A stretch of DNA of 64,000 nucleotides from Natronospira bacteriovora (GTDB lineage: Bacteria; Pseudomonadota; Gammaproteobacteria; Natronospirales; Natronospiraceae): positions 496,001-560,000 of the forward strand of contig NZ_JAVDDT010000002.1 of NCBI RefSeq assembly GCF_030848495.1, in the 5' to 3' direction. The position numbers and the translations under genes are program-made. The notes below the pieces were generated by a model, which worked only from the letters and a program-made list of their open reading frames with translations, did no database searches and was not told the DNA's origin. This document shows positions 1 through 64,000 of the stretch, piece by piece (the first letter of the stretch is position 1; every line of letters starts with the position of its first letter).

Positions 1-799
1 GTTCCTTCATGCCCAGCATCATGATGGCCTGGCGCAGGGCACGAATCTCGAAGGCCCGGCGATAGAAAGCCGAATTGATATAGCGCAGGAGTTTGTAACT
101 CAGGGAAAGGTCACGGCCAATGACCGTTTCCATGTCGGCGATGTCGGCCTTGGGGTCATGCATCTTGGCCAGCAATTCCATGATGGCGAGACGTTCGGTG
201 GGAATCGCCGTGGTTGCAGAGATATCCGGTCGGCTCAGGAAGAACCCTTGAAAGTAATCGCAGCCGAGGGAGCGGCAACGTTCCAGTTGGCCGTAGTCCT
301 CGATTTTCTCGGCAAGAATCTTGACGTCGAATTGCCGCAGGCGGTCAATCAGATTCTGGGCATCGGGCGAATTCAGGGTCGACATTTCCAGCTTGACGAT
401 GTCGGCCATGTGCAGCAGGGGATCGCTGTCCGGCGTGTAATGAAAGTCATCAAGTGCAATGGTGTAGCCATCGGCTTTCAATCGTTCGACGGCGGCGATC
501 AATTCATCATCGATGCGGATGTCTTCCAGAATTTCGATGACCGTCTGCCGGGTGGGCAGGGGGAGGGGGCTGGTTTCAACCAGAAATCGCCGAGTGAGAT
601 TGATGAATGCCGTTGCCTCTCCAACCAGATCATCGAGGCCAAACACCGTGAATGTATTCATGATGACTTCGGATGTTGCCGAATCGCCATCACCGATGTT
701 GGCGGCATTGCTTACGCCGGATCGAAAAAGCAGTTCATAGCCATACAGGGAAAGATCACGGCGGAATATCGGCTGGCGGGCAACGAAAACGTTTTCCAT
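1..799 (-). CDS. EAL-HDOD signalling protein (partial)
   Basis: Reading the minus strand from the ATG at 799 gives about 266 codons with no stop before the window edge, so the C-terminus is missing. The N-terminal 200 residues are an EAL domain of the YuxH type: the EAL motif is ELL (YGYELLFRSG), while INL, EILED, the DDF pair, KLD, AEKIE and FQGFFL positions are kept. An HDOD segment follows (GRDLSLSYKLLRYINSAFY). Proteins of this class bind or degrade cyclic-di-GMP and act in regulation; whether this one is active cannot be told from sequence. It is divergent from the ComFB-like gene. Confidence 0.88.
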   Translation of the reverse strand, partial: MENVFVARQPIFRRDLSLYGYELLFRSGVSNAANIGDGDSATSEVIMNTFTVFGLDDLVGEATAFINLTRRFLVETSPLPLPTRQTVIEILEDIRIDDELIAAVERLKADGYTIALDDFHYTPDSDPLLHMADIVKLEMSTLNSPDAQNLIDRLRQFDVKILAEKIEDYGQLERCRSLGCDYFQGFFLSRPDISATTAIPTERLAIMELLAKMHDPKADIADMETVIGRDLSLSYKLLRYINSAFYRRAFEIRALRQAIMMLGMKE

Positions 800-973
800 C
801 CACAGGACTCCATGTGTTCGCTTGGTGACCGCGTTGTGCTGCAGCGACCCGGGGATTCCATTCCTGAGACCATTGCAGGCCTGCCGGTTCCCCAGTATAT
901 GCGCAGAGGCGAAAATATGCAGCCGGCAGTCATTGCCAGGGCGTTTCATTAAATGGGACGGTGTTACCAAAAG

Positions 974-1003
974 CGCCAGGCTTTACAGCGTTAAAGCCTG
1001 GCG
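974..1003. repeat. perfect 12-bp inverted repeat in the EAL/ComFB divergent intergenic region
   Basis: CGCCAGGCTTTA and its exact complement TAAAGCCTGGCG are separated by six bases. The plus strand has four A residues just before the left arm (969-972), so a transcript on the minus strand would have a stem followed by CUUUU, a short intrinsic terminator or attenuator upstream of the EAL gene. It could instead be a protein-binding palindrome. The rest of 800-1040 holds no convincing gene. Confidence 0.6.
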
Positions 1004-1040
1004 TGATCATGGGTTCAGCCGGATTGGAGGAGTGAGGGGC

Positions 1041-1310
1041 ATGTTTGAGATCAGTAATTTCTATGAACAACTGGTTCAGGATTACCTCTGGAAACGCATG
1101 GAGTCGCGCATGGAGCGCCCGGCGCACGGTTTTGTCGAGGATGTGGCCTGTGTGGCGCTGAACCAGCTTCCGCCCAGATATGTCAGAAACACGGTGGATC
1201 TCGGTAGTCATCTGAGTGAGGAAGAGTTCGCGCGGATGGAAGATGCCGTGGAAAAAGCCGTGGATGTCGCCATTGAGCGGGTCACGAGTCGGCCGAGGAA
1301 TCGTGATTGA
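1041..1310 (+). CDS. ComFB family protein
   Basis: The product is 89 residues and starts at ATG 1041 behind GGAGG (1026-1030). The stretch VACVALNQLPPRYV (near residue 40) is the signature of the late-competence ComFB family (small helical dimers). Recent work describes ComFB proteins as cyclic-dinucleotide receptors. That role is attractive here because an EAL protein and a GGDEF protein flank it, but it is inference. A longer reading from 822 overlaps the divergent promoter region and has no ribosome binding site. Confidence 0.8.
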   Translation: MFEISNFYEQLVQDYLWKRMESRMERPAHGFVEDVACVALNQLPPRYVRNTVDLGSHLSEEEFARMEDAVEKAVDVAIERVTSRPRNRD

Positions 1311-1459
1311 ATCAGGTTTGCAGGGTCGCGCGAGCGCTTGCCGGCGCTGGAGGGCTGTATTGCGTGGCCCTATCCTTCTATGATGGTGCCTGGTATGCGG
1401 GTGTGAGTCTGTCGGGCCTGCCATGAGCGGAGCGTTGATGGCGTACCCGTGACGGGTGG

Positions 1460-4400
1460 TTGTTGGGGATCCGTCGTTTCCCGCCAGTGGGAGTCAGAGT
1501 TTTGCGAGATTGCCTACATTTTGATGGTCAGGTCCGTGTGGCGTTGCTTGCGCTGGCTCTTCTTGCCCTTCCCACCCTGGTGTCCGCAGGTCCGGCTCCG
1601 GAGTTCGCCCGCTTTGAGCAGCTGACCATCGAGGATGGCCTGCACCAGAATACAGTGGGAAGTCTGCTCCAGGATCGCCGAGGCTTCATCTGGATCGGTA
1701 CGGAAGCCGGCCTTCATCGCTACGACGGCCAGGGTTTTCGCCTGTTCCGTCACGAACCGGGCAATCCGGCATCCCTCGCGGACAACTTTGCGATATCACT
1801 GGCCGAAGGCGCGGACGGGGCCATCTGGGTGGGCACCATGACGGGTGGCATTCACCGGCTCGATCCGGATTCGGGCCGTGTCGAACGGATACCCGTCAAG
1901 GCCTCGGAACCGGATCTTCATGGTCTGATCTGGGATCTGATGGCTCAGCCGGATGGAACGGTCTGGGCCACCAGTCAGGACGGCGTTCTGGTGCGTGAGC
2001 CGGGGCAGTCGGAATTTCGTGTGCTTGAAATTGCCCAGACCGAGGAGGCCGGCGATGCCCCCGGAGTTTCAGCGCCATTTGTCGCCGTTACGGCCGATTC
2101 ACGGGGATTGCCGGTTTTTGGTACCCGTCGTGGTCTGGCGAGGGTCAATGAAGCCGGGCAGTTGCTGCCCTGGCATGAGCGCTCCGATGGCACTGCCATT
2201 CCGAATGACGGTTTTGTTGCCGCCCTGTTCACCGACGCCCGCGGCAATCTCTGGGTTGGGGGTTCAAACGGGGTCTTCATGCTGCCCGTGGACGGGGGCG
2301 TCCGCCAATTCGACTCGGATCACGCCCTGGGTGCGGCAATCGGTGTTTCCCCGGTCTGGGAAATCGCGGAGACACCGGCGGGTGACCTGTGGTTTGCATC
2401 CTACGGTGGCGGCCTGGTGCGTTATTCACCTGATTCCGGCGAGGTCAGGAAGTTCGAAGCGGATCCGGCCATGCCCAGAGGCCTCGCCGAGAATGAACTC
2501 ATGTCGCTCATGGTCGATTCAAGCGGGCTTGTCTGGGTGGGGACGGAGAACAGCGGGCTTCAGCGACTGAACCCCCAGGCCCTGGCATTCGGGCATTTCG
2601 GTCACCATGCTCTCGATGAGGCGAGCCTTCCCAACCCGGTGGTCTGGGCGATCGAAGCGAATCAGGATGGTCAGATATGGGTTGGAACCCAGGGTGGGCT
2701 GGCCCGGCTTCACTGGCCCCGCGAGATCGGCTTGCAATCCGTGACCCGGCTTGAGCCCGACATTGACCCCGAGAGGGAGGAACCGCCCCATGTCTCCTCT
2801 CTGTACCTGGATCCGGACGGGACACTCTGGATCGGGAGCCTGGCCGGTCTGTGGCGAATGGAATCCGGTGCCTCGGTGGACCAGACACGCTACGAGCGAA
2901 TCCCCTTGTTCGGAAAGCTGGAGGAAGATCCACCGCAGTATTGGTATCCGGTCTATTCGGTGACCGGTGATGATCAGGGGCGCCTGTTTCTGACCCTTGG
3001 TGACACCATTGTGGCACGGCTTCCCTCGGCGGGAGGTGGCGAACGCTGGTTCAGAATGCTTGGTGCCGATCGCACCGGGATGGCGAACCTGTTTGGGATT
3101 TGGATGGGTGCGGAGGAAGAGCATCTCTGGGTAGTCGGCTCGCGCGGGGTTGCGCGCTATGACATTGCATCCGACCGCATCGACCTTCGCATCGGACCGG
3201 AGGACTGGCAGGGTGAAGGCCGGCTTCTGACGCTCGAGCACGGCGGTGTGTCAGGGGTTCTGGAGGAGGCCGGTGACAGGCTCTGGCTGGCTACCCAGTC
3301 GGGTCTTTACCGGATCAATCCGAATACCGGGGAAAGCCAGCGATACGATGCCTCTGGCGACCTTCCCGTTGATTCCGTTTATGCCGTGTCCATGGATCCG
3401 GACGGGAATATCTGGGCGTCGACCGCCCAGGGTCTGGTGGTGATTCGTTCCGATGACGGCAGTCTGCAGACATTTGATGTGAGCGACGGCTTGCAGAGCA
3501 ACGAGTTCAATGCGGGTGCCTATCGACGCCTTCCGGACGGTCGCATGGCCTTTGGTGGTCTGAATGGCATCAATCTTTTTGACGTCAATCAGCTGGAGTT
3601 CACCGCCCCCCCTCCGCCGGTTGCCATCACGTCCGTCCAGATTGGGAGCAAGCGCTTCAACGAATTTGATCTGGCCCAATCAGGGGGGCAGGTCTCCGTT
3701 CCCTACGGAGAGCGGTTCCTGTCTGTCAGTTTCACGGCACTGGATTTTCGAAATCTGCGCAAGAATCGCTTTGAGTACCGCCTTCAGGGCTTTGACGAGC
3801 AATGGCGTTCCAGTGACGGGCTCAATCGCGCCATTTTCACCAATCTCCCGCCCGGGGCCTATGTCTTTCAGGTAAGAGCGGCCAACAGTCTCGGGATCTG
3901 GAACGAGACGGGCGCCAGCCTTTCCGTCCGTGTTGAACGACCCTTCTGGCTTCACCCCCTGGCTTATATCGCCTATTCGCTGCTGGTGCTTCTGCTGGTT
4001 TTTCTGGGGGTACGTTCCTACGCCCGGCGTCAGCAGCTTGAACAGGCGCGACGTGAGGAAGAACAGCGATTGCATCTGGCGGAACAGCTCCATCGAATGT
4101 CCACCCGACTGGCAGGCTCCCTGGATCAGGGGTTGTTGATCGATCGTCTGGCCGAGACCCTGAAGGAACTGGTCGACGCTGAGGCGGTGGCGATGTTCAT
4201 GGAGGTGGATGGCCAATTGATCTGCCAGGGCAGTCGTGGAGCAAGGGCCAGGCAGACGGCTCTCGAACGGGTTCCTGTCCTGTTGCGGGATGCCGTCGCG
4301 CGAACCCGCCAGCTGGGCGTGGTTCAACTCATGGAGCATGGGGAGCTGACTCTGCTCTCCTTCCCGGAACCAAAGACCTCCTTTGGGGCCCTGGTTCCTG

Positions 4401-5044
4401 TTGAGGTCAGCGAGGGCAGCTTCGGCTTGCTGGTTCTGACCCGCTCAGGGTCGGCTTTCACGCACCCGGAACGGGACCTGCTTTCCTCCATCGGGACGCA
4501 GGCCATGATGGCCCTGCAGAAAGCGGAGTTGTTCTCCCGTGTTGAACAGCTGGCAACAACGGATGGTCTGACCGGGCTGCTTAATCGTCGACACTTCGAG
4601 CATTGCGCCCGTGAGGAGTTGCAGCGGGCGAGTCGCTATGGGCATGAGACGGGGTTGCTCTTGATCGATCTGGATCATTTCAAGGCCATCAACGACCGCC
4701 ATGGCCATGAGGTTGGCGACCGCTGCCTGAAGGCATTCGGCCACTTGCTGGTGGATGAGCTCCGGCGATCGGATCTGCTTGCCCGTTTCGGTGGCGAGGA
4801 ATTCATCGCCTTGTTGCCCGAGACCGGTCGTAAACGGGCAATGGAGGCGGCGGAACGGATTCGCCAAGCCGCCGAAGGTCTCAGCGTTGAACCCGAGCTG
4901 GAGAGCGGCGAACTCACGCTCAGTGTGGGTGTGGCGATTGCCGCCTCGGAGCAGACAGACCTGGACGCTTTGATCCGCTCGGCGGACAGGGCTCTCTATG
5001 CCGCCAAGGATGGGGGGCGCAACCAGGTGGTGGAGGCGGACTGA
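1460..5044 (+). CDS. two-component-type propeller, Y_Y_Y, GAF and GGDEF sensor diguanylate cyclase
   Basis: The product is 1194 residues with a hydrophobic signal segment near residues 25-42 (ALLALALLALPTLVSAG). It then has many Reg_prop repeats of the form IWxGTxxGLxRxD (about 50-700), a Y_Y_Y domain (about 740-830) and a transmembrane helix (about 838-855). A GAF-like region (about 880-1030) and a C-terminal GGDEF domain follow. The active site is GGEEF (1111-1115) with an RRSD inhibitory-site motif five residues before it, so it should make cyclic-di-GMP and be feedback-inhibited. The periplasmic propellers presumably sense an extracellular ligand. The TTG start at 1460 is uncertain; a GTG further in is possible. 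It overlaps the next gene as TGATG. Confidence 0.9.
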   Translation: MLGIRRFPPVGVRVLRDCLHFDGQVRVALLALALLALPTLVSAGPAPEFARFEQLTIEDGLHQNTVGSLLQDRRGFIWIGTEAGLHRYDGQGFRLFRHEPGNPASLADNFAISLAEGADGAIWVGTMTGGIHRLDPDSGRVERIPVKASEPDLHGLIWDLMAQPDGTVWATSQDGVLVREPGQSEFRVLEIAQTEEAGDAPGVSAPFVAVTADSRGLPVFGTRRGLARVNEAGQLLPWHERSDGTAIPNDGFVAALFTDARGNLWVGGSNGVFMLPVDGGVRQFDSDHALGAAIGVSPVWEIAETPAGDLWFASYGGGLVRYSPDSGEVRKFEADPAMPRGLAENELMSLMVDSSGLVWVGTENSGLQRLNPQALAFGHFGHHALDEASLPNPVVWAIEANQDGQIWVGTQGGLARLHWPREIGLQSVTRLEPDIDPEREEPPHVSSLYLDPDGTLWIGSLAGLWRMESGASVDQTRYERIPLFGKLEEDPPQYWYPVYSVTGDDQGRLFLTLGDTIVARLPSAGGGERWFRMLGADRTGMANLFGIWMGAEEEHLWVVGSRGVARYDIASDRIDLRIGPEDWQGEGRLLTLEHGGVSGVLEEAGDRLWLATQSGLYRINPNTGESQRYDASGDLPVDSVYAVSMDPDGNIWASTAQGLVVIRSDDGSLQTFDVSDGLQSNEFNAGAYRRLPDGRMAFGGLNGINLFDVNQLEFTAPPPPVAITSVQIGSKRFNEFDLAQSGGQVSVPYGERFLSVSFTALDFRNLRKNRFEYRLQGFDEQWRSSDGLNRAIFTNLPPGAYVFQVRAANSLGIWNETGASLSVRVERPFWLHPLAYIAYSLLVLLLVFLGVRSYARRQQLEQARREEEQRLHLAEQLHRMSTRLAGSLDQGLLIDRLAETLKELVDAEAVAMFMEVDGQLICQGSRGARARQTALERVPVLLRDAVARTRQLGVVQLMEHGELTLLSFPEPKTSFGALVPVEVSEGSFGLLVLTRSGSAFTHPERDLLSSIGTQAMMALQKAELFSRVEQLATTDGLTGLLNRRHFEHCAREELQRASRYGHETGLLLIDLDHFKAINDRHGHEVGDRCLKAFGHLLVDELRRSDLLARFGGEEFIALLPETGRKRAMEAAERIRQAAEGLSVEPELESGELTLSVGVAIAASEQTDLDALIRSADRALYAAKDGGRNQVVEAD

Positions 5045-5565
5045 TGGATGCTGTGGTTTATTTCGCGCACGGGAAGGAAAGCGGCCCATGGGGAAGCAAG
5101 ATCACCTATCTGGCCAGAATTGCCGGTGAGCACGGCCTGGACGTGGTCAGCCCGGATTATTCCCAACATTCCCATGGTCACGACCGCTTATCCGCCTTAC
5201 TGGCCCTGTTGGCGGAAGAGGCGCGTCCGTTTCTCCTGGTGGGATCCAGCATGGGAGGCTGGGTATCGGCAATGGCCGCCTGCCGTGTTCCGCCGCTCGG
5301 CCTGTTCCTGATGGCGCCGGCCTTTGACATGCCCGAGCATGACACAGCGACGTTGCCTGCGGATGTGCCCTCCTGGCTGGTTCACGGCTGGGAAGACGAC
5401 ATCGTACCGGTGGATCAGAGCATCAATGCAGCTCGTGAACGGTCGGGACACCTTCTGCTGGTGCCGGATGGTCATGCCCTGGCCGGGTCGGCCCGGGCGA
5501 TACGTCGTCATTTCCGGCATTTTCTGAACGAGTGCGTTTCGGAAAAAATTGACAGCACCCCTTGA
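5044..5565 (+). CDS. YqiA/YcfP-type alpha/beta hydrolase
   Basis: The product is 173 residues. The nucleophile elbow GSSMGG lies near residue 65. An early HGKES motif, a late VHGWEDDIVP stretch carrying the probable catalytic Asp, and DGHAL with the catalytic His complete a serine-hydrolase triad. Length and layout match small cytosolic esterases of the YqiA/UPF0227 group, whose substrates are poorly known. It starts inside the stop codon of the diguanylate cyclase gene, so the two are translationally coupled. The 125 bases that follow hold no gene. Confidence 0.8.
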   Translation: MDAVVYFAHGKESGPWGSKITYLARIAGEHGLDVVSPDYSQHSHGHDRLSALLALLAEEARPFLLVGSSMGGWVSAMAACRVPPLGLFLMAPAFDMPEHDTATLPADVPSWLVHGWEDDIVPVDQSINAARERSGHLLLVPDGHALAGSARAIRRHFRHFLNECVSEKIDSTP

Positions 5566-5690
5566 TGTGTGGTGTCGTAAGCCAACGTTCCACTTTAAAT
5601 CAATTCCATAAGTGACTGTTTCTGGGGAGGGTTTCCCAGATGCGAGCAGGTACATGACCAGGCACGACGGTAGTCGGGGGGAATGACGGC

Positions 5691-6512
5691 GTGGCCAATA
5701 AGGAAACAGGGGCAAAGCAGCTCGCCATGTTCGCGGATAATCCTGTCCGCTTTTGCAATTTGCGCGGGCAGCTGGAGGGTGCCGTTGCCGGTGGGGCGGT
5801 GACGGACAACGACGTGGATGTCCGCAAGGACGTCCTGCAGACCATTTTCTGGGCCTTGTTGGGTTTCGGGCTGGCTCTGTCGCTGCTGGGTTTGCTCGTA
5901 TTCCTCCGGTTTCTCTCTCTGGGGCTGGGCGGGGACGACGGGCTGGTCTCGCTCCTGATGATGGTGGCAGGTCTGGCCTTGATCTGCGCGGCGACCGTCG
6001 CTCTGTTTCGCAAGAACCGCATTGCGCGCCGCAAGGAAATTTGCGAGCGCTTCGAGCTTGATCCCGATGAATTCAGTGTCATCGCGGCGAGCATCATGGG
6101 CAACCGCGGACGCCAGTTCCGTGCCAACGGTGTGACAGCCGTTCCTCACGCTGTTTTCGCGCGCACGAAGGGGCACCGCTCCCACCACGTGGCACTCCTG
6201 CTCAATCGACCCTTCAGCGGAAAGGTTCACGATGGTGATCTCTTTCGACTGACGCTTCAGATGGGCATCGTCAAGAGAGCGCTGGGTGCCCGCATGGTCA
6301 GCGGTTCCATTCGATACGCCGGGCGTCTGGTGAAAATTGCCTACAGCGACTCCCTGTATGCCGCGTTGCAGCGCATGGCGGGGGAGTACCAACGATCCGT
6401 CAAGCGGTGGTGGCCGGAGAACCGATTGTCCCTGCGGGATCGCCAGCGTGTCGCGGCCGGTGAAGCGGTGCGCTCCACCACGGTTGACTGGCCTGACGAG
6501 TATTCCTTTTGA
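5691..6512 (+). CDS. membrane protein of unknown function
   Basis: The product is 273 residues from GTG 5691; no closer ATG is available. Two hydrophobic helices lie near residues 50-75 and 83-103. A basic cytosolic linker (KKNRIARRKE) and a soluble C-terminal region of about 160 residues follow. No known motif is recognised. It is convergent with gspN, whose stop codon lies 28 bases away. The function is unknown. Confidence 0.65.
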   Translation: MANKETGAKQLAMFADNPVRFCNLRGQLEGAVAGGAVTDNDVDVRKDVLQTIFWALLGFGLALSLLGLLVFLRFLSLGLGGDDGLVSLLMMVAGLALICAATVALFRKNRIARRKEICERFELDPDEFSVIAASIMGNRGRQFRANGVTAVPHAVFARTKGHRSHHVALLLNRPFSGKVHDGDLFRLTLQMGIVKRALGARMVSGSIRYAGRLVKIAYSDSLYAALQRMAGEYQRSVKRWWPENRLSLRDRQRVAAGEAVRSTTVDWPDEYSF

Positions 6513-6540
6513 GGGATCTCTTGAGCTTCCTCGATAACGG

Positions 6541-7302
6541 CTATTGAATGCGTCCACTCAGGCGCAGAGGGTGGGCACCCTGCTCATCGGCCTGTCCCAG
6601 GTAAGGCAGCATGCTGGCCAGGTTTTCGGGGGCATCGTCCCGCGCACGAATCCGTCCATTGATGCTGTAGCGGCGCTGGGGGAGAGAGAATTCGGCGTCG
6701 CCGGAAACACTGAAGGGCGCGTTTTCCCCCACATCGCGAAATGACAGGGTGAACTCGCCGTCACTACCTTGCAACTGAGCGGCGAAATTGCCCAGTTGAT
6801 GGTTCCCCATCATGTTGACACCCAGGTTGAACACGCGCAGCTCGGCGTCCGCGCTGACGGGCTCTGTTCCCTTGATCCTGGCGTCACGTATCTCGAAAGC
6901 ACCATCCCCGGACACCATGCCCGGTGGTTGGTTGAACAATGGGGCCAGGCTGGCGAGCGGAATCTGCTGGCCAATGGCCTGACGAATCCGGACTTCCCCG
7001 TTCGGGTGCGCACGGACCTGACCTTCCACTCTTCCCTGATTGATGCGCGCCCTGAAATCGATATCAGCCCGGCCCATCAGAAGTGGTGCCTTGCGCAGGG
7101 ACCATTCCACGGATTCCAGCCGCAGCGGACCGGCCTGGACGTGGCGAAAGCGGCCATTCCAGACGGTACCCGCCGGTGCGTGGACATGAACCTCATCCAG
7201 CTCCGGCAAGGCGACAAGCAGCAGGCCGGCCGGTGCACGGGCAAACAGAAACGCCAGGAAAAGCAGAACGCCGAACCCGGTCAGCAGGAAAATCCGTTTC
7301 AT
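6541..7302 (-). CDS. gspN: type II secretion protein N
   Basis: The product is 253 residues with one N-terminal membrane anchor (residues 3-22) followed by a beta-rich periplasmic domain, as in GspN. The early APAGTVWNGRF motif is typical of the family. GspN is an accessory inner-membrane component of the type II secretion system. It is the last gene of the run, and its ATG overlaps the gspM stop codon. Confidence 0.88.
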   Translation of the reverse strand: MKRIFLLTGFGVLLFLAFLFARAPAGLLLVALPELDEVHVHAPAGTVWNGRFRHVQAGPLRLESVEWSLRKAPLLMGRADIDFRARINQGRVEGQVRAHPNGEVRIRQAIGQQIPLASLAPLFNQPPGMVSGDGAFEIRDARIKGTEPVSADAELRVFNLGVNMMGNHQLGNFAAQLQGSDGEFTLSFRDVGENAPFSVSGDAEFSLPQRRYSINGRIRARDDAPENLASMLPYLGQADEQGAHPLRLSGRIQ

Positions 7303-7799
7303 CAGCTATCCCTTTCCAGGGTCAGTGAGACATTGACCCGCCCGGACTGATCCGTGCGGTCGAAGGTGGCGCGGGTGACGGTAATACCATGTTCACCTTC
7401 CAGAATCTCGATCCACTGCAGGGTGTGATCGAATCGAGCGGCATCCATTCGGACTCGCACCGAATTGTCGCCATCCGGGGTGATCTGGCGCACGGCACGC
7501 CCCAGCTCGGCGGCCTTGGAGGTTCGATCCACGATACCAAACAGGCTTTGCCCACCGCCGGCGGAAGTCTGGCGACCGCTGGCCTCCAGGGCCTTGATCT
7601 CGTTCCTGGCGCCTTCCATCCAGGCGAGCAGCTCGGTCCTATGCTCGACCTGGCGGTTCAGGTCACTGCGATAGTCCAGATAGGGTTCGACAATCACCAG
7701 ATAGAGGAAGGAGAGGGCCACCAGCGTGCCTGCCAGCGATACCATCCAGCGTTCCCGTTGTTCCAGGCTTTCGAACCAGTCTTTGAATGAATCCAGCAT
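7302..7799 (-). CDS. gspM: type II secretion protein M
   Basis: The product is 165 residues: a short cytosolic N-terminus (MLDSFKDWFESLEQRERW), one membrane helix (residues 20-38), a coiled-coil region and a small ferredoxin-like periplasmic domain. This is the standard GspM plan. GspM pairs with GspL in the inner-membrane platform, and the genes overlap in that order here. Confidence 0.9.
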   Translation of the reverse strand: MLDSFKDWFESLEQRERWMVSLAGTLVALSFLYLVIVEPYLDYRSDLNRQVEHRTELLAWMEGARNEIKALEASGRQTSAGGGQSLFGIVDRTSKAAELGRAVRQITPDGDNSVRVRMDAARFDHTLQWIEILEGEHGITVTRATFDRTDQSGRVNVSLTLERDS

Positions 7800-9046
7800 C
7801 AGCGTGCTCCCGGTCCACGAATCTGCAGACGACCATCCACGTAGTCATCACGGGGTGTTGCCGACTGGATCACAGCCTCATAGCCAGGTTGCTCCTCCAC
7901 GGTATCCTTGAAGCGATCCAGCGCCTGTCCCTCACTCACACGAAGATTGAGATCCAGAAAACCGGGGCGATAGCTCAGGCCCCGCACGTTGCTGTTGTCG
8001 AGGATGGCCATGCCTTCACTCATCACGGCGAGTGCGGGCAGGAAGTCACCCTGGCCACCGGCGCCTCGCAGGGCATTCAGTCGCTGCTCCATGCGCAGAC
8101 GGGGATCCACCATGCGCTGGGCATCCGGAAGGGCATCACGGAATACCTGCTCGATTCGGCCATCCAGTGTCTGGGATTCGCTGGATAGCTGATAAACGTG
8201 GACGCCTTCGCTGACGGCCAGTACAAGCAACCAGGCGGAGGCCAGTGCCAGGACGGGGCGCCAGGGTTGCCACCAGGTCTTCTCATCTTTCCGCAGCCGG
8301 AATTCGCCCTCGGCCAGGTCGATTCCGTGGCGGGAAGTCACCACGGGAACGAAGACCTGGTCGGCCTGATCACGGAAGGGGCGATCGTCGATCTCGACGG
8401 TATGACCGAGGCGGTCCGCCAGTGCATCCAGGAAATCCCTGTCGGCTTCCGGTCGCAGCAGCCGGATTCCGTGAGGACCGGCCGCTTGCCCATCGCCTTC
8501 ATCGGGCAGGCTGAACTCGATCATGTCCAGGGCCAATTCGCGATCCGTGCTGAAGCCATCGGACTCACCGGTGCGGACCATGACCCTTGGCCCTTCGACC
8601 ATGATCGTCCATTCCTGGGCTGCGATCGGCAAGGTCAGATAATCGGGCAGTATGGCGGCCGGCGTCAGTTCAGCGGCTTTGCAATGATCCCGCAATGCTT
8701 CCATGTCTTCCCGGGCAACCACGGCGATTCGAATGCTGTCATCCGGCAGACGCGGGCCAAGGGCAAAATGCAGTGTGGTCACATCCTGGGCCAGGCGTTC
8801 TTCCAGTACCCATGGCGCAGCCTGCAGGATTCGCTGCTTCTTGCGCGTGGGGATCTGGGCATCCATGAGCGCTACTCGCTCACCGGGCATCAGCAAAACC
8901 TGGCGCCGGCCGGCGGCCAGTTCACGGCATTCGGACAGGCGGCCCTGACCGGGGGCACCCAGGCGTTGACCCTGCTGATCCAGAAGATACCAGTGGACGG
9001 TGTCTTCGGCCGGGTCACGGAAACGTATGACTAGGGTTTCATTCAT
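7799..9046 (-). CDS. gspL: type II secretion protein L
   Basis: The product is 415 residues. The first 250 or so form the actin-like cytosolic domain that recruits the GspE ATPase. A single membrane helix (about 265-283, VLALASAWLLVLAVSEGVHV) leads to a periplasmic ferredoxin-like domain. It lies directly between gspK and gspM as in canonical clusters. Confidence 0.9.
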   Translation of the reverse strand: MNETLVIRFRDPAEDTVHWYLLDQQGQRLGAPGQGRLSECRELAAGRRQVLLMPGERVALMDAQIPTRKKQRILQAAPWVLEERLAQDVTTLHFALGPRLPDDSIRIAVVAREDMEALRDHCKAAELTPAAILPDYLTLPIAAQEWTIMVEGPRVMVRTGESDGFSTDRELALDMIEFSLPDEGDGQAAGPHGIRLLRPEADRDFLDALADRLGHTVEIDDRPFRDQADQVFVPVVTSRHGIDLAEGEFRLRKDEKTWWQPWRPVLALASAWLLVLAVSEGVHVYQLSSESQTLDGRIEQVFRDALPDAQRMVDPRLRMEQRLNALRGAGGQGDFLPALAVMSEGMAILDNSNVRGLSYRPGFLDLNLRVSEGQALDRFKDTVEEQPGYEAVIQSATPRDDYVDGRLQIRGPGAR

Positions 9047-9070
9047 TGGATTCTATTCACCCACGGGTGC

Positions 9071-10000
9071 TCAGAGAGCACCGTATGTTCGGCTGATGGC
9101 CGAGGTGGCTCCGTTCTCGTCACGAAACAGTAAACTGTACATGGTGGTCGAGGCAGTTCCAATATCCGCCCGGATGGTGAGCCGAAAGAAATAGCTCCTG
9201 ACATCCACATCCACTTCCACGGTTCGTCCGAAGGCCTCATGAAAATCACCGACGTTTTCAAAGCCGCCTTCTTCCTGCAGCATGGACAGTGCCTCTGCCT
9301 CTTCAATGCGAAATTCCTCCGCGAGAGAAGCCAGCACCGGTGGTGGCGCGGTATTGACGTTGATGGGGGTCAGAACCGCGGAGGGCAGGGCAACCAGGTA
9401 GGGCTCGATGCGCTCGAATATCTCCGGGTCCCGGAATCCTTCCACCAGACGCAGCTCGCTGACCGCCTGTATCGCTTGATCGGCCGTGCGATAGGCCGGG
9501 CTGAGTCCCAGGTAGAAGCCGTCTTCCGCGCCTCGCAGACGCGGTTCCTGATCCGGATCCATCCAGTCCAATACGGCATCCGCGGCATCGGGGTCGATTT
9601 CCAGCAGCATCAGCAGGCGGCGGAATTGATCCACGGCCGGACGGTTGACCTGGCCTTCCGGGGTGATCAGGTTGTTCAGGTTGAACAGGCCCTGCTGGTC
9701 TTCCAGGCGGCCAAGAATCTGTCCGCCATCCACCGGCAAGGGTGGCATCTGCTGTGCCCAGGGCTGCGCGAGATTGTCCGACTCGGTCTCTTCCCGGTCG
9801 CGGCGGAGGATGTGGGCCGCCCAGTCCTCGCCACCACGCAGGTACTGGCGCGCCTGATTGCCATGCACCACCGTCTCGGTTCGGCGCTGATCAAGAAAGG
9901 TTCGCCACAGCAGGTCAGTGGCGATCACGGCGGCCAGGGCGACTACCACCAGCGCCGTGATCAGGGCAACGCCGCGCTGTCGATGGACTGAAACCCTCAT
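9071..10000 (-). CDS. gspK: type II secretion minor pseudopilin K
   Basis: The product is 309 residues with a prepilin leader cut after Gly10, followed by VALITALVVVALA. Position +5 is Thr rather than Glu, as is usual for GspK. The large soluble domain (VDQFRRLLMLL...DWMDPDQEPR) matches GspK. With GspI and GspJ it forms the pseudopilus tip. Its start overlaps the gspJ stop region by four bases. Confidence 0.92.
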   Translation of the reverse strand: MRVSVHRQRGVALITALVVVALAAVIATDLLWRTFLDQRRTETVVHGNQARQYLRGGEDWAAHILRRDREETESDNLAQPWAQQMPPLPVDGGQILGRLEDQQGLFNLNNLITPEGQVNRPAVDQFRRLLMLLEIDPDAADAVLDWMDPDQEPRLRGAEDGFYLGLSPAYRTADQAIQAVSELRLVEGFRDPEIFERIEPYLVALPSAVLTPINVNTAPPPVLASLAEEFRIEEAEALSMLQEEGGFENVGDFHEAFGRTVEVDVDVRSYFFRLTIRADIGTASTTMYSLLFRDENGATSAISRTYGAL

Positions 10001-10638
10001 CCCCGGTCTCCCGTGGTGCCGGAAACGCCGGGAATATCAATCAAGCGACGTACCTCACCAAATCCATCGATCTCGATGATGATGTCCACTGCGCGCGGCA
10101 TCAGGAAGGGATTGGCCTGAAAGCCCCCATCCGGCGGCCATTGCTCGACCCATTCACCGTTCGGTGCGAAAAACCGCATCTGCACCTGGGTAACCTTATC
10201 GATGAGCGGCATGGCGATGGGTTGGGCGTCCGGTGATCGGTCGAGAAGATTCCAGCTGTAGCGTGTCAGAGTGTCGCCGTCGATCCGGTAAGCGACCCGC
10301 TGCATGCTCGAGCGTGGCTGCCCCAGCGGGTTGCGGACACCGCCGCGAGTGAATTCCAGCGGATACTCCAGATAGTCCCCGCCGGCCAGGGCGGGCAGCA
10401 TGTCGCCGTGGCTGGCCCCGCGAACGGGCCGGGGGCGAATGTGTTCCAGGTCACGGCTGAGGATGGTCACGCCCTGCTGGATCTGCCGGAAACGATCCAT
10501 GGCCTCGCCGGTCAATTCCTGTTGCCGCACCATGCCGGCCATGGCCGTCCAGGTCATGACGCCCAGCACGGAAAAGATGGCAATCGCCACCATCAGCTCG
10601 AACAGGGTGAAACCCTGGTGTTCCTTGCGGTACTGCAT
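9997..10638 (-). CDS. gspJ: type II secretion minor pseudopilin J
   Basis: The product is 213 residues from ATG 10638, which overlaps the gspI stop codon. The prepilin peptidase site is HQG/FTLFE after Gly9, with Glu at +5. The body (LSRDLEHIRPRPVRG and later RFFAPNGEW) is typical of GspJ. A TTG three bases upstream is less likely as the start. Confidence 0.92.
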   Translation of the reverse strand: MQYRKEHQGFTLFELMVAIAIFSVLGVMTWTAMAGMVRQQELTGEAMDRFRQIQQGVTILSRDLEHIRPRPVRGASHGDMLPALAGGDYLEYPLEFTRGGVRNPLGQPRSSMQRVAYRIDGDTLTRYSWNLLDRSPDAQPIAMPLIDKVTQVQMRFFAPNGEWVEQWPPDGGFQANPFLMPRAVDIIIEIDGFGEVRRLIDIPGVSGTTGDRG

Positions 10639-11138
10639 CAAAGGCTTCCGGGCGGAGGTGGCGGGGGTACGCCGCCACCGCCATCATCGGGTATTTCCTC
10701 GGGCGGGGGCACGAAGGCGGGCGGGTTGGTCATCATCGGCCGGCCCATGAAGCCGACCAGGGTATGGACGCTTCGCTCTGCATCCCGGTGAGTACGAATG
10801 GCAATTTCGATCCGTCGCAGGTCGTCGTCCTGGGTTTCTTCCACGGTCATCTCCCAGTGCCATTCCCGCCCGGCCATTTCGCTTTCCCCGCGATTGCGGC
10901 CGGTGGAGGGCCATTCGCCCTCCAGGCGCAGTTCGGCCATGCGGTTCTCGGCCACCCACTGGGCCAGTGTGCTGTCTCGCAGGTGGCTGATGCTGCTGAC
11001 CGTGGTGCCGGAGCTGCCCAGAATCGCCGTCAGGGCGATGGCGACTACCGCCAGCGCCACCAGTACCTCAATCAAGGTGAAGCCGGCCGTGGGGCGGCGA
11101 GGGGGGTGGGCGAACACGCTGTGACCTCGGGATTTCAT
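10638..11138 (-). CDS. gspI: type II secretion minor pseudopilin I with proline-rich tail
   Basis: The product is 166 residues. The leader is cut after Gly19 (TAG/FTLIE). The core matches GspI (SISHLRDSTLAQWVAENRMAE is split by the membrane helix region). GspI proteins usually end near residue 125-130. This one continues with about 35 residues rich in Pro and Gly (PPPEEIPDDGGGG then six prolines), a low-complexity extension that may be disordered at the pseudopilus tip. Confidence 0.9.
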   Translation of the reverse strand: MKSRGHSVFAHPPRRPTAGFTLIEVLVALAVVAIALTAILGSSGTTVSSISHLRDSTLAQWVAENRMAELRLEGEWPSTGRNRGESEMAGREWHWEMTVEETQDDDLRRIEIAIRTHRDAERSVHTLVGFMGRPMMTNPPAFVPPPEEIPDDGGGGVPPPPPPGSL

Positions 11139-11701
11139 CGGCGGTTTCGTCGGCTCATGTCGTGGTCGTCGGGTCGGCCGTCTTCCTCGTTCCAGCGCAG
11201 AAGGCGACCGTTGCCCTGGCCCTCGAGCACCAGCGCGAAGGTGTCATCCCGATGGCGCAGGAACACCCGGAAGGGTGTCATCTCGCCGGTGCCTGTCATG
11301 AGCACCTGAGGCAGGGCCTGTTCCTGCTCGGGGCCGCGCAGTTCGCTCGGCTGGCCTTCGATTTCAAGCGTGACCCGAATACTGTCGGGCCATTGTCGCT
11401 GACGGTATTCCCGTCCCTCCGGCGAGATCCAGCCCTCCTCGCGATACTGCAGGAAATGATAGCCCTCGCGATCCAGGCGCAAGCCGTATTCTCCGCCTTC
11501 GATCATGGCCCGGTCAGCCGCCAGACGAATGAGCGCATGCAGGCGTTCCCGGCTTTCCGCCGCCTCATCCTGCTGACCCAGACGGTCGGTGGACAGGGTG
11601 GCGATCGTGATGATGACGCCAATGATCACCATCACCACCATGATCTCGATCAGGGTGAAGCCGGAGACCGCTTGTCGGGCTGGCCGGGTTGGGGAAACCA
11701 C
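11135..11701 (-). CDS. gspH: type II secretion minor pseudopilin H
   Basis: The product is 188 residues with the cleavage site VSG/FTLIE after Gly14, a hydrophobic helix (IMVVMVIIGVIITIATL) and the beta-rich GspH domain. It overlaps gspI by four bases and follows gspG by eleven. GspH is the adaptor between the GspG shaft and the I-J-K tip complex. Confidence 0.92.
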   Translation of the reverse strand: MVSPTRPARQAVSGFTLIEIMVVMVIIGVIITIATLSTDRLGQQDEAAESRERLHALIRLAADRAMIEGGEYGLRLDREGYHFLQYREEGWISPEGREYRQRQWPDSIRVTLEIEGQPSELRGPEQEQALPQVLMTGTGEMTPFRVFLRHRDDTFALVLEGQGNGRLLRWNEEDGRPDDHDMSRRNRR

Positions 11702-11712
11702 GGGCAGGGGGC

Positions 11713-12144
11713 TCAGTCGTCGACGTGCCAGTTGCCGATGACGGCATTGGCCCCTTCACCACCCTCACGGCCGTCAGCGCCCAGGGTATAGACGTCGAAA
11801 TCGCCATGCCGGCCGGGCTGGACATATTGGTAATCGCGCCCCCAGGGATCCTTGGGCAGACGATCCAGGTAACCGCGCCAGTTGGGCGGCTGAGGGGAGC
11901 CGGTGGGTTCCCGCACCAGTGCCTCCAGGCCCTGATCCGTGGTGGGATAGACGTAGTTGTCCATCCGGTAAAGCTGCAGGGCTTGCTCCAGCTGGCGGAT
12001 ATCCTGCTGGGCCTTTGCGATGCGGGCATCATCGGGTCGATCCATGATGCGGGGTACGACGATCCCGGCGAGAATGCCGAGGATCACCACCACCACCATG
12101 ATTTCGATGAGCGTGAACCCCCTGTTGGTGAAGCGCTTGGACAT
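11713..12144 (-). CDS. gspG: type II secretion major pseudopilin G
   Basis: The product is 143 residues from ATG 12144. The leader MSKRFTNRG is cut before FTLIE, with Glu at +5. The core carries the typical YPTTDQGLEALV and DPWGRDYQYVQPG motifs, which include the calcium-loop region. It is the shaft subunit of the pseudopilus and first of an eight-gene run. The longer reading to 12219 adds residues before the leader and is rejected. gspC, D, E and F are not in the window. Confidence 0.95.
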   Translation of the reverse strand: MSKRFTNRGFTLIEIMVVVVILGILAGIVVPRIMDRPDDARIAKAQQDIRQLEQALQLYRMDNYVYPTTDQGLEALVREPTGSPQPPNWRGYLDRLPKDPWGRDYQYVQPGRHGDFDVYTLGADGREGGEGANAVIGNWHVDD

Positions 12145-12371
12145 GACGGTTACGTTCCCTTGAGCAATCGAGCAAATAGACTGTTTTTCGCCTCCGGTCG
12201 ACGGGACTCCCGGTGCCAACGGCCGGAATGGCGAGCGGTCAAGCGTCCATCATAGCGCAGACGACCGTCAATAGTCGCTGCGGGGTTTTTGCCCCCGAGA
12301 GACGCACACGATTAGAGGATTTCCGGTCCAGGCGAGTTCCACCGGCGGGTGGCAGGCAGGGCCGGAATGGC

Positions 12372-12377
12372 TATAAT
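12372..12377 (+). promoter_or_regulatory. probable -10 box of the fabD promoter
   Basis: TATAAT stands 88 bases before the fabD start, in the divergent region between gspG and fabD. The hexamer 17 bases upstream (GTGGCA, 12349-12354) is a weak match to -35. This gives fabD its own promoter here, consistent with fabH, plsX and rpmF being absent upstream. Confidence 0.5.
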
Positions 12378-12465
12378 TCAGCCCCCGTCCTGTCCTGTTC
12401 CGGATCTTCGGGTTCGGCGGGGCGGGATCCCGACACAAGAACGCATTGCCCCAAGGAGTCGCTGC

Positions 12466-13398
12466 ATGAGCTTCGCCATGATTTTCCCCGGTCAGGGTTC
12501 CCAGTCGGTGGGTATGCTCGCCGAGCTGGCCGAGTCCGCCCCCCAGGTTAGGGAGACCTTCGATGAGGCCTCCGAGGCCCTGGCGGCTGATCTCTGGAGG
12601 CTGGTGCAGGAGGGCCCGGAAGAGCAGTTGAACCGGACGGAATGGACCCAGCCGGCGCTGCTGGCCGCCGGCGTCTCCGTTTGGCGCGTCTGGCAGGCCA
12701 ACGATGGTTCGGCCCCGGTGGTCATGGCCGGCCACAGCCTGGGCGAATATTCGGCTCTGGTGGCCGCCGGCGCCCTGGATTTCGCCGATGCCGTGCGCCT
12801 GGTGCAGTTCCGGGGGCAGGCCATGCAGGAGGCTGTGCCGGAGGGGCAGGGCGCCATGGCAGCGGTTCTTGGGCTTGATGACCCGCAGGTCATTGAGGTC
12901 TGTGGCAAGGCGGCTGGTGATGACGTGGTGGAGGCCGTCAACTTCAATTCCCCCGGACAGGTGGTCATCGCCGGGCATCGCGCCGCTGTGGAGCGCGCCA
13001 TCAAGGAAGCCGAAGTCGCCGGTGCCAAGCGGGCCATGCTGCTTCCGGTCAGCGTCCCGTCCCACTGTCGTCTCATGCTGCCGGCCGCCGAGGCCATGGC
13101 CAGGCGCCTTGCCGAGGTCGAGGTTCGGGTGCCGGATATCCCGGTGGTTCACAATTTCAACGTGGCGGTGGAATCCGATGCCGGCGGTATTCGTGATGCC
13201 CTGGTGGCCCAGCTCAATCATGCCGTACGCTGGGTGGAAACCATCGAGGCCTTGCAGGCCCGGGGTGCCGAAACGGTGGTCGAGGCGGGGCCAGGCAAGG
13301 TACTGTCCGGGCTGAATCGCCGCATTGACCGCCGCATGCCGGCGCTGCCTGTATTTGACCCGGCCAGCCTGGAAAAGGCGCTGGACAGCCTGTCATGA
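12466..13398 (+). CDS. fabD: malonyl-CoA:ACP transacylase
   Basis: The product is 310 residues from ATG 12466 with AAGGAG about nine bases upstream. The N-terminal FPGQGSQ (7-13), the nucleophile GHSLGE with Ser91, and the later SVPSHC motif with the catalytic His are all present. It loads malonyl groups onto AcpP for fatty acid elongation in the cytosol. It opens the fabD-fabG-acpP-fabF run. The upstream extension to 12349 covers the promoter and is rejected. Confidence 0.96.
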   Translation: MSFAMIFPGQGSQSVGMLAELAESAPQVRETFDEASEALAADLWRLVQEGPEEQLNRTEWTQPALLAAGVSVWRVWQANDGSAPVVMAGHSLGEYSALVAAGALDFADAVRLVQFRGQAMQEAVPEGQGAMAAVLGLDDPQVIEVCGKAAGDDVVEAVNFNSPGQVVIAGHRAAVERAIKEAEVAGAKRAMLLPVSVPSHCRLMLPAAEAMARRLAEVEVRVPDIPVVHNFNVAVESDAGGIRDALVAQLNHAVRWVETIEALQARGAETVVEAGPGKVLSGLNRRIDRRMPALPVFDPASLEKALDSLS

Positions 13399-13451
13399 CG
13401 ATCCCTGGCGGTGGCAGCCGGCCACCGTCTGTCTGAAACGAAGGAGAGGAA

Positions 13452-14183
13452 ATGCTTGAGGGTAAGATTGCAGTCGTCACCGGAGCGTCGCGCGGTATAG
13501 GCCGGGCCATCGCCATGAGCCTTGCCGATGCGGGTGCCACCGTTGTCGGTACGGCCACGTCCGAAAAAGGGGCCGCCGGCATCGGCGAAGCCCTTGCTCC
13601 CCATGGTGGCAAGGGCCTGGTGCTGGATGTGTCGTCAGCGGAGTCCATCGAGGCCTTCCTGGGCGAACTCAAATCCATCGGTGCGCCGGTCATTCTGGTG
13701 AACAACGCCGCCGTGACCCGCGACAACCTGATGATGCGGATGAAGGACGAGGAGTGGGATACGGTCATCGAGACCAACCTCACCGGGGTGTTCCGCCTCA
13801 GCAAGGCGCTCCTGCGTGGCATGATGAAGGCGAAGGAAGGTCGAATCGTCAACATCGGTTCCGTCGTGGGCTTTACCGGCAACCCGGGTCAGGTCAATTA
13901 CTGTGCCGCGAAGGCGGCCGTGGTAGGTTTCAGCAAGGCCATGGCCCGAGAGGTGGGGAGCCGCAACATCACCGTGAACACGGTGGCGCCCGGCTTCATC
14001 GAGACGGACATGACGCGGGATCTGCCGGCGGAACAGCGTGAATCCATGCTGGCGGATGTGGCTCTGGGCCGCCTCGGCCAGCCGGAAGACATTGCTGGTG
14101 CGGTGCGTTTCCTGGTCTCTCCGGAAGCCGCCTACATCACCGGTGAAACCCTGCATGTCAATGGTGGCCTGCACATGGATTGA
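13452..14183 (+). CDS. fabG: 3-oxoacyl-ACP reductase
   Basis: The product is 243 residues, a classical short-chain dehydrogenase: the nucleotide motif TGASRGIG (10-17), NNA near residue 85, catalytic Ser137, Tyr150 and Lys154 (YxxxK). The C-terminus GETLHVNGGLHM is typical of FabG. It reduces 3-oxoacyl-ACP with NADPH. Start ATG 13452 follows GGAGAGG. Confidence 0.96.
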   Translation: MLEGKIAVVTGASRGIGRAIAMSLADAGATVVGTATSEKGAAGIGEALAPHGGKGLVLDVSSAESIEAFLGELKSIGAPVILVNNAAVTRDNLMMRMKDEEWDTVIETNLTGVFRLSKALLRGMMKAKEGRIVNIGSVVGFTGNPGQVNYCAAKAAVVGFSKAMAREVGSRNITVNTVAPGFIETDMTRDLPAEQRESMLADVALGRLGQPEDIAGAVRFLVSPEAAYITGETLHVNGGLHMD

Positions 14184-14334
14184 ACCGCCTCGCTTTCGGC
14201 TGAATGGCGGCTGAGCCACGGAATCAGTGGCCAAAAGCGCACCATTCAAACGACGAGGGGGTCTGTAGGTGGCTGTTATGAAAGGAAAAACAGATCGATT
14301 TCGTAACGGTGTGGCATGGGCGGAATGATTTAAC

Positions 14335-14379
14335 TACAATAGCCGCCGCAGTCACGGGGGCGCCAGTCGGCACCCCCGT
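14335..14379 (+). promoter_or_regulatory. acpP promoter -10 box and structured leader
   Basis: In the 275-base gap between fabG and acpP, TACAAT (14335-14340) is a good -10 candidate with a poor -35. Downstream lies an inverted repeat (ACGGGGG at 14354-14360 pairing with CCCCCGT at 14373-14379, extended by GCC/GGC). It would form a stem in the acpP leader. A separate promoter fits the need for abundant acyl carrier protein. No gene is seen in this gap. Confidence 0.45.
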
Positions 14380-14458
14380 ATGAGTTCAGGCCTCTCTCTC
14401 GATAATCCGGCTGGATTCAGAGGGATGCCTCCAGTTTCAACGAGAGGAATGAAGCACG

Positions 14459-14701
14459 ATGAGCAGCGTTGAAGAACGGGTCAAGAAGATCGTCGTCGAA
14501 CAGCTCGGCGTTAAGGAAGAGGAAGTCAAGAGCGAAGCCTCCTTCGTGGATGATCTGGGCGCCGATTCGCTTGACACGGTCGAGCTGGTGATGGCGCTCG
14601 AAGAGGAATTCGAGTGCGAAATTCCTGACGAGGAAGCAGAGAAGATCACGACCGTTCAGCAGGCCATTGATTACATCAATGAGCATCTGAGCGACAGCTG
14701 A
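14459..14701 (+). CDS. acpP: acyl carrier protein
   Basis: The product is 80 acidic residues. The phosphopantetheine site DSL has Ser37 in the near-invariant context [18 protein letters not shown]. It carries the growing acyl chain between the Fab enzymes and is modified by AcpS. The start follows GAGAGGA. Confidence 0.98.
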
Positions 14702-14725
14702 TTCTGACATCTGTCCTCATTCCGG

Positions 14726-14758
14726 AGATTCCCGGCAGCCCGGCTGCCGGGAATCTTT
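14726..14758 (+). terminator. strong hairpin between acpP and fabF
   Basis: AGATTCCCGGCAGCC and its exact complement are separated by a single C, then followed by TTTG. This long perfect stem with a short U run could act as a partial terminator, lowering fabF relative to acpP, or protect the acpP mRNA 3' end. Confidence 0.6.
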
Positions 14759-14792
14759 GTCCGTCCTGAACACCGTCCTGATGAGGTGAAGC

Positions 14793-16037
14793 TTGGCTAA
14801 GCGTCGCGTAGTGGTTACCGGCCTGGGTATCGTGTCTCCGGTCGGCAGTACCGTGGATTCCGCCTGGTCTGACATTCTGGCCGGGAAGAGCGGTATCGGC
14901 CCGGTCACCCGCTTTGATGTGGAAAAGTTTCCCACCCGCTTCTCCGGCGAGGTGAAGGGATTCGATCACTCCGATTACCTCAATCCTCGTGATGCGCGCC
15001 GCATGGACCCCTTCATCCACTACGGACTGGTGGCGTCCATCCAGGCCTGGCGTGACTCCGGACTGGAGGCCACCGACGAGAACGCCGAGCGTATCGGTGT
15101 TGCTGTCGGCTCCGGTATCGGCGGCCTGGACGGGATCGAGAAGGCTTATCAGAGCTACCTCGATCACGGCAGCGCCCGAAAGATTTCACCCTTTTTCGTG
15201 CCGGGTACCATCATCAACATGATTTCGGGAAACCTCTCGATCATGTACGGCCTCAAAGGCCCCAACCTGGCGCTGGTGACCGCCTGTACCACGGCGACGC
15301 ACAACATCGGCGTGGCGGCACGCGCCATTGCCTATGGTGATGCTGATGCCATGGTGGCCGGTGGTGCCGAGATGGGGACGACGCCCACGGGGCTGGGTGG
15401 TTTCTGTGCCGCTCGTGCCCTGTCTACCCGGAATGACGAGCCGCAGCAGGCCAGTCGTCCCTGGGATAGTGACCGTGACGGTTTCGTGCTGGGCGATGGT
15501 GCCGGCGTGCTGGTGCTTGAGGAATACGAGAGCGCGAAGAAACGTGGTGCCCGTATCTATGCGGAACTGTCCGGCTTCGGCATGAGCGGTGATGCCCATC
15601 ACATGACGGCGCCTCCCGAGGACGGCGAGGGTGCTCGCCGCTGCATGGACAATGCCCTGAAGGATGGCGGCATCAATCCGGACGAAGTGGATTACATCAA
15701 TGCCCACGGCACATCCACCAAGCTGGGCGACCTGGCCGAGACCCAGGCCACCAAGGATCTTCTGGGGGATCATGCCTACAAGGTTGCGGTCAGTTCCACC
15801 AAGTCCATGACCGGCCATCTACTGGGTGCCGCCGGTGGCGTGGAAGCGGTGTTCAGTGTGCTGGCCATTCGTGACCAGGTGGCGCCGCCCACCATCAACC
15901 TCGACAACCCCGATGAGGGTTGCGACCTGGATTATGTGGCGGGTTCCGCCCAGGAGCGCTCGATCAATGTGGCGCTTTCAAATTCCTTCGGTTTCGGTGG
16001 CACCAACGGTACGCTGGTCTTCCGCAAGCTGGATTGA
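14793..16037 (+). CDS. fabF: beta-ketoacyl-ACP synthase II
   Basis: The product is 414 residues. The catalytic triad is Cys165 ([10 protein letters not shown]), His305 ([11 protein letters not shown]) and His342 ([12 protein letters not shown]). It elongates acyl-ACP by condensation with malonyl-ACP. The start is TTG at 14793, behind GAGGTGAA. It is chosen because the reading [18 protein letters not shown] matches the family N-terminus. Confidence 0.96.
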
Positions 16038-16070
16038 GCCGGTTCGCACCGGCTTGATGTCCGCTTGAAC

Positions 16071-17435
16071 ATGAAGGTTGCGGATTTCCAGACACGACGC
16101 CTGTCGACCCTGCCTGATCTGCTCGGGATGCATGAGGCGCATCCCGGGCGATACCCCTTTCTGCTTGAATCGGCTGCCCACGGTACGGCCCAGGGGCGTT
16201 ACAGCCTCCTGTTTGCATTCCCGGGGGATCGCATCGAGCTGAACGCCGACGAACTGGCGAGAGGGCAGCGTGATTTCTTCACGCGCCTGGATCAGGCCTG
16301 GGTGCGTGAACGCCGTGCGAGCGCCGGCTCTCAGCTTCCGTTTACCGGGGGCTGGTTCTTCTATCTGTCCTACGAAGCGGCTGCGGTAGTGGAGCCGGGC
16401 CTGGATCTCCCCCTTGGGGTGGATTCGCCCGTGGCGTGGGCGGTTCGAACCCCCGCTGCCGTCATCATCGATCATGTGGAGTCCTGTGCCTGGCTGGTGG
16501 CTGAAGATGATCAGCCTGGCTTGATCGACACCATGGCCGCCGATTGCGCTTCCTCACTGACGCGACCGCTGCCGACCACCTTGCTGGCGGAGCCACTGCG
16601 TGAAGACGATCCGGCACAGTACTGCCGGATCGTGGAGCGAACCCGGGAATACATCCGTGACGGCGATGTGTTTCAGGCCAATCTTTCCCGCCTCTGGCAA
16701 TCACGGCTTGCCGAGGGCTGCAGCCCCACGGATGTCTATCGGCAATTGCGCCAGACCAACCCCGGCCCGTTCGCCGGTCTGGCCCGATATGGCGAACAGG
16801 CCATCATCAGCTCTTCGCCGGAACGTCTGGTCAGTGTCCGCAATGGAAGGGTGGATACGCGCCCCATTGCGGGGACACGTCCGAGAGGCCGGCCCGGGGA
16901 GGAAGACGAACAGCTGCGCGCGGAGTTGATCGGTCACCCCAAGGAGCGGGCAGAACACATCATGCTGATTGACCTTGAGCGCAACGACCTTGGGCGGATC
17001 TGTCGCCCGGGCAGCGTGGAGGTCAGTGAACTGATGGTGCTGGAAAGTTATGCCCACGTGCATCACATCGTCTCCAATGTGCGCGGACAACTGAGAGAAG
17101 CCGTGACGCCCGGGGAAGTGCTGCGAGCGGTCTTCCCGGGGGGCACCATTACCGGCTGCCCCAAGGTGCGCTGCATGGAGATCATTGCCGAGCTGGAGGG
17201 CCGGCCACGAGGCGCATACACTGGCAGTCTCGGTTATCTCAATCGTGACGGCGACATGGACAGCAGCATTCTCATCCGCACCATGGAGACCCACGGCGAT
17301 CACCTCCGTTTGCTGGCGGGTGCCGGAATCGTGGCGGATTCCATTCCGGAGCGGGAACTGGATGAGACCCGCGCCAAGGCCCGCGGCATGGTTCTCGCCG
17401 TAGCCCCGGAGCAGCTTGAAGATGCCGTATCCTGA
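16071..17435 (+). CDS. pabB: aminodeoxychorismate synthase component I
   Basis: The product is 454 residues. The chorismate-binding domain shows FQANLSR, SSSPERLV, RPIAGTRPRG, ERAEHIMLIDLERNDLGRI and PGGTITGCPKVR, the PabB/TrpE signature. Its direct link to pabC (14-base overlap) points to PabB rather than TrpE. It makes aminodeoxychorismate for folate synthesis with a glutaminase subunit not seen here. ATG 16071 is preferred to a TTG six bases upstream. Confidence 0.92.
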   Translation: MKVADFQTRRLSTLPDLLGMHEAHPGRYPFLLESAAHGTAQGRYSLLFAFPGDRIELNADELARGQRDFFTRLDQAWVRERRASAGSQLPFTGGWFFYLSYEAAAVVEPGLDLPLGVDSPVAWAVRTPAAVIIDHVESCAWLVAEDDQPGLIDTMAADCASSLTRPLPTTLLAEPLREDDPAQYCRIVERTREYIRDGDVFQANLSRLWQSRLAEGCSPTDVYRQLRQTNPGPFAGLARYGEQAIISSSPERLVSVRNGRVDTRPIAGTRPRGRPGEEDEQLRAELIGHPKERAEHIMLIDLERNDLGRICRPGSVEVSELMVLESYAHVHHIVSNVRGQLREAVTPGEVLRAVFPGGTITGCPKVRCMEIIAELEGRPRGAYTGSLGYLNRDGDMDSSILIRTMETHGDHLRLLAGAGIVADSIPERELDETRAKARGMVLAVAPEQLEDAVS

Positions 17436-18240
17436 GTGGGGGCAGTGGTGGGTGGACGGGCGCCCGGAACCGGCGTCGGCGGATCGTGGTCTGCAATTCG
17501 GTGATGGCCTGTTCGAGACCATGGCCGTCCTGGACGGACAGATCCGATTTCTTGACAGGCACCTGTCACGCCTGGCCCGGGGCTGTCGGGTTCTGGGTAT
17601 TCACCAGCCGGCGCCGTTGCAGGAGGATCTGCTAAAGCTGGCTTCCGGCTGCACAAGGGCGGTCATCAAGCTGGTCGTGACGGCCGGGGTCGGCGGTCGC
17701 GGCTATTCCCGCCCTGTCACCCTGGCACCGCGAGTTCATATGGCACGCTTTCCATGGCCGGAGGGTCTGCCGGATGCGCTGCGGATCCGTGTCTGTGAGC
17801 AGCGGCTTTCCCGGCAGCCGGCCCTGGCGGGCATCAAACATTGCAATCGCCTCGAACAGGTGCTGGCCCGGCGGGAGCTTGAAGGCGAAGACTGTGAAGA
17901 AGGGCTGCTGCAGGATACCGCTGACAATGTCATCGAGGGAGTGGCAGCCAATATCTTCGTGGTCAGCGATGGCCGTCTTCGCACACCGGCACTGGATCAG
18001 GCGGGCGTGGCCGGTATCATGCGTGAATGGGTGTTGGAGCGGTCGGAAGCCATAGGCGTGCCGGCCAGCGAATCGGTTCTTCGCCTGACGGATGTCATGG
18101 CGGCGGACGAAGTCTTCATGAGCAACAGTCTGATCGGCATCTGCCCGGTTCTGTCGTTGCTTGGACAAGAGATGACGCGGTCGTGGTCCTGTGGGCCCGT
18201 CACGCAGAAGCTGATGGGAGAGTTGTCCGAATGTCGCTAG
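17422..18240 (+). CDS. pabC: aminodeoxychorismate lyase
   Basis: The product is 272 residues, a fold-type IV PLP enzyme. Lys139 (GIKHCNRLEQVLARRE) is the PLP lysine. The FGDGLFETM N-terminal motif and EGVAANIFVV are present. It releases 4-aminobenzoate and pyruvate from aminodeoxychorismate. ATG 17422 lies inside pabB, so the pair is coupled, and its end overlaps mltG. Confidence 0.93.
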   Translation: MPYPEWGQWWVDGRPEPASADRGLQFGDGLFETMAVLDGQIRFLDRHLSRLARGCRVLGIHQPAPLQEDLLKLASGCTRAVIKLVVTAGVGGRGYSRPVTLAPRVHMARFPWPEGLPDALRIRVCEQRLSRQPALAGIKHCNRLEQVLARRELEGEDCEEGLLQDTADNVIEGVAANIFVVSDGRLRTPALDQAGVAGIMREWVLERSEAIGVPASESVLRLTDVMAADEVFMSNSLIGICPVLSLLGQEMTRSWSCGPVTQKLMGELSECR

Positions 18241-19280
18241 CTACGATCCGGCGTGGAATCTTTTTGCTATTGACGCTGATGATGATCGGCGCCGCGGTGG
18301 CTGCATTCTGGGCCTGGCAGCAATGGCAGGCGGTCACCACAACACCGCTGGCGGTGGATGAAGCCGAGTATCTGCAGGTGGATCGTGGCCGTTCCCTGAT
18401 TTCGGTGATGCGCGAGCTGGAATCCCGGGGTCTCATCCAGGATGCCGACCGAGTGCGTTACTGGTCTCGGATCACCGGGGAAGGGCGGGCGATTCGGGCC
18501 GGTGAATACCGCCTGGAGCCGGGAATGACCGTGCCCGACCTGGTATCGCGAATGGATCGGGGCGAGGTCGTTCTGCATCGTTTGACACTGGTGGAAGGAT
18601 GGACCTTTCGGCAGTTTCGCGAGGCTCTTGCCAATCATGACGCGGTTCAGTCCACGCTGGACGGAGTGGCCGATGAAGAGATCATGGCAGTGCTAGGATA
18701 CCCGGAGATGCACCCGGAAGGCTGGTTCCTTCCCGAGACCTACAGCTTCCCAAGGGGCACATCGGATCGTGAGATTCTCCAGCGCGCCCATCAGTCCATG
18801 CGCGAAGCGCTGGAAGCGATATGGCAGGATCGCGACGGCGGCCTGCCATTCGATACGCCTTATGAAGCACTGATTCTTGCCTCCATCATCGAGCGCGAAA
18901 CCGGGCAGTATGGTGAGCGGCGCAAGGTAGCGGGTGTCTTCGTGCGCCGTCTCAGGGAGGGCATGCGCCTGCAGACGGATCCGACTGTCATCTACGGCCT
19001 GCCTGAAGGTGAATACCAGGGGCGTCTGCGCTATCGCCATCTGCGGACCGATACGCCATACAACACCTACACCCGCCACGGATTGACACCCACGCCCATC
19101 GCCATGCCGGGCCGCGCTTCACTTGAGGCGGCGGTGCAGCCGCTCGTGGGGGAGTACCTGTATTTCGTCTCCCGAAATGACGGCACCCACCATTTTTCAG
19201 CGACGTTGCGAGAGCATAACCGGGCGGTTCGCAAATACCAGTTGGGTGAGGAGATCGATCTGGGTAATGGCAATGACTGA
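18231..19280 (+). CDS. mltG: endolytic murein transglycosylase
   Basis: The product is 349 residues from ATG 18231, overlapping pabC by ten bases. One N-terminal membrane helix (about 8-28) precedes a LysM-like region and the YceG domain. The catalytic Glu is Glu221 in ASIIERETG, and YNTYTRHGLTPTPIAMPG is the family hallmark. It cleaves nascent glycan strands at the inner membrane. The longer reading from 18027 lies inside pabC and is rejected. Confidence 0.95.
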   Translation: MSLATIRRGIFLLLTLMMIGAAVAAFWAWQQWQAVTTTPLAVDEAEYLQVDRGRSLISVMRELESRGLIQDADRVRYWSRITGEGRAIRAGEYRLEPGMTVPDLVSRMDRGEVVLHRLTLVEGWTFRQFREALANHDAVQSTLDGVADEEIMAVLGYPEMHPEGWFLPETYSFPRGTSDREILQRAHQSMREALEAIWQDRDGGLPFDTPYEALILASIIERETGQYGERRKVAGVFVRRLREGMRLQTDPTVIYGLPEGEYQGRLRYRHLRTDTPYNTYTRHGLTPTPIAMPGRASLEAAVQPLVGEYLYFVSRNDGTHHFSATLREHNRAVRKYQLGEEIDLGNGND

Positions 19281-19947
19281 GGCGCCGGAAATGCGACGAG
19301 GCTGTTTTCTGACCGTCGAAGGGGGCGAGGGTGTCGGCAAATCATCCAACATGGCCTTCATTGCCGATTGCTTGAGGGAGCGAGGAATCACAGTCCGTCA
19401 GACGCGTGAACCCGGCGGGACACCGTTTGCCGAAGCGGTACGGCAGTTGTTGCTCGACCGTGAGAGCGCGCCCATGCCGGATGAGGCTGAGCTGCTGCTG
19501 ATCTTTGCAGCCCGGGCGAGCCATGTGCGCGATGTCATCAAGCCGGCCCTGGCCCGTGGGGAGTGGGTGCTGTGCGACCGTTTTACCGATGCCAGCTACG
19601 CCTATCAGGGGGCAGGCAGAGAGTTGGGCGAGGAGGCGGTTGCTTGGCTTGAACAGTGGGTGCAAGGATCGTTGCGTCCGGATCTGACCCTGCTGCTTGA
19701 CGCCCCCGTGGCCGTGGGATTCGCGCGCGCGGATCAACGAGGGGCGCGGGATCGCTTCGAGTCCGAGGTCGAAGCTTTTTTCGAACGAATTCGCCAGGCC
19801 TATCTCGCGCGTGCACGGGCCGAGCCGGAACGGTTCCGTGTGGTGGATGCCAGCCACGGTCTGCAGGCCGTCCAGGGGCAGATTCAGGCATTGCTGGACG
19901 ATTATCTGAAACAGTGGCAAGTGAGTGGAACAATCCGCAATGACTGA
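19273..19947 (+). CDS. tmk: thymidylate kinase
   Basis: The product is 224 residues. The P-loop is GGEGVGKSS (17-25), followed by TREPGGTPFAE and DRFTDASYAYQGAGRE (DR motif and dTMP-binding region). It phosphorylates dTMP to dTDP. The start at 19273 overlaps mltG; an ATG at 19267 adds two residues and is also possible. It overlaps holB. Confidence 0.95.
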   Translation: MTEAPEMRRGCFLTVEGGEGVGKSSNMAFIADCLRERGITVRQTREPGGTPFAEAVRQLLLDRESAPMPDEAELLLIFAARASHVRDVIKPALARGEWVLCDRFTDASYAYQGAGRELGEEAVAWLEQWVQGSLRPDLTLLLDAPVAVGFARADQRGARDRFESEVEAFFERIRQAYLARARAEPERFRVVDASHGLQAVQGQIQALLDDYLKQWQVSGTIRND

Positions 19948-20989
19948 GCATTCGTCTTCGGAGAGCCGGCCGTGTTATCGGCCGCTGAGCTGGCATGAGC
20001 CCGCCTGGCAGGGATTGATGGCCAGGCGCGATGCCGGACGCCTTCCCCACGCCATTCTCCTCTCTGGCCCGGCCGGCGTAGGTAAGGCGCATTTTGCCCG
20101 CGCTCTGGCCCAGAGCCGCCTTTGCCAGCAGGTACTGGCCAATGGCAGCGCCTGTGGTGAATGCAACGCCTGCCGACAGTTCATGGCGGGCAGCCATCCG
20201 GATTGGCGCCAGATCGGCATTGATCCCAAACGAAAGAACATTCTCATCGACCAGGTCCGGGCTCTGTCGGAATGGATGAGCCTGACGGCCTCCGGCGGGC
20301 GGGGCAAGCTGGCAATGATCGATCCGGCCGAGCGCATGAGCAACGGGGCAGCAAACAGTCTGCTCAAGACACTGGAGGAGCCGGCCGGGGACAGCATTCT
20401 CCTTCTGGTTTCTTCCCTGCCCGGGCGATTGTCCGCCACCGTGCGTAGCCGCTGTCAGCAACTTGCCCTGTCCATGCCCGCAAGAGATGTAGCCCGGGCC
20501 TGGCTGGCTGAACAATCCTCGGCCAGCGGTGAGCTGGAAACGGCACTGGATCTTGCCGGCGGTGCACCATTCAGGGCCCTGAACCTGGTTGAGGCGGGGG
20601 TTCTGGAACGAGCACGCGAGAATGCTGATGCCCTGATTGCCATCGGCAATGGTCGGGCATCCATCGTCAGCACAGCGGAAGCCTGGGCCCGTCAGGATCT
20701 GGTCTGGCTTCTGGACTGGTGGCGAGTATGGCTTCAGGCTTTTCTGCGCCTCGCACAGGCCGGACAATCCGGCGCGCCGGGTCTGATCGATGGCGAGCGC
20801 GCGGATTTGCAAAAAATCCTGCAGGGCATAGACTGCTCGGAAGCGCATCGCCTGTTGCTGGCCATTCAGGAAGGGGAACGGCGAGTGGACAGCGCCAACG
20901 CCCAGCTCCTTCTGGAGTCATTGCTGGGGCACTGGGCCCGGGCCTGCGGTGTCATCGGACAGTCCGGACGAGTCAGAGAGGTCGTGTGA
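19940..20989 (+). CDS. holB: DNA polymerase III subunit delta prime
   Basis: The product is 349 residues. It has the degenerate P-loop GPAGVGKA (about 43-50), the zinc-binding cysteines in LCQ...CGECNAC, and NSLLKTLEEPA plus the VRSRCQQ arginine region, as in clamp-loader subunits. It belongs to the clamp loader of the replisome. GTG 19925 would add five residues. The gene order tmk-holB-pilZ is that of Pseudomonas. Confidence 0.94.
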   Translation: MTEHSSSESRPCYRPLSWHEPAWQGLMARRDAGRLPHAILLSGPAGVGKAHFARALAQSRLCQQVLANGSACGECNACRQFMAGSHPDWRQIGIDPKRKNILIDQVRALSEWMSLTASGGRGKLAMIDPAERMSNGAANSLLKTLEEPAGDSILLLVSSLPGRLSATVRSRCQQLALSMPARDVARAWLAEQSSASGELETALDLAGGAPFRALNLVEAGVLERARENADALIAIGNGRASIVSTAEAWARQDLVWLLDWWRVWLQAFLRLAQAGQSGAPGLIDGERADLQKILQGIDCSEAHRLLLAIQEGERRVDSANAQLLLESLLGHWARACGVIGQSGRVREVV

Positions 20990-21342
20990 TGAGTGCAGCC
21001 AAGGGACCGCAGCAGGGGATTCTCACCCTGACGATCAAGGACAAGAGCGCCCTGTACGTGGCCTACATGGGCTTCATCAAGAATGGCGGTCTGTTCATTC
21101 CCACCAGTAAGCCTTATCGCCTCGGTGACGAGGTGTTTCTGCTGCTGACCCTGATGGACGACAGCGAGAAGCTGCCGGTGGCCGGCAAGGTGGTCTGGGT
21201 CACGCCCCGCGGTGCGGGAGGAAAAAGGGTTGCCGGTATCGGTGTCCAGTTTTCCGAGAAGGATGGCGGCAACACGCAGAAGAAGATTGAAACCTACCTG
21301 GCAGGCGCCTTGGGCGCCGATCGGCCGACCCACACCATGTAA
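20989..21342 (+). CDS. pilZ: type IV pilus PilZ protein
   Basis: The product is 117 residues from ATG 20989, overlapping the holB stop as TGATG. The PilZ barrel is visible (NGGLFIPTSKPYRLGDEVFLLLTL, then VAGIGVQF). It lacks the RxxxR cyclic-di-GMP motif, as in the PilZ protein needed for type IV pilus assembly, which acts through PilB and FimX-like partners rather than by binding the nucleotide. Confidence 0.92.
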   Translation: MSAAKGPQQGILTLTIKDKSALYVAYMGFIKNGGLFIPTSKPYRLGDEVFLLLTLMDDSEKLPVAGKVVWVTPRGAGGKRVAGIGVQFSEKDGGNTQKKIETYLAGALGADRPTHTM

Positions 21343-21400
21343 TTCGTAATATTTTTTGGGAACACGAGGCCATTGCCGCAGTCTCACGACAGGACTCGGA

Positions 21401-22621
21401 ATGGAGGGGGACGGCTTGCCAGTACCGGAAATGCTCGCGGTGATGATCGCCCTTTGGGTGGGCCTTGTACTTGCCGGTCTGGTGGAGGCTGCCCGACATG
21501 GTCGGCTACTTCGACGCATACCCGTTCGCATCCACGTCAACGGCACTCGCGGAAAGACAAGTGTTACCCGATTGATTGCGGCCGGCCTGCGCAATGGCGG
21601 GAAGCGTGTCTGTGCGAAAACCACCGGATCGGCAGCCGCGCTGATCGATCCCGAAGGCCGCGAGTTCCCTCTCTACCGCATCAGCGGCGCCAATATCATC
21701 GAGCAGATGCGCATCATGGGTCGCATGGCCGCTCTCCGGCCGGAGATCGCCGTGGTGGAGTGCATGGCGCTTCAACCCCAGTACCAGTCACTGACCGAAC
21801 TGAAGATGGTTCGATCCACCCACGGGGTTATTACCAATGCCCGGGCGGATCACCTGGAAGTCATGGGGCCCGGAGAAGAGGATGTGGCCCTTGCCCTGGC
21901 CGGGAGTACGCCGGTAAAGGGGGAACTCTTCACTGCGGAACGGGATCTTGTCGCGGTCTTCGAGCATGCCTGCAAGGATCGGCACTCCGAGTTGCGGCAG
22001 GTCGGCGAAGAGGAAGTGGCGGCGATCGATGATCGTATCCTGCAACGCTTCCAATACAGTGAGCATGCCGAGAATGTCGCGTTGGCTCTCAAGGTCTGCA
22101 GTGCACTTGGCGTGGATCGTGAGCGTGCCCTGGAGGGCATGGTGGGCCTGGCACCGGAATCAGGTGCCATGCGGGTCCTGCATGTGGACTATTTCCACCG
22201 GGACATCATTTTCGTCAATGCCTTCGCCGCCAATGACCCCGAATCCACCGGACGCATCTGGTCACGCATGGTGGAGCGGCATGGGGAAGGACGTCGTCGT
22301 ATCGCACTGATCAACTGTCGCAGTGATCGCCCCCATCGTTCTCAGCAGATGGCTCAGGTAGCGCCGGATTGGCCACCGGCCGATTGCTATCTGTTGATGG
22401 GCTCGGGTACTTTGCTCTTCGCAAGAATGGCCGTCAAGAACGGAGTCGACCCCGAAAGGCTGCTGGTCATGGAGCATGCCTCCATGGTGGAAGTGACGGA
22501 GACCATTCTCGAGCAATGCGGTGAGCGATCACTGGTGGTGGGCATGTGCAATATTCACGGCGGGGGAGAGGAAGTTGCCCGATTCTTCCAGAACCGCGCC
22601 AGCCGGGAAGAGGATCTATGA
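21401..22621 (+). CDS. pgsB: poly-gamma-glutamate synthase subunit PgsB/CapB
   Basis: The product is 406 residues. An N-terminal membrane segment (about 10-28) precedes a Mur-ligase-like ATPase with P-loop NGTRGKTS (47-54) and VVECMALQPQYQ. The C-terminal VVGMCNIHGGGEEVA is typical of PgsB. It activates and polymerises glutamate together with PgsC. Start 21401 is chosen as the nearest in-frame ATG to the family N-terminus; 21431 is an alternative. It overlaps pgsC as ATGA. Confidence 0.92.
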   Translation: MEGDGLPVPEMLAVMIALWVGLVLAGLVEAARHGRLLRRIPVRIHVNGTRGKTSVTRLIAAGLRNGGKRVCAKTTGSAAALIDPEGREFPLYRISGANIIEQMRIMGRMAALRPEIAVVECMALQPQYQSLTELKMVRSTHGVITNARADHLEVMGPGEEDVALALAGSTPVKGELFTAERDLVAVFEHACKDRHSELRQVGEEEVAAIDDRILQRFQYSEHAENVALALKVCSALGVDRERALEGMVGLAPESGAMRVLHVDYFHRDIIFVNAFAANDPESTGRIWSRMVERHGEGRRRIALINCRSDRPHRSQQMAQVAPDWPPADCYLLMGSGTLLFARMAVKNGVDPERLLVMEHASMVEVTETILEQCGERSLVVGMCNIHGGGEEVARFFQNRASREEDL

Positions 22622-23193
22622 TTGCGCTCAACATTCTGGCCGTTGCCATTGGCATCGGCCTTTTCTTCACTCTGTTGCTGAGTCAGGCTTTCGGGCTGGC
22701 GGCCGGGGGACTGGTGGTGCCCGGTTATATGGCGCTCCAGCTCATGAATCCTTTCAATGTGGCGCTGACCCTCAGTGCCGCGCTGGCGACATTCCTCATC
22801 GTTCGGGTCATTGCGGCTTATGCGGTGATCTACGGTCGCCGCCAGACCATTATCATGATACTGACCGGATACCTCATTGCCGGCCTGATGGATCTGCTGC
22901 TGGGAAGCATGGTTGCATGGACAAACCTGGAAATGGCCGGTGAAAGCGGGGACGCGGAAGCCCGGGTGGCTGAACTGGAGTCCGCCTTCATGATGTCCAT
23001 GATGGAGATGAGCATCATCGGGTACATCATTCCCGGATTGATTGCCATCTGGTTTGATCGTCAGGGGGTATTGCAGACCTTGTGTGGGCTGGCGGTCACG
23101 GCGGTGCTCGTGCGCCTGGCATTGATCGTGGTCATGCCCGAAACCCTGCAGGCCTATGAAGCCCAGCAGGCCTTCCGCATGCCGGGCTGGTGA
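22618..23193 (+). CDS. pgsC: poly-gamma-glutamate synthesis membrane protein PgsC/CapC
   Basis: The product is 191 residues with about five hydrophobic helices. AAGGLVVPGYMAL near residue 27 and GYIIPGLIAIWFDRQG near residue 140 match the PgsC family. It forms the membrane part of the PgsBC synthase. The ATG overlaps the pgsB stop codon. The longer frame beginning at 22546 lies in pgsB. Confidence 0.92.
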   Translation: MIALNILAVAIGIGLFFTLLLSQAFGLAAGGLVVPGYMALQLMNPFNVALTLSAALATFLIVRVIAAYAVIYGRRQTIIMILTGYLIAGLMDLLLGSMVAWTNLEMAGESGDAEARVAELESAFMMSMMEMSIIGYIIPGLIAIWFDRQGVLQTLCGLAVTAVLVRLALIVVMPETLQAYEAQQAFRMPGW

Positions 23194-23207
23194 AAGGAGT
23201 TGTCTCG

Positions 23208-24356
23208 ATGAGTCGCATTACCAAGATTTACTGGCGCTCCTCAAGGGTACCGGCCTGGGGCCTGGTGCTTCTGGCGCTTGCCGCCATCGGCGCCCTGCTT
23301 GCCGCGGAAGGGATACAGAAACGCGACCCGGTGGTGGAGGCCAACTACGCGACAATGGTTGCCGCCTCGCGAACCTTTCGTGACGCGGTGGAAGTACTTC
23401 GCCCCCTGCGCGGACGCATTGAGCCCATCAATCCCCAGTTTGACCCTCAGCGTTCAGGCCTGATTGGTGTCGCCTCCAGCTCCGTTACCACGACCCGGGG
23501 TGGTCTGGAGTCCAAGCAGACGTCCATCAATCCCAACTGGGCGGCCGTGGCGGTGAAATTGCTGGCCGATGCCGGCGTCGAGGCAGGCGACCTGGTGGCC
23601 GTCACGGTGTCGGGATCCTTTCCGGCGCTGAATCTGGCGGTCTATGCCGCATTGGAGGCCATGGGCGCGGAGCCGGTGATCATCGCTTCGGGGTCCTCGT
23701 CCCAGTGGGGCGCCAATGTGCCCGAAATGCTGTGGCTTGATATGGAGAGAGAGCTGCGGCGGGCGGGTGTGATCAGCCTGCAGCCAGTGGCGGCGTCCAT
23801 CGGCGGTGTCGAGGATCGCGGCGTGGATCTCCCGGACGAGGGGGTTCAGGCGATTAGACGAAGCATCGACAGGGCGGGAGTTGCCTTTCTGGATCCCGGC
23901 AGCTATCGGGAGGCGGTGGCGGATCGGGTGGCCCTGTTCCGGGAGCATTCCGGTGGTCGCCCCTTCAAGGCTTTCGTCAATGTGGGTGGGGGCGCGACCA
24001 TCGTCGGTCCCCCGGGAATCGACAGCCAGTTCTCCTCGGGCTTGTCCCGCAATGCACCTGCCAGGGCTTTCGCGGTCGAGACAGTGATGGGTTATTTCCT
24101 GCGGGAGAATGTCCCGGCCATTCATTTCATTCGGATTAACAGCATGGCGGAACGACACGGTCTGCCCATTGCGCCGGAAGAGGCCGTGCCCGTGGGTGAT
24201 GGTGGAATCTACAGTGCGAGCACCTATCGCCGTGGTCTGGCCGTGATGCTGGGGCTGGCCCTGATCGGTCTGACCTGGCTGATGGTTCACTCAGCCGGGA
24301 TCAGCGGATTCTCGCGTCGCTCCGAAGGCAGCAAAGGCGTCCGGCCAATGGTGTGA
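23208..24356 (+). CDS. pgsW: poly-gamma-glutamate system protein PgsW
   Basis: The product is 382 residues from ATG 23208 with AAAGGAG upstream. It has an N-terminal membrane helix (about 17-36), a large extracytoplasmic domain (VSGSFPALNLAVYAALEAMG, FVNVGGGATIVG) and a C-terminal helix (about 345-362). This matches the PgsW family found next to PgsB and PgsC in bacteria lacking the usual PgsA. Its biochemical role is not established. Confidence 0.85.
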   Translation: MSRITKIYWRSSRVPAWGLVLLALAAIGALLAAEGIQKRDPVVEANYATMVAASRTFRDAVEVLRPLRGRIEPINPQFDPQRSGLIGVASSSVTTTRGGLESKQTSINPNWAAVAVKLLADAGVEAGDLVAVTVSGSFPALNLAVYAALEAMGAEPVIIASGSSSQWGANVPEMLWLDMERELRRAGVISLQPVAASIGGVEDRGVDLPDEGVQAIRRSIDRAGVAFLDPGSYREAVADRVALFREHSGGRPFKAFVNVGGGATIVGPPGIDSQFSSGLSRNAPARAFAVETVMGYFLRENVPAIHFIRINSMAERHGLPIAPEEAVPVGDGGIYSASTYRRGLAVMLGLALIGLTWLMVHSAGISGFSRRSEGSKGVRPMV

Positions 24357-24368
24357 TGACCGGACGCC
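24336..24368. repeat. inverted repeat across the pgsW stop codon
   Basis: GGCGTCCGG (24336-24344) and CCGGACGCC (24360-24368) bracket the pgsW stop with a 15-base loop. A second small stem (CCAGGCG/CGCCTGG, 24403-24422) follows. Neither has a U run, so they may protect the 3' end or mark the boundary with the convergent thioesterase gene. Confidence 0.5.
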
Positions 24369-24429
24369 ACCAATACGGAGCTCTTCAACCGCTGGTCGCT
24401 CCCAGGCGCTTTTCCGCCTGGAAAACCGC

Positions 24430-24873
24430 TTATTTGCCCTTCACGGGGCGGCCGTCCGGATCCTTTGGGTTCTGATCCGCACCATGGGGAACCGGTCGCG
24501 GCCGACCATCCAGATCAATATGTACATAGGTGATGGAAGCCGTGGCAACTCGAACATGCCGCGCCACTCCACCATCATTGCGTTCCGAGAAGATGGTGAT
24601 TTCTACCGTGATGGAGGTGTTTCCCACCTTGGCCACATCACAGTAGAAGCTGACCACATCCCCGACAAAGACCGGGCGCAGAAATTTCACGTCATTCACG
24701 GCAACCGTAACCACACGTCCGGCGGCGCGCCGGTAGGCAAGGATGGCGCCGGCCACATCGGCGTGAGACATGATCCAGCCGCCGAAGATGTCCCCGAGGC
24801 CATTGGTGTCCTTGGGCATGGCCAGGGTGCGAACGGCGGCTTCACGATCTTCCGGTGGGTCTTCCCAGTACAT
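24430..24873 (-). CDS. yciA: acyl-CoA thioesterase, YciA family
   Basis: The product is 147 residues with a hotdog fold. GDIFGGWIMSHADVAGAILA carries the catalytic Asp in the family motif, and VGDVVSFYCDVAKVGNTSITV follows. It hydrolyses acyl-CoA in the cytosol. It lies 87 bases downstream of the beta-oxidation enzyme on the same strand and may be cotranscribed with it. A small stem (GGGCC/GGCCC) lies between them. Confidence 0.9.
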   Translation of the reverse strand: MYWEDPPEDREAAVRTLAMPKDTNGLGDIFGGWIMSHADVAGAILAYRRAAGRVVTVAVNDVKFLRPVFVGDVVSFYCDVAKVGNTSITVEITIFSERNDGGVARHVRVATASITYVHIDLDGRPRPVPHGADQNPKDPDGRPVKGK

Positions 24874-24960
24874 CGGGACTCTCCCTGAAGTTTTGCTTGT
24901 GATGGATGAAGGCGGGAAGGCGGGCCTCCCGGAGGGTGGCCCACGGGATCATCGTCACCT

Positions 24961-26991
24961 TCAGAGGTCGCTCCAGCCGGCGTCCGGCTTGAAGCGGTCG
25001 CCGTAGGTGTTCTGCAGCTTCTCCAGGCGGCTGCGCACTTCCTTGATGCCTTCACTTCGGGCGTAATTGATCGGGCCACCCCGGAAGGGGGCAAAGCCGG
25101 TTCCGAAAATCACGCCGCCATCAAGAATTTCTTCATTCTCCACGATCTTCTCGCGCAGGCAGGCCACGGCGGTATTGATCATCGGCAGAATCATCCGATC
25201 CGTCAGGTCGGCAGGGATCTCGGCGGCCTTGCTGCGATCCTTGACCGGCTTGCCGTCTTCATAGCGGTAGAAGCCTTCGCCGGTCTTGCGACCGAGCTTC
25301 CTGGCTTCCACCAGTTCTTCCAGACGTCTGGGCACCGGAACACCGTACTCCTTGCCCAGAATCTGTGCCACGGAAAGACCCACATCCAGGCCGACCGTAT
25401 CGGCCAGTTCAGCCGGACCCATGGGCATGCCGTAATCCTTGGCGGCCTTATCGATAGCTTCCAGGGGAACACCGTCTTCATAGGCCAGTACCGCTTCCAT
25501 CATGTAGGGCATCAGGATGCGGTTGACCAGGAAACCCGGCGCGCTCTTGCAGGGCACGGGCAGTCGATTAACGTGGCGGGTGAAGGCGAGGGCCTTGCGG
25601 ATGACCTCACCGTCCGTTTCATCGGTATGAATGACTTCAACCAGCGGCATCTTGGCCACCGGATTGAAGAAGTGCAGGCCCACCAGTCGGTTTGGATCGC
25701 TCAGTGCACCGCGCAGGGTCTCAAGCCGGATACTGGAGGTGTTGGTGGCCAGCACGGCATCCTTGCGCATTTTCGGTTCGAGCTTCTGATAGAGCTCCTG
25801 CTTGGCTTCCACGTTTTCGAAAATTGCCTCGATCACCACATCGGCTTGTGCCACGCCGTCGCCGGCCACATCCATCTTGAGGCGCTTGACCGCGGCTTCG
25901 ACTTTCTCCTCGGTCTTCAGTTTTTTCTCGAACAGCTTGCGAGCCCTGTCCAGCGCTTTTTGAACCTGCTCTTCCGTCTGATCCTGGAGCGTGACCTCGA
26001 AGCCGCTGAAGGCCGACCAGGCGGCAATGTCACCGCCCATCACGCCGGCACCGACCACATGCACGCGCTTGAGATCCAGGTCCTTCTTGTTGCCAAGACC
26101 CTTGAGCTTGTCCTGGAGCAGAAAGACACGCACCAGGTTGCGGGCGGTCTCTCCCATCATCAGGCGGGCGATGGAGTTTGCTTCTTCCAGGTACATCTGC
26201 TCATGATTGCCCCAGAAACGCCGCCAGAGATCGATGATGGCGTATGGGGCCGGATAATGCTTCTTCGCTGCCTTGCCCGCCACCTGTTTTTCCATCTGGC
26301 CGGCCAGAAAGCCGCGCACACCGGGCAGGTTCGCCAGCCTGGCGGTGAAGGGTGCTTTCCGGCGCCCGGGGGGGGTGAGGGCAATCTGGCGTGCCGCATC
26401 ATGCAGACTGTCCGGATCCACCAGACGATCGACCAGGCCGATCTTCAGGGCCTGCTTGCCCCGGAGGCTGCGGCCACTGAGCATCATGTCCATGGCGGAG
26501 AAGACACCCACCAGGCGAATGGAGCGTACGGTACCGCCGAAGCCGGGGTGAATGCCCAGCTTCACTTCCGGCAGACCGAGCTGAGTGCGGTCATCATCGG
26601 CGGCGATGCGGTAGTCACAGGCCAGCGCCAGCTCCAGACCGCCACCCAGCGCGAATCCGTGAATCACCGCTATGGTGGTGCAGGGCAGGGCTTCGAGGCG
26701 CTCCAGGGCCTTCTGGCCGCCACGGATCATGTCCTTGGCCTGGTCGGCATTCTCAAGAGTCGTGAACTCCTTGATGTCCGCACCCGCAATAAAGCCACTC
26801 TTCTTGGCCGAGTAGATCACGACGGCCTTCAGATTCTCGATCTTCTCGATTTCCGCCAGGCGCTCGTCCAGCTCCTTCATGACATCACTGGAAAGCGTGT
26901 TGGCACTGGCTTCCGCCTTGTCGAACTTCAACCAGCCGATCTGGTTGCTGTCGACTTCCAACGACCAGTTCTGCTTGCTTTGTTCACTCAT
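24961..26991 (-). CDS. FadB/FadJ-like fatty acid oxidation complex alpha subunit
   Basis: The product is 676 residues. The N-terminal enoyl-CoA hydratase domain has the oxyanion motif HGFALGGGLELALACDYRIA and the Glu-bearing GLPEVKLGIHPGFGGT. The 3-hydroxyacyl-CoA dehydrogenase domain has the NAD motif VVGAGVMGG (about 313-321) and catalytic His in GLHFFNPVAKMPLVEVI. It carries out the two middle steps of beta-oxidation. No thiolase (fadA/fadI) gene is adjacent. ATG 26991 is preceded by GGGAGA; the longer start at 27036 lacks a site. Confidence 0.93.
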   Translation of the reverse strand: MSEQSKQNWSLEVDSNQIGWLKFDKAEASANTLSSDVMKELDERLAEIEKIENLKAVVIYSAKKSGFIAGADIKEFTTLENADQAKDMIRGGQKALERLEALPCTTIAVIHGFALGGGLELALACDYRIAADDDRTQLGLPEVKLGIHPGFGGTVRSIRLVGVFSAMDMMLSGRSLRGKQALKIGLVDRLVDPDSLHDAARQIALTPPGRRKAPFTARLANLPGVRGFLAGQMEKQVAGKAAKKHYPAPYAIIDLWRRFWGNHEQMYLEEANSIARLMMGETARNLVRVFLLQDKLKGLGNKKDLDLKRVHVVGAGVMGGDIAAWSAFSGFEVTLQDQTEEQVQKALDRARKLFEKKLKTEEKVEAAVKRLKMDVAGDGVAQADVVIEAIFENVEAKQELYQKLEPKMRKDAVLATNTSSIRLETLRGALSDPNRLVGLHFFNPVAKMPLVEVIHTDETDGEVIRKALAFTRHVNRLPVPCKSAPGFLVNRILMPYMMEAVLAYEDGVPLEAIDKAAKDYGMPMGPAELADTVGLDVGLSVAQILGKEYGVPVPRRLEELVEARKLGRKTGEGFYRYEDGKPVKDRSKAAEIPADLTDRMILPMINTAVACLREKIVENEEILDGGVIFGTGFAPFRGGPINYARSEGIKEVRSRLEKLQNTYGDRFKPDAGWSDL

Positions 26992-27072
26992 CGGGTTCTC
27001 CCTTGAGGGTTGATGCATTGACGATAAAGAGATCATGACCCGGCCGGTGATGCAGGCCGGTGTCGCTGGTGA

Positions 27073-28041
27073 TCAGTGCTTTTCTTCAGCCGGGTCGGGC
27101 CGGCTCGCCGCCTCGGCCTGCTTCGGATCCACCAATTCACCCGCCTCATTGGCGCCAGCCCCGTCCTCGCTGGATTTCGCCGCCGCCTCGCCCAGCGTCT
27201 CCTCGCTGGTCATGGCGTCCTTGAGGCGTCGGGCAAAGTCCGCTTCGTCGTTGTAGACAACACCACTTTCGGACCAGGGCAGACAGCGATAGGCGGCGAT
27301 GTCCCCGCGATCAAGGTATGGAAACTTGAGCACATCGAAGTAGGGCGAATAATCGAAATCGCGCGGTGTGAACAGGCGCGGGTTGCGCTTGTAGAACACC
27401 ATGCGGCCGTCCGGCCGTCGCTCAATGAACGGCAGAATGGGGAAATTCACGGCGCTGTAGGCCTCTGCCATCATGGAAGAGCAAACGTGGCGTGTGGCAT
27501 CGCCGGCCTTGCGTTCGAACAGGCTTGAACGCCAGCGGCGGGGGAAGAGGGCATAGGGCAGAAAGAAGCGGGCCAGATCCAGCAACTGCCGGACATCGTA
27601 GGGTACGCCAAGCTGGCTGGCCGCAAACTGGATGACCCCGAGCTGATCCTGGCTGCTCAGCCCCATGGGGCGGCAGACTCGGAGGTGTTCACCTTCGTAA
27701 TGCTTCAGCGGCGTGACGATTGTGCCCTGGCCCAGCATGCTCTCAATCAGCAGTTGCTCGGTGGCGTCACCGTCGAAATGCGCCTGGATCCGTTCCCGGA
27801 TTTCCAGATCGTCGATGTCCACCAGACGCCCCACATAGATGGCCGAATGGGTCCAGCTGGTCTGGGTGACCTGTTTGATCACCTGGCTGACCCGGGTCCG
27901 GCCTTCCACGAGAACCACGTCGCCCGGTTCCACTTCAAAACTCAGGCGCCGGTAATTGCTGTAGAGGTGGCTGCGCGGAATCACGTCCCGCTCCAGCCAA
28001 TTGACCAGGCGTCGGAACAGCCAGGCCCGGGGCGAGAACAT
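27073..28041 (-). CDS. YiiX/YaeF-type permuted papain-like hydrolase
   Basis: The product is 322 residues. A lipid-like amidase core is suggested by EPGDVVLVEGRTRVSQVIKQ, TSWTHSAIYVG with the candidate catalytic His, and HVCSSMMAEAY with the candidate Cys, in the permuted order of YiiX-type NlpC/P60 relatives. The final 50 residues are acidic, low complexity and probably disordered. The start overlaps the TetR stop as TGATG, so it is coupled to that regulator. Its substrate is unknown. Confidence 0.75.
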   Translation of the reverse strand: MFSPRAWLFRRLVNWLERDVIPRSHLYSNYRRLSFEVEPGDVVLVEGRTRVSQVIKQVTQTSWTHSAIYVGRLVDIDDLEIRERIQAHFDGDATEQLLIESMLGQGTIVTPLKHYEGEHLRVCRPMGLSSQDQLGVIQFAASQLGVPYDVRQLLDLARFFLPYALFPRRWRSSLFERKAGDATRHVCSSMMAEAYSAVNFPILPFIERRPDGRMVFYKRNPRLFTPRDFDYSPYFDVLKFPYLDRGDIAAYRCLPWSESGVVYNDEADFARRLKDAMTSEETLGEAAAKSSEDGAGANEAGELVDPKQAEAASRPDPAEEKH

Positions 28042-28748
28042 CAGGCTGGCTCCTCGCTGCGCAGCACCTTCCTGGCATCACCAAGATCATACTGGCGCTG
28101 CTCGGGGTTTTCGGGTGCTTCGGCCCGCAGGCCGGCGACCAGAAAAGGAATCAGCTCGCGTACCGCGCGTTCCGTGTCCCTGGGATCGGCCTGGCCTTCG
28201 ATCAGCTTGAGCAATTCTCCGCCCGAAAGCCCCTGGGTCATGGCGCCGAGGAGAAACTGCAAACGCCAGCAAAGGGTTTCGCCGGGCACATGGGGCAAGC
28301 CCTTGCGCAGGGCCTGGCGGTAACGATCCAGAACATGCTGGTACTGGCTGGAGAAGAGTTTTTCGAAATATTGCCGGGCCTCACTGTAACCCTGTGCCAG
28401 CAGGCGCATGAAAATCCGGCCTCCGCGAACCTCGTCCGAGGCGAGCCTGGCGACAGGGAGCACAAAGGCTTCAACGATCAGTTCCACCGGGGCCGCTTCC
28501 TCCCCGTACTTGTTCTCGAGCGCCTCGATGTTGGCCAGCCACTCATCGGTAACCGGCCCGAGGCGGCGCTCATAGACCGCATCGATCAGGCCGTCCTTTG
28601 ATCCAAAATGATAGTTGACTGCCGCCAGATTGACTCGGGCGCGACCAGTGATTCGACGCAGTGAGGTTGTGGCGATGCCGGTCTCCGCAAACAGCAGTTC
28701 GGCGGCGGAGAGAATGCGTTCCTTGGTCGGGTTGCTAACAGTCTTCAT
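28041..28748 (-). CDS. PsrA-like TetR family regulator
   Basis: The product is 235 residues. The N-terminal TetR helix-turn-helix (residues 8-55: RILSAAELLFAETGIATTSLRRI, then NLAAVNYHFGSKDGL) is followed by a ligand domain resembling PsrA. In pseudomonads PsrA represses itself and responds to long-chain fatty acids. The nearby operator and the upstream position relative to a beta-oxidation gene support that assignment, but this is not proven. Confidence 0.85.
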   Translation of the reverse strand: MKTVSNPTKERILSAAELLFAETGIATTSLRRITGRARVNLAAVNYHFGSKDGLIDAVYERRLGPVTDEWLANIEALENKYGEEAAPVELIVEAFVLPVARLASDEVRGGRIFMRLLAQGYSEARQYFEKLFSSQYQHVLDRYRQALRKGLPHVPGETLCWRLQFLLGAMTQGLSGGELLKLIEGQADPRDTERAVRELIPFLVAGLRAEAPENPEQRQYDLGDARKVLRSEEPA

Positions 28749-28813
28749 GGCGGTTCCGGTGGCCTGGTCGGCAGCGGGGGCAAGGCGTATCCGCGGCCTG
28801 CCCGGGTGGGAAG

Positions 28814-28861
28814 TTTAAAACGATTGTTTCAATCATACTGACTGGCCGGGGTCGGGCGCAA
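28814..28861 (-). promoter_or_regulatory. promoter and PsrA-type operator of the TetR gene
   Basis: On the minus strand TTGCGC (28861-28856) and TATGAT (28837-28832) are 18 bases apart. Immediately downstream GAAAC-AATC-GTTTT (28830-28817) matches the published PsrA consensus GAAAC(N4)GTTTC in nine of ten positions. Overlap of the operator with the start of transcription predicts negative autoregulation. The rest of 28749-28956 shows no gene. Confidence 0.6.
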
Positions 28862-28956
28862 GCGATCACGCCGATCCCCTGCGATTCCAGCGCCAGTCCA
28901 GGTCGGTCACGCCGGGGCGGGCAGGCGTTCACATCGGCAAGGAATGGCAGTGAGGA

Positions 28957-29718
28957 TCAGCGCCTGTCGGTGCCGTTTCCAGTGTCGTGGCCGGCATCCT
29001 GGCCGGATGCCCGGCGGCCCTCGTCGAAGCGTGTGCCGGGCGGCACCTGGAGCAGGCGCATCTGCAGCTGGCGATCGACCACGTCAATGGCCTGCTGGCG
29101 GGCATCTTCCGGCGAATCGCCCGCACTTTGCAGTCCCCGGAGGATCCGCGCCCGGGTAGCCTTCTTCTTGAACTGGGCCGCCCGCTCATAGACATGGAGC
29201 CAGTCATTGTCCGCCCGATCCCCGTAGCGTCGGGCGGCATACTCGCGCAGAAGGGCAAGCCGGAGTTCATTGGCCAGAATGTACTCCCGGGCGTGCTGAT
29301 CGCTCTGGATGATATCGGCCTGTTCCTGACGGAGACGCTTTTTTTCATCGGCTGACAGACGCAGAATCTCGATATTGATCATGCGCCGGTCAACACTGGC
29401 CATCATCTCCTGGCGCAGATAGGTGAGCGGGTAGGGGCCGGCGAGCAGTTTTTCCTCAAATGCCAGAAGGTCATCCCGGATGGACTTGCGCTGGTTGGAA
29501 TCCAGCACACGCCAGCCCTCATCACGCAGTTTGTCCTGAGCTTCGGGTAGCTCGGTTTCCATCCATGTCTGCCAGATATCCGCCATGCGCACGTCTGGAT
29601 CCACGACTCGGGAGTAGGGGCGTTGCTGGCGGTGTCGGCGCAGGAGTACGGCAATGCCCAGCAATACGAGAATGACCAGGATCAGCGCGCTAATGGTGAT
29701 GACCGGAGTAGAATCCAT
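28957..29718 (-). CDS. membrane-anchored protein of unknown function
   Basis: The product is 253 residues. One N-terminal membrane helix (about 6-26) is followed by a basic stop-transfer stretch and a long, highly charged helical region with probable coiled coils (LSADEKKRLRQEQADIIQSDQ). No family is recognised. It lies between the TetR gene and an EEP-family gene, all on the minus strand, with a 15-base gap to the latter. Confidence 0.65.
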   Translation of the reverse strand: MDSTPVITISALILVILVLLGIAVLLRRHRQQRPYSRVVDPDVRMADIWQTWMETELPEAQDKLRDEGWRVLDSNQRKSIRDDLLAFEEKLLAGPYPLTYLRQEMMASVDRRMINIEILRLSADEKKRLRQEQADIIQSDQHAREYILANELRLALLREYAARRYGDRADNDWLHVYERAAQFKKKATRARILRGLQSAGDSPEDARQQAIDVVDRQLQMRLLQVPPGTRFDEGRRASGQDAGHDTGNGTDRR

Positions 29719-29733
29719 GTCGTAACCCGTCGC

Positions 29734-30480
29734 CTATCGCCCCTGGCCGGTGACGCGGAAGTCACAGACCAGGGGCAGGTGGTCGGAAAGCCGGATGTCC
29801 GGCACCTCGAAGTGATCCACTTCCAGGCCATCACTATGGAGAATGAAATCCAGTTGGCGGCTGGGTGCCCAGCTGGGGTAGGTGGGTTCACCCGTGGGAT
29901 TGGCGTTTCGCAGGCGGGCCGCTTCCATGAACAGGTGCATTTCGTAATCACCCCAGAAGGTGTTGAAGTCTCCGGCAACGATGACCGGTTTCCTGCGTTG
30001 GCTGATCAGGCTGTGCAGATTACGCAGCTGGTAGTGACGGTGGCGGTATTTCACCGACAGGTGCACGAGGTACATCACCACCTCATCCAGTTCGATCTCC
30101 AGGATCAGGCGCTTGATTCCGGCATCGAAATAATGAAAGTGTTCCTGGACGATCGGTTGAGAGGTGAGAATGGCATTTCCCTGCTTCTTCACGATCGGCA
30201 GGCGGGTGTTCAAGGAGTGATAGGCATACTTGGATTCAAAGGAATGAAAATGCCCGAGTGCCTCCGCGATATGCTCTGCCTGATTGACGGCACCGGCCCG
30301 AAAGGAGCCCATGTCCACTTCGGTCAGGCCGACCAGATCCGGCTTCAGATCCTCGATGAATCGGGTGATGCGGGCCAGGTTCTTGCCGGTTGGGCGCAGG
30401 TAACCGGCCAGCGGCAGGGGAAAGTGAAAGCCGGGGCCGATTCCGGTTGCATAGCGGATGTTGTAGTTGAGCACTCTCAT
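29734..30480 (-). CDS. endonuclease/exonuclease/phosphatase family protein
   Basis: The product is 248 residues from ATG 30480. It has the family motifs MRVLNYNIR, DLVGLTEVD (metal-binding Glu), HLSVKYRHRHYQ, VAGDFNT and the C-terminal SDHLPLV with the catalytic Asp-His pair. It could be a phosphodiesterase acting on a nucleic acid or a lipid head group. It is divergent from the phospholipase-D-like gene and separated from it by 93 bases, which suggests a shared lipid context, but this is inference. Confidence 0.85.
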   Translation of the reverse strand: MRVLNYNIRYATGIGPGFHFPLPLAGYLRPTGKNLARITRFIEDLKPDLVGLTEVDMGSFRAGAVNQAEHIAEALGHFHSFESKYAYHSLNTRLPIVKKQGNAILTSQPIVQEHFHYFDAGIKRLILEIELDEVVMYLVHLSVKYRHRHYQLRNLHSLISQRRKPVIVAGDFNTFWGDYEMHLFMEAARLRNANPTGEPTYPSWAPSRQLDFILHSDGLEVDHFEVPDIRLSDHLPLVCDFRVTGQGR

Positions 30481-30573
30481 GGCGAGACATAATACTGGTC
30501 GCTGCCCGGAACCGAAAGCAGCGGCCCCCGTATCCGATACCCGGGCAGGCGACACCCGGCAGGGGCAGGGCGG

Positions 30574-31689
30574 ATGACTTCAGGTTCACAGCGGCGAGTG
30601 CGTGAGCAAGAGGCGGCGGTTCAGCTGTATTTCGAGGGGGCGCCGCTCTACGATGACATGCTGGCCGCCATCGCTACGGCCCGGGAACGTATCTGGCTGG
30701 AAAGCTACATTTTCGCTGATGACGAGGTCGGCCGACTGTTCCTGCTGGCCCTGGCCGATGCTGTGAGACGTGGTGTCGACGTCCGCCTGCACCTGGACGC
30801 CGCCGGAAGCCTGTTCAGGACCGGCCGCCGCTTTTTCCGGGAGGTGCGCCATGCCGGTATTCCTCTGCGGCGATTTCATCGCTGGTCCTGGCGCGAACCA
30901 TTCAGATACAATCGAAGAAATCATTGCAAGTTATTGATAATAGATGACTCATGCCTATTCACCGGTGGTTTTAATATCCACCGGGAGAGTGATGCGCGAG
31001 TGGTCGGGTCGGCCTGCTGGCGCGACAGTCACGCTGCCATTCACAGCCGCTCCCTCTGTGAGCAGGCAGAAATCCTGTTCGACCTGTTCTGGTCTCATCG
31101 CTGGCGTGATCCGACAAGACGTTTCGTCGACCAGGCGGGGCGTCAGGGGTTGGCGCTGGTCGGTAATCGCGGGCCACGCCAGGAACACGCACTCAGAAAA
31201 CTCTACCGGGATGCCCTGGATCAGGCCGAACAGCGGATTCTCCTGACCACCCCGTATTTCGTTCCCGATGCCAAGACCCTGTTGTGCCTGCGTCGGGCTG
31301 CTCGTCGCGGCGTTTCCGTGCATTTGCTGTTGCCGGGGGTGATTGACCACCAGGCGCTGCTGCTGGTGGCGAGACGTCAGTATCGACGGCTGCTGGAAGC
31401 GGGCGTGCGCATCCATGAATATCGGCAACGCATCCTGCACGCAAAGACCCTGACCGTGGATGGCGAGCTGGGCATTCTTGGCACGGCCAACTTCGACTAC
31501 CGCAGTCTTTTTCACAACTATGAACTCAACCTGGTGATTCGGCAGCGCGGCCTCACCGAGCAACTCGATCGGCAATTCGCACGTGATCTGGATCAGTCCG
31601 ACGAGATTACGCTGGAGAACCTGCCGGATCCGAACTGGCGGGAGCGCTTGCTGGGCCGGGCCGGATGGGTGGTTCGTCGCTGGCTGTAA
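30574..31689 (+). CDS. cardiolipin synthase-like phospholipase D protein
   Basis: The product is 371 residues with two HKD motifs: NHCKLLIIDD (His117, Lys119, Asp124) followed by FTGGFNI, and LHAKTLTVDG (His289, Lys291, Asp296) followed by GTANFDYRS. There is no N-terminal membrane helix, as in ClsB/YbhO-type enzymes. It probably makes cardiolipin from phosphatidylglycerol at the inner membrane. It is the last host gene before the dif site. Confidence 0.88.
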   Translation: MTSGSQRRVREQEAAVQLYFEGAPLYDDMLAAIATARERIWLESYIFADDEVGRLFLLALADAVRRGVDVRLHLDAAGSLFRTGRRFFREVRHAGIPLRRFHRWSWREPFRYNRRNHCKLLIIDDSCLFTGGFNIHRESDARVVGSACWRDSHAAIHSRSLCEQAEILFDLFWSHRWRDPTRRFVDQAGRQGLALVGNRGPRQEHALRKLYRDALDQAEQRILLTTPYFVPDAKTLLCLRRAARRGVSVHLLLPGVIDHQALLLVARRQYRRLLEAGVRIHEYRQRILHAKTLTVDGELGILGTANFDYRSLFHNYELNLVIRQRGLTEQLDRQFARDLDQSDEITLENLPDPNWRERLLGRAGWVVRRWL

Positions 31690-31744
31690 AGAGGGGCGCA
31701 AGGGGTGTCTTGATGCACTCCCGGGATCAATCCTTATTTCCGTT

Positions 31745-31772
31745 AGTGCGCATAATATATATTATGACAAAC
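31745..31772 (+). other. dif: dif chromosome-dimer-resolution site; prophage attachment site
   Basis: The left arm AGTGCGCATAA (31745-31755) differs from the E. coli XerC arm only at the first base. The centre is TATATA (31756-31761; E. coli TGTATA). The right arm TTATGACAAAC (31762-31772) matches the XerD arm in eight of eleven positions. The core CATAATAT/ATATTATG is a perfect 16-bp palindrome. The site sits between the last host gene and a phage integrase. The less conserved right arm is on the phage side, as expected if it came from the phage. Confidence 0.85.
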
Positions 31773-31848
31773 ACCGAGGATGGGAATTCTCGATTGTCTG
31801 TGGCCCTTGTGTAGAGCGGCTTTCCTCCATTGCGAGGCGAGTACGAAA

Positions 31849-32784
31849 ATGGCCCGAGGGTTATTACCACGGACTTATGGTTACATTGAGCGCTTCGAGT
31901 GGTACCTGGTGGCGGCTCACCGGAGTCCGGAGACGCGGCGGATCTACCAGGGCACCTTGCGGCGCTTCTTCTGCTATGTGGCGAATCCAATAGCACCGCT
32001 ACGCTCCGAGGTTCATTGCTGGTTGCGCGATCGCCGGGGCGCTGTGTCGGCCTCGACGCTGAATACGGATCTGAAGGCCCTGAGGGCGTTTTACCGCTGG
32101 GCCTGGGTCATGGGCGTCTCTGAGCAGGATTGCACGCTCCTGCTGCCTGAGAGCCGCCGTGTGCCCCGCCGGCTGCCCCGGTACCTGACGGACCAGGAGG
32201 TGGGCCGTTTGTTGGCTGAGCCGGATCTGACGACCTTTACCGGCTTCCGGGACCATGTGCTGATCCGGCTGCTGTACGAGACCGGGCTGCGGGCTTCGGA
32301 GGCCGCGCGGCTGGAAATCGGGGATATCCTGCCGGACGGCCTGGTGTTTGTTCGAGGCGGAAAAGGCAATGTGGACCGCTATTGCCCGATCTCGAGGGAG
32401 CTGCAGCAGCTGCTGGACGCCTGGCTGCAGCTGAGACGCACTGCAAGGCCCGGGAAGAAGCTGGCAGTGTTTGTGAGCCCCAGAGGCAAGGCCTGGGCGT
32501 CCGGCCGCGTTGTGTGGCGCCGTGTGAGCCTGTATGCGAGGCGGGCGCTGGGATTGGCGCGGGGGTACGACCGGGTGCGCGCTGAGGCCCGCCGGCGGCC
32601 GTGGAGCGGGCAGTACCCGCATCTGCTGCGGGCGAGCATGGCCACCGCCCTGCTCCACCGTGGCGTGGATCTGCGGGCCGTTCAGGAGCTGCTGGGCCAC
32701 AGCAGTATCAGCACCACGGCCCGGTATCTGGGTGTGGATATCGAGATGCTGAAGCGCGAGCATCGGAAATTGCGGGGTCGGTGA
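31849..32784 (+). CDS. int: XerC/D-like tyrosine recombinase (phage integrase)
   Basis: The product is 311 residues from ATG 31849. All catalytic residues are visible: Arg148 (ETGLRASE), Lys172 (GGKGN), His258 and Arg261 (PHLLRAS), His284 (LLGHSS) and nucleophile Tyr293 (TARYLG). Size and motifs are Xer-like rather than lambda-Int-like. It lies 76 bases from dif, so it probably catalyses integration at dif, alone or with host XerC/D. The ORF extends upstream to 31780, and the first ATG there is possible. Confidence 0.9.
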   Translation: MARGLLPRTYGYIERFEWYLVAAHRSPETRRIYQGTLRRFFCYVANPIAPLRSEVHCWLRDRRGAVSASTLNTDLKALRAFYRWAWVMGVSEQDCTLLLPESRRVPRRLPRYLTDQEVGRLLAEPDLTTFTGFRDHVLIRLLYETGLRASEAARLEIGDILPDGLVFVRGGKGNVDRYCPISRELQQLLDAWLQLRRTARPGKKLAVFVSPRGKAWASGRVVWRRVSLYARRALGLARGYDRVRAEARRRPWSGQYPHLLRASMATALLHRGVDLRAVQELLGHSSISTTARYLGVDIEMLKREHRKLRGR

Positions 32785-32786
32785 TG

Positions 32787-32978
32787 TCATGGCCGATCCG
32801 GGCCCCTCGATACATGTCCTGGCGGCTGACTTTCATTTCTGAGCGGCGCGATGACGCACCGGCAATCCGCATGCTTCCCTGACCCGACGACCGACGATGA
32901 TTGCCAGCCAGGCTTACGCGGCCTCCAGCCGGTCAGTTGTTCGATGATTTGCCACGATCCAGCCTTAAAGGTCTTCAT
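32787..32978 (-). CDS. small phage protein of unknown function
   Basis: The product is 63 residues (MKTFKAGSWQIIEQLTGW...). It is supported by its ATGA overlap with the gene before it, the junction used throughout this operon. It has two Cys near residue 45 and a basic, proline-containing tail. It is the last gene of the early operon and is convergent with the integrase. Confidence 0.5.
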   Translation of the reverse strand: MKTFKAGSWQIIEQLTGWRPRKPGWQSSSVVGSGKHADCRCVIAPLRNESQPPGHVSRGPDRP

Positions 32979-33211
32979 GAGTCCTGCTCCTTCTCGCTTC
33001 GGCAGTCGGGGCAGCCGTCGTTGCCGCGCAGGTGGTCGTAGTAGCCGATCGATTCCGGCTTGAGGCTCTTGCGTAGCGCCTTCTTCACCGAACGCTCCAG
33101 CCATCGCAGATCCTCGATGCGGCGGAGGATCTGATCCGCCGAGGCATCCGCCGGCAGGCCGAGGTTGTAGCGGATGGCTTCCCAGGTTTCTCTGACGATT
33201 GGGTCTGTCAT
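32975..33211 (-). CDS. small phage protein with C-terminal CxxC
   Basis: The product is 78 charged residues, helical in the first 50 (ETWEAIRYNLGLPADASADQ), ending in GNDGCPDCRSEKEQDS. The family is not recognised. It overlaps both neighbours by four bases, so it is translated as part of the early operon. Confidence 0.65.
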   Translation of the reverse strand: MTDPIVRETWEAIRYNLGLPADASADQILRRIEDLRWLERSVKKALRKSLKPESIGYYDHLRGNDGCPDCRSEKEQDS

Positions 33212-33510
33212 GAGGCCTCCGAATCATCCGGCATGAGAATGCAGGGCTGTTTTGGGTCTAGGGCGCGGGCGTGGGTCTTGTGCGTGGCGGTGGCGCGCAG
33301 GACGATGACGGTGGCGCCGTCGGCGCAGTGGGTTACGGACTGGACCTTGGCCGGGACGGCTTTGCCGAGAGATCGCCAGTAGGCCATGCGGCACTTTGGA
33401 TGGCAGAAGCGTCTGCCTTCCTTTGTGACCGGGAATGGTTTGCCGCAGGTGAGGCAGTCGCCCCACTCGCCCTCGTCTGCTGTGTTGTACTCGGCGCGTT
33501 GTTCGGTCAT
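33208..33510 (-). CDS. zinc-ribbon-like phage protein
   Basis: The product is 100 residues. CLTCGKPF and RRFCHPKC supply four cysteines spaced like a treble-clef zinc finger, followed by RMAYWRS. A beta-rich C-terminal half follows. It may bind nucleic acid, but no specific family is claimed. It overlaps both neighbours as ATGA. Confidence 0.7.
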   Translation of the reverse strand: MTEQRAEYNTADEGEWGDCLTCGKPFPVTKEGRRFCHPKCRMAYWRSLGKAVPAKVQSVTHCADGATVIVLRATATHKTHARALDPKQPCILMPDDSEAS

Positions 33511-34031
33511 GCGGCTACCTCAAGCTCCCCGGCTTTCTTGCTGATGAAGACGCCCCGGTCGGATATCCGCGCCAAAGCGGAAGCGCAATCCCCCCCCCAC
33601 GCGAAGAAGAGAGAGGCCGCACCGCAGCGTGATCGCTTGTGCTGGTTCTCGGTTCCAGGAACAAATTGCATCCGCCCCCGGTAGAACAGCATGGCGTCGC
33701 AGGTCTTCATCGCTTTCTGGCACCAGCTCACATCCGTGCGGCTGAACACCAACGCGATGCCGTCGCCGTGATCGATCATCCGATCCATCCAGCGCCCCGT
33801 CTCCCGACCGTAAGGCGGGTTGAGCCAGATTCGGCCGCTCCATGGCGATTTAAGGCCATCATCGAAGGCGGTCAGCTTCCTGGTGGCCGGTACATGGGTC
33901 TCGTGGTCCCAGGGCGAAGCCGGATCCAGGTCAAACCTGATGCCAAGGGCCTCAAACACCCACGCGGGCGTGTACCACTCCACGCTCTTGTTCCGGCGAT
34001 CACCAGGCTGAAGGCCGATCCCTTGACTCAT
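33507..34031 (-). CDS. dam: phage DNA N6-adenine methyltransferase
   Basis: The product is 174 residues of the small phage Dam family. VEWYTPAWVFEALG, FDLDPASP and the catalytic motif WLNPPYG (NPPY) are visible. It probably methylates adenine in phage DNA, possibly against host restriction. A nine-G tract (9 C at 33590-33598) encodes part of AWGGDC near the C-terminus and keeps the frame here, but it is a possible site of slippage. Confidence 0.88.
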   Translation of the reverse strand: MSQGIGLQPGDRRNKSVEWYTPAWVFEALGIRFDLDPASPWDHETHVPATRKLTAFDDGLKSPWSGRIWLNPPYGRETGRWMDRMIDHGDGIALVFSRTDVSWCQKAMKTCDAMLFYRGRMQFVPGTENQHKRSRCGAASLFFAWGGDCASALARISDRGVFISKKAGELEVAA

Positions 34032-34237
34032 GCCGCCACCTCGTCTCGGTCAAACTCGCTGCAGGTGTCCGAGGGCATCACGGCCCGGTTGCGCAGTTCG
34101 CAGCTCAGGTGGACGCTGATGGCGCCCTGCCGGGGTGTGCAGTGGCGGCACAGGGTGCAGCGCTTGTGCAGCTCGTCGGCGCGGGCCCAGCGGATTGGGC
34201 TTGCTGGTTTGTCGGTGCCGTTGATGTGGCGTTTCAT
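34028..34237 (-). CDS. small cysteine-containing phage protein
   Basis: The product is 69 residues from ATG 34237, overlapping the previous stop. CTLCRHCTPRQG followed by HLSCELR resembles a small zinc-binding module. The ORF can be extended to 34381, but that part lies within the upstream gene. Confidence 0.6.
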   Translation of the reverse strand: MKRHINGTDKPASPIRWARADELHKRCTLCRHCTPRQGAISVHLSCELRNRAVMPSDTCSEFDRDEVAA

Positions 34238-34626
34238 GCCGCCTCGCCTTCGTCTTCCTGGTAGTGGTTGATATGAACGGTTGAGCCGCATTGCGGGCAA
34301 TACCGCACACGGCTTTCCTCCGGGCCGCCGTCGGGGAACCCCCAGGTCAAGCCGCAGTCGGTGGTCCAGATGGCCTCCCAATCTTCACGCCAGTTGCAGG
34401 GCTTCCCCTTCTTCGTGGTGTAGATAGGGTCCTCGACATACGGTTCATCACGCTGTTCCTCGATCCAGTCCAGCAGCTCTTGGGGGTCAGTGTCCGGGGG
34501 CATGCCGGCGGCTTCGAGGGCGGCATCGAGAATGTCCTGTCCGCGTCGGTCAGGCGGTGCAGGCGATCTGGCCGGCTTGCCGATATCACTTGGGCGTTCG
34601 TTGTGGCCGGGTGTTCTCGTGCTCAT
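34234..34626 (-). CDS. phage protein with C-terminal zinc ribbon
   Basis: The product is 130 residues. The N-terminus is disordered and proline-rich, followed by an acidic helix (DILDAALEAAGM) and a C-terminal RYCPQCGSTVHINH zinc-ribbon half. No function is assigned. Its ATG overlaps the stop that the upstream wHTH gene would have if its G tract were one base shorter. Confidence 0.65.
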   Translation of the reverse strand: MSTRTPGHNERPSDIGKPARSPAPPDRRGQDILDAALEAAGMPPDTDPQELLDWIEEQRDEPYVEDPIYTTKKGKPCNWREDWEAIWTTDCGLTWGFPDGGPEESRVRYCPQCGSTVHINHYQEDEGEAA

Positions 34627-34686
34627 GGTTGTTCACCTATCTGCATCTGTTTCGATTCGTAAAGGCGACGGCGTTTGTCGTCGGGG

Positions 34687-34839
34687 TCAGGTAGTGCGGC
34701 GACTACCCCCCCCCCTGCTGAGCTGCCTGAGGGCTCGGCGGACGGTGGTGACCGCCAGGCCGGTGCGGTCGACCATGTCCGTGACGCGGACGGGTTCGCC
34801 GTAGGGCAGTGACTTGAAGATCTGGTCGAGGCTGTTCAT
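34687..34839 (-). CDS. winged-helix protein interrupted at a 10-G tract
   Basis: As read, the product is 50 residues (ATG 34839) ending soon after QLSRGGGSRRTT. The helix-turn-helix VTDMVDRTGLAVTTVRRALRQL is clear. The coding strand has ten G (34715-34706). With nine G the frame continues as GGVVAALPDPDDKRRRLYE and stops at 34623 inside the ATG of the next gene, an ATGA junction. That gives about 71 residues with a MarR-like wing. The gene is therefore frameshifted, phase-variable or affected by a sequencing error. Confidence 0.7.
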   Translation of the reverse strand: MNSLDQIFKSLPYGEPVRVTDMVDRTGLAVTTVRRALRQLSRGGGSRRTT

Positions 34840-35456
34840 GCGGCCACCTGGGTGTTGCCGTAGTGCTTGTAGTATTGCTTGATGCCCCACACGATGGCGT
34901 AGAGGTTCCACAGATAGCCGAAATCGAGCTGATCAACGCAGTTTTCCCAGAAATCCTGGAGATTGAAGCCGTTGTGCTCGAAATCCATGGCGGCTCTGAC
35001 AGCCTCAAAGCCATTATCGAAATGGCGGTCCAGCAGCGCGTTTCGCAGCTCGTGCCAGCACTCCATGCGCCCCTCAAAGCCCTGATCTTCCCAAGCCATT
35101 CGAAAATCATTGACCACCGCCGCGCGGAACTTCTCAAGGCTGAACTTCTCAATGCCGTGATGCCTGTCTGCGGCCAGCACTTTCTCTGTCCAGTACCCGG
35201 GATTGATGCTCAGATCGTCGCGGCGGAAGAAGCTGAACATGTCATTGACGCGACTGAACACATAGGTGCCCATATCGCCGGTAATGCAGAGGTGGCCAGG
35301 CCAGGTGATCAGGTCGAAGCCCATGATGACTGTGCCGGGTGTCCGGAACCTGAGGTGCCGGCGGGGCTCATTCGTCTGGTCTTCGATGATCGTCATTTCA
35401 TGGTCTTTCACATGCTCAAGGAATTGCTCCTTTGCCCAAATCCTTTCATCATTCAC
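34836..35456 (-). CDS. phage protein of unknown function
   Basis: The product is 206 residues from GTG 35456 behind GGAGG. The sequence is rich in aromatic residues (GTYVFSRVNDMFSFFRRDD, FGYLWNLYAIVWGIKQYY). No family is recognised. The frame can be extended upstream to 35735, but that part is low-complexity basic sequence opposite the GemA-like gene. It overlaps its neighbours as GTGA or ATGA. Confidence 0.7.
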   Translation of the reverse strand: MNDERIWAKEQFLEHVKDHEMTIIEDQTNEPRRHLRFRTPGTVIMGFDLITWPGHLCITGDMGTYVFSRVNDMFSFFRRDDLSINPGYWTEKVLAADRHHGIEKFSLEKFRAAVVNDFRMAWEDQGFEGRMECWHELRNALLDRHFDNGFEAVRAAMDFEHNGFNLQDFWENCVDQLDFGYLWNLYAIVWGIKQYYKHYGNTQVAA

Positions 35457-35764
35457 GCCGACCTCCTCGGTCTGTCCGGTAGCGCTTTCAAGTGGTGCAT
35501 GAAGCGCTTGAATGTCTTTTCGTCCATGTCTTTGCTGCTGTCGACGCCGTACTGGCGGAGGCGCAGTTTGTAGTCTTCGTAGCTCAGGCCTTTTCGGCCC
35601 AGGGCGATGGCGTGGACGCGCTTGATTCTCTCGGGCGTCATTTCCCATCGCGGTTTTCGGCGGCGGCCGAGTTTGACGCCGTCGGTTGGGCAGTGCTTGA
35701 CGGACTTCTCGAACCAGAAGCCGCAGCGCGGGCACTGCCGGTGGCCGACACGGCGGAAGCTCAT
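35453..35764 (-). CDS. GemA (Mu gp16)-like regulatory protein with zinc ribbon
   Basis: The product is 103 residues from ATG 35764. An N-terminal ribbon (CPRCGFWFEKSVKHCP) precedes a GemA/gp16-like helical segment (RIKRVHAIALGRKGLSYEDYKLRLRQYG). In Mu-like phages GemA modulates host and early gene expression. The N-terminal zinc ribbon is an addition not usual for that family. Confidence 0.65.
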   Translation of the reverse strand: MSFRRVGHRQCPRCGFWFEKSVKHCPTDGVKLGRRRKPRWEMTPERIKRVHAIALGRKGLSYEDYKLRLRQYGVDSSKDMDEKTFKRFMHHLKALPDRPRRSA

Positions 35765-36054
35765 TCGGCGGCGGGGGCGGCCTCGGTCATCTGAGGAACC
35801 CAGTGTTCCAGCCACGACCGCAGAGAGTTGGCGTCGTGGTGCTCTTCGAAAGAGAGCTCCGCCATATGACACATGAACCTGGACCTCAAGACACCATCGT
35901 CACCACGCCAGGCGAAGAGCGCGCCTTCGTAGCCCGGGCCGACACAGACGCCGTGTGACTCGATCGCCGCCATCGCGGCGTCTACTGAATGGACCATCGG
36001 CGCTTCAACAACACCGGATAGTCCCTCGAGGTTATGAAGCTCTGTCGTGTTCAT
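35761..36054 (-). CDS. phage protein of unknown function
   Basis: The product is 97 residues from ATG 36054. It is acidic, with a possible alpha/beta fold (GPGYEGALFAWRGDDGVLRSR). It overlaps the GemA-like gene by four bases. No motif is recognised. Confidence 0.6.
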   Translation of the reverse strand: MNTTELHNLEGLSGVVEAPMVHSVDAAMAAIESHGVCVGPGYEGALFAWRGDDGVLRSRFMCHMAELSFEEHHDANSLRSWLEHWVPQMTEAAPAAE

Positions 36055-36082
36055 GACTAATCTCCTTGCGAGCGTTTCGCTG

Positions 36083-36325
36083 TTATGCGGCCTGGCTGTT
36101 TCTCTGGCTCTCGCTGAGTCGGCCGAGGTAGTGGTATTCGGCCACCTGGGTCTTGCCGTAGCGGGTCTTGACCTTCTTGCGTTTGCTGACGATGTCATAG
36201 CCCGCCTGCTTGAGATCGAACACCCGCGTGGCCGGCATGCCGATGCCGAGCGTGTCGCGGATCTGTTTGGTGGTCATGGGCCCGCGCTTGAGGGCCTTGA
36301 GCAGGACTTCGCATTGCTGTTTCAT
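36083..36325 (-). CDS. winged helix-turn-helix phage protein
   Basis: The product is 80 residues from ATG 36325. LLKALKRGPMTTKQIRDTLGIGMPATRVFDLKQAGYDIVSKR is a complete winged helix of the phage HTH_39 type, probably DNA-binding. It overlaps the upstream gene as ATGA. Confidence 0.75.
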   Translation of the reverse strand: MKQQCEVLLKALKRGPMTTKQIRDTLGIGMPATRVFDLKQAGYDIVSKRKKVKTRYGKTQVAEYHYLGRLSESQRNSQAA

Positions 36326-36507
36326 GCCGGCCTCCCTTGCTGGAGCTGGGTGCGGAAGCGAACCTGGTTGTAGCCCCGGCAATAGCCGCGGGGCTTATCG
36401 GCCAGGGCCGGATCGCCGAGGGGCTCGTGGAGCCGGCGGCGGATCTCGGCCGGGGTGAGTTGGCCGGGGCGTTGGCGTGGGGTGAAGAGGTCGGGTTGGT
36501 TTGCCAT
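36322..36507 (-). CDS. small basic phage protein
   Basis: The product is 61 residues from ATG 36507 (MANQPDLFTPRQRPGQL...), rich in Arg and Pro. The ATGA overlaps on both sides are the main support. Function is unknown. Confidence 0.55.
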   Translation of the reverse strand: MANQPDLFTPRQRPGQLTPAEIRRRLHEPLGDPALADKPRGYCRGYNQVRFRTQLQQGRPA

Positions 36508-36899
36508 CAAGCCACCCTCCGGCCTAAGAAATCGCCAAGCTTTATCTCGCGTCCATAAATCTCACAGAATGGTGCCCACCCAAGCTCCACCAGCAAGCCG
36601 GGCAAGTCACGCCCAGTCCATTCGGAGAACGCGCCGAGATCAGAGAGGATGTCCTTCTGATAGTCATGACCCGTGAAATAATCCCGCGCCGACCCAAGCA
36701 TTCCTGGCTCAAATTCAATGGCGCCGTGACCCTCACAAATGCTGCAGGTGCTTTCCTTTTCCCCGCCACAGCAATGACATACCTCTTCGACTTTTCCGAA
36801 TCCGTCACAGGAACCGCACCTCAGCACCTCGCGGTTGGCGCATGCAACCTGAAAGCGTTTTTCAGCCCACTCATCGAATGAGAAAAGTCGTGGCCGCAT
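36507..36899 (-). CDS. DnaJ-type zinc-finger phage protein
   Basis: The product is 130 residues. Four CxxC repeats (CGSCDGFGKVEEVCHCCGG is followed by CSICEGHG) resemble the DnaJ cysteine-rich zinc domain. A C-terminal region (FSEWTGRDLPGLLVELGW) follows. There is no J domain. It overlaps the tyrosine recombinase stop (TGATG). Confidence 0.65.
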   Translation of the reverse strand: MRPRLFSFDEWAEKRFQVACANREVLRCGSCDGFGKVEEVCHCCGGEKESTCSICEGHGAIEFEPGMLGSARDYFTGHDYQKDILSDLGAFSEWTGRDLPGLLVELGWAPFCEIYGREIKLGDFLGRRVA

Positions 36900-37882
36900 C
36901 ACCCGGCCCTCCTCTGCTCAACCCCCACCGGGCACTCGCGCTGTACGCGTTCACGCAGGCGCTGGCGGCTGACGCTGCCGTAGGTGCGGATGGTGGTGGC
37001 GGGGTCGGTGTGGCCGGCGACATCGGCGGCGGCGCGGGCGTCGAGTTTGTCGTAGAGATCGCCCAGGCGGCGGTGGCGCAGCATGTGGGGATGCAGGCCG
37101 TGGAGGCCGTGGGTTTCGCCCAGGGCCTTGACGCGGTTGTAGATGGTCTGGCGCCGGATGCGCTTGCCGGTGCGGTTGATGAACAGGGCCTCGGTGGGCA
37201 CGGCCGAGCGCGTGTAGTGGCGGCGCACAGCCAGCCAGTCGTTCACGGCTTCCAGGGTGGCCTCGCCGCAGAGGCCCTGCTCCAGGCGCCCGCCTTTGGC
37301 GCGGTACCAGATGAGGCCGTCCGGCTGTACCTGGCAGCGGCGGGTCGCGTCGGGGCGGTAGAGGTCGAGCGAGACCACGCCCTGGCAGCGCAGGGCGGCG
37401 TCGTAGAGCAGCATCAGCATGGCGCGGTCGCGCAGGCCCATGGGTGTGCGGGTGTCGATGGCGTCGATCAGCCGCTCGATCTCCCGGGCGGGCGGCGCGA
37501 TCACCGGCTCGTGGTGGTAGCGTGGCGGGTCCACCTGGTGCATTGGGTTGGCGTGGGGCTCGAGCAGGCCCTGGGCGCACACATATTTATAGAGGCCACG
37601 GACGGTCTCGAGCTTGCGGGCGGCGGTGCGCAGGGTCATGCCCTCACCGGTCACCAGGGCGTCGAGCCAGTCTTCGATGTGGCGACTGCCGACGGCGGTG
37701 GCCGTAAGCAGGCCGCGCTGCTGGCACCAGCCGACGAACTGGCCCAGGTCGCAGCTGTAGGCGCGCAGGGTCTCCTCGGCCCGGCCCCGGCGCTGGAGGC
37801 GCTGCAGGTAACGGCGGCAGAGCAGGGTCAATTCGCCGGGTTGGGCCACGGGGCGAGCGTGGAACGGGATCATCTTATCCAT
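36899..37882 (-). CDS. second tyrosine recombinase
   Basis: The product is 327 residues from ATG 37882. A core-binding domain (YLQRLQRRGRAEETLRAYSC) precedes the catalytic domain: Arg in YDAALRCQGVVSLDLY, Lys in RAKGG, HPHMLRHRR, GHTD and the Tyr nucleophile in IRTYGSVS. It lies inside the early lytic operon rather than at an end, which argues against a simple integrase role. It could act in excision, resolution or inversion. Confidence 0.85.
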   Translation of the reverse strand: MDKMIPFHARPVAQPGELTLLCRRYLQRLQRRGRAEETLRAYSCDLGQFVGWCQQRGLLTATAVGSRHIEDWLDALVTGEGMTLRTAARKLETVRGLYKYVCAQGLLEPHANPMHQVDPPRYHHEPVIAPPAREIERLIDAIDTRTPMGLRDRAMLMLLYDAALRCQGVVSLDLYRPDATRRCQVQPDGLIWYRAKGGRLEQGLCGEATLEAVNDWLAVRRHYTRSAVPTEALFINRTGKRIRRQTIYNRVKALGETHGLHGLHPHMLRHRRLGDLYDKLDARAAADVAGHTDPATTIRTYGSVSRQRLRERVQRECPVGVEQRRAG

Positions 37883-38219
37883 TGGCTGCCTCCGCGAGTT
37901 GAGCGGCGGCCAGATGGCCGAGCACATCATCCAGCGCCACGCGCAAGCGGTAAGCGCGGGCCGGGCCTATAACCAGCCAGACGCCACGAGACCCGAGCGG
38001 GATGTGCACATCGGGGCCGGGGCTGTCATGGGCGCTCGTGACCTGGCGCAGGTACAGCACCACCTCCTCGGCTTCTTCGCTCGAGATCTGGACCACGGTG
38101 TGGTCGCCCAGCGTGATGCCGATCTTCGGCTGGCTGGAGGCGCCGGCGGGCGGGAACATCATGACCAGGCCTTCGTCGGTACGCCGGCCGATCTGGCGTG
38201 TGTAGCAGCGGGTAATCAT
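37875..38219 (-). CDS. phage protein of unknown function
   Basis: The product is 114 residues with alternating hydrophobic strands (KIGITLGDHTVVQISSEEAEEVVLYLRQ). It overlaps the recombinase start and the upstream gene. No family is recognised. Confidence 0.6.
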   Translation of the reverse strand: MITRCYTRQIGRRTDEGLVMMFPPAGASSQPKIGITLGDHTVVQISSEEAEEVVLYLRQVTSAHDSPGPDVHIPLGSRGVWLVIGPARAYRLRVALDDVLGHLAAAQLAEAANG

Positions 38220-38443
38220 GCGGCGTCACCTCCTGTCGGGCCGGGGGCCGGCACAGGCCGGGGCTGATCTTCCAGGGGCAGCCGTCCGAGACGGCCGCCC
38301 GGGTAGGCGATGAAACCGCCGTGTTCGCAATAACGACCCACGAAGAACTCCAGCGGCCGCCGCGGAAACCACCGCCGCCAGGCTCTGAGCTCCACGTCGT
38401 TGGGTGCTCGTATCACTCTCAAGTTGCTGGCTGTCTGGGGCAT
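38216..38443 (-). CDS. small phage protein
   Basis: The product is 75 residues from ATG 38443 with GGAGAG upstream. It contains RRWFPRRPLEFFVGRYCEHGGFIAY. No function is recognised. Unlike the other genes of the operon it is preceded by an 81-base gap that holds the hairpin at 38486-38522. Confidence 0.6.
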   Translation of the reverse strand: MPQTASNLRVIRAPNDVELRAWRRWFPRRPLEFFVGRYCEHGGFIAYPGGRLGRLPLEDQPRPVPAPGPTGGDAA

Positions 38444-38485
38444 GGCTATACTCTCCGTTGTCACTTCGCATCTCGTTGTGATCTC

Positions 38486-38522
38486 AGCCCGGTTTCTGGT
38501 GGCCGCCAGAGCCGGGCTTTTT
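38486..38522 (+). terminator. intrinsic terminator facing plus, antisense to the early operon
   Basis: AGCCCGG (38486-38492) pairs with CCGGGCT (38512-38518), with an inner CTGG/CCAG stem and a run of five T on the plus strand. All genes here read minus, so it would end an antisense transcript. On the minus strand the stem lacks a U run. Confidence 0.65.
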
Positions 38523-38524
38523 GT

Positions 38525-38788
38525 TCAGGCCGCTTCGGCGCGGCGGCGCTCACCCAGCAGCTCGTCGGAACTGCTGATAGGCCAATCGATAGCGCGACCA
38601 GGCGTGGCGGTGTCCTTAAGCAGATCCGTCATGCGGATATAACGCCCGTCACACCACATTTCCCATACGCAGCCATTCAGTCTCGGCGCGTGGGCCAGAT
38701 CATCCAGGCTGGCCACCATGCCGAGCTGGAGGCGGACCGCGCATACCAGCCGGGCGGAATCCGCCGTCATTACCGTCTGCCCTCTCAT
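38525..38788 (-). CDS. small phage protein
   Basis: The product is 87 residues (start 38788, or 38770 at a second Met), overlapping the upstream gene. WEMWCDGRYIRMTDLL suggests a compact mixed fold. It is unassigned. Confidence 0.55.
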   Translation of the reverse strand: MRGQTVMTADSARLVCAVRLQLGMVASLDDLAHAPRLNGCVWEMWCDGRYIRMTDLLKDTATPGRAIDWPISSSDELLGERRRAEAA

Positions 38789-39378
38789 GACGCCCTCCTC
38801 CGTGCGCGGGCCCGCTCGGCACAGATCACGCGCTCAGGCGCCACCCGTTTCGTGCGGGCGCGGAGTGTGGTGGCCGCCGCGATCAGCCCGTCGATTTCAT
38901 CCAGCGCTTCCTCAGCCAGGGCCTCGTCCTTGCCTATGATCTTGCCGCCGTCCAGGAGCGGTGCCAGGGCCTCGATGGCCTTGCCCGTCCGCTTGACGAA
39001 ATCCGCCAGGCTCACGGCCGTGCCTTCGCAGCCATGCAAGGGGATGGGCGCGGCCAACAGGCCGTAGCGGCGGCAGAGATCCTGCAGCAGCGCGTCCTGC
39101 CGGTCCTCCGGCATTGCGCAGACGATGGCCTCCTCCAGATCCGCCAGCAGCTCGCCGCTCTCCTCCATGCGCCGGAGAATCTGCGCATCCAGGCGGGCAG
39201 CGTCGTAAGGGTCCTTGCCGCGCTCGTCCACATGGAAATGCACCCGGCGCTGGGGCTCGGGCACGGTGCTGTTGTGCAGCCGGGCCACGCTCGTGGCGAA
39301 GCTCGGCCAGCTCGTGCTGGTTTCGCGGATGTAGGCGTGGACATGCCGCCAGAGTGTGTTGGCGCGGGATTCAATCAT
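38785..39378 (-). CDS. phage protein of unknown function, helical
   Basis: The product is 197 residues from ATG 39378. It is mostly helical and charged, with the last 20 residues very basic (ARTKRVAPERVICAERARAR). It overlaps both neighbours. No family is recognised. Confidence 0.6.
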   Translation of the reverse strand: MIESRANTLWRHVHAYIRETSTSWPSFATSVARLHNSTVPEPQRRVHFHVDERGKDPYDAARLDAQILRRMEESGELLADLEEAIVCAMPEDRQDALLQDLCRRYGLLAAPIPLHGCEGTAVSLADFVKRTGKAIEALAPLLDGGKIIGKDEALAEEALDEIDGLIAAATTLRARTKRVAPERVICAERARARRRAS

Positions 39379-39802
39379 GACGAGCCCCCTTGGCGGCAAG
39401 GTCTGGGGCCGAATGCAAGCGGACCGGAAGGAAGCAACTCACCGTGACGCCCACCGGCAGGTCGCCGCTGAACTGTTTGCCATTCCAAAACGCTGGAGCC
39501 AAGCCGCCATTAGTGAGGCCGCATATGTAGATCCCAGGCGCGAGCGGGTGGGCGTCTTTAAACCTCTTAAAGTCCGCCGTCCGATCCGAATCGGGGCAGC
39601 CACCCTCATGGCGGATCAGCCGTTCCAGGTAATCCAGCGCCTTCTGCAGATCCTTCACGCCATCCTTCAGCGCAAAGCGCGAGACATACTTGATAACATT
39701 GCCGGCCAGAAAGCCCCGCATTTCCTTCTGGTTGAATCGGCTCTCCATATACTCGAGCGGCTGAATGCCGTGGGCGTAGTGCGGTTGTTGGCGAATGCTC
39801 AC
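39371..39802 (-). CDS. DUF3310 (SaV-like) phage protein
   Basis: The product is 143 residues. The first 65 (HGIQPLEYMESRF, FLAGNVIKYVSRFALKDG, LQKALDYLERLI) match the DUF3310 domain common in phage early regions, whose role is uncertain. The remainder is a poorly conserved extension. Confidence 0.75.
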   Translation of the reverse strand: MSIRQQPHYAHGIQPLEYMESRFNQKEMRGFLAGNVIKYVSRFALKDGVKDLQKALDYLERLIRHEGGCPDSDRTADFKRFKDAHPLAPGIYICGLTNGGLAPAFWNGKQFSGDLPVGVTVSCFLPVRLHSAPDLAAKGARHD

Positions 39803-40134
39803 GCGGCCTCCTTTTCGTTATCGGTTACCGTCGGTGTCCAGCCGCCGGTGGTTTTCTTGATCTCTTCCCAGGTGGTGGTCGGTTGCTTGCCGGAACGGAT
39901 CTTCTTGAGGGCGCGGTCCAATGCCGCGGACCGGTTTTGGCGATCGGAGAAGTGAACAATCACCCAAATCCCCGGTTTGAAATCAGGGCTCATTTGTGAA
40001 TGGGGGCACACACACTCAACGGTCCCCTCCAGGCCCACTGCATGCTTATGCATTGGGTTCTCGGGATCGTCGGGCAAAAACATCACCACGTCCCCCGGAT
40101 ACAGCGGCTTGCCATCACAGTCCCGCCCCAACAT
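39799..40134 (-). CDS. phage protein of unknown function
   Basis: The product is 111 residues from ATG 40134. It begins with LYPGDVVMFLPDD and VGLEGTVECV, which looks like a small SH3-like beta barrel. It overlaps both neighbours as ATGA. Confidence 0.6.
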   Translation of the reverse strand: MLGRDCDGKPLYPGDVVMFLPDDPENPMHKHAVGLEGTVECVCPHSQMSPDFKPGIWVIVHFSDRQNRSAALDRALKKIRSGKQPTTTWEEIKKTTGGWTPTVTDNEKEAA

Positions 40135-40319
40135 CACGCCGCCTTCTTGTCAGCTGTCATCAGCGGCGCGTTCTCCATGCCGCGCTGGATGTTCTTGAGA
40201 CGCCGAGCGCATTCTTTTGGGCCCTGGTGTGGCTTCTTCCTGTTCTGGCGAGCGATGTCGCGGTGGACACGGGCCATGACGGGGTTCTGGTTGCGAGTCT
40301 TACCCTGGCGGCGCTTCAT
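40134..40319 (-). CDS. small very basic phage protein
   Basis: The product is 61 residues from ATG 40319, about a third Lys, Arg and His (MKRRQGKTRNQNPVMARVH...). It is possibly nucleic-acid binding. The frame runs upstream through the tRNA to 40631, but that part is not coding. The 146 bases between this gene and the tRNA hold a stem, CTGCCCTG/CAGGGCAG (40404-40439), and no gene. Confidence 0.55.
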   Translation of the reverse strand: MKRRQGKTRNQNPVMARVHRDIARQNRKKPHQGPKECARRLKNIQRGMENAPLMTADKKAA

Positions 40320-40465
40320 TGGCGCGGCTTTCTCGCCTCTCGAATAAACGCCCAAGGCAGCGCTGCCGGTCGCTGCCATTGGGCGGGCGCACTCATTGCC
40401 GCCCTGCCCTGTTGCCAGGGAGGGGGACTCACAGGGCAGAGCCCGGCAGGCGGCCTCGGGGGAAT

Positions 40466-40541
40466 TGGTAGCGGGGGTGGGACTTGAACCCACAACCTGC
40501 GGCTTATGAGACCGCCGAGCTTCCAGTTGCTCTACCCCGCA
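40466..40541 (-). tRNA. tRNA with CAU anticodon, initiator-like
   Basis: Reading minus from 40541, all parts of a 76-base tRNA are present: a 7-bp acceptor stem with T1/T72 unpaired, D stem GAGC/GCTC with A11-U24, anticodon stem GCGGT/GCCGC with loop CTCATAA (anticodon CAT), a 5-base variable loop, T arm GTGGG TTCAAGT CCCAC, discriminator A and an encoded CCA. The unpaired 1-72 position and A11-U24 are hallmarks of bacterial initiator tRNA. The three G-C pairs below the anticodon loop are only partly kept (G29-C41, G30-C40, U31-G39). Confidence 0.93.
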
Positions 40542-40557
40542 TTTGAAATCGGTGTGC

Positions 40558-41301
40558 TTACGCATCGGCCACCTCCCCGGAAACTTCCGTTTCGTGATCC
40601 TCGGGGAGAGGCGGAATAGACTCGTAGTCATGGTGATTCATGACCACAGCGCGAAGCGTCGAAATGCTCCAGCGGTTCTTGCCCGCCGGCGAGGGGATGT
40701 TGTGGGCGCGAAGATGGTCCGACAGGGCGCGATAGCTCATGGTCTGCTTCCAGCCCACGATCTGCTCACGCAGCGCCCAGGCCGCCGGGTCGCGATAGAC
40801 GCGGCCATCCACTTCCACACAGCCATAAGGCACTGGGCCCCACACCCTGCCCTGCTCACGCAAGGCGTCGCTGGTTTCCTTGGCCCGCTCGGAGATCGTC
40901 AGCCGCTCGTTCTCGGCCACCGCCACCAGCATGAAGAAGGAAAGCCACCCGGCGCGGGTGGAAATGTCGATACCCTCGGAGACGGACTTGATCGCCCTAC
41001 CCTGCTCCCGGAACCAGGTGCCAGTGGTGATGGCATCCACACCCAGGCGGAACAGACGATCAAGGCGCTGGACGATGACGCCGTCGGCATCAAAGGTCTC
41101 CATATCTTCAATCAGACGACCGCCGCCCAGGCGCGAATCAAGCGGCTTACTCGCGCTGACGCCCTCATCCGAAACCCAATGCACTATCTCGTCACCCTGA
41201 GCACCGGCGAACGCCTCAATCTGACGGCGCTGCGTCATGAGCGAATGCCCATCCCTCGCCTGCTCGTCGGTGCTCACACGGATGTAGCCGATCAATCGCA
41301 T
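40558..41301 (-). CDS. serine recombinase (resolvase/invertase family)
   Basis: The product is 247 residues. The catalytic domain starts MRLIGYIRVSTDEQ, with nucleophile Ser10, and has the LDRLFR motif near residue 80. A short recombinase domain follows (WALREQIVGWKQTMSYRALSDHL). It is much shorter than large serine integrases. It is the second early gene, 16 bases after cro and just before the tRNA. Confidence 0.88.
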   Translation of the reverse strand: MRLIGYIRVSTDEQARDGHSLMTQRRQIEAFAGAQGDEIVHWVSDEGVSASKPLDSRLGGGRLIEDMETFDADGVIVQRLDRLFRLGVDAITTGTWFREQGRAIKSVSEGIDISTRAGWLSFFMLVAVAENERLTISERAKETSDALREQGRVWGPVPYGCVEVDGRVYRDPAAWALREQIVGWKQTMSYRALSDHLRAHNIPSPAGKNRWSISTLRAVVMNHHDYESIPPLPEDHETEVSGEVADA

Positions 41302-41316
41302 GGTCAGCGCTCCCTT

Positions 41317-41517
41317 TTAAGCGGCGGCTTTCGGGCCGTAGAGGTCTTCGTAGGAGACTTCCTTGTTCGTCTCCGCCACGATGTGCTGGGCTGTTTCAGC
41401 CTTGGGATGAATCAAACCCTTTTCCAGCTGGTACACCGCGCCGTGCGTCAGACCGAGGCGTTCAGCCAACTCCCGCTGGCTCAGCCCCATCTTTTCGCGC
41501 CATTCCCTTAGTTTCAT
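41317..41517 (-). CDS. Cro-like helix-turn-helix regulator
   Basis: The product is 66 residues: WREKMGLSQRELAERLGLTHGAVYQLEKGL is a standard XRE helix-turn-helix. It is divergent from the repressor gene and first in the 9-kb early operon, the position of Cro in lambdoid switches. Confidence 0.85.
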   Translation of the reverse strand: MKLREWREKMGLSQRELAERLGLTHGAVYQLEKGLIHPKAETAQHIVAETNKEVSYEDLYGPKAAA

Positions 41518-41554
41518 GCCGTGAACGCCTCATATCAGAACCACTATGCAAGAA

Positions 41555-41583
41555 AGGCTAGTATTCCTATTCCCGGAAGTCAA
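41555..41583 (-). promoter_or_regulatory. early promoter and operator region between cro and repressor
   Basis: On the minus strand TTGACT (41583-41578), a 17-base spacer and TAGCCT (41560-41555) form the promoter for cro and the early operon. The 114-base region repeats GGAAT several times and holds a short palindrome TTCCCGGAA at the -35 edge, likely operator half-sites for the two XRE proteins. Confidence 0.6.
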
Positions 41584-41631
41584 GGGGAATTGTTATTTCG
41601 CCGGAATCACAGTCCCACTATCCTTGCGGAG

Positions 41632-41967
41632 ATGAGCATAGGGCGCCGCATAAAGGAGGCGCGGGATCGGGCGGGGCTGACGCAGGACACGGTCGCGAAG
41701 GCCTTGAAAGTGACGAAAGGTGCGGTTTTCCAATGGGAAAAGGATCTGGCCACCCCCAAGTCAGCGCGGCTCGCAGAGCTGGCCCGCTTTCTCGACGTCG
41801 AATACGAATGGCTAGCCACCGGACGGGGGCTGGAGGCGCGGAGCTACGTCAAGGATGAAGCCGGCAGTTATTCGGGCCTTGGCGATGAGGAGCGGCGGCT
41901 CCTGCTGGCGTTTCGAGGGCTCCCCGCGGCCAAACAGAGAGCGCTGCTGGAGCTGATTGAATCCTAG
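41632..41967 (+). CDS. prophage repressor (XRE family)
   Basis: The product is 111 residues from ATG 41632. The N-terminal helix-turn-helix RIKEARDRAGLTQDTVAKALKVTKGAVFQWEKDLATP leads to a short C-terminal helical segment. There is no LexA-like autopeptidase domain, so induction would not be through simple RecA cleavage of this protein. The ORF can be extended to 41521 across the operators, which is unlikely. Confidence 0.85.
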   Translation: MSIGRRIKEARDRAGLTQDTVAKALKVTKGAVFQWEKDLATPKSARLAELARFLDVEYEWLATGRGLEARSYVKDEAGSYSGLGDEERRLLLAFRGLPAAKQRALLELIES

Positions 41968-41994
41968 AATATTTCACCCAGATCGGGAGTGGCT

Positions 41995-42324
41995 ATGGAT
42001 AAGAAACTTCCCATCCTCGTTGTTTGTGCTGTGCTGGCGGGCTGCGGGGGAAGCCCGGAGGAAAAGATCGCCAGTCATCTGAACGAAACCTCGGCCGTAC
42101 TCGAGTTCGGCTGGGAAGTCTCCGATGTTCGCTTCGCTCGGGATCAGTATTACGCCCACATCAGCCTGCCAGGGCAATACGACCTCGCCGGGCAACTACC
42201 CCGAGAAACCGAAAATGCCGTGCAAGGCCTGTGTCCAGCAGGTGAGCAGGACGCTGCTAGCGGCGACTTCTGGCGCGGTGAAGACCGCTTCGACGCGTTC
42301 CGATTGATCGCCTCGAACACCTGA
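41995..42324 (+). CDS. small lipoprotein, probable lysogeny cargo
   Basis: The product is 109 residues from ATG 41995. A lipoprotein signal ends VLAGC with Cys17. The mature part is acidic and unassigned. It follows the repressor by 27 bases on the same strand, so it should be made in the lysogen. Confidence 0.7.
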   Translation: MDKKLPILVVCAVLAGCGGSPEEKIASHLNETSAVLEFGWEVSDVRFARDQYYAHISLPGQYDLAGQLPRETENAVQGLCPAGEQDAASGDFWRGEDRFDAFRLIASNT

Positions 42325-42404
42325 TTCAGTGACGCAACTTAGGTCGCGCTGGGACACCAGCGGGAGCAATTGCCGAGACACCCAGCCTGGATAAAGGAAT
42401 CTGA

Positions 42405-43379
42405 ATGAACCCCGAACTACTGAAGATTGAATCAGAGGAAGATGCCTGGAGGGCATTTGAGCAGGCGCTAAAGTGGCCGGACTCCCCCGTCGAGGCACGA
42501 GACGTTCATCTGGATCTGAGCGGGTGGCCGTCTATCCAGTTGAGGGTGAAAGGTGATCGTTATCGGTCTACAATCACCACAAGCCTGATGAAGCCCATCC
42601 TTGATCTTCAGGGCGCTGTTTACGCAAGCTATGCCAAAGCCGCCTACGGTAAAGGTGATGGCAGAAACCTCCGAAAAGAAGAACGCCAAAAGCTTGAGAT
42701 TGTCGTACATGTAGAGGAAGGGTCCTCGCTGCTCAATATTGAGCTGGGCGATGGGCTTAAGGAAATCTGGGAAGACATGAGGACCAAGATGGACGGCAAG
42801 CAGGTCACAATAGTGGTGCTAGGATTGGCGCTAGTGATCGGCGGCGTCACAGCGTACAAGAGTTACCTCAGCCATCAGGCGGATCTCAAAGAGCTCGATC
42901 ATCGGCTGGAAATGTCTAAGCAGGAAACCGAGCGGATGAGAATCCTGCACGAGGCCATGCAGGGGAATGAGATCGAGCGAGACCTCCAGTCAAGCGTAAA
43001 CCAGTTCCGCTCGCAGCTTTTGCGAGCGGTTGAGGATGCGGATGAAGTTCTCATTGGAGAGGAGATCCGCCTTACCGGCCACCAGGCGCGGCGAATCGCG
43101 GGCGAGCCCAGAACCGCGGGCATCGATGACAGGATTGATGGCGAGTTCCGGGTTCATCTCGTCGACAGCAGCACCGAAGACTCCTCCCTGAAGCTGCGGG
43201 TTAAAAAGACCGACGACGGCCAGGAGTTTACTGCAACCACCGACATTTCCCAGGTGGCGATGGCCGGCATCGAGCAGCTCCAGGCGGCGGTTTTCGAGAA
43301 GAAGCCCATCAAGCTGGCGGTGAATTTCCGCCGAGTTCGAGACGAGATCACCCGGGCCAAGATCATTTCTGTTGGCTGA
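42405..43379 (+). CDS. single-pass membrane protein of unknown function
   Basis: The product is 324 residues. A soluble N-terminal domain of about 130 residues, one membrane helix (about 132-150, VTIVVLGLALVIGGVTAY), a coiled coil (LKELDHRLEMSKQETERMR) and a C-terminal beta-rich domain follow each other. No family is recognised. It lies in the repressor transcription unit and is followed by a strong terminator. A role in superinfection exclusion or abortive infection is a guess from position and topology. Confidence 0.7.
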   Translation: MNPELLKIESEEDAWRAFEQALKWPDSPVEARDVHLDLSGWPSIQLRVKGDRYRSTITTSLMKPILDLQGAVYASYAKAAYGKGDGRNLRKEERQKLEIVVHVEEGSSLLNIELGDGLKEIWEDMRTKMDGKQVTIVVLGLALVIGGVTAYKSYLSHQADLKELDHRLEMSKQETERMRILHEAMQGNEIERDLQSSVNQFRSQLLRAVEDADEVLIGEEIRLTGHQARRIAGEPRTAGIDDRIDGEFRVHLVDSSTEDSSLKLRVKKTDDGQEFTATTDISQVAMAGIEQLQAAVFEKKPIKLAVNFRRVRDEITRAKIISVG

Positions 43380-43409
43380 ACCTGAAACCCCAGTCTCATG
43401 CAAAACGAA

Positions 43410-43446
43410 CCCCGATGGCTATACTGGTAGCCGTCGGGGTTTTTTT
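43410..43446 (+). terminator. intrinsic terminator after the repressor unit
   Basis: CCCCGATGGCTA pairs with TAGCCGTCGGGG around a six-base loop, and seven T follow. This ends the repressor, lipoprotein and membrane protein transcript. Confidence 0.9.
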
Positions 43447-43476
43447 ATGCCAGGGAGCAACAAAGGAGAAGGATCG

Positions 43477-44232
43477 ATGAAAGCGAATATGCGAAATGCG
43501 ATGATCATTACCGTGCTGGCCATGATGGCGATGAGCGTGGTGGCTTGTTTTTCGTCGAGTTCGGCGGATGGTGGGTCGGACTGGGATGAGGCGAGGATTG
43601 TGGCGCTGGAGGATCAGGTGGCGGATCTCGAGGATCGGGTGACGTCGCTTGAACAGGGTATTCATCCGGGGCCGTTGACGCGCGTCCGGGTGGGCGGTGC
43701 TGGGTCTGGCGGTGCGGCTGCCGGGCTGGTGAGTGCGGCTGGGGCTGCGGGTGAGCCGGTCGATGTTGGCCAGGCGGTGCATCACTTGCCACAGCAGGAG
43801 TTTCGCCGGTCCAGCTCGTATGAGGTGGTGAGCAACGAGGGCTACCTATTTGAGTTGCCGGCCCGAGCAGAGGCCGTGGAGATTTCTATCGGGCGTGTCG
43901 GGCAGATTGAGTACGATGCGCCGGACTGCCAGGGGTCGCCATATATCCGTGAGATCGGCACGGCGGGCGCGGCCCAGGGTTACGTATTCCGGCAGCGGAC
44001 GGATGCGGATCCGTTCGGTGAGGACCCGGAAAATTACTGGATGGTGCCGGCGGGCAGCGGCTGGAGTAACTTCCAGGCTTATAGCTACTGGGACAATAAC
44101 AGCAACGATTGCACCAATCGGGCCGAGCCTTGGTCGGTGCAAGGCGTACCGATTCAGCTGAATGACCCAGACGTGACAGGCGTCCCGTCCGGCCGGATGA
44201 TGGGCCCGACAATCATGGGCCTGGGCGACTGA
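43477..44232 (+). CDS. lipoprotein with coiled coil, probable lysogeny cargo
   Basis: The product is 251 residues from ATG 43477 behind AAAGGAGAAGG. The lipoprotein signal ends VVAC with Cys24. A Ser-rich linker, a short coiled coil (ALEDQVADLEDRVTSLEQ), a Gly/Ala stretch and a globular C-terminal domain of about 130 residues follow. It stands alone between two terminators, so it has its own promoter. Function is unknown; an envelope role in lysogens is possible. Confidence 0.75.
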   Translation: MKANMRNAMIITVLAMMAMSVVACFSSSSADGGSDWDEARIVALEDQVADLEDRVTSLEQGIHPGPLTRVRVGGAGSGGAAAGLVSAAGAAGEPVDVGQAVHHLPQQEFRRSSSYEVVSNEGYLFELPARAEAVEISIGRVGQIEYDAPDCQGSPYIREIGTAGAAQGYVFRQRTDADPFGEDPENYWMVPAGSGWSNFQAYSYWDNNSNDCTNRAEPWSVQGVPIQLNDPDVTGVPSGRMMGPTIMGLGD

Positions 44233-44253
44233 GCTGACTGGCGTGGAGAGCCA

Positions 44254-44285
44254 GCCCTGCCCTACGCCGTGGGGCGGGGCTTTTT
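44254..44285 (+). terminator. intrinsic terminator after the lipoprotein gene
   Basis: GCCCTGCCC pairs with GGGCGGGGC (one G-U pair) around a nine-base loop, followed by five T. Confidence 0.88.
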
Positions 44286-44314
44286 ATTTCCCGACGAACG
44301 GTGCAGCCATCCCC

Positions 44315-44343
44315 TTGCAATGTCCCATATATGGGACTATAAT
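44315..44343 (+). promoter_or_regulatory. promoter with a 16-bp palindromic operator as its spacer
   Basis: TTGCAA (44315-44320) and a perfect TATAAT (44338-44343) are 17 bases apart. Sixteen of the 17 spacer bases form the exact palindrome GTCCCATATATGGGAC (44322-44337). A protein bound there would block or remodel RNA polymerase. It drives the small-gene operon from 44416 to 46245. Confidence 0.8.
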
Positions 44344-44415
44344 GGATTCAACAGTTCAGGAAACGGCGGCACACCGCCACCCGCGCCTCGGGGAGTCAGG
44401 GGCAGGAGAATGACC

Positions 44416-44670
44416 ATGAGCAACATCGAGCCCACCATCGAGCAAATCATGGAAGCCATTGGCGATCAGGCCAGCGAAAGCCGCGACGGCGAAAGTGTAA
44501 TCGTCGGCTATGGCCCGATCGGCTATCTCCGGATCCACCCCGACAGCATTATTCGGGACGGAGAAGAACTGCCGGCTGTGCGCATCGACGGCAAGCTGAG
44601 CCGTGCCAATGGCTCCACGCAGTCCGAGCTCCGCGAACAGCTGCGCACGGCTGGGCTGGAAATTCGCTAA
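44416..44670 (+). CDS. small phage protein, first gene under the palindromic promoter
   Basis: The product is 84 residues from ATG 44416, with AGGAG seven bases upstream. It is acidic (EIMEAIGDQ is not seen exactly; the segment is IEQIMEAIGDQASESRDGE), with a central beta stretch VIVGYGPIGYLRI. No helix-turn-helix is evident, so it is not an obvious regulator of its own operator. Unassigned. Confidence 0.65.
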   Translation: MSNIEPTIEQIMEAIGDQASESRDGESVIVGYGPIGYLRIHPDSIIRDGEELPAVRIDGKLSRANGSTQSELREQLRTAGLEIR

Positions 44671-44724
44671 TCACTGATACGCCCCGGCTCCGGTCGGGGC
44701 TGCTCTATGAAGGAGATGTGTACC

Positions 44725-44913
44725 ATGAGCAATCACCCCAATCGTGGCACCAACACCTACGACATCCGCGTCCCGGGCTGCACAGCATGGACTACGATGC
44801 GCGGCACGATACACGCCGCACGCCAGGAGGCGCAAAAGGCCAAACAAGTGACGGGCAAGCGGCATAATATCTACCGCCACCTGCCGGATGATGAGCGGGA
44901 GCGTGTGGAGTGA
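44725..44913 (+). CDS. small basic phage protein
   Basis: The product is 62 residues from ATG 44725, with AAGGAG upstream. It contains TAWTTMRGTIHAARQEAQKAK and a basic C-terminal half. Its stop overlaps the next start. Unassigned. Confidence 0.6.
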   Translation: MSNHPNRGTNTYDIRVPGCTAWTTMRGTIHAARQEAQKAKQVTGKRHNIYRHLPDDERERVE

Positions 44914-45194
44914 GCAAACCCCGCAACTTAATCCAGAGCTACATCGACTGCATCGGCGATGCCAAATCAGCGACGGTGGCGCTCAACGAGGCGTTGGGCA
45001 CCCACCACGCCGTGCAGCGACTCTATGAGTGGCGGGCAGGCAAGCGGCCGGTGCCGCAGGCGGTCAGGGATTGGATGCTGCGCTGCTGCCTGGAGGGTGT
45101 GATCCGCCACTACGGTGGCAAGCCGCCGGCGAATGAGCAGATGGATCGGTGCGCTGATGCACTGTGCTGCGCGGCGGATCAGTCCGAGTCCTGA
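44910..45194 (+). CDS. helix-turn-helix-like phage protein
   Basis: The product is 94 residues from GTG 44910, overlapping the previous gene. SATVALNEALGTHHAVQRLYEWRAGKRPVPQAV looks like a Cro/CII-type helix-turn-helix. It is the best local candidate to bind the 16-bp palindrome, but this is inference. Confidence 0.6.
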   Translation: MSKPRNLIQSYIDCIGDAKSATVALNEALGTHHAVQRLYEWRAGKRPVPQAVRDWMLRCCLEGVIRHYGGKPPANEQMDRCADALCCAADQSES

Positions 45195-45217
45195 ATGGCT
45201 GACTTACGGAGGAAGGG

Positions 45218-45481
45218 ATGAGCATGTTCGACTGGGTGCGCTACTCCTGCGACTGCCCATCTTGCGGGGCAGACATCCGCAACTTCCAGAGCCATGATGG
45301 GCCCTGCCATGGCGAGTTTCTTTCGCCTGACGATGTGAGCGAATTTGACGGGTTCTGCGATTGTGGGGCGTGGCTACAGTTCCGGCGGCAACCGGACCGC
45401 AGCTATCACATGCGCTGGACCCGGAGCGGCCCGGCGAATTGGTCTGAGTTGATTCCCGCTCAAGACCCACCCTCCCCCTGA
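45218..45481 (+). CDS. small cysteine-rich phage protein
   Basis: The product is 87 residues. CDCPSCGADIRNF and later FCDCGAWL supply paired cysteines of a zinc ribbon. The start follows the sequence GGAGGAAGGG used three times in this operon. Unassigned. Confidence 0.65.
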   Translation: MSMFDWVRYSCDCPSCGADIRNFQSHDGPCHGEFLSPDDVSEFDGFCDCGAWLQFRRQPDRSYHMRWTRSGPANWSELIPAQDPPSP

Positions 45482-45515
45482 ACCGCCCGGATCGCTGTGA
45501 AGAAAGGAGGAAGGG

Positions 45516-45680
45516 ATGAGCGACGTAAAGCCAAGCGACCACCCTGTGGATGTCATGGAGCGCCACGCTGGTGAACTCGGGTACGAGTTGGACCCGGATA
45601 TTATGAGCCAGCTGCGCGCCTACTGTGACGAGCCTGTGGATGCTGAAGGCGGAGGAAGGGATGAGCCAATTTCGTTTTGA
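45516..45680 (+). CDS. 54-residue phage protein
   Basis: ATG 45516 follows AAAGGAGGAAGGG. The product is acidic (MSDVKPSDHPVDVMERHAGE is its start) and ends ...RDEPISF. It overlaps the next gene by 20 bases. Support is the strong ribosome binding site and the matching spacing; function is unknown. Confidence 0.55.
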   Translation: MSDVKPSDHPVDVMERHAGELGYELDPDIMSQLRAYCDEPVDAEGGGRDEPISF

Positions 45681-46245
45681 CATAGATGATCAGGTCGTTA
45701 CTCTGACCGGTGATTGGGCATGGCAGGGGATGCTGCCGCCCTCCCCTGCCGTCATCATTGACAGGGAGCTTCGTGCGGATGGCCCCTGGTATTCCGTCCA
45801 GATTGTTGACGGAATCGAGCTTCGCACCTTTTGGATGCGGGAAGATCTGCTGCGCGATGCAGGCAAGAAGCAAAAGGATGAAGGGATGCGACGCGACGAC
45901 GGATATTATCAACTCGAACCGAAGGACCGCGTGAAGACCATACTGGACTTCATTGAATCCGCCAGAACCGAATCGGGGCCGGTGCCAAGAATCGCTCTAT
46001 GGGAGGCGCTCGCAACACTATTCGGGGAGCTGCAAGAACGCAATCTTGTATCTGATGACAAGACGATACTGTTCAAATTGGGCAGGAATCACATCATCGG
46101 GTGCATGAAAGAGATATGCCACCCGGATCAGACCGTAGTTGAGAGTCGGGTCGACTCGGCTCTAAGTACCCTTCACGAGATGGTGAAACACGAAGTGATT
46201 GACGCCCCCGGCGCCCTAGCCTACTTCGAAACCCCCTCCCCCTGA
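45661..46245 (+). CDS. phage protein of unknown function
   Basis: The product is 194 residues from ATG 45661 behind GGAGGAAGGG. The N-terminal half is beta-rich (VVTLTGDWAWQGM, WYSVQIVDGIELRTFWMREDLL, like a small SH3-type module). The C-terminal half is helical. Its 3' end overlaps the Rz1 gene on the other strand by 25 bases, so the cargo and late operons collide here. Confidence 0.65.
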   Translation: MSQFRFDIDDQVVTLTGDWAWQGMLPPSPAVIIDRELRADGPWYSVQIVDGIELRTFWMREDLLRDAGKKQKDEGMRRDDGYYQLEPKDRVKTILDFIESARTESGPVPRIALWEALATLFGELQERNLVSDDKTILFKLGRNHIIGCMKEICHPDQTVVESRVDSALSTLHEMVKHEVIDAPGALAYFETPSP

Positions 46246-46508
46246 ACCTCCCGGATTTCCGTGATCTGCCCGTCGCATTGACTGAGTGCGGCCAGGGCCA
46301 GCACGGCGCATTGCTCCAGGTCGGCGTTGGTGAGTACGGCCAAGCAGGCCGGGGGCGTGGGGCATTCGGCCAGGGCCTCGTCGGGCAGGTCGCGGTAGGT
46401 CTCTACCGGGATCTCAACTGTCCGGGTCTCCGTTACGACCTCCGGCCCGGCGCAGGCGGTCAGCGACAGTGTCAGGCAGAGGGCGATCAGCCCAGTCTCG
46501 ATACGCAT
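46221..46508 (-). CDS. outer-membrane spanin (Rz1-like lipoprotein)
   Basis: The product is 95 residues from ATG 46508. The lipoprotein signal ends SLTAC with Cys19, and VETRTVEIPVETYRDLPDEALAECP is typical of o-spanins. It begins inside the Rz-like gene in another frame. It pairs with the i-spanin to fuse the membranes during lysis. Confidence 0.82.
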   Translation of the reverse strand: MRIETGLIALCLTLSLTACAGPEVVTETRTVEIPVETYRDLPDEALAECPTPPACLAVLTNADLEQCAVLALAALSQCDGQITEIREVQGEGVSK

Positions 46509-46836
46509 CGTCGGTCTCCCGGTCTCGGTCCATCTCGTCTTGCAGGGTCTGTACGCGTTCAGCGGTGGCTTGCCGTTGCTGCTGCAGCTCCAAGTCCATG
46601 GCATCCGCCCTCGCCTGTTCGGCTAGCCTGCGGCTTCTGAGTCCGCTGACGGCTTGTTCGAGTTCGTCGATGGTCAGCTGGTTGCTTTCGTTGGCGGCCA
46701 CGGCTTGGGCCAGCTCGCTTTCCAGGCGGCCTGATTCCTCTCTCGCGTTGCCGAGGGCGTGGAGCGTCCATGCCAGGGCGCTGGCCAGCATGAGCAGGGC
46801 GGTGCCGGTGGCGATGAGTGCTTTCTTCTGGATCAT
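46414..46836 (-). CDS. inner-membrane spanin (Rz-like)
   Basis: The product is 140 residues. One N-terminal membrane helix (about 5-26) is followed by a long periplasmic coiled coil (ESELAQAVAANESNQLTIDE). The last 95 bases overlap the Rz1-like gene, the classic nested spanin arrangement. Confidence 0.85.
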   Translation of the reverse strand: MIQKKALIATGTALLMLASALAWTLHALGNAREESGRLESELAQAVAANESNQLTIDELEQAVSGLRSRRLAEQARADAMDLELQQQRQATAERVQTLQDEMDRDRETDDAYRDWADRPLPDTVADRLRRAGGRNGDPDS

Positions 46837-47078
46837 CGGGGCGGTCCTCCTTTCCAGATCGACAGGCCGGACTCCACGGCGCAGTTGGCGACATAGGCCA
46901 GGACGACCAGCAGTAGGCAGCCGAGCCAGAAGCGGATGAGGGCTTGGGCTTCGGCCAGGGTGTCAGTCGGTAGCGCCCACAGCAGGACAGGGGCGGCGAT
47001 CAGCAGTACGGAGAGGCTCAGCCAAGCCATGCGGCGGCGCTGTCGCCAGAGGCGGGAGGGGTCGGGGTGGTCGCTCAT
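46833..47078 (-). CDS. holin-like membrane protein
   Basis: The product is 81 residues with two hydrophobic helices (about 19-37 and 47-68) and charged ends. Its position between the amidase and spanins, with four-base overlaps on both sides, is that of a class II holin. Confidence 0.7.
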   Translation of the reverse strand: MSDHPDPSRLWRQRRRMAWLSLSVLLIAAPVLLWALPTDTLAEAQALIRFWLGCLLLVVLAYVANCAVESGLSIWKGGPPR

Positions 47079-47641
47079 GCGGCCTCCTGACGCACCAGAT
47101 GGCGGAAGTGCTGCCAGTCGAATTGGCGGCCCGGGTCCTGCCGGCGGCCCTGGGGTATGGCCACCTCGTCATGGCCGGCCGTGGCCCAGGGTCCGAGCCC
47201 ATGGTGAGATGTGAGCCAGGCCAGGGCCTCATACTGCGCAGGCTCGTAGTCGTCATCGCGCCCACCGGCAAGGGCGACACCCAGGGTCCAGCCGTTGCAA
47301 TTCACGCGGCCGCGCCATTCGGATTTTCCAGCGTGGTAGGCCTGGCGATTCGGCGGCACGAGCTGGTAGATGTCGCCGGCGCGGCTGATAAGGTAGTGGT
47401 AGCTACCCCAGAGGCGGCCGCCGTCCATCGGCTTCCAGATCGGGCCTTTCTCCGGCCCGGGCCGGTTCAGCTCAACGAGGAAGTTCCAGATGTCGTCCAC
47501 GCCGTAGCTGTCGGCAACGCTCTCGGCATTCAGCTCGGGCGCATCGGGATTGACGCTGATCCAGTGGACGATCAGGCCCTCGGGATTCAGTGGCGCATCC
47601 CGGTAGCAGAAGGCTGGCAGGTGGCGTTCAATGATCCGCAT
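47075..47641 (-). CDS. N-acetylmuramoyl-L-alanine amidase endolysin
   Basis: The product is 188 residues from ATG 47641. Zinc and catalytic histidines of the amidase_2 fold are visible in LIVHWISVN, YHYLI, AYHAGKS and TAGHDEV. No signal peptide is seen, so it needs the holin to reach the wall. It overlaps the tail fibre gene by 14 bases. Confidence 0.9.
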   Translation of the reverse strand: MRIIERHLPAFCYRDAPLNPEGLIVHWISVNPDAPELNAESVADSYGVDDIWNFLVELNRPGPEKGPIWKPMDGGRLWGSYHYLISRAGDIYQLVPPNRQAYHAGKSEWRGRVNCNGWTLGVALAGGRDDDYEPAQYEALAWLTSHHGLGPWATAGHDEVAIPQGRRQDPGRQFDWQHFRHLVRQEAA

Positions 47642-49244
47642 CGGTCTTCCCTTCCAGCTTCGTAATCCGCGCTTCCAGCTTCTCGATGTGCACGGCATAG
47701 ACCTCGCAGGTTTCGAGCAGCGCCTGCATGGTGTTGCCGATGGAGGGCCGCTTGCCGTCTTCGCAGCGGTCCTCGCAGCGCTCCATGGCGGGTAGCTTGC
47801 GGGTCTGCTTGCACTTCTCGGCGAAGGTGGCGGGATCTAGTTCGTCGAGTTCAAACCGGCGGGCAGGTTCGTGGCGCTGCTTCTGCTTTTCGATCCGCAC
47901 CTTGCGGCGCTTGACCGGCTTCTTTTCGACCTTCTTGCCTAGGCGGGTGCCGACCTGTTTTCCGGCCTCGTCATAGACCGGGTAATCGGTCATCACCGGC
48001 CGCTCGACTCGAACGCTCCTGCGGACATAGCCCTGCTTTTCTTCGTCCCAATCGTGGCGCACCTCAGTCGAGGTCTCAGTCACCTCGATTTCTTCCTCCG
48101 CCTCTTCTTCTCCCTCGTCGATCTCGACCTCTTTCTCGCCGATCAAAGCGTCGTAGTGGTCGTAGTCGATCTGGCCATCCAGCTCAGCGTCGAATACATA
48201 GTCGGTCACTACGCGGTTGCCTTTTTCGTAGAGTTCGTCGGCGTTCGCGCTCCCTCCTATATCAAAGTTATAAACTGCATCGGGCCGTGCGTTAGACTCG
48301 GGCTTATTCCACACCCCAAAAATTTCGCCACCGCCCCGCCTCCACGCAAGCACCTGCCGCTCATCAGCCGTACTCAACACCTCAAACCAGTGTGAACCGT
48401 CAGGTGTTGATTTTAGCTTAAATGCGTAATCCCACGCATTACTTTGCCTGTTCCCTATTGTGATTGCCGCCGAGTCCTGATTAGACGCAAAGCTTACTGG
48501 CTCAAGTCTCCATCCACCCGATACGCCAATCACTTCGTTTCGATCCACCTGCGGAATCGTCCCCCCGTGCGCGGTGAGGCTTTCGCCGCCCAGAGCGTCG
48601 CCGCTGGCGGTGCCGATGTCACGCTGTACCAGATCCGTATTCACATCGCCGGGGCTGAGATATTCGAAGATCTCCGTGGCGCTGCCGCTGTCATTGCGCC
48701 AGAGCTTGAGGCGGCCATCGTCCGGGGCGATGAAATAGTCGCCATCATCGGTGGCGGACAGGCCGGCACTGGTGGAGTCGTACACATTGCCGGCGGCTTG
48801 GGCTGACTTGGCCCATTGCTCGGCATCGGCTGCGTCACTGGATGCACTGGCGGCAGAATCACCGGCCTCACTGGCCGCCGCCTGCGCATCGGCCACGGCC
48901 TGCTGGGCGGCGGTGGGCGTGACGTGGACCTTATCGTCCAGCTCAATGTCGTGGAAATCGGCGCTGGACTCGTCCGGCACCTGGATGCGAGTCTCCCACT
49001 GCTTTCTCAGGTCCATGTCGTAGACGGTCACGCGATAATAACTGGAGCGATCGCCCCGCTCATTGGGCCAGAGGTCAGTGCTTAGGTTGCCGCTGCCGTC
49101 CGCTTCCTCATAGACGGGCTTGGGCGCGACGAACGACTCATCGCGATCATCCCGCGACAGCGAGAATCGCACCCGGGCGTTCGGCAAGGGCTCACCATTC
49201 TGTGCGTAGACCGTCATTGAGACGGTGCATTTATTGAGGCTCAT
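47628..49244 (-). CDS. tail fibre protein
   Basis: The product is 538 residues. An Ig-like N-terminal domain (VSMTVYAQNGEPLPNARVRF) is followed by an Ala/Ser/Asp-rich shaft (AASEAGDSAASASSDAADAE) and a beta-rich receptor-side region. Then comes an extreme charge-segregated stretch: Glu-rich near residue 390, Lys/Arg-rich near 460. A coiled coil (LEARITKLEGK) ends the protein. The charged tail is unlike ordinary fibres and may be an assembly segment. Confidence 0.78.
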   Translation of the reverse strand: MSLNKCTVSMTVYAQNGEPLPNARVRFSLSRDDRDESFVAPKPVYEEADGSGNLSTDLWPNERGDRSSYYRVTVYDMDLRKQWETRIQVPDESSADFHDIELDDKVHVTPTAAQQAVADAQAAASEAGDSAASASSDAADAEQWAKSAQAAGNVYDSTSAGLSATDDGDYFIAPDDGRLKLWRNDSGSATEIFEYLSPGDVNTDLVQRDIGTASGDALGGESLTAHGGTIPQVDRNEVIGVSGGWRLEPVSFASNQDSAAITIGNRQSNAWDYAFKLKSTPDGSHWFEVLSTADERQVLAWRRGGGEIFGVWNKPESNARPDAVYNFDIGGSANADELYEKGNRVVTDYVFDAELDGQIDYDHYDALIGEKEVEIDEGEEEAEEEIEVTETSTEVRHDWDEEKQGYVRRSVRVERPVMTDYPVYDEAGKQVGTRLGKKVEKKPVKRRKVRIEKQKQRHEPARRFELDELDPATFAEKCKQTRKLPAMERCEDRCEDGKRPSIGNTMQALLETCEVYAVHIEKLEARITKLEGKTDADH

Positions 49245-49248
49245 GCTG

Positions 49249-49524
49249 TTACTCCTGGTCTGTCTTCAGCGCCGTGACCTCGGCGCGCAGGGTTTCGTTT
49301 TCCATTTCAAGCCGACCGTTATCCAGGCGCAGCTCGGTGTTCTGTTGCTGCAGCCGGTCGCACCGGTCCTGGCACTGAGCCAGTGCCTTGCTGAGGCCCT
49401 TGATCCGCTCCAGCAGGTCGCGGCGAAAGGTACCCTCGCCACGCGACCATTGCGCCACCAGGGTGACGACAACACTGCCGGCTGCGATAAGCACATAAGT
49501 GATCGGCTCGGCATGCTCAAGCAT
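49249..49524 (-). CDS. small membrane protein with coiled coil
   Basis: The product is 91 residues from ATG 49524: one membrane helix (about 8-23) then a long coiled coil (ALAQCQDRCDRLQQQNTELR). It may be a spanin-like or holin accessory protein. It overlaps the upstream gene by eight bases. Confidence 0.6.
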   Translation of the reverse strand: MLEHAEPITYVLIAAGSVVVTLVAQWSRGEGTFRRDLLERIKGLSKALAQCQDRCDRLQQQNTELRLDNGRLEMENETLRAEVTALKTDQE

Positions 49525-49957
49525 CGCCTCCCCCGTCGTGGTAGTGCAGCTGCCACACGGCCCAGGCGTTGCCCACAGCCAGTGTGAGGTAGGCCCAGCC
49601 ATCCACAGCGGGTGGCTGAATGAAGACAATCAGGCCGCCGAACAGGCCCCACAAAAGAGCGGCGCCAGCGGCAGCCCATTGACGCATGACGCGGTCATCA
49701 GCGAGCAGCGCTGCGCCCTGAGCGACACTGACGGCCAGTAGTAGCCACGCCCAGGTTGTCGCCCCCCAGAAGCCCAGCGCACCGGCGTATTGCTTGGCCA
49801 TCGCCAGGATCGTTGGATCGCGCAGCACGGGCACAGCCAATGCGGCCGCCGCCACGGTGCTGATTACCTCCGTGCCTTCGGGCCGGAGGATGGCAAGGCT
49901 CATCAGCCGGGCGGCCAGCACCTCGCGCCAGACGATGAGGCGGGCACGGAAGCTCAT
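49517..49957 (-). CDS. phage membrane protein
   Basis: The product is 146 residues with three to four hydrophobic helices (VISTVAAAALAVPVL, TTWAWLLLAVSVAQGAALL, AAGAALLWGLFGGLIVF, AYLTLAVGNAWAV). It is placed after the tail tip genes. It may be a holin or antiholin, but no family is recognised. Confidence 0.65.
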   Translation of the reverse strand: MSFRARLIVWREVLAARLMSLAILRPEGTEVISTVAAAALAVPVLRDPTILAMAKQYAGALGFWGATTWAWLLLAVSVAQGAALLADDRVMRQWAAAGAALLWGLFGGLIVFIQPPAVDGWAYLTLAVGNAWAVWQLHYHDGGGDA

Positions 49958-50349
49958 TCCGCGTCCTCCTCTTCGACCTCACCACCTTCGACCGGAAGGT
50001 GGGCAAAGAGGCCGTCATACACTACGCAGTTAGCTCGACAGCGGGCGATGGCCTCCGTTGTGAGGTCGGTGATTTCCTCGGAGACGGCAATGGTCTCGTC
50101 GGCGATCTTGTCTTTCATGATCCCCTTGGTGCGAGTGACCAGGGCCTTGCGGTGGCCTTCGTCGTCGAGTATCGGCTCGCCGTTCTCGTCGCAGCACCAG
50201 GCCTGGATCTTGATGCTGACCATGATCGCGGCCTTGTCCGGGTCGTCGCCGACGCGCACCGTGCGGGTGCGGACGTAGTGTTGATCACCTACCTGCCAGA
50301 CGTGCTCGCCGTCGGGCAGGTCCAGATTGCTTACCGGCTCAATATCCAT
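49954..50349 (-). CDS. phage protein of unknown function
   Basis: The product is 131 acidic residues, beta-rich at first (VWQVGDQHYVRTRTVRVGDD) and then helical. It follows the tail tip gene by nine bases and overlaps the next as ATGA. It may be a small tail accessory protein. Confidence 0.6.
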   Translation of the reverse strand: MDIEPVSNLDLPDGEHVWQVGDQHYVRTRTVRVGDDPDKAAIMVSIKIQAWCCDENGEPILDDEGHRKALVTRTKGIMKDKIADETIAVSEEITDLTTEAIARCRANCVVYDGLFAHLPVEGGEVEEEDAE

Positions 50350-50358
50350 TGCAGCCTC

Positions 50359-53300
50359 CTACGGCTTGATTTCGTCGTTGTTGTGGCTGAGCACCCAGCG
50401 ACCGGGGATGTCGCCGGCCAGGTACTCATGACCGCCCACGCTGATGTGCGCGACATACTCGCGCAGATCGGGGTCGGCGGCGGTGATGCGGTCCCAGATG
50501 ATTTGGCCGTTGTGCCAGATCGTCACGGTGTGATCGCCAGCCCGCAGGGCACCGGCAGGTACATAGCGGCCGGGGCCTTTGTGCCCGTCGATCTTGATCG
50601 CGGTCGCATGCGAGAGCGTGAGCTGATGTCCGCGTTCGGTCGTGAGGCGGATGCAGCGCACGGGCTCAGGTGAGCGGCGCACAGCAATGACCTCGCGCTC
50701 GATGCGCTTACCATCCACCACATCCCAGAGGCGGTCACCGATGCGCACATCACCGGCTTGCAAGTCCTCTCTGACCCAGGCATCGACGCAGACGCAATCG
50801 GGCGGACTGCCGCCGCCCGAGCCACCTTCGCCGACCGTCACATGGCCGCCGACGTAAACATTGCCGTCATCGGCCACGACGTCTTGCACAGTCTGCGTCG
50901 CGAGGTAGGCGACTGAGCCGCCCTGGTAATCGGGATCGCTGCAGTAGATGTAGTAGGTGGTCTCATAACTCAGCCCGGAGATGTCGCCGCTGCCGTAGCT
51001 GACGGTGCCGGCCGAGCCACCACGTCGGGTGTGTGAGCCGACGGTGATGGTGACGGATGAGCCGTCGTCGACGCTGCTGATGGGGTATTCATTCTGGAGC
51101 GCGGGGCTCCTATTAAAGCCGAGCAGCGCCATCATGCCGCGCATGTCGGTCAGGCGGCCATCGTTGATGGGCAGGGCCGTGCCGCCGATGGAGACGGTTG
51201 GGAACGCAAACTCGCTGGGGGTCTCGTCGTTGCCGACGAGCTCTTCGAGCATCACCCCATCCAGATAGAGGCCCCCGCTCGTAAAGGAATCCGCATCCAT
51301 CCGCAGGTTTATGTTGATTTCCGTTGTATTGGGGCCAGTGGTGAGCGTGGCGGTGTAACGAGGCCAGCTGCCAGTGCTTGCGGACACTGAGAGGTTGGCA
51401 AACACCGTCGAACCCTCATCGTCCTTCCACCGAAGGCGGACAGACCCATTCCCGCTGCCCTCTCGATTTAAATAAGCGCTGAAAATATACGTGGTATTCG
51501 GCGACACCGGGATGTTGTGGTCGCCGGTGGCCGGTGTAAACCAAAAGAATGACGTCTGATCGCTTTCGGTTTTAGTGAGGTACAGGAATCGCTGCCCGTA
51601 TTTAGCCGAGATGTCGCGCAGGCTGCGGTAGGTTTCTAGGTTCGCATTAACGCGTGCTCCCGCATGAGGCGGCAACACCCGCTCGCTGAAAATGCTGTAG
51701 CGCGCCGGCATGATGTTCACACCGCGCCCGGCGGTGTGATTCGCCGTGTTGTCCGCCCCGTCGGCCACGGTCTTGCCCTGGCTGCTGACGGGCTCGGTCC
51801 AGTCGCTGGGGTCGGAGCCGTAGGCCTCGCATCGAGCGCGGAACCATTTGAGCGCGCCGGTTGTATCGGGGTGGTGGTAACTCGCCGAGCGTTGCAGTGG
51901 CGCGTCCTGCCATGTGCCAGGGCTGCCGCTGCTGTCGTCCGCGATCTGGATGCGGAGGTTGTCCCACAGCAATGGGTTGGGGGTGTCGACCGCGAACTCG
52001 ATGCCGTCCGCCACGCTGGTCACGGTAGCGTTCGTCGGCGGCGGGACTTCTTCGGGCGGCACCACCGGGGTCTGGATGTCCTCCATCTCTTCGAGGTCAG
52101 CGGCGGTGACAGTCCAGACGGATTCGCTGTGCTCGCGAAAAAGGAGCGAGACGGGTTCGTTGGGCGACCAGGTGTGGTCGACCATTTCAAACGTGTTGCC
52201 GCCGATGGCGGTGTCGGGCAAGTCGAAGGTGTTGGTATCGTACTGCTCCAGCAGCAGGCCGTTATAGTTTGCCTGGAGGGCGACGACCTTCTGATCGCGA
52301 GTCTGGCGGGCGCGGACAATGGCGAGATACTGTGCGCGGTATTTATTGGTGATGCCCTCGGCGCGGATCACGCGGGGCAGGCGCTGGAAGTTATCCTGCT
52401 CTTCGTAAGCCGCGCTGGTGAACGGCAGGCTGTTGACAAACTCCCAGTTGTCATTCGGGGAGACGTGCTCGACCGTCACACTGTTGTAGACCTCGCCCAG
52501 CTCCCGGGCGGTCTTGACCTCGATCTCGCCAGCGAGCCAATCCTGGTCGATGACTTCACTGGGCGCGGTATAGCCGCCGGCTTTAAACACCCATTGCCCG
52601 CGTACTTCGCGAATGCGGCCAAGCATCGTTTGCTCGATGCGCTCAATATTGGTCTTGTGGTCGTCGGCGTCGCAGTAGAGATCGCAGCGATACAGCGGGA
52701 TGGTGGTGGTGCCGCCATTGCCGTCCGGGATCTCCAGGTCCTCGTCGGAACGGTTGGCGGCTGCCGCCACGCTCGGCCAGATGATCGTGTCCGCGCCGAA
52801 GCCCCCGCCGCAGTGCATCACCGGGCGCGTGAGGTAGTGCGCACCCTGCAGCGCCGGATTGCGCGTATACTCCCATGTGGCCGGATCGTTCAGTCGGTTT
52901 GAGCCGCTGCCGCCGTTGGTCGAATCCTTGCGCGGGTCGTAGCATTTCTCGCCGCGCACCAGCGAGCTGATATGCCCGGGCCAGCCGCGCGGGAAAGCCT
53001 TCTCAAACGCCTCGCTACTCTCGGGGATGACGGCCTCGACTACCGTGTAAGCCACGCCCTTGCCCTTGTGGCTGGTCTGCCAGCCGGGGTAGCCCTGCAG
53101 GCCGTCTTCGACCAGCTCGCTGATCTCGTCCTGGGTCTCGAGGCCGGTGCGGCGCCAGACGCGGACAACGCCGGCGAAACGACTGTCGCCGATCACATAG
53201 CCGTCGGCATCGATGTCCTCGTGCGGGATGCGCTCATCGCCGATCCACACATCGCGAATCGCTTCGACGCCGTGCTGCGTATAGCAGTGGGCGACACCCC

Positions 53301-53571
53301 ACCACAGCGTCTCTTGGTAATGACTGCGCCCCGCAATCTGTACCCCGCCCAGGCGGCGCTCGCCCAAACACATGCCGATTTTTTCCGTCGCGCCCCGGGC
53401 GTTGATCTTCTGATTGAAGTCCCACTCCGGCATGGGGTCGGCGTTCATCGATTCCTGAATGCCGCCCAGGGCCAGCACCGCGCCCATCCGGGCCACGCCC
53501 CAGTTGCCGGTGACAGCACCGCCGACAAACAGCACCGCGCCGCCGAGGATCCGCGAGTTACTGCTACTCAT
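50359..53571 (-). CDS. tail tip (gpJ-like) protein with C-terminal Hint domain
   Basis: The product is 1070 residues from ATG 53571. The N-terminal part has a hydrophobic segment and gpJ-type regions (GARGATEK is not claimed; clear parts are AGRSHYQETLWWGVAHCY and GVEAIRDVWIGDERI). A jelly-roll, carbohydrate-binding-like region lies near 620-777. Residues about 926-1070 form a Hint fold: CVCVDAWV (block A), TTERGHQLTLSHATAI (block B with Thr and His), EYVAHISVGGHEYLAG (block F) and WVLSHNN (block G). Only five residues follow HNN, and +1 is Asn rather than Ser, Thr or Cys. Confidence 0.85.
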   Translation of the reverse strand: MSSSNSRILGGAVLFVGGAVTGNWGVARMGAVLALGGIQESMNADPMPEWDFNQKINARGATEKIGMCLGERRLGGVQIAGRSHYQETLWWGVAHCYTQHGVEAIRDVWIGDERIPHEDIDADGYVIGDSRFAGVVRVWRRTGLETQDEISELVEDGLQGYPGWQTSHKGKGVAYTVVEAVIPESSEAFEKAFPRGWPGHISSLVRGEKCYDPRKDSTNGGSGSNRLNDPATWEYTRNPALQGAHYLTRPVMHCGGGFGADTIIWPSVAAAANRSDEDLEIPDGNGGTTTIPLYRCDLYCDADDHKTNIERIEQTMLGRIREVRGQWVFKAGGYTAPSEVIDQDWLAGEIEVKTARELGEVYNSVTVEHVSPNDNWEFVNSLPFTSAAYEEQDNFQRLPRVIRAEGITNKYRAQYLAIVRARQTRDQKVVALQANYNGLLLEQYDTNTFDLPDTAIGGNTFEMVDHTWSPNEPVSLLFREHSESVWTVTAADLEEMEDIQTPVVPPEEVPPPTNATVTSVADGIEFAVDTPNPLLWDNLRIQIADDSSGSPGTWQDAPLQRSASYHHPDTTGALKWFRARCEAYGSDPSDWTEPVSSQGKTVADGADNTANHTAGRGVNIMPARYSIFSERVLPPHAGARVNANLETYRSLRDISAKYGQRFLYLTKTESDQTSFFWFTPATGDHNIPVSPNTTYIFSAYLNREGSGNGSVRLRWKDDEGSTVFANLSVSASTGSWPRYTATLTTGPNTTEININLRMDADSFTSGGLYLDGVMLEELVGNDETPSEFAFPTVSIGGTALPINDGRLTDMRGMMALLGFNRSPALQNEYPISSVDDGSSVTITVGSHTRRGGSAGTVSYGSGDISGLSYETTYYIYCSDPDYQGGSVAYLATQTVQDVVADDGNVYVGGHVTVGEGGSGGGSPPDCVCVDAWVREDLQAGDVRIGDRLWDVVDGKRIEREVIAVRRSPEPVRCIRLTTERGHQLTLSHATAIKIDGHKGPGRYVPAGALRAGDHTVTIWHNGQIIWDRITAADPDLREYVAHISVGGHEYLAGDIPGRWVLSHNNDEIKP

Positions 53572-53981
53572 CCGACCCTCCACGCCAGCCGCGCCTGGCC
53601 CAGCATCTGCCGGGTCTGGCCGCGATTGCACACCGTGGCCACGCGAGCGCCCAGCACCACGCCCAGGGTGTCGCCGCCCTGATCCGCCCACGGCCCGATC
53701 ACGACATCACCCCGCCGGGCTTGCAGCGGCGCCACCGGCTCGCCCAGGCGGTCACGGCAAATAGCCTCGAGACTGCCGCCCAGCTCATCGATCAGCGCGA
53801 ATGCCTCTTCCTGGCTGGCGTACTCACCGCGCACGTCAGCGGCCAGATCCTCGCCCGTCATCGCCTGGATGGCCCCGGCCACGAACAGGGTGCAATCGTG
53901 CTCGCCGTAGGTATGCGGCCGGCACTGCACGGATCGCAGGTAGGCATTCAGGCGGCGCTCCCAGTTCGACCGCCGAATCAT
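53568..53981 (-). CDS. NlpC/P60-like tail assembly peptidase (DUF6950 type)
   Basis: The product is 137 residues from ATG 53981, an ATGA overlap with the upstream gene behind GGAGA. YGEHDCTLFVAGAIQAMTG carries the candidate catalytic Cys, and ARRGDVVIGPW follows in the C-terminal half. Proteins of this type sit just before the tail tip gene and act in tail assembly or wall penetration. A start at 53993 would add four residues. Confidence 0.75.
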   Translation of the reverse strand: MIRRSNWERRLNAYLRSVQCRPHTYGEHDCTLFVAGAIQAMTGEDLAADVRGEYASQEEAFALIDELGGSLEAICRDRLGEPVAPLQARRGDVVIGPWADQGGDTLGVVLGARVATVCNRGQTRQMLGQARLAWRVG

Positions 53982-54622
53982 TTTGTTCTCCATCGCATCT
54001 GGGCATCCTGCTGGTTCTGGATAAACTCGCCGGCATCGTTGAAGCCGCCACCTGGAATGCGCGTGATGTTCCGCGCCCAGCGGATCTCCCGGCCGGGAAT
54101 GTGGCGCACGTCATTGAAGATCGTGTCACCGGGGAAGCGCTGGGCCTGGGTCTCGGGGCTGGCGGAGAGCATCGAAGGGCGGCGCAGCTGAATGGTCATC
54201 GACTCCGCCGAGATCACCACCTCCTGCGTGTCCTGCGCGATCCGCACCGACGACTGCCCCGCCCGCCAGTCGCCCGCCAGCACCGGGCTTCCCAGCACGT
54301 CGAAGGTGTCGACATCCAGCGCACACCAGTACAGGCGGATCCGGCTCCAGAGCGTGTACTCGGTCTCAAGCTGATGCAGGATGTCCGCATCCACACCGGA
54401 CAGCACCACCTCCGTGCGCACCGCCCGGAGCTCATCGGTATGGCGCACCTTATCGATCCCGCCCCACGACCCATCGGGCGAATACACCACGCCCTCGTGC
54501 TCCATCTCACGCTCATGGGTCGTGGTCGCCGCCAGCAACGACGGAAAATCGATACGCAGCAGCTCGCACCAGCCGAAGCGGTTACCGATGACGGCGTCCT
54601 GGAAGGCCACAGGGAACGTCAT
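53978..54622 (-). CDS. minor tail protein
   Basis: The product is 214 residues. Position between the tape measure region and the NlpC/P60-like gene is that of lambda gpL-like proteins. FGWCELLRIDFPSLL and WSRIRLYWCALDVDTF are visible beta regions. No named family is certain. Confidence 0.65.
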   Translation of the reverse strand: MTFPVAFQDAVIGNRFGWCELLRIDFPSLLAATTTHEREMEHEGVVYSPDGSWGGIDKVRHTDELRAVRTEVVLSGVDADILHQLETEYTLWSRIRLYWCALDVDTFDVLGSPVLAGDWRAGQSSVRIAQDTQEVVISAESMTIQLRRPSMLSASPETQAQRFPGDTIFNDVRHIPGREIRWARNITRIPGGGFNDAGEFIQNQQDAQMRWRTK

Positions 54623-55236
54623 GAGCCCGCTCCGGCGGTGGGGTCTTCAATGAAGCCAACCGACAGGCCGGCCTTGCGGGGCGAACGCCACTGCACGTCC
54701 CACTCATTGGCGTTGGCCAGCTTGAACAGGGCCTTCGGCGATTCAATCTCGATGGCCTCCCCGTCTGACGGGAAAGTGCGCAGCGGCTTCGCGATAGGGA
54801 TCTCGGCTTCCCCGCTGGCGTTGGCATTCACCGTGGCCGTGACACGGCACAGCTCGTTGCTGCTCAGGCCGATGAGATCACCAGGTTCCAGCACGGCGGT
54901 GGCCGATGCCGACCAACCGCGAGTCGTCACGATCTTGCCGGCGGCCAGTGTGCCGTCGACCACCGGGTTGCCTGAGCCGCTGCCATACCGCTGATAGGCC
55001 CAGTGGGGCATGCGCGTCCAGGCGGCATTGGCCAAAAGCTGCTCGAGGAACATTTCCACCAGCTGGCCATCCCGCCCGCGCAAGCGCGGGAAGCCGATCT
55101 CACAGGCATAACGGGCGCCGGGCCGCACCATCTCCTGCATGGCGCTGCTCAGAACGGAAAGGAAGCGGCCGTTGTTGGCGACCATGCCCCAGGTGGCGCG
55201 GCCGGGGTGGCGGATGTTCGGGAACGGGACGATCAA
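54619..55236 (-). CDS. minor tail protein
   Basis: The product is 205 residues. It directly follows the tape measure gene (four-base overlap), the position of distal tail or gpM-like proteins. A beta-rich middle (VLEPGDLIGLSSNELCRVTA) supports a tail role. The family is not identified. Confidence 0.65.
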   Translation of the reverse strand: MIVPFPNIRHPGRATWGMVANNGRFLSVLSSAMQEMVRPGARYACEIGFPRLRGRDGQLVEMFLEQLLANAAWTRMPHWAYQRYGSGSGNPVVDGTLAAGKIVTTRGWSASATAVLEPGDLIGLSSNELCRVTATVNANASGEAEIPIAKPLRTFPSDGEAIEIESPKALFKLANANEWDVQWRSPRKAGLSVGFIEDPTAGAGS

Positions 55237-57926
55237 TTCAGCATCCTCCCTTCCATCAGATCCTGAACTTGCCGAAGCGTCTGGCGGCGCTCTTCCGCCA
55301 GCCTCTGCTCAAGCTGCATGAGCATGGCCGGGTCTTGATTGCCCGGGGCGTTGATGATGGTGTCACCGACGGAAATGGCCTGGCCGCCGCCGGCGGCACC
55401 CAGTCGATGGTTGGGTGTGATGCGGCCATCGCGGCCACCCATCATCAGGTAGTCGCGACCACCGACGGAGAGCATTTCACCGCCCTGCTCGTTGACTTCA
55501 CGAAGACTGCCTCGGTGCACAGTGCCGCCGAGCGCAGAGCCGCCGTCCACTTCGGGCTCATCACCGCCGCCGAACATGCCGGCGATCGCACTGAAGAACC
55601 CTCCACTGCCGGAATCCTGTCCAAGCATCCGCGAGGCCATGGCCTGAGCTTCCATGCGGATGATCATGTTGATCCACATGTCGAGGATGTTGTCGAAGTT
55701 GCCCCTCATCATTTCTTCGAGGGTATTGCCCAGGGTGTTCTGGATATTCCGCTGGCCCTGGATGGCGTACTGCGACATGTTGTCGACGGTCCGCTCGAAG
55801 TTCTCGTCCATGCGCTCCAGCGCCGCTTCGAACTCCTCCTCATCGATGTCCAGCACACCGGCATCGAACGCCTCCTGGAGCTGCTGGCGCTGACGGATGT
55901 GGCGCTCTTCGGCGGTCATCAATGACGCCAGGGTGGACTCGGCCCCGCTCCGCAGTTCGGTCAGTACGCGTTCACGCTCCGCTGCTTCGTCTTGCGCGCC
56001 CAACCCGGCAATGAGGGTCGCGGTACGGATTCGGATCGCGTCAGCCTGCTCCTCCGTCGCCGCCTTGCTCGCCATGATTTCCCCGCGCCAGGCGATCTCT
56101 TCCGCCCGGCTCATGCCCAGGGTGGCGATCTCTTCATCCAGGTTGTTCATGTAGCGCTGGAGTTCAGCAGTCAGCTCCGCCTTGGCACCGGCGTTCCCTT
56201 CTGTGCTGAGGGTATTGCGATTTGCGGCATCGGTCTGGCGGTCCGTCGAGTCGGCTGACTCGTCCCCGGCCATCGACAGGCGCCTCAGGTTTTCTTCGAG
56301 CTGCTCGATTTCACGCTGATTTTCAGCCAGGGCATCGCGCGCATTTTCAACCTGCTCCTCCGTGCCCCAGCCCGCACCGACAGCAGCCTGACGCTGCTCA
56401 AGTCTGCGCTCGAGCCGTTCAGACTCGTCGTGCAGATCATTGAGGGCGACAAGGTTCTCCTCCATCGCCTCTCGGATCCTGGTCTCTCGCAGGTTCTCCA
56501 TCGAGCCAGTGAGTTGGTCCACCTGCTTCGTGAGCCCCTCGGTGTCGACGCCGGCTTCTCGAGACGCCATGGCCCACATACCGAGGGCTGCGGCGGCACC
56601 GACAATAAGCCCCGGTACACCCCCAAAGAACGCCAAAGCACCACTGGCAATCCTGGCGTTACGGGCAACGACCAACAGCGCCTGGCCTTTGGCCAGCAGC
56701 GCGGGTGTCATGCGGGCTACCATCGTCGTGGCCAACACGCCGAGAATCAGGTTCATGTTTTCAGCGAGAAAGATCGTGCCGCGATAGCCCTCCTGGCGTT
56801 CGCTCAGGTGCTCATCCATGTCAGTGATCACACGAAGGAAGGTGGTGCCCCGCTCCGTCACGCCACGGAAAGCGCCACTAAGGCCGGCATCGCCGGACTG
56901 CTGGATGAGCTCTGAGAAGGCCGAGCGCAGTTCGCGAATGGCGCCCGGCAGGTTGTCGGCCATGGTCTGAGCCATTTCATCGGCACGGCCTTCGGCATCT
57001 CGGAAATCGCCGGTGAGCTCGCGCAGCTTCGCGCCCTGGTTGACCAGCTCAAGAATCGCCGGGCCGCCACGCTGGCCGAAGATCTGGAACGCCTGGCTGG
57101 CATCGAGGCCCGCGTCATGCAAGGTGTCCATGATGTCGGCGAGGCTGTTTGCCTGGGGATCTACATCCGCCATCTCCACGCCGAGATCATTCAGCGCATC
57201 TTTCGCCGCGCCCGTCGGGTTGACCAGGCTGGAAAGGATCCGGCGGAGACCGGTACCGGCAGCCGAGCCCTGAATACCGGCATCGGACAAAGCGCCCACG
57301 GCGGCCGCCGTCTCAGAGATATCAATCTGCAAGGCGGCGGCGACAGGGCCAACAAACTGCATGGCCTCGCCCAACTGCTGGATGTTGGTATTGGTGGTGC
57401 TGGCGGCGGCGGTCAGGGTGTCCGCCACCATCGGCATCTGCGCGGCTTCCAGGCGGAAGGCTTGCAGCACATTCGAGGAGATATCGGCGGCGCGGGCCAG
57501 ATCCATGTTCGCGGCCGTCGCCAGGTTGAGTGTGGACGGCATCGCGGCAATGATCTGGTTGGTATCAAAACCCGCCTGGCCGAGGAAGCGCATACCCTCC
57601 GCTGCCTGCTGGCCGGAGAACAGCGTTGTGGCACCCAGCTCGCGGGCCTGGGCCTGCATGTCCTGCATCTGCTGCTCATTGGCCTGAGTCACGGCCCGAA
57701 CGCCGGACATGCTCTGCTCGAAGCCGCCGATCTCGTCGATCACATGACGCAAGGTGAAGCCGGCACCGACGGTGGCCAGTACCCGCTGGAAGTTCATCAA
57801 GCCGCGGCTGGCTCGCTGGCCGGTCTCGCCGGTACGCTCCAGATCGCCACTGACATTCTGCAGATCAGCCCGGACCCGGCCCTGGCCATCCACTTGCACC
57901 CGGATTCTAAGGGTTTCCTGCGTCAC
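55233..57926 (-). CDS. tail tape measure protein
   Basis: The product is 897 residues. The TP901-type core (SMSGVRAVTQANEQQMQDMQ, ATTLFSGQQAAEGMRFLGQAG) is followed by hydrophobic segments near 395-435, long coiled coils, and a basic to acidic C-terminal region. It sets tail length: by the usual proportion an 897-residue protein suggests a tail of roughly 130 nm. It starts inside the frameshifted chaperone frame. Confidence 0.93.
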   Translation of the reverse strand: MTQETLRIRVQVDGQGRVRADLQNVSGDLERTGETGQRASRGLMNFQRVLATVGAGFTLRHVIDEIGGFEQSMSGVRAVTQANEQQMQDMQAQARELGATTLFSGQQAAEGMRFLGQAGFDTNQIIAAMPSTLNLATAANMDLARAADISSNVLQAFRLEAAQMPMVADTLTAAASTTNTNIQQLGEAMQFVGPVAAALQIDISETAAAVGALSDAGIQGSAAGTGLRRILSSLVNPTGAAKDALNDLGVEMADVDPQANSLADIMDTLHDAGLDASQAFQIFGQRGGPAILELVNQGAKLRELTGDFRDAEGRADEMAQTMADNLPGAIRELRSAFSELIQQSGDAGLSGAFRGVTERGTTFLRVITDMDEHLSERQEGYRGTIFLAENMNLILGVLATTMVARMTPALLAKGQALLVVARNARIASGALAFFGGVPGLIVGAAAALGMWAMASREAGVDTEGLTKQVDQLTGSMENLRETRIREAMEENLVALNDLHDESERLERRLEQRQAAVGAGWGTEEQVENARDALAENQREIEQLEENLRRLSMAGDESADSTDRQTDAANRNTLSTEGNAGAKAELTAELQRYMNNLDEEIATLGMSRAEEIAWRGEIMASKAATEEQADAIRIRTATLIAGLGAQDEAAERERVLTELRSGAESTLASLMTAEERHIRQRQQLQEAFDAGVLDIDEEEFEAALERMDENFERTVDNMSQYAIQGQRNIQNTLGNTLEEMMRGNFDNILDMWINMIIRMEAQAMASRMLGQDSGSGGFFSAIAGMFGGGDEPEVDGGSALGGTVHRGSLREVNEQGGEMLSVGGRDYLMMGGRDGRITPNHRLGAAGGGQAISVGDTIINAPGNQDPAMLMQLEQRLAEERRQTLRQVQDLMEGRMLN

Positions 57927-58350
57927 GGCGCTCTCGCTCTACCTTGATGCGTTCGGCTTCCATCACCTGCAGCTTGTCCAGCAGGTCCGCGTTCCACTCC
58001 ACGTCCATCGCGCGGGCGATGGACTCCAGGCCTTCCAAGCGAGGGGCTATCGGGATCTGGCAGCGAACAGCGTCCTTTCCCTGGCCGGTTACATACGTGC
58101 CGATGTGCCACTGCCTCCAGCCGCGATAAAAGACCCGAGCGGCGTCGGCGTTCTCCGGCAGAATGGCCAGCCACTCTTGGGCTGGACATTCCTCACACAA
58201 CCAGGGCTCGTCCCGCTCGGCCTTACACCCCTCGCAATAAGCCGCGTTTGTCACGCTGGGTGAGTCGGCAAACCATCTCACCCAGCCTTGGAGTTTCCCC
58301 GTGCGGCCAGCCCGCTGGAGGCACGGACCAGCTGCTGGCCGATAGCCCAC
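57907..58350 (-). CDS. C-terminal frame of the frameshifted tail chaperone (GT-type)
   Basis: This frame overlaps the end of the upstream chaperone gene in the -1 register. It is expected to be made by ribosome slippage at GGGAAAC, giving N-terminal chaperone fused to LQGWVRWFADSPSVTNAAYC and onward. It contains two CxxC pairs (CEGCKAERDEPWLCEEC), so the extension probably binds zinc. A GTG at 58350 could start it alone, but no ribosome binding site is seen. Confidence 0.82.
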   Translation of the reverse strand: MGYRPAAGPCLQRAGRTGKLQGWVRWFADSPSVTNAAYCEGCKAERDEPWLCEECPAQEWLAILPENADAARVFYRGWRQWHIGTYVTGQGKDAVRCQIPIAPRLEGLESIARAMDVEWNADLLDKLQVMEAERIKVERERRDAGNP

Positions 58351-58661
58351 GCGGCAACTTGGTGGTCCATCACGGCCTTGAGGTTCTCTGGCGTGAACGG
58401 CACCTGCTTGCCGTCCTCATCCAGAGGGCCGTTCCGCCAATCCAGCACATGATTGAGCAGCGTCTCTTCGGCCAGGCGGTCCTGTTCAGCGCCTTTCTTG
58501 AAGCTCTTAATGCGCTCGTTGAAAGCCTCAAGCTCCGACCGCTTCAGCAGCCGGAACTTGACCTCAAAGGTCACTTCCCGAACCTGCCCGGGGTTGTCCG
58601 GGTCCGGCTCGGAGATCGGCACTTCCCACCAGACGTCGTTATGCTTTCGGATCACAAACAT
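58278..58661 (-). CDS. tail assembly chaperone (G-type)
   Basis: The product is 127 residues, beta-rich at first (VWWEVPISEPDPDNPGQVRE) and then helical. It lies between the tail tube and tape measure genes, the position of lambda gpG. The slippery site lies near its 3' end, at residues 122-123 (Gly-Asn), seven codons before the zero-frame stop. Confidence 0.85.
   Translation of the reverse strand: MFVIRKHNDVWWEVPISEPDPDNPGQVREVTFEVKFRLLKRSELEAFNERIKSFKKGAEQDRLAEETLLNHVLDWRNGPLDEDGKQVPFTPENLKAVMDHQVAAWAIGQQLVRASSGLAARGNSKAG
58293..58299 (-). promoter_or_regulatory. -1 ribosomal frameshift site GGGAAAC
   Basis: In the zero frame the codons read CGG GGA AAC, an exact X XXY YYZ heptamer (G GGA AAC). 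The lambda G/GT site is GGGAAAG. After slippage the frame opens into the GT extension. The zero-frame stop is 12 bases downstream of the site. Confidence 0.88.
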
Positions 58662-58663
58662 GA

Positions 58664-59641
58664 TCAGTAGCTCTCCACCTGGTTCTTCAGCACGGCCTTG
58701 GCCAGGGCGCTGCCGTCCTGGAAGCCCTGGAAGTCAAGGGTGATCTGAACGCCACGCGGGCCGTCGATCTCCGGGCTGTTGCGCTGGAAGCGCAGCTTCT
58801 CCAGATCCAGCTCAAAGAACTCGTTGCCCGCCGAGCCGGAGCCATCACCACGAGACAGCGACGCGACGATGCGAACGGTGTCGCCATCAATGGCCTTCTG
58901 CAGGAGATCGGCGCTGGTGAAGCGGGCCGTGATCTGGCCGCTGACCAGGAACCAGCCTTCCGGGATATCCACCCGCTCCCCTTCGCCGCCGACGACATAC
59001 TGGTCGTCGTCCAGGTCGTTGGAGAGCGTGGCCCGAAGCTCGGTGATGTTGGCCAGTGGCTGGTCATTCATCTGCAGGCCCGCCCGGAAAGCGGTGAACG
59101 GCGTGAAGCCGGTGTCCGTGGGGTCGGTGTCCAGCGGCGTCTCGTTGAGCGTGTGAGCCGCGCCGAGGAAGTCCCAGTTGATGGTGGGGTAGCCGTTGCG
59201 CGGCAAGTTGAACTCGGCCGTGGAAACCCGGCAGCCGAGATACCGTTCCACGCGACCGCTCCCGGAAATCACCGAGCCGTGGTCCTTCTCCAGCAGCAGG
59301 CTCTTCTCAAACCCCTCCTGGTTGACCGTGAACTCGTGCTCGTAAGGGCCGGCGCCGGTGGTGCTGACCTCACCGAAAAGGTGTTTGAGCAGCAGGCCAA
59401 TGTTGGCGGCGTCCACCTCCCCAACCATGGGGCCGGCCACATTCTTGTTGCCCAGGTCCGGCTCGGCACGGCCGCGAACGCCGCGCAGGGTTTCGCTCTC
59501 TTCGAGATCCTGCTGCCCGCGCACCCCGAAGGTGCGGAAGAACAACCGGTGCCCATCGGCCGGATCCGGGATCTGGCTCAGTGTGTCCTGCTCATAGGCC
59601 ACCACCTTTGTGCGGTAGCCGCGGGCCTGCTTGTTACCCAT
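58664..59641 (-). CDS. tail tube protein
   Basis: The product is 325 residues. The position before the chaperones, the beta-rich sequence and the C-terminal VQITLDFQGFQDGS pattern fit a siphophage major tail tube protein. It is larger than lambda gpV, so it may include an extra surface domain. Confidence 0.82.
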   Translation of the reverse strand: MGNKQARGYRTKVVAYEQDTLSQIPDPADGHRLFFRTFGVRGQQDLEESETLRGVRGRAEPDLGNKNVAGPMVGEVDAANIGLLLKHLFGEVSTTGAGPYEHEFTVNQEGFEKSLLLEKDHGSVISGSGRVERYLGCRVSTAEFNLPRNGYPTINWDFLGAAHTLNETPLDTDPTDTGFTPFTAFRAGLQMNDQPLANITELRATLSNDLDDDQYVVGGEGERVDIPEGWFLVSGQITARFTSADLLQKAIDGDTVRIVASLSRGDGSGSAGNEFFELDLEKLRFQRNSPEIDGPRGVQITLDFQGFQDGSALAKAVLKNQVESY

Positions 59642-59647
59642 GGTGCG

Positions 59648-59902
59648 TTACTCCTTCTTGGTGGTGCTGCTTGCCTTCGCGGGAGGATTCACGCGAAAAC
59701 CCTTGACCGTCACCAGGCGATGGGCGCGCTCGGGCGAGACCTGCCCCTTGCCCTCGCCCACCGTGTAATCGACGCCCGCGCGGAAATCACCGCAGGCACG
59801 AATGCCCGATCGATCCAGTCGGATGACATCACCGGCCTTGACGGCCAGCGACGGGCTTGTGTGTTCCGGCGGCGTGTCCTGTTGTTTGTCCTGCTTCTTC
59901 AT
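59648..59902 (-). CDS. small phage protein next to the tail tube gene
   Basis: The product is 84 residues, basic at both ends, with a central beta segment (LAVKAGDVIRLDRSGIRACG). It overlaps the terminator-like neck gene by four bases. Function is unknown. Confidence 0.6.
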   Translation of the reverse strand: MKKQDKQQDTPPEHTSPSLAVKAGDVIRLDRSGIRACGDFRAGVDYTVGEGKGQVSPERAHRLVTVKGFRVNPPAKASSTTKKE

Positions 59903-60369
59903 GGCTGGAATACCTCGTAGATGGCGGAAATCTCGAACTGGATCCAGTGGCGCGGTTGGCCGGTCGGGTTGCCGGCGTCGGTCTGGAAGCGGGCAACATG
60001 CGCCTCTTCACAGGCCGGGTCCTGCTCGTCGTCCGCCAGCTCCGGGCGAACCATCAGCGCCTGCACCATGAGGTCCACCAGCTCAGCGGACTGCTGCACG
60101 GCTTTCTCCGGATCCTGCTCATGCCAGATGAACGCAACCGGCACCGTCACTTCGGGGCGCTGCATCTCGTTACCCACTTCCAGGGCGTTCTGGCCGTTGC
60201 CGGTGACGACATACAGCGCCGGAAGCTCGCTGCTATGGATCTGCTGAAACGGTTTGTTGGCCTTGAAGCCCTGGATGGGCTTGCCGAAATGCTGTTGGGC
60301 CCAGGCGGCCAAGCCCTCATCTTCCGGCAACAGCGTCTTCACCCGCTCCAGCATCAGATCCAGGCTCAT
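59899..60369 (-). CDS. tail terminator-like neck protein
   Basis: The product is 156 residues. LPALYVVTGNGQNALEVG and VTVPVAFIWHEQDPEKAVQQ resemble the alpha/beta fold of tail terminators (lambda gpU type). The position before the tail tube gene agrees. Confidence 0.7.
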   Translation of the reverse strand: MSLDLMLERVKTLLPEDEGLAAWAQQHFGKPIQGFKANKPFQQIHSSELPALYVVTGNGQNALEVGNEMQRPEVTVPVAFIWHEQDPEKAVQQSAELVDLMVQALMVRPELADDEQDPACEEAHVARFQTDAGNPTGQPRHWIQFEISAIYEVFQP

Positions 60370-60761
60370 TGCCAGACCTCCCGCAGGCTCTTGGCCATGA
60401 CAGCCGTGCCCTGCTCTTCCACCTGCCGGGCGGCATCCGCCGCGAACGGTCGGCCGGCGACCCTGATATCGCCGCGCTCCCAGCCCTCATGGACTGGCAA
60501 GGCATGATCAGCCGTGTTGAAAATCACGATGGCGCTGCCGCGAGCTTCGGCACCCGCGCCACGAAACAGCGTGCCGGTGCGGTTGGGCACGGGCGGGTAG
60601 TCGCCAGGCGCAGCCGTGTTGGAGCCCCTCAGGCGGTCCTGCTGCTCTTTCTCGGCCAGCGAGGTCAGCCGCCGCATGCCGCGATGGAAACCCGACATGA
60701 CGGACTGCGCCTTACGGCGGAAAGAGCGGGCGATCATGTGGCCATTGGTCAGCAGCTTCAT
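60366..60761 (-). CDS. head-tail joining protein (HK97 gp10-like)
   Basis: The product is 131 residues. A basic N-terminal helix, then YPPVPNRTGTLFRG and a beta segment, resemble HK97 gp10-type neck proteins. It overlaps both neighbours as ATGA. Confidence 0.65.
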   Translation of the reverse strand: MKLLTNGHMIARSFRRKAQSVMSGFHRGMRRLTSLAEKEQQDRLRGSNTAAPGDYPPVPNRTGTLFRGAGAEARGSAIVIFNTADHALPVHEGWERGDIRVAGRPFAADAARQVEEQGTAVMAKSLREVWQ

Positions 60762-61216
60762 TCGTTCAGCTCCCGCTTGATCAGGCCGCTGTGTACCGTC
60801 CCCGTCTGCAAATGCGTGGTGCCCCGTGTCGGGCCCTTGAGCAGATCCAGATAACTCCAGGCCATCTCCTCGGCCCGCTGGGCGTTCTTCTCGAAGTCCG
60901 CATAGAGATTGCGGAAGCCGGTCTCGCGGGCATTCATCGCGCTGGAGTCGCTGTACTGCTTGCGCCGGCGCCAGAGTTCCGCCGTGGCGAAGTAACGCTC
61001 AGCCTGCCGGGCCTGAAACTTCGCGTTGCTTTCGTCGCCCTCCTTGAGCTCGGTGTACTTCGCCTCACCGATCACACCGACCACCTCCATGCGGGCATCC
61101 GCCAGCACCCCTTTGAGGTACTCGGTGAACTCACCGTCATGGCCCGGGAACTGCTCGGCGGTGAAGCCGCTGTTCTTCAGGTCACCGGCTTTGGCGATGG
61201 TCGGCGAATCAGGCAC
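60758..61216 (-). CDS. head completion/connector protein
   Basis: The product is 152 residues, mainly helical (FQARQAERYFATAELWRRRKQ), like adaptor proteins that add to the portal. It follows the major capsid gene after a terminator. The assignment rests mostly on position. Confidence 0.6.
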   Translation of the reverse strand: MPDSPTIAKAGDLKNSGFTAEQFPGHDGEFTEYLKGVLADARMEVVGVIGEAKYTELKEGDESNAKFQARQAERYFATAELWRRRKQYSDSSAMNARETGFRNLYADFEKNAQRAEEMAWSYLDLLKGPTRGTTHLQTGTVHSGLIKRELNE

Positions 61217-61234
61217 TGCGCTGGCTCCTTATCC

Positions 61235-61269
61235 AAAAAGGCCCGGGGCGGTTGCCCCGGCCCCGGGCC
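61235..61269 (-). terminator. intrinsic terminator after the major capsid gene
   Basis: On the minus strand GGCCCGGGGC pairs with GCCCCGGGCC around a ten-base loop, followed by five T (61239-61235). It would reduce neck and tail expression relative to capsid protein. Confidence 0.9.
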
Positions 61270-61302
61270 TTTCAATCAGCCTCGGTCGTTATCAGGCCGG
61301 GC

Positions 61303-62295
61303 TTACTGCGGCGTGATCTTGCGAAGCTGGCCGGTGTTGCCGATGCCCAAGTTACGGCGCGCGCGGTAGACCCAGTTATCCGAACCGGCCTGCCAGTCAC
61401 GACCGTATTCCGCGAACAGGGCATCCCACTCGACATCAAGCATGTCGTGCCCAGGGAGAACGATGTGGATACCATCTGCCGGTGCCAGCTTCCGGGTCAT
61501 GACCGGGCGCATGGTGTAGGCAAACTGCGAACCGGAGACGTTGTCGTTCGGCGCGGTGTAGGCGGATGCAAAGGCCTTCTGAACCTGAGTAATGTGGTTC
61601 GGATTGAACACCATCGCGAACTCAGCGGTGGAGTCCGCCACGCCGTAAAGATCGCCGACATCCTCCAGAATCTGGGTGGCCGCCTTGTTCGCGGTCATAA
61701 CCAGGTCGGTGTCCCAGGTCTGGGTGATGCCTGTCAGGGCCTTGATCAGTTGAGCGGCCATGTCAGCGACATAGTTGTCCCACTTGCCCGGTACGGTCTG
61801 GAGGGCGCGCTCGAAGACCATGTATTCATCAAACCGCTGTTCATCATCATCAATGCCAAGCGCACCGTGATGGGGAACGGAGTGGATCATTTCCGCGCCA
61901 GGCGCTCTGATCGGCTGGATGCGTGCCTTCTCGCCGTGCCCGCGCTCCTGGAACTGAATCTGGCCGCCGTTGACAGAGGCATACTTGTGCGTGGGGTTGT
62001 TGCTCGAACGCTTGTCGACATATTCGAACAGACTCAGTAGCCCGAGGTCGGCGCGGGCGCTGTAGACACGCACATCGATTTCTTCACGCTGGGGCAGCTC
62101 GTTGTGGCCGGGACGGGTGGTCTTCATACCCTCGCTGACCATGTGCTTGAGCGGTGCCTTGCCGCGAATCTGGTTGAAGTAGTCGCTCATCGCCTTGGCG
62201 ACGGACTTGCGGCCACGTGGATCATCCATGCGGGCGAGGGCCTTCTGCCAGTTGATGCCCGTGGGGATCCCGTTCGGGGTACCTTTGAGACTCAT
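61303..62295 (-). CDS. major capsid protein
   Basis: The product is 330 residues. It follows protease, scaffold and cement genes. VRVYSARADLGLLSLFEYVD, IHSVPHHGALGID and WDTDLVMTANKAATQILEDVG suggest an HK97-fold coat subunit. It has its own terminator, as expected for the most abundant product. Confidence 0.85.
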   Translation of the reverse strand: MSLKGTPNGIPTGINWQKALARMDDPRGRKSVAKAMSDYFNQIRGKAPLKHMVSEGMKTTRPGHNELPQREEIDVRVYSARADLGLLSLFEYVDKRSSNNPTHKYASVNGGQIQFQERGHGEKARIQPIRAPGAEMIHSVPHHGALGIDDDEQRFDEYMVFERALQTVPGKWDNYVADMAAQLIKALTGITQTWDTDLVMTANKAATQILEDVGDLYGVADSTAEFAMVFNPNHITQVQKAFASAYTAPNDNVSGSQFAYTMRPVMTRKLAPADGIHIVLPGHDMLDVEWDALFAEYGRDWQAGSDNWVYRARRNLGIGNTGQLRKITPQ

Positions 62296-62361
62296 GCCTC
62301 AGTCCTCCTTCCTTTTGGTGTTCAACTGCCCCGCCGATGCGCGGCCCGGATCAACCTGGTG

Positions 62362-62712
62362 TTACAGGTTGATGCTGTTGTCGAGTCGGAAATCGGCTTC
62401 CTCGCCCGAGGTAATCGGGCCCAGGAACATGCCGCACTTGGTGTTGTCGGTGCTGGTCGTGGTGACCTGGCTATCACTGGCATCCCAGTACGCGGCTTTG
62501 CCGGCGGCATCCGCGTCCGTCACACCGGAGGGGGCCACCGCCAGTTCGGACTGGTGAATGAAGCGCCCAACCTCGCCGTTGGCGATGGTCTCGTAGGCCA
62601 CGCAGACCAGGCCGTTGATGATCTGTACATCGCCGACTTCGCGATCGGCAGTGGCGGTCGCCTCCAGGGTCTCCAGCCGTTCGGTGCCGCTCAGAATCTT
62701 GATCTCGTCCAT
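62362..62712 (-). CDS. capsid cement/decoration protein (DUF2190)
   Basis: The product is 116 residues. VQIINGLVCVAYETIANGEVG and GKAAYWDASDSQVTTTSTDNTKCGMFLG (given in part) match DUF2190, a beta-rich protein found between scaffold and coat genes. It probably stabilises the expanded head from outside. Confidence 0.82.
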   Translation of the reverse strand: MDEIKILSGTERLETLEATATADREVGDVQIINGLVCVAYETIANGEVGRFIHQSELAVAPSGVTDADAAGKAAYWDASDSQVTTTSTDNTKCGMFLGPITSGEEADFRLDNSINL

Positions 62713-62764
62713 CGTTCCTTACCCCGTGTTGATGAATTTGCCCGGGTGTTGCAGCTGCCGGCGA

Positions 62765-63226
62765 TTACCCGCCGACAGCGGCCTTGGTCTGGCTGTCGTC
62801 CCGGAGGTCGTCGTCGCCCTTGCTGGCCTCGGTGGCGTTCGGATCCGCGCCCTCGATGCTGCCTTCGCCGGTGTCCTTCACCGTCTTCTCCAGCATCTCC
62901 ACGTACTGCTTCGTGTGGGCCACGCCGTTCTTGCGGTGGAACTCCGCCGCCTTCTTGGCGTCGGCGTCGCTGTCACCGATCTGCTTCGCCAGGCGCTGCA
63001 GGCGGACGGCCTTGCTCACGAGCTCGTCCTCGTACTGCTTGCCCGATTCCACCAGGGCCACCAGGCGATCCGGGCCGGCCTTCTCGTCGCCCGCCGCCTT
63101 GGCAATAGCTTCGAGGGTCTTGCTGGCCTTCTCGCCGGCTTCGGCCTTGCTCTGGAGCTGGCTCAGCTCGGTGTCCTTGGCGGACAGCTTCTGTTCGAGC
63201 TGCTTGAGCTGTTCTTCCAGTTTCAT
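62765..63226 (-). CDS. nested in-frame scaffold protein
   Basis: Met223 of the protease frame (ATG 63226) is preceded by AGAGGA seven bases upstream and starts MKLEEQLKQLEQKL. This would give a separate scaffold of 153 residues sharing the protease C-terminus, as Nu3 does within lambda C. It is inferred from the start signal and domain boundary. Confidence 0.6.
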   Translation of the reverse strand: MKLEEQLKQLEQKLSAKDTELSQLQSKAEAGEKASKTLEAIAKAAGDEKAGPDRLVALVESGKQYEDELVSKAVRLQRLAKQIGDSDADAKKAAEFHRKNGVAHTKQYVEMLEKTVKDTGEGSIEGADPNATEASKGDDDLRDDSQTKAAVGG

Positions 63227-63892
63227 GTCGGAGTCCTCTTCACGATTGAATGACTTGATCACGCGGGCGCCGGGCTGCGCGCCCAGCCATACCAGCGAGG
63301 CCTCGGAAGCCTCGGCCGGTGCACGATAGATGGCGGCCACCAGTTCGTCGTTGACGAACACAGGGTCCAGCTCGGCGTAGCCGAAGCCGATGCTCACGTA
63401 GCGGGCAATGCCGCTATCGAGCTTGATGCGCAGGGTTTCGTTCTCGGATGTCTTGGGCAGGTAGGCGGAGGCTTCCAGCAACACAGCCTCGTCGCTGTCG
63501 TTGAGCCATTGCAGTTCCGGCTCGCCCAGGGCGGCGCGGGCCTCGGACTGGCTCATGCGCACGGTCCGCGCCTGGAACCACAACCCCTCACCCGGGCCGG
63601 GATCGCCTTTGTGGTGGTTGGGGTGGATAACGAAGAAGCCCTTGCCGGGCAGCGTCTTCGCGAAGTCCTCCAGCACGTCGGCAGAGAAGACCTCCAGATC
63701 CCGGTCGATGGCGTTGTGGGCAACGTAGAAGGTGCGGACATAGACATCGTCCGCCTTCAGCTCCTCAAGCGCCCAGCCGTTGATCAGCGCGAGCTGCTCA
63801 TCGGAAGCCGCTTTCGCGCCTTTCACGCGGACGGCGCGGCGTTCCTTGATCGCCGGCACCGCCGAATCACGCTTGAGGGCCAGACCCGCCAT
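62765..63892 (-). CDS. prohead protease fused to scaffold
   Basis: The product is 375 residues. The N-terminal 215 residues resemble an HK97-type prohead serine protease: AHNAIDRDLEVFSADVLEDF, His in FVIHPNHH and Ser in RYVSIGFGY. The rest is a coiled-coil scaffold (LEEQLKQLEQKLSAKDTEL) with an acidic C-terminal tail. It matures the head by cleaving the scaffold. Confidence 0.85.
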   Translation of the reverse strand: MAGLALKRDSAVPAIKERRAVRVKGAKAASDEQLALINGWALEELKADDVYVRTFYVAHNAIDRDLEVFSADVLEDFAKTLPGKGFFVIHPNHHKGDPGPGEGLWFQARTVRMSQSEARAALGEPELQWLNDSDEAVLLEASAYLPKTSENETLRIKLDSGIARYVSIGFGYAELDPVFVNDELVAAIYRAPAEASEASLVWLGAQPGARVIKSFNREEDSDMKLEEQLKQLEQKLSAKDTELSQLQSKAEAGEKASKTLEAIAKAAGDEKAGPDRLVALVESGKQYEDELVSKAVRLQRLAKQIGDSDADAKKAAEFHRKNGVAHTKQYVEMLEKTVKDTGEGSIEGADPNATEASKGDDDLRDDSQTKAAVGG

Positions 63893-63895
63893 CGC

Positions 63896-64000
63896 TTACT
63901 TGCCGCCGTTCTGGGCCTGGGCCAGCGCCTTGTTGCGGCGCCGTGCCTGATCAGCGGTGATCGGGCCCTTGTAGCCGGGCTTCATGTACTCCGGCTGGCT
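63896..64000 (-). CDS. C-terminal end of a head gene, probably portal (partial)
   Basis: The open frame enters from beyond the window and ends ...ADQARRRNKALAQAQNGGK before TAA at 63898-63896. Only 34 residues are visible. By position before the prohead protease it is likely the portal protein, or a fused head morphogenesis protein. Confidence 0.55.
   Translation of the reverse strand, partial: SQPEYMKPGYKGPITADQARRRNKALAQAQNGGK

Follow-up and report, generated by a model that had tools for sequence, protein, structure and literature searches.

A tailed prophage at the chromosomal dif site with an Xer-like recombinase gene beside a half-dif attachment site

Introduction

Genetic elements located at dif are generally held to rely on the Xer machinery of their host. 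A prophage of Natronospira bacteriovora, which adjoins a dif-like site and carries a tyrosine recombinase gene next to it, raises the question of whether a tailed phage can use dif as its attachment site with an integrase of its own, and what would then become of the dif of the lysogen. The DNA analyzed here, called the window, is a stretch of 64,000 nucleotides (C2:496001-560000) from the host genome G000, which comprises 3.0 Mb in 15 contigs. A first-pass annotation of the window had proposed a siphovirus-like prophage at the chromosomal dif with its own Xer-like integrase. We examined the two junctions, an empty site in a relative, the family to which the phage belongs, its recombinases and the polarity of KOPS-like motifs.

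The dif site at the left junction

The 28-base dif-like site AGTGCGCATAATATATATTATGACAAAC lies on the plus strand at 31745-31772 and agrees at 23 of 28 positions with the dif of E. coli. When the whole of G000 is searched with a degenerate dif pattern and three mismatches are allowed, this is the single match; the better dif elsewhere that would have spoken against the annotation is absent. The reversed pattern, used as a control, has no match in the genome at the same tolerance, and none of 100 shuffles of the window reaches the match of this site. The site, taken as attL and as a complete dif from the pattern search and from the empty site of a congener, consists of a host-derived XerC arm (31745-31755, +), a 6-bp centre (31756-31761, +) and a XerD arm (31762-31772, +) that is supplied by the phage and matches that of the host. 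Its left neighbor is a host gene for a cardiolipin-synthase-like protein (30574..31689, +), the orthologue of which lies left of the empty dif in the congener G002, and its right neighbor is the tyrosine recombinase gene rec1. The mechanical open reading frame of rec1 begins at 31780, and the N-termini of relatives place the start at about 31849 (rec1, 31849..32784, +), 76 bp from dif. This agrees with the distance at which the annotation had set the integrase from a 28-base dif match beyond the last host gene.

The divergence of the XerD arm, TTATGACAAA, from that of E. coli had been ascribed to the hybrid origin of the junction. This explanation has to be abandoned, since GACAA is also present in the native dif of the congener G002, of G003 from the same family and of G006 from the same order, and thus the arm is native to the clade rather than made divergent by phage donation. 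The attL junction is hybrid because its arms derive from two molecules, not because one of them looks foreign. In G003, a contig ends exactly on the last base of dif (L029 / G003:C7:4412-4439), and an element may be inserted at this dif in a part of the population.

The right junction and the empty site

The prophage occupies 31773..64000 of the window and continues to the end of contig C2, 9,178 bases past the window end. The centre and the XerD arm of dif recur exactly in an 18-bp direct repeat, AATATATATTATGACAAA; its left copy is at 31754..31771 (+), and its second copy, outside the window, forms the last 18 bases of C2 (C2:569161-569178) and is taken as attR. The 17-base core of this repeat is found at these two places only in the genome, at up to two mismatches, and the 41.4 kb enclosed between the two copies is the length of the prophage. 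A second dif-like site, which had been predicted for the right end, is indeed present beyond the window, although as a half-site: a second complete dif was searched for at this end, and the half-site alone is present.

As the second copy lies at the very end of C2, attR of the window element is read across a contig end. An empty dif, TATGCGCATAATATATATTATGACAAGT, in G002 helps to bridge it. On one side of this site is the cardiolipin-synthase orthologue (51% identical), and on the other side is a RES-domain gene followed by a block of genes, cobalamin genes among them, with orthologues at the start of contig C10 of G000, where the CobQ orthologue is at C10:6078-7505. The phage-free relative that the annotation had envisaged is thus available, with an empty dif between the cardiolipin-synthase orthologue and the gene block of the C10 start. 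No match to the RES-domain gene of G002 was found on C10, the first gene of which is a different one. Judged by this synteny, the host DNA past the right junction resumes on C10. The first base of C10 is T, and therefore, if C2 and C10 are adjacent, the host site without the insertion would be AGTGCGCATAATATATATTATGACAAAT. The end of C2 is the point at which an integrated form, with T as the next base, would part from a circular phage, with C as the next base, and this break hints at the presence of excised phage in the sequenced culture. The IMG/VR record 3300016669_000004 (L181, L193) starts and ends at the att core AATGTATATTATGT, a break of the type seen at the end of C2.

Gene content of the prophage

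In addition to rec1, the prophage encodes a second tyrosine recombinase, rec2 (36899..37930, -), and, beyond the window, a third, rec3 (L002:6488-7693, -). Within the window are also genes for a Dam-like DNA methyltransferase (33507..34031, -), a serine recombinase of the resolvase/invertase family (40558..41301, -), an endolysin-like protein (47075..47698, -), a tail fibre-like protein (50359..53691, -), a distal tail protein (54619..55236, -), a tape measure protein (55233..57926, -) and a minor tail protein (58664..59641, -); genes for a portal-like protein and an O-like replication protein follow on C2 past the window end. From the tape measure, distal tail and portal-type genes together with an integrase and att sites, the prophage is predicted to be a temperate, tailed, siphovirus-like phage, in line with the annotation, which called it a tailed siphovirus. 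A tRNA-Met (anticodon cat) predicted by ARAGORN at 40466-40541 (-) adjoins the gene for the serine recombinase. A short repeat resembling GAAAAGGGTGACAGGGTTGTTACCC occurs in several copies (L002 about 8660-8800) within the gene for the O-like replication protein and is possibly the phage replication origin.

A phage family with a half-dif attP

Relatives of rec1 are found in Dyella, Stenotrophomonas, a Lysobacterales MAG, G101, IMG/VR and the phage MACPNOA1, the Rec1 of which is 45% identical to that of the window. In a class-wide search, 2 of 274 genomes match rec1, namely the window's own and G101. IMG/VR loci found in both rec1 scans were counted once, and L056 (33% over 124 residues) and L067 (25%) were dropped from the counts as too weak matches. 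A site made of the XerD arm plus the centre, with up to four mismatches to TGTATATTATGTTAAAT, lies within 300 bp upstream of rec1 at 17 of 20 loci, a count that excludes L057, L059 and L066, whose records start at rec1 or within 72 bp of it; 25 of 4000 shuffles reach this level. At the other three loci (L062, L063 and L064) the best site has 5-6 mismatches, which is equalled by 751 of 4000 shuffles, although L062 has a matching attR despite its weak upstream site. G101, checked separately from the 20 loci, has a full dif near rec1. The distance between rec1 and the site is 91-184 bp at the 19 loci measured.

Besides the window element, both junctions are present in three whole genomes and three IMG/VR records (G101, G290, G292, G298, G299 and G302). 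The centre is identical at attL and attR in all seven pairs, base 28 of the window attR being taken from C10 for this comparison, while it varies by host (TATATA, TATAGA, TGTATA, TGCCTA and TGTACA). The block of identity between attL and attR begins at the left boundary of the centre or as many as three bases ahead of it, and extends at least 6 bases into the XerD arm. Left arms of the attL type (n=12) share 8-10 of 11 positions with the XerC arm, and those of the phage type (n=15) share 1-4 of 11, which is about chance. The genome of G297 has a 127-bp terminal repeat and is therefore probably circular, and its attP is readable directly. The halves of this attP match attR and attL of its relative G298 at 97/100 and 98/100 bases, whereas the crossed comparison gives 28/100 and 40/100; attP here equals the left part of attR joined to the right part of attL. 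The attP of the family is a half-dif beside rec1, in which a left arm specific to the phage precedes the 6-bp centre and the XerD arm. After integration, dif is complete at attL and broken at attR.

The genomes of the family are about 40-45 kb. In G291 (Dyella sedimenti), attL is present, and attR was not found in the 20 kb examined. In G293 (the Lysobacterales MAG; L055, L073, L081), two contigs share the left dif flank (161/162 bases) and have different right flanks, and the Rec1-like protein beside the full dif is missing several catalytic residues. MACPNOA1 is recorded as a Microcystis phage; its attP contains a gammaproteobacterial-type dif half (KY697807 about 40493-40520; L043:1954-1981), and its true host may be a gammaproteobacterium.

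Three tyrosine recombinases

The annotation had spoken of one complete Xer-like recombinase encoded by the phage; the completeness of its catalytic residues stands, while the number has to be raised to three. The window prophage carries three such genes, and a scan of nine IMG/VR records and MACPNOA1 finds exactly three PF00589 genes in each of these ten relatives, all with rec3 and rec1 flanking att and rec2 lying several kb past rec1. A further seven records, taken up because one type was missing in a partial view or because they came from another scan, have 4, 3, 3, 2, 2, 2 and 2 recombinases, some of these records being possibly incomplete; rec3 matches ranked below L217 in one scan and below L288 in another were omitted as much weaker.

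Rec1 of the window has a SAM-like domain and a catalytic domain with an intact R-K-H-R-H-Y set. Its best NCBIfam score is to the XerC model, at 171.5 bits against a cut-off of 335.15, and it scores 158 bits to the XerD model, the cut-off of which is 329.6. A captured host XerC or XerD is rejected as its identity, since it falls below both cut-offs and in a separate clade with 100/100 support. In the tree, from which the Rec1 of G293 was excluded, Rec1 (16 rows), Rec2 (11), Rec3 (11), XerC (10) and XerD (10) each form one clade, all with support of 99 or more, and the three phage clades are all outside XerC and XerD. The main groups agree across the three phage trees, and thus Rec1, Rec2 and Rec3 appear to be inherited together. 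Among the solved structures nearest to the Rec1 profile by sequence are XerA-type and XerD proteins.

The full set of six catalytic residues is present in 16/17 Rec1, 9/11 Rec2 and 10/11 Rec3 proteins; the single exception in Rec3 is that of the window, in which R replaces the first H. A C-terminal HPR motif is present in 13/17 Rec1, 10/10 XerC and 10/10 XerD and in 0/11 Rec2 and 0/11 Rec3, and Rec1 of the window is among those without it. No arm-binding domain is reported by Pfam in the three recombinases of the window. The XerC and XerD of the host are intact. In a scan for a site at which Rec2 or Rec3 might recombine, a GC-rich 11-6-11 inverted repeat recurred in the rec2 region of six of eight genomes (6059-6086 in G297 and the matching place in G298, G299, G302, G303 and MACPNOA1). 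Its geometry is that of an Xer site, but it resembles a terminator or an operator and may be one.

Polarity of KOPS-like motifs

For counts of KOPS-like motifs we used GGGNAGGG, the KOPS of E. coli. Left of dif, it occurs 13 times forward and 2 times in reverse in about 51.7 kb, and on the right side 1 time forward and 11 times in reverse in about 30.2 kb of C10. The polarity of the motif switches at the site, as expected for the terminus. A switch in GC skew had been predicted as well; the skew is of limited help here, positive on the left but at +0.018, -0.016 and -0.10 in the three stretches sampled on the right.

The prophages themselves are also polarized. Read in the direction from attL through rec1, eight genomes of the family have 75 KOPS-like motifs that point toward attL and 7 that point away. 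The observed/expected ratio under an order-3 Markov model is 3.67 on the toward strand, the highest of 56 motifs of the same composition, and 0.44 on the opposite strand. By strand ratio, the motif is second to GNGGAGGG (2:67), which includes the Shine-Dalgarno-like GGAGG, and further G-rich permutations are biased too, less strongly, so that gene orientation contributes to the bias. The eight genomes are not independent because G297 and G298 are near relatives. A pure coding-strand effect is reduced, not eliminated, as an explanation by Markov expectations of orders 2-4 and the 56 permuted motifs, and the bias is partly such an effect.

Discussion

The annotation's central proposal, a prophage at the chromosomal dif with an Xer-like integrase of its own, is borne out by both junctions and by the intact catalytic residues of Rec1; catalysis by Rec1 is the part that we infer. 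We consider it likely that this is a temperate tailed phage that uses dif as attB and a half-dif beside rec1 as attP, Rec1 being the most probable enzyme for recombination across the 6-bp centre. The junctions, the half-dif attP, the rebuilt dif, the three recombinases and the KOPS bias are read from the sequence. The products of the reaction would be attL, with the host XerC arm and the phage XerD arm, and attR, with the phage arm and the host XerD arm; attL would be complete and attR broken because the centre and XerD arm of the phage match those of the host. In this way the phage would carry as much of its target as is required to restore dif, as integrases in tRNA genes do, and the lysogen would retain one presumably working dif. 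Since attL is complete and attR broken, attL should be the site for XerCD and FtsK and would presumably function in dimer resolution, and since the KOPS-like motifs of the prophage point toward attL, as on the right replichore, FtsK should converge there. Where the two right arms are identical, attL has the same core as dif, and attR the same core as attP. Integration and excision can then not be told apart by their cores, and the direction of the reaction must be set elsewhere; candidates for this choice are Rec2, Rec3 or an unrecognized excisionase.

The idea that the site is not dif, or that the prophage is not inserted there, draws on the right junction falling on a contig end, and it is hardly credible in view of the shuffled windows, the sole genome match within three mismatches, the six other elements with both junctions and the syntenic empty site in G002. 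A more serious alternative is integration by the XerC and XerD of the host, as in CTXphi, TLCphi, GGI and LME-1, with XerD acting on the shared arm and centre, while rec1 would serve another function such as resolution of phage multimers. The XerD arm and centre in attP and the intact host enzymes are compatible with this, and TLCphi uses host Xer for integration despite one highly divergent arm (PMC5357621). However, the left arm of attP resembles the XerC arm at about the level of chance in 15 cases, and rec1 is kept within 91-184 bp of the site at 19 loci and is catalytically intact in 16 of 17 proteins, as is usual for an integrase, so that we regard integration by host enzymes as unlikely.

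It is still less probable, in our estimation, that a hybrid synapse is formed in which Rec1 takes the place of XerC on the phage left arm and is paired with host XerD on the XerD arm. The retention of the XerD arm and not the XerC arm in attP would fit such pairing, as would the top NCBIfam score of the window Rec1, to XerC, and the HPR motif common to most Rec1 and to all XerC and XerD sampled and absent from Rec2 and Rec3. On the other hand, the window's own Rec1 has no HPR motif, Rec1 branches outside XerC in the tree, and a centre plus one arm would also be expected of a stand-alone integrase that rebuilds its target. Integration by Rec1 with a half-dif attP remains the reading that we prefer. 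A broader scheme, in which the phage has a three-enzyme Xer-type system of its own directed at the dimer-resolution site of the host, Rec1 replacing XerC, possibly in a synapse with host XerD, Rec2 and Rec3 setting direction or timing and the KOPS polarity letting host FtsK act at the restored dif and so tying lysogeny to segregation, is put forward tentatively and is rather doubtful.

Several known systems share features with this family. IMEX, in which the host Xer enzymes do the recombination (PMC9765430), resemble it in dif integration, in a dif mimic and in an intact dif at one end with a modified dif at the other (PMC9765430; PMC5357621); LME-1, for example, integrates at dif with a 22-bp att (PMC9765430; PMC5357621). 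IMEX are characterized by dif integration via a dif mimic that regenerates dif, which is seen also in the window prophage, and by lack of an integrase near the site, whereas the window prophage is tailed and has, at a distance of 76 bp, an Xer-like gene of its own, rec1, and encodes two further recombinases. The tailless (Vinavirales-type) Vibrio prophages are likewise at dif and regularly have integrase genes (PMC11630473), and whether they use their own enzyme or that of the host is judged inconclusive by the authors (PMC11630473). In contrast to the present tailed phages of 40-45 kb with three recombinases, they are described as tailless and <16 kb, and it is by this description that the two are set apart.

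Three conserved tyrosine recombinases are also known from the Tyroviruses of Bacillus (PMC9703825), in which one of them, in the structural module, lies beside a putative 11-6-11 attP (PMC9703825); the passages on this attP contain no link to dif (PMC9703825). The Tyroviruses, at 160-170 kb and in Bacillus, are set apart by size and host from the 41.4-kb window element and its relatives with a gammaproteobacterial-type dif. With integrases and islands in tRNA genes, the family shares the principle that the element carries a sequence restoring the disrupted target (PMC4383910), although the rebuilt target here is a recombination site and not a gene. According to the same source, Xer proteins that serve as integrases of islands are encoded outside them (PMC4383910), and a genomic-island database excludes Xer-type proteins on that ground (PMC4383910). 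Searches of the open-licence PMC literature showed no case of a tailed phage that sits at dif and carries its own integrase, which is no proof of absence.

A coherent family of tailed phages with an Xer-like integrase of its own beside a half-dif contrasts with the borrowing of host Xer. Its natural sets of attP, attB, attL and attR might be used to study on what the need of an Xer enzyme for FtsK, a partner or a direction depends. With three recombinases that are co-inherited, the phage is a second case beside the Tyroviruses, and the division of labor among the three is genetically testable. The KOPS bias suggests that the segregation machinery selects on prophage DNA. Half of the dif of the lysogen is phage DNA, and the prophage can therefore maintain or break the resolution of chromosome dimers in its host.

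What the first reader, a model, noticed from the sequence alone, without database searches (positions are those of the whole stretch)
50362..50796. Hint (intein-like) domain at the end of the phage tail tip protein
The last 145 residues of the gpJ-like protein carry Hint blocks A, B, F and G, including a block A Cys (CVCVDAWV), the block B Thr and His, and terminal HNN. There is no homing endonuclease, and only five residues follow. The +1 residue is Asn, so protein splicing is unlikely. Autocleavage or covalent attachment through the Cys thioester, as in hedgehog or bacterial intein-like domains, is possible. A tail tip that cuts or chemically modifies itself during assembly or infection would be unusual.
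Basis: partly seen in the sequence, partly recalled or inferred. Interest (0 to 1): 0.8.

Follow-up and report, generated by a model that had tools for sequence, protein, structure and literature searches.

The report
Intein-like domain ending phage tail tip
The tail-tip protein of this prophage ends in a genuine Hint (intein/hedgehog-fold) domain that belongs to a rare, uncatalogued family on phage tail-tip and tail-fibre proteins; the cysteine and His-Asn needed for self-cutting are kept but one usual catalytic histidine is always missing, so these tails may trim or link themselves chemically, which has not been tested.

Summary
The domain is real. The last 145 residues of the gpJ-like tail-tip protein (window 50362-50796, minus strand) adopt the Hint fold: an AlphaFold2 model matches inteins, hedgehog and BIL domains (Z up to 16.8), with Cys and Asn superposing on the first and last residues of inteins. 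A family profile finds the phage-type gp41-1 intein at E = 4e-8. No Pfam, PHROG or NCBIfam model recognises it.

Seventeen family members, from jumbo phages, metagenomic phages and gammaproteobacterial prophages, keep the block A Cys and penultimate His; 14 keep the aligned Asn and three have His-His-Asn. The domain always sits at the extreme C-terminus, usually after a Gly-rich linker, and is followed by 5-9 residues that always include a Lys. The +1 residue is not Cys or Thr.

Most likely it is an autoprocessing module resembling a type A BIL that forms a thioester at Cys1 and cuts itself off the mature tail tip. Fold and homology are shown; catalysis is inferred. A dead structural fold is the main rival. 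New variant of a known kind; moderate interest.

The parts
50359..53571 (-). gpJ-like tail-tip protein, 1070 aa with the ATG start at 53571 (the ORF is open up to the GTG at 53691)
   Evidence: PHROG 5616 tail fibre protein E 1.6e-69 over its core; overlaps the upstream stop as ATGA
50362..50796 (-). C-terminal Hint domain plus six-residue tail, 145 aa
   Evidence: AlphaFold2 model, Foldseek and VIA-align matches to inteins, hedgehog and BILs, profile matches to PDB inteins
50797..50829 (-). Gly-rich linker EGGSGGGSPPD directly before Cys1
   Evidence: sequence; most relatives have poly-Gly here
50794..50796 (-). block A Cys1 codon
   Evidence: invariant in 17 of 17 family members; superposes on intein residue 1
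50602..50613 (-). block B S-H-A-T: Ser at B:7, Thr at B:10 in place of His
50380..50385 (-). block G His-Asn
   Evidence: His in 17 of 17, Asn in 14 of 17; the other three read HHN; Asn superposes on the last residue of inteins
50362..50379 (-). C-terminal tail NDEIKP after the Asn
   Evidence: relatives also end 5-9 residues after HN, always with a Lys
53568..57926 (-). upstream tail genes: PHROG 2134 protein, tail protein (PHROG 2048), distal tail protein, tape measure

Best explanation
The tail-tip protein carries a C-terminal autoprocessing Hint module that works like a type A bacterial intein-like (BIL) domain. After the tail tip folds, Cys1 attacks the preceding peptide bond at the end of the Gly-rich linker and forms a thioester. 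Hydrolysis or aminolysis of the thioester then frees the tail tip from the Hint domain. Cyclisation of the Asn can separately clip off the six-residue tail. The mature tail tip would then end in the Gly-rich linker, much as tailspikes and L-shaped fibres shed a self-cleaving C-terminal chaperone. Shown: Hint fold, homology to inteins, conservation of Cys1 and His-Asn, fixed C-terminal position, purifying selection. Inferred: that cleavage happens, which bond is cut, and what it is for.
For: AlphaFold2 model with pLDDT 78 and pTM 0.74. Top 50 PDB hits are all inteins, hedgehog or BIL. VIA-align Z is 16.8 to hedgehog and about 16 to inteins, with model residues 12 (Cys) and 150 (Asn) on the first and last intein residues. 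Profile E 4.2e-8 to gp41-1 intein, the alignment running to its terminal HN, and 4.7e-4 to an RHS-type Hint domain that Pfam names PT-HINT at 3e-20. Cys1, Ser B:7 and His G:6 are invariant among 17 members that share only about 20-30% identity with the window copy, while F:4 and F:13 drift. All 11 dN/dS estimates are below 1 (0.01-0.59). A related tail-tip protein (MT835519, L045) ends in a more canonical-looking Hint (T-P-G-H, then SHN plus a short tail), with weak similarity to phage UvsX/RecA-like genes, probably their inteins, and to this family. Type A BILs cleave and can splice without a +1 nucleophile (PMC4031507).
Against: The block B His, normally needed for the first step, is Thr or Ala in every member, and the helper positions F:4 and F:13 are not conserved. 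No protein-level data exist. One stand-alone relative has lost Cys and HN (L005, L009), so the fold can persist without catalysis.
Confidence: 0.5

Rival explanations
1. A catalytically dead Hint fold that serves as a structural or receptor-binding C-terminal domain of the tail tip.
For: Block B His is gone in every member, and F:4 and F:13 vary. A stand-alone relative directly downstream in PhiXhv-12 and Ep032 lacks Cys1 and HN yet is kept.
Against: A dead fold has no reason to keep Cys1 and the His before Asn invariant across 17 sequences at about 25% identity, nor always to keep a short peptide after the Asn.
Confidence: 0.27
2. A chemical coupling device: the Cys1 thioester is passed on to an amine or other nucleophile (a Lys in the tail, a partner protein or the host surface), as hedgehog passes its thioester to cholesterol.
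For: Every tail after HN holds a Lys: 20 of 20; against real C-termini, 1.6e-7 if the 18 distinct tails were independent and about 1e-4 for 10 lineages. The best structural match by Z is hedgehog, tied with inteins.
Against: The Lys rule was noticed after the fact and its position varies. No hedgehog-type adduct-binding region follows the domain. In split tail-tip loci L035 and L046 the first gene lacks the Hint, so it is not needed to join the two halves.
Confidence: 0.1
3. A mini-intein or its decaying remnant: a selfish splicing element that landed at the C-terminus of tail genes and survives by splicing out or being harmless.
For: Homology to phage inteins, mini-intein size, sporadic occurrence.
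Against: Always at the extreme C-terminus on unrelated tail proteins rather than inside a conserved site; no conserved +1 nucleophile; sequence under purifying selection.
Confidence: 0.1

Closest known systems
gp41-1 phage-type intein (PDB 6QAZ, 6RIZ)
   Same: Best sequence-profile match, E 4.2e-8, from the block A side to the terminal HN; same Hint fold; Ser at B:7
   Different: gp41-1 keeps the B:10 His and is a functional (split) intein between two exteins; here B:10 is Thr and the domain ends the protein
Type A bacterial intein-like (BIL) domains (C. thermocellum BIL, PDB 2LWY)
   Same: Hint fold (Z 14.5), terminal His-Asn, no conserved +1 nucleophile
   Different: Block B Thr-His not kept; found here on phage tail proteins, always at the C-terminal end
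Hedgehog autoprocessing domain (PDB 1AT0, 6TYY)
   Same: Fold (Z 16.6-16.8), catalytic-position Cys, C-terminal position
   Different: Hedgehog keeps block B Thr-His and has a sterol-binding region after the Hint; here there is His-Asn and a tail of 5-9 residues
Pretoxin HINT (PT-HINT, PF07591) of RHS and other polymorphic toxins
   Same: Profile match E 4.7e-4 to one such domain
   Different: PT-HINT precedes a toxin domain and keeps Thr-x-x-His; here nothing but a short tail follows
Self-cleaving C-terminal chaperones of tailspikes and L-shaped fibres (Peptidase S74 type)
   Same: C-terminal module on a phage receptor-binding protein, possibly removed by self-cleavage (PMC10579305)
   Different: Different fold and chemistry; no S74 match

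Membership tests
Hint superfamily | Hint fold | tested here: met
Hint superfamily | sequence homology to Hint proteins | tested here: met
   profile hits to inteins and a PT-HINT domain; single-sequence Pfam scan finds nothing
Hint superfamily | block A Cys/Ser nucleophile | tested here: met
   Cys1 invariant, structurally on intein residue 1
Canonical class 1 intein | block B Thr-x-x-His | tested here: not met
   Ser-x-x-Thr/Ala in all members
Canonical class 1 intein | Cys/Ser/Thr at +1 and a C-extein continuing the host protein | tested here: not met
   +1 is N, V, I, A, L, Q, M or R, Ser once; only 5-9 residues follow
Type A BIL domain | terminal His-Asn without +1 nucleophile | tested here: met
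   definition from PMC4031507
Type A BIL domain | cleavage/splicing activity | not testable with these tools
   needs expression and mass spectrometry
Type B BIL domain | no intein-like block G | tested here: not met
   block G His-Asn present
Hedgehog autoprocessing domain | block B Thr-His | tested here: not met
Hedgehog autoprocessing domain | sterol/adduct recognition region after the Hint | tested here: not met
   only 6 residues follow the Asn
Peptidase S74 intramolecular chaperone | S74 domain at the C-terminus | tested here: not met
   no Pfam match in the C-terminal 154 aa up to E 5

The most novel reading that the evidence does not exclude
The tail tip uses a Hint domain without the block B His to make a Cys1 thioester that is passed to an amine, for instance the conserved Lys in the short C-terminal tail or a group on the host surface, so that the tail tip becomes covalently cross-linked or anchored during assembly or irreversible adsorption.
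Probability: 0.08. Interest if true: 0.88.

Novelty: new variant of a known kind. Interest (0 to 1): 0.52.

Why it matters
If active, these would be phage tail tips and fibres that process themselves by intein chemistry, a route to maturation or covalent attachment that I did not find described in the open papers searched. It would also show Hint catalysis without the block B His as a natural, conserved state. Even if dead, the family explains a set of unannotated C-terminal domains on tail proteins that no current family library names.

Tried and rejected
Single-sequence searches (Pfam, PHROGs, NCBIfam, PDB) of the domain alone gave nothing useful; weak nanobody hits in PDB (best E 0.0025) are taken as chance, as no such hit appears with the family profile. 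Hint_2 is absent from the own genome. Scans of 84,980 species genomes by peptide pattern found no further members. Idea that the Hint joins split tail-tip halves: rejected, because in L035 and L046 the first half has no Hint. Idea that L016 has a second, canonical Hint in tandem: motif by eye only; the single-sequence AlphaFold2 model is poor (pLDDT 37) and PDB finds nothing, so undecided. Virion proteomics of XacN1 (PMC5852040) does not mention its Hint-bearing ORF231 in the main text; supplements were not available. Open-access papers on Hint or intein-like domains in phage tails: none found; most subscription papers are not in that library.

Full report
What is there. The ORF at 50359-53691 (minus) encodes a gpJ-like tail-tip protein. 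The ATG at 53571 overlaps the upstream stop as ATGA and gives 1070 residues. Its core matches PHROG 5616 (tail fibre protein, E 1.6e-69). It lies in a tail module with tape measure, distal tail protein and other tail genes upstream, inside a prophage that has an integrase next to a tRNA-Met at 40.5 kb. The last 145 residues, 50362-50796, start at Cys1 after the linker EGGSGGGSPPD and end SHNNDEIKP.

It is a Hint domain. No Pfam, PHROG or NCBIfam model matches the domain or any member of its family convincingly. Relatives found by tblastn and iteration gave alignments whose profiles hit PDB inteins: PhoCDC21-1 at 5.6e-7 and gp41-1 at 2.8e-4 (A7), then gp41-1 at 4.2e-8 with the alignment running to its terminal HN (A8). 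Hedgehog appears weakly (E 0.5-0.6). An AlphaFold2 model from seven window and locus sequences has pLDDT 78 and pTM 0.74. All top 50 Foldseek PDB hits are intein, hedgehog or BIL structures. VIA-align gives Z 16.8 to hedgehog and about 16 to inteins, with Cys1 on the first and Asn139 on the last intein residue. The profile also picks out an RHS-type Hint domain that Pfam calls PT-HINT.

Block B. Anchored on the invariant Gly and on gp41-1 (SEEH), the window reads S62-H63-A64-T65. All 17 members have Ser at B:7, and Thr (14) or Ala (3) at B:10; none has His there. The block F helper positions also vary. Cys1, Ser B:7 and the penultimate His are invariant in 17 of 17; Asn aligns in 14, and three have His-His-Asn, in which HN is shifted by one residue. 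PDB entry 6FRE, a G-1F/H73A mutant of a DnaB mini-intein, is among the matches; from my own knowledge, that work showed that the extein context can compensate for loss of the block B His, so chemistry without it is not excluded.

Distribution. The family is rare: seven of 50,697 phage records at E up to 0.01 (PhiXhv-12, -15, -16, Ep032, XacN1, LucasX, and DLP_6 with two copies), a few IMG/VR contigs, and a few gammaproteobacterial prophages, including six matches in one genome. The carriers are different tail proteins: gpJ-like tail tips in prophages, other tail-cluster proteins in jumbo phages, and VlrC in DLP_6. In every case the domain is at the extreme C-terminus, mostly after poly-Gly, and is followed by 5-9 residues. 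A tail-tip relative that shares the stalk preceding the domain (MT835519) ends in a more canonical-looking Hint with TPGH and SHN; its similarity to phage UvsX/RecA-like genes, probably their inteins, is weak (E 0.007-0.04).

Selection. All 11 dN/dS estimates for pairs of relatives are 0.01-0.59, so the domain is kept at the protein level. Every tail carries a Lys (20 of 20); against the C-termini of 59 annotated or likely genes this would be 1.6e-7 if the 18 distinct tails were independent and about 1e-4 for ten lineages. This was noticed after the fact and is a lead only.

Mechanism. Conserved Cys1 and His-Asn with no conserved +1 nucleophile is the type A BIL signature; such domains mainly cleave and can splice by aminolysis (PMC4031507). 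A C-terminal module on a receptor-binding protein that cuts itself off is known in another chemistry, the intramolecular chaperones of tailspikes and L-shaped fibres (PMC10579305). I therefore favour self-removal from the mature tail tip at 0.5, with a dead structural fold (0.27), thioester transfer (0.1) and a decaying mini-intein (0.1) as rivals. The Hint is not needed to join split tail tips: of three loci with a split gene, only L034 has it on both halves.

Known or new. Hint domains, BILs and phage inteins are known, but I found no open paper on Hint domains in phage tail proteins; the library lacks most subscription papers. The missing block B His, the fixed C-terminal position and the lack of any family model make it a new variant of a known kind.

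Noticed in passing
L005 6423-6842 (PhiXhv-12) and L009 4372-4840 (Ep032): The gene directly after the Hint-bearing protein encodes a stand-alone, degenerate Hint relative of about 140 aa without Cys1 or HN (HMM E 6e-9 and 1.8e-8).
   Followed up: partly
L034 1-5411; also L035 292-5402 and L046 5782-9311: The gpJ-like tail tip is split into two overlapping genes; in L034 both halves end in the Hint domain, in L035 and L046 only the second does.
   Followed up: partly
L016, tail protein starting at 5292: Upstream of the poly-Gly and the family Hint lies a second Hint-like stretch by eye (CFTGN, TLDHP, VAHN); not confirmed by Pfam, PDB or AlphaFold2.
   Followed up: partly
L045 3391-3762 (MT835519.1): A human-gut phage gpJ-like protein ends in a more canonical-looking Hint (TPGH, SHN) that Pfam does not recognise.
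   Followed up: partly
all family members, residues after HN: Every short C-terminal tail after the HN contains a Lys (20 of 20).
   Followed up: partly
G489 (L023, L025-L029): One genome has six matches to the domain, some in fragments, suggesting several related prophages.
   Followed up: no
window 40466-41301: tRNA-Met next to a recombinase/integrase gene on the minus strand, probably one end of the prophage.
   Followed up: no
window 36899-37930: A second integrase gene on the minus strand, about 3 kb before the tRNA-Met.
   Followed up: no
tail-tip protein residues 723-798 of the 1110-aa ORF: Sub-threshold match to a carbohydrate-binding domain (CBM_4_9, E 3.2e-4), a possible receptor-binding part.
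   Followed up: no
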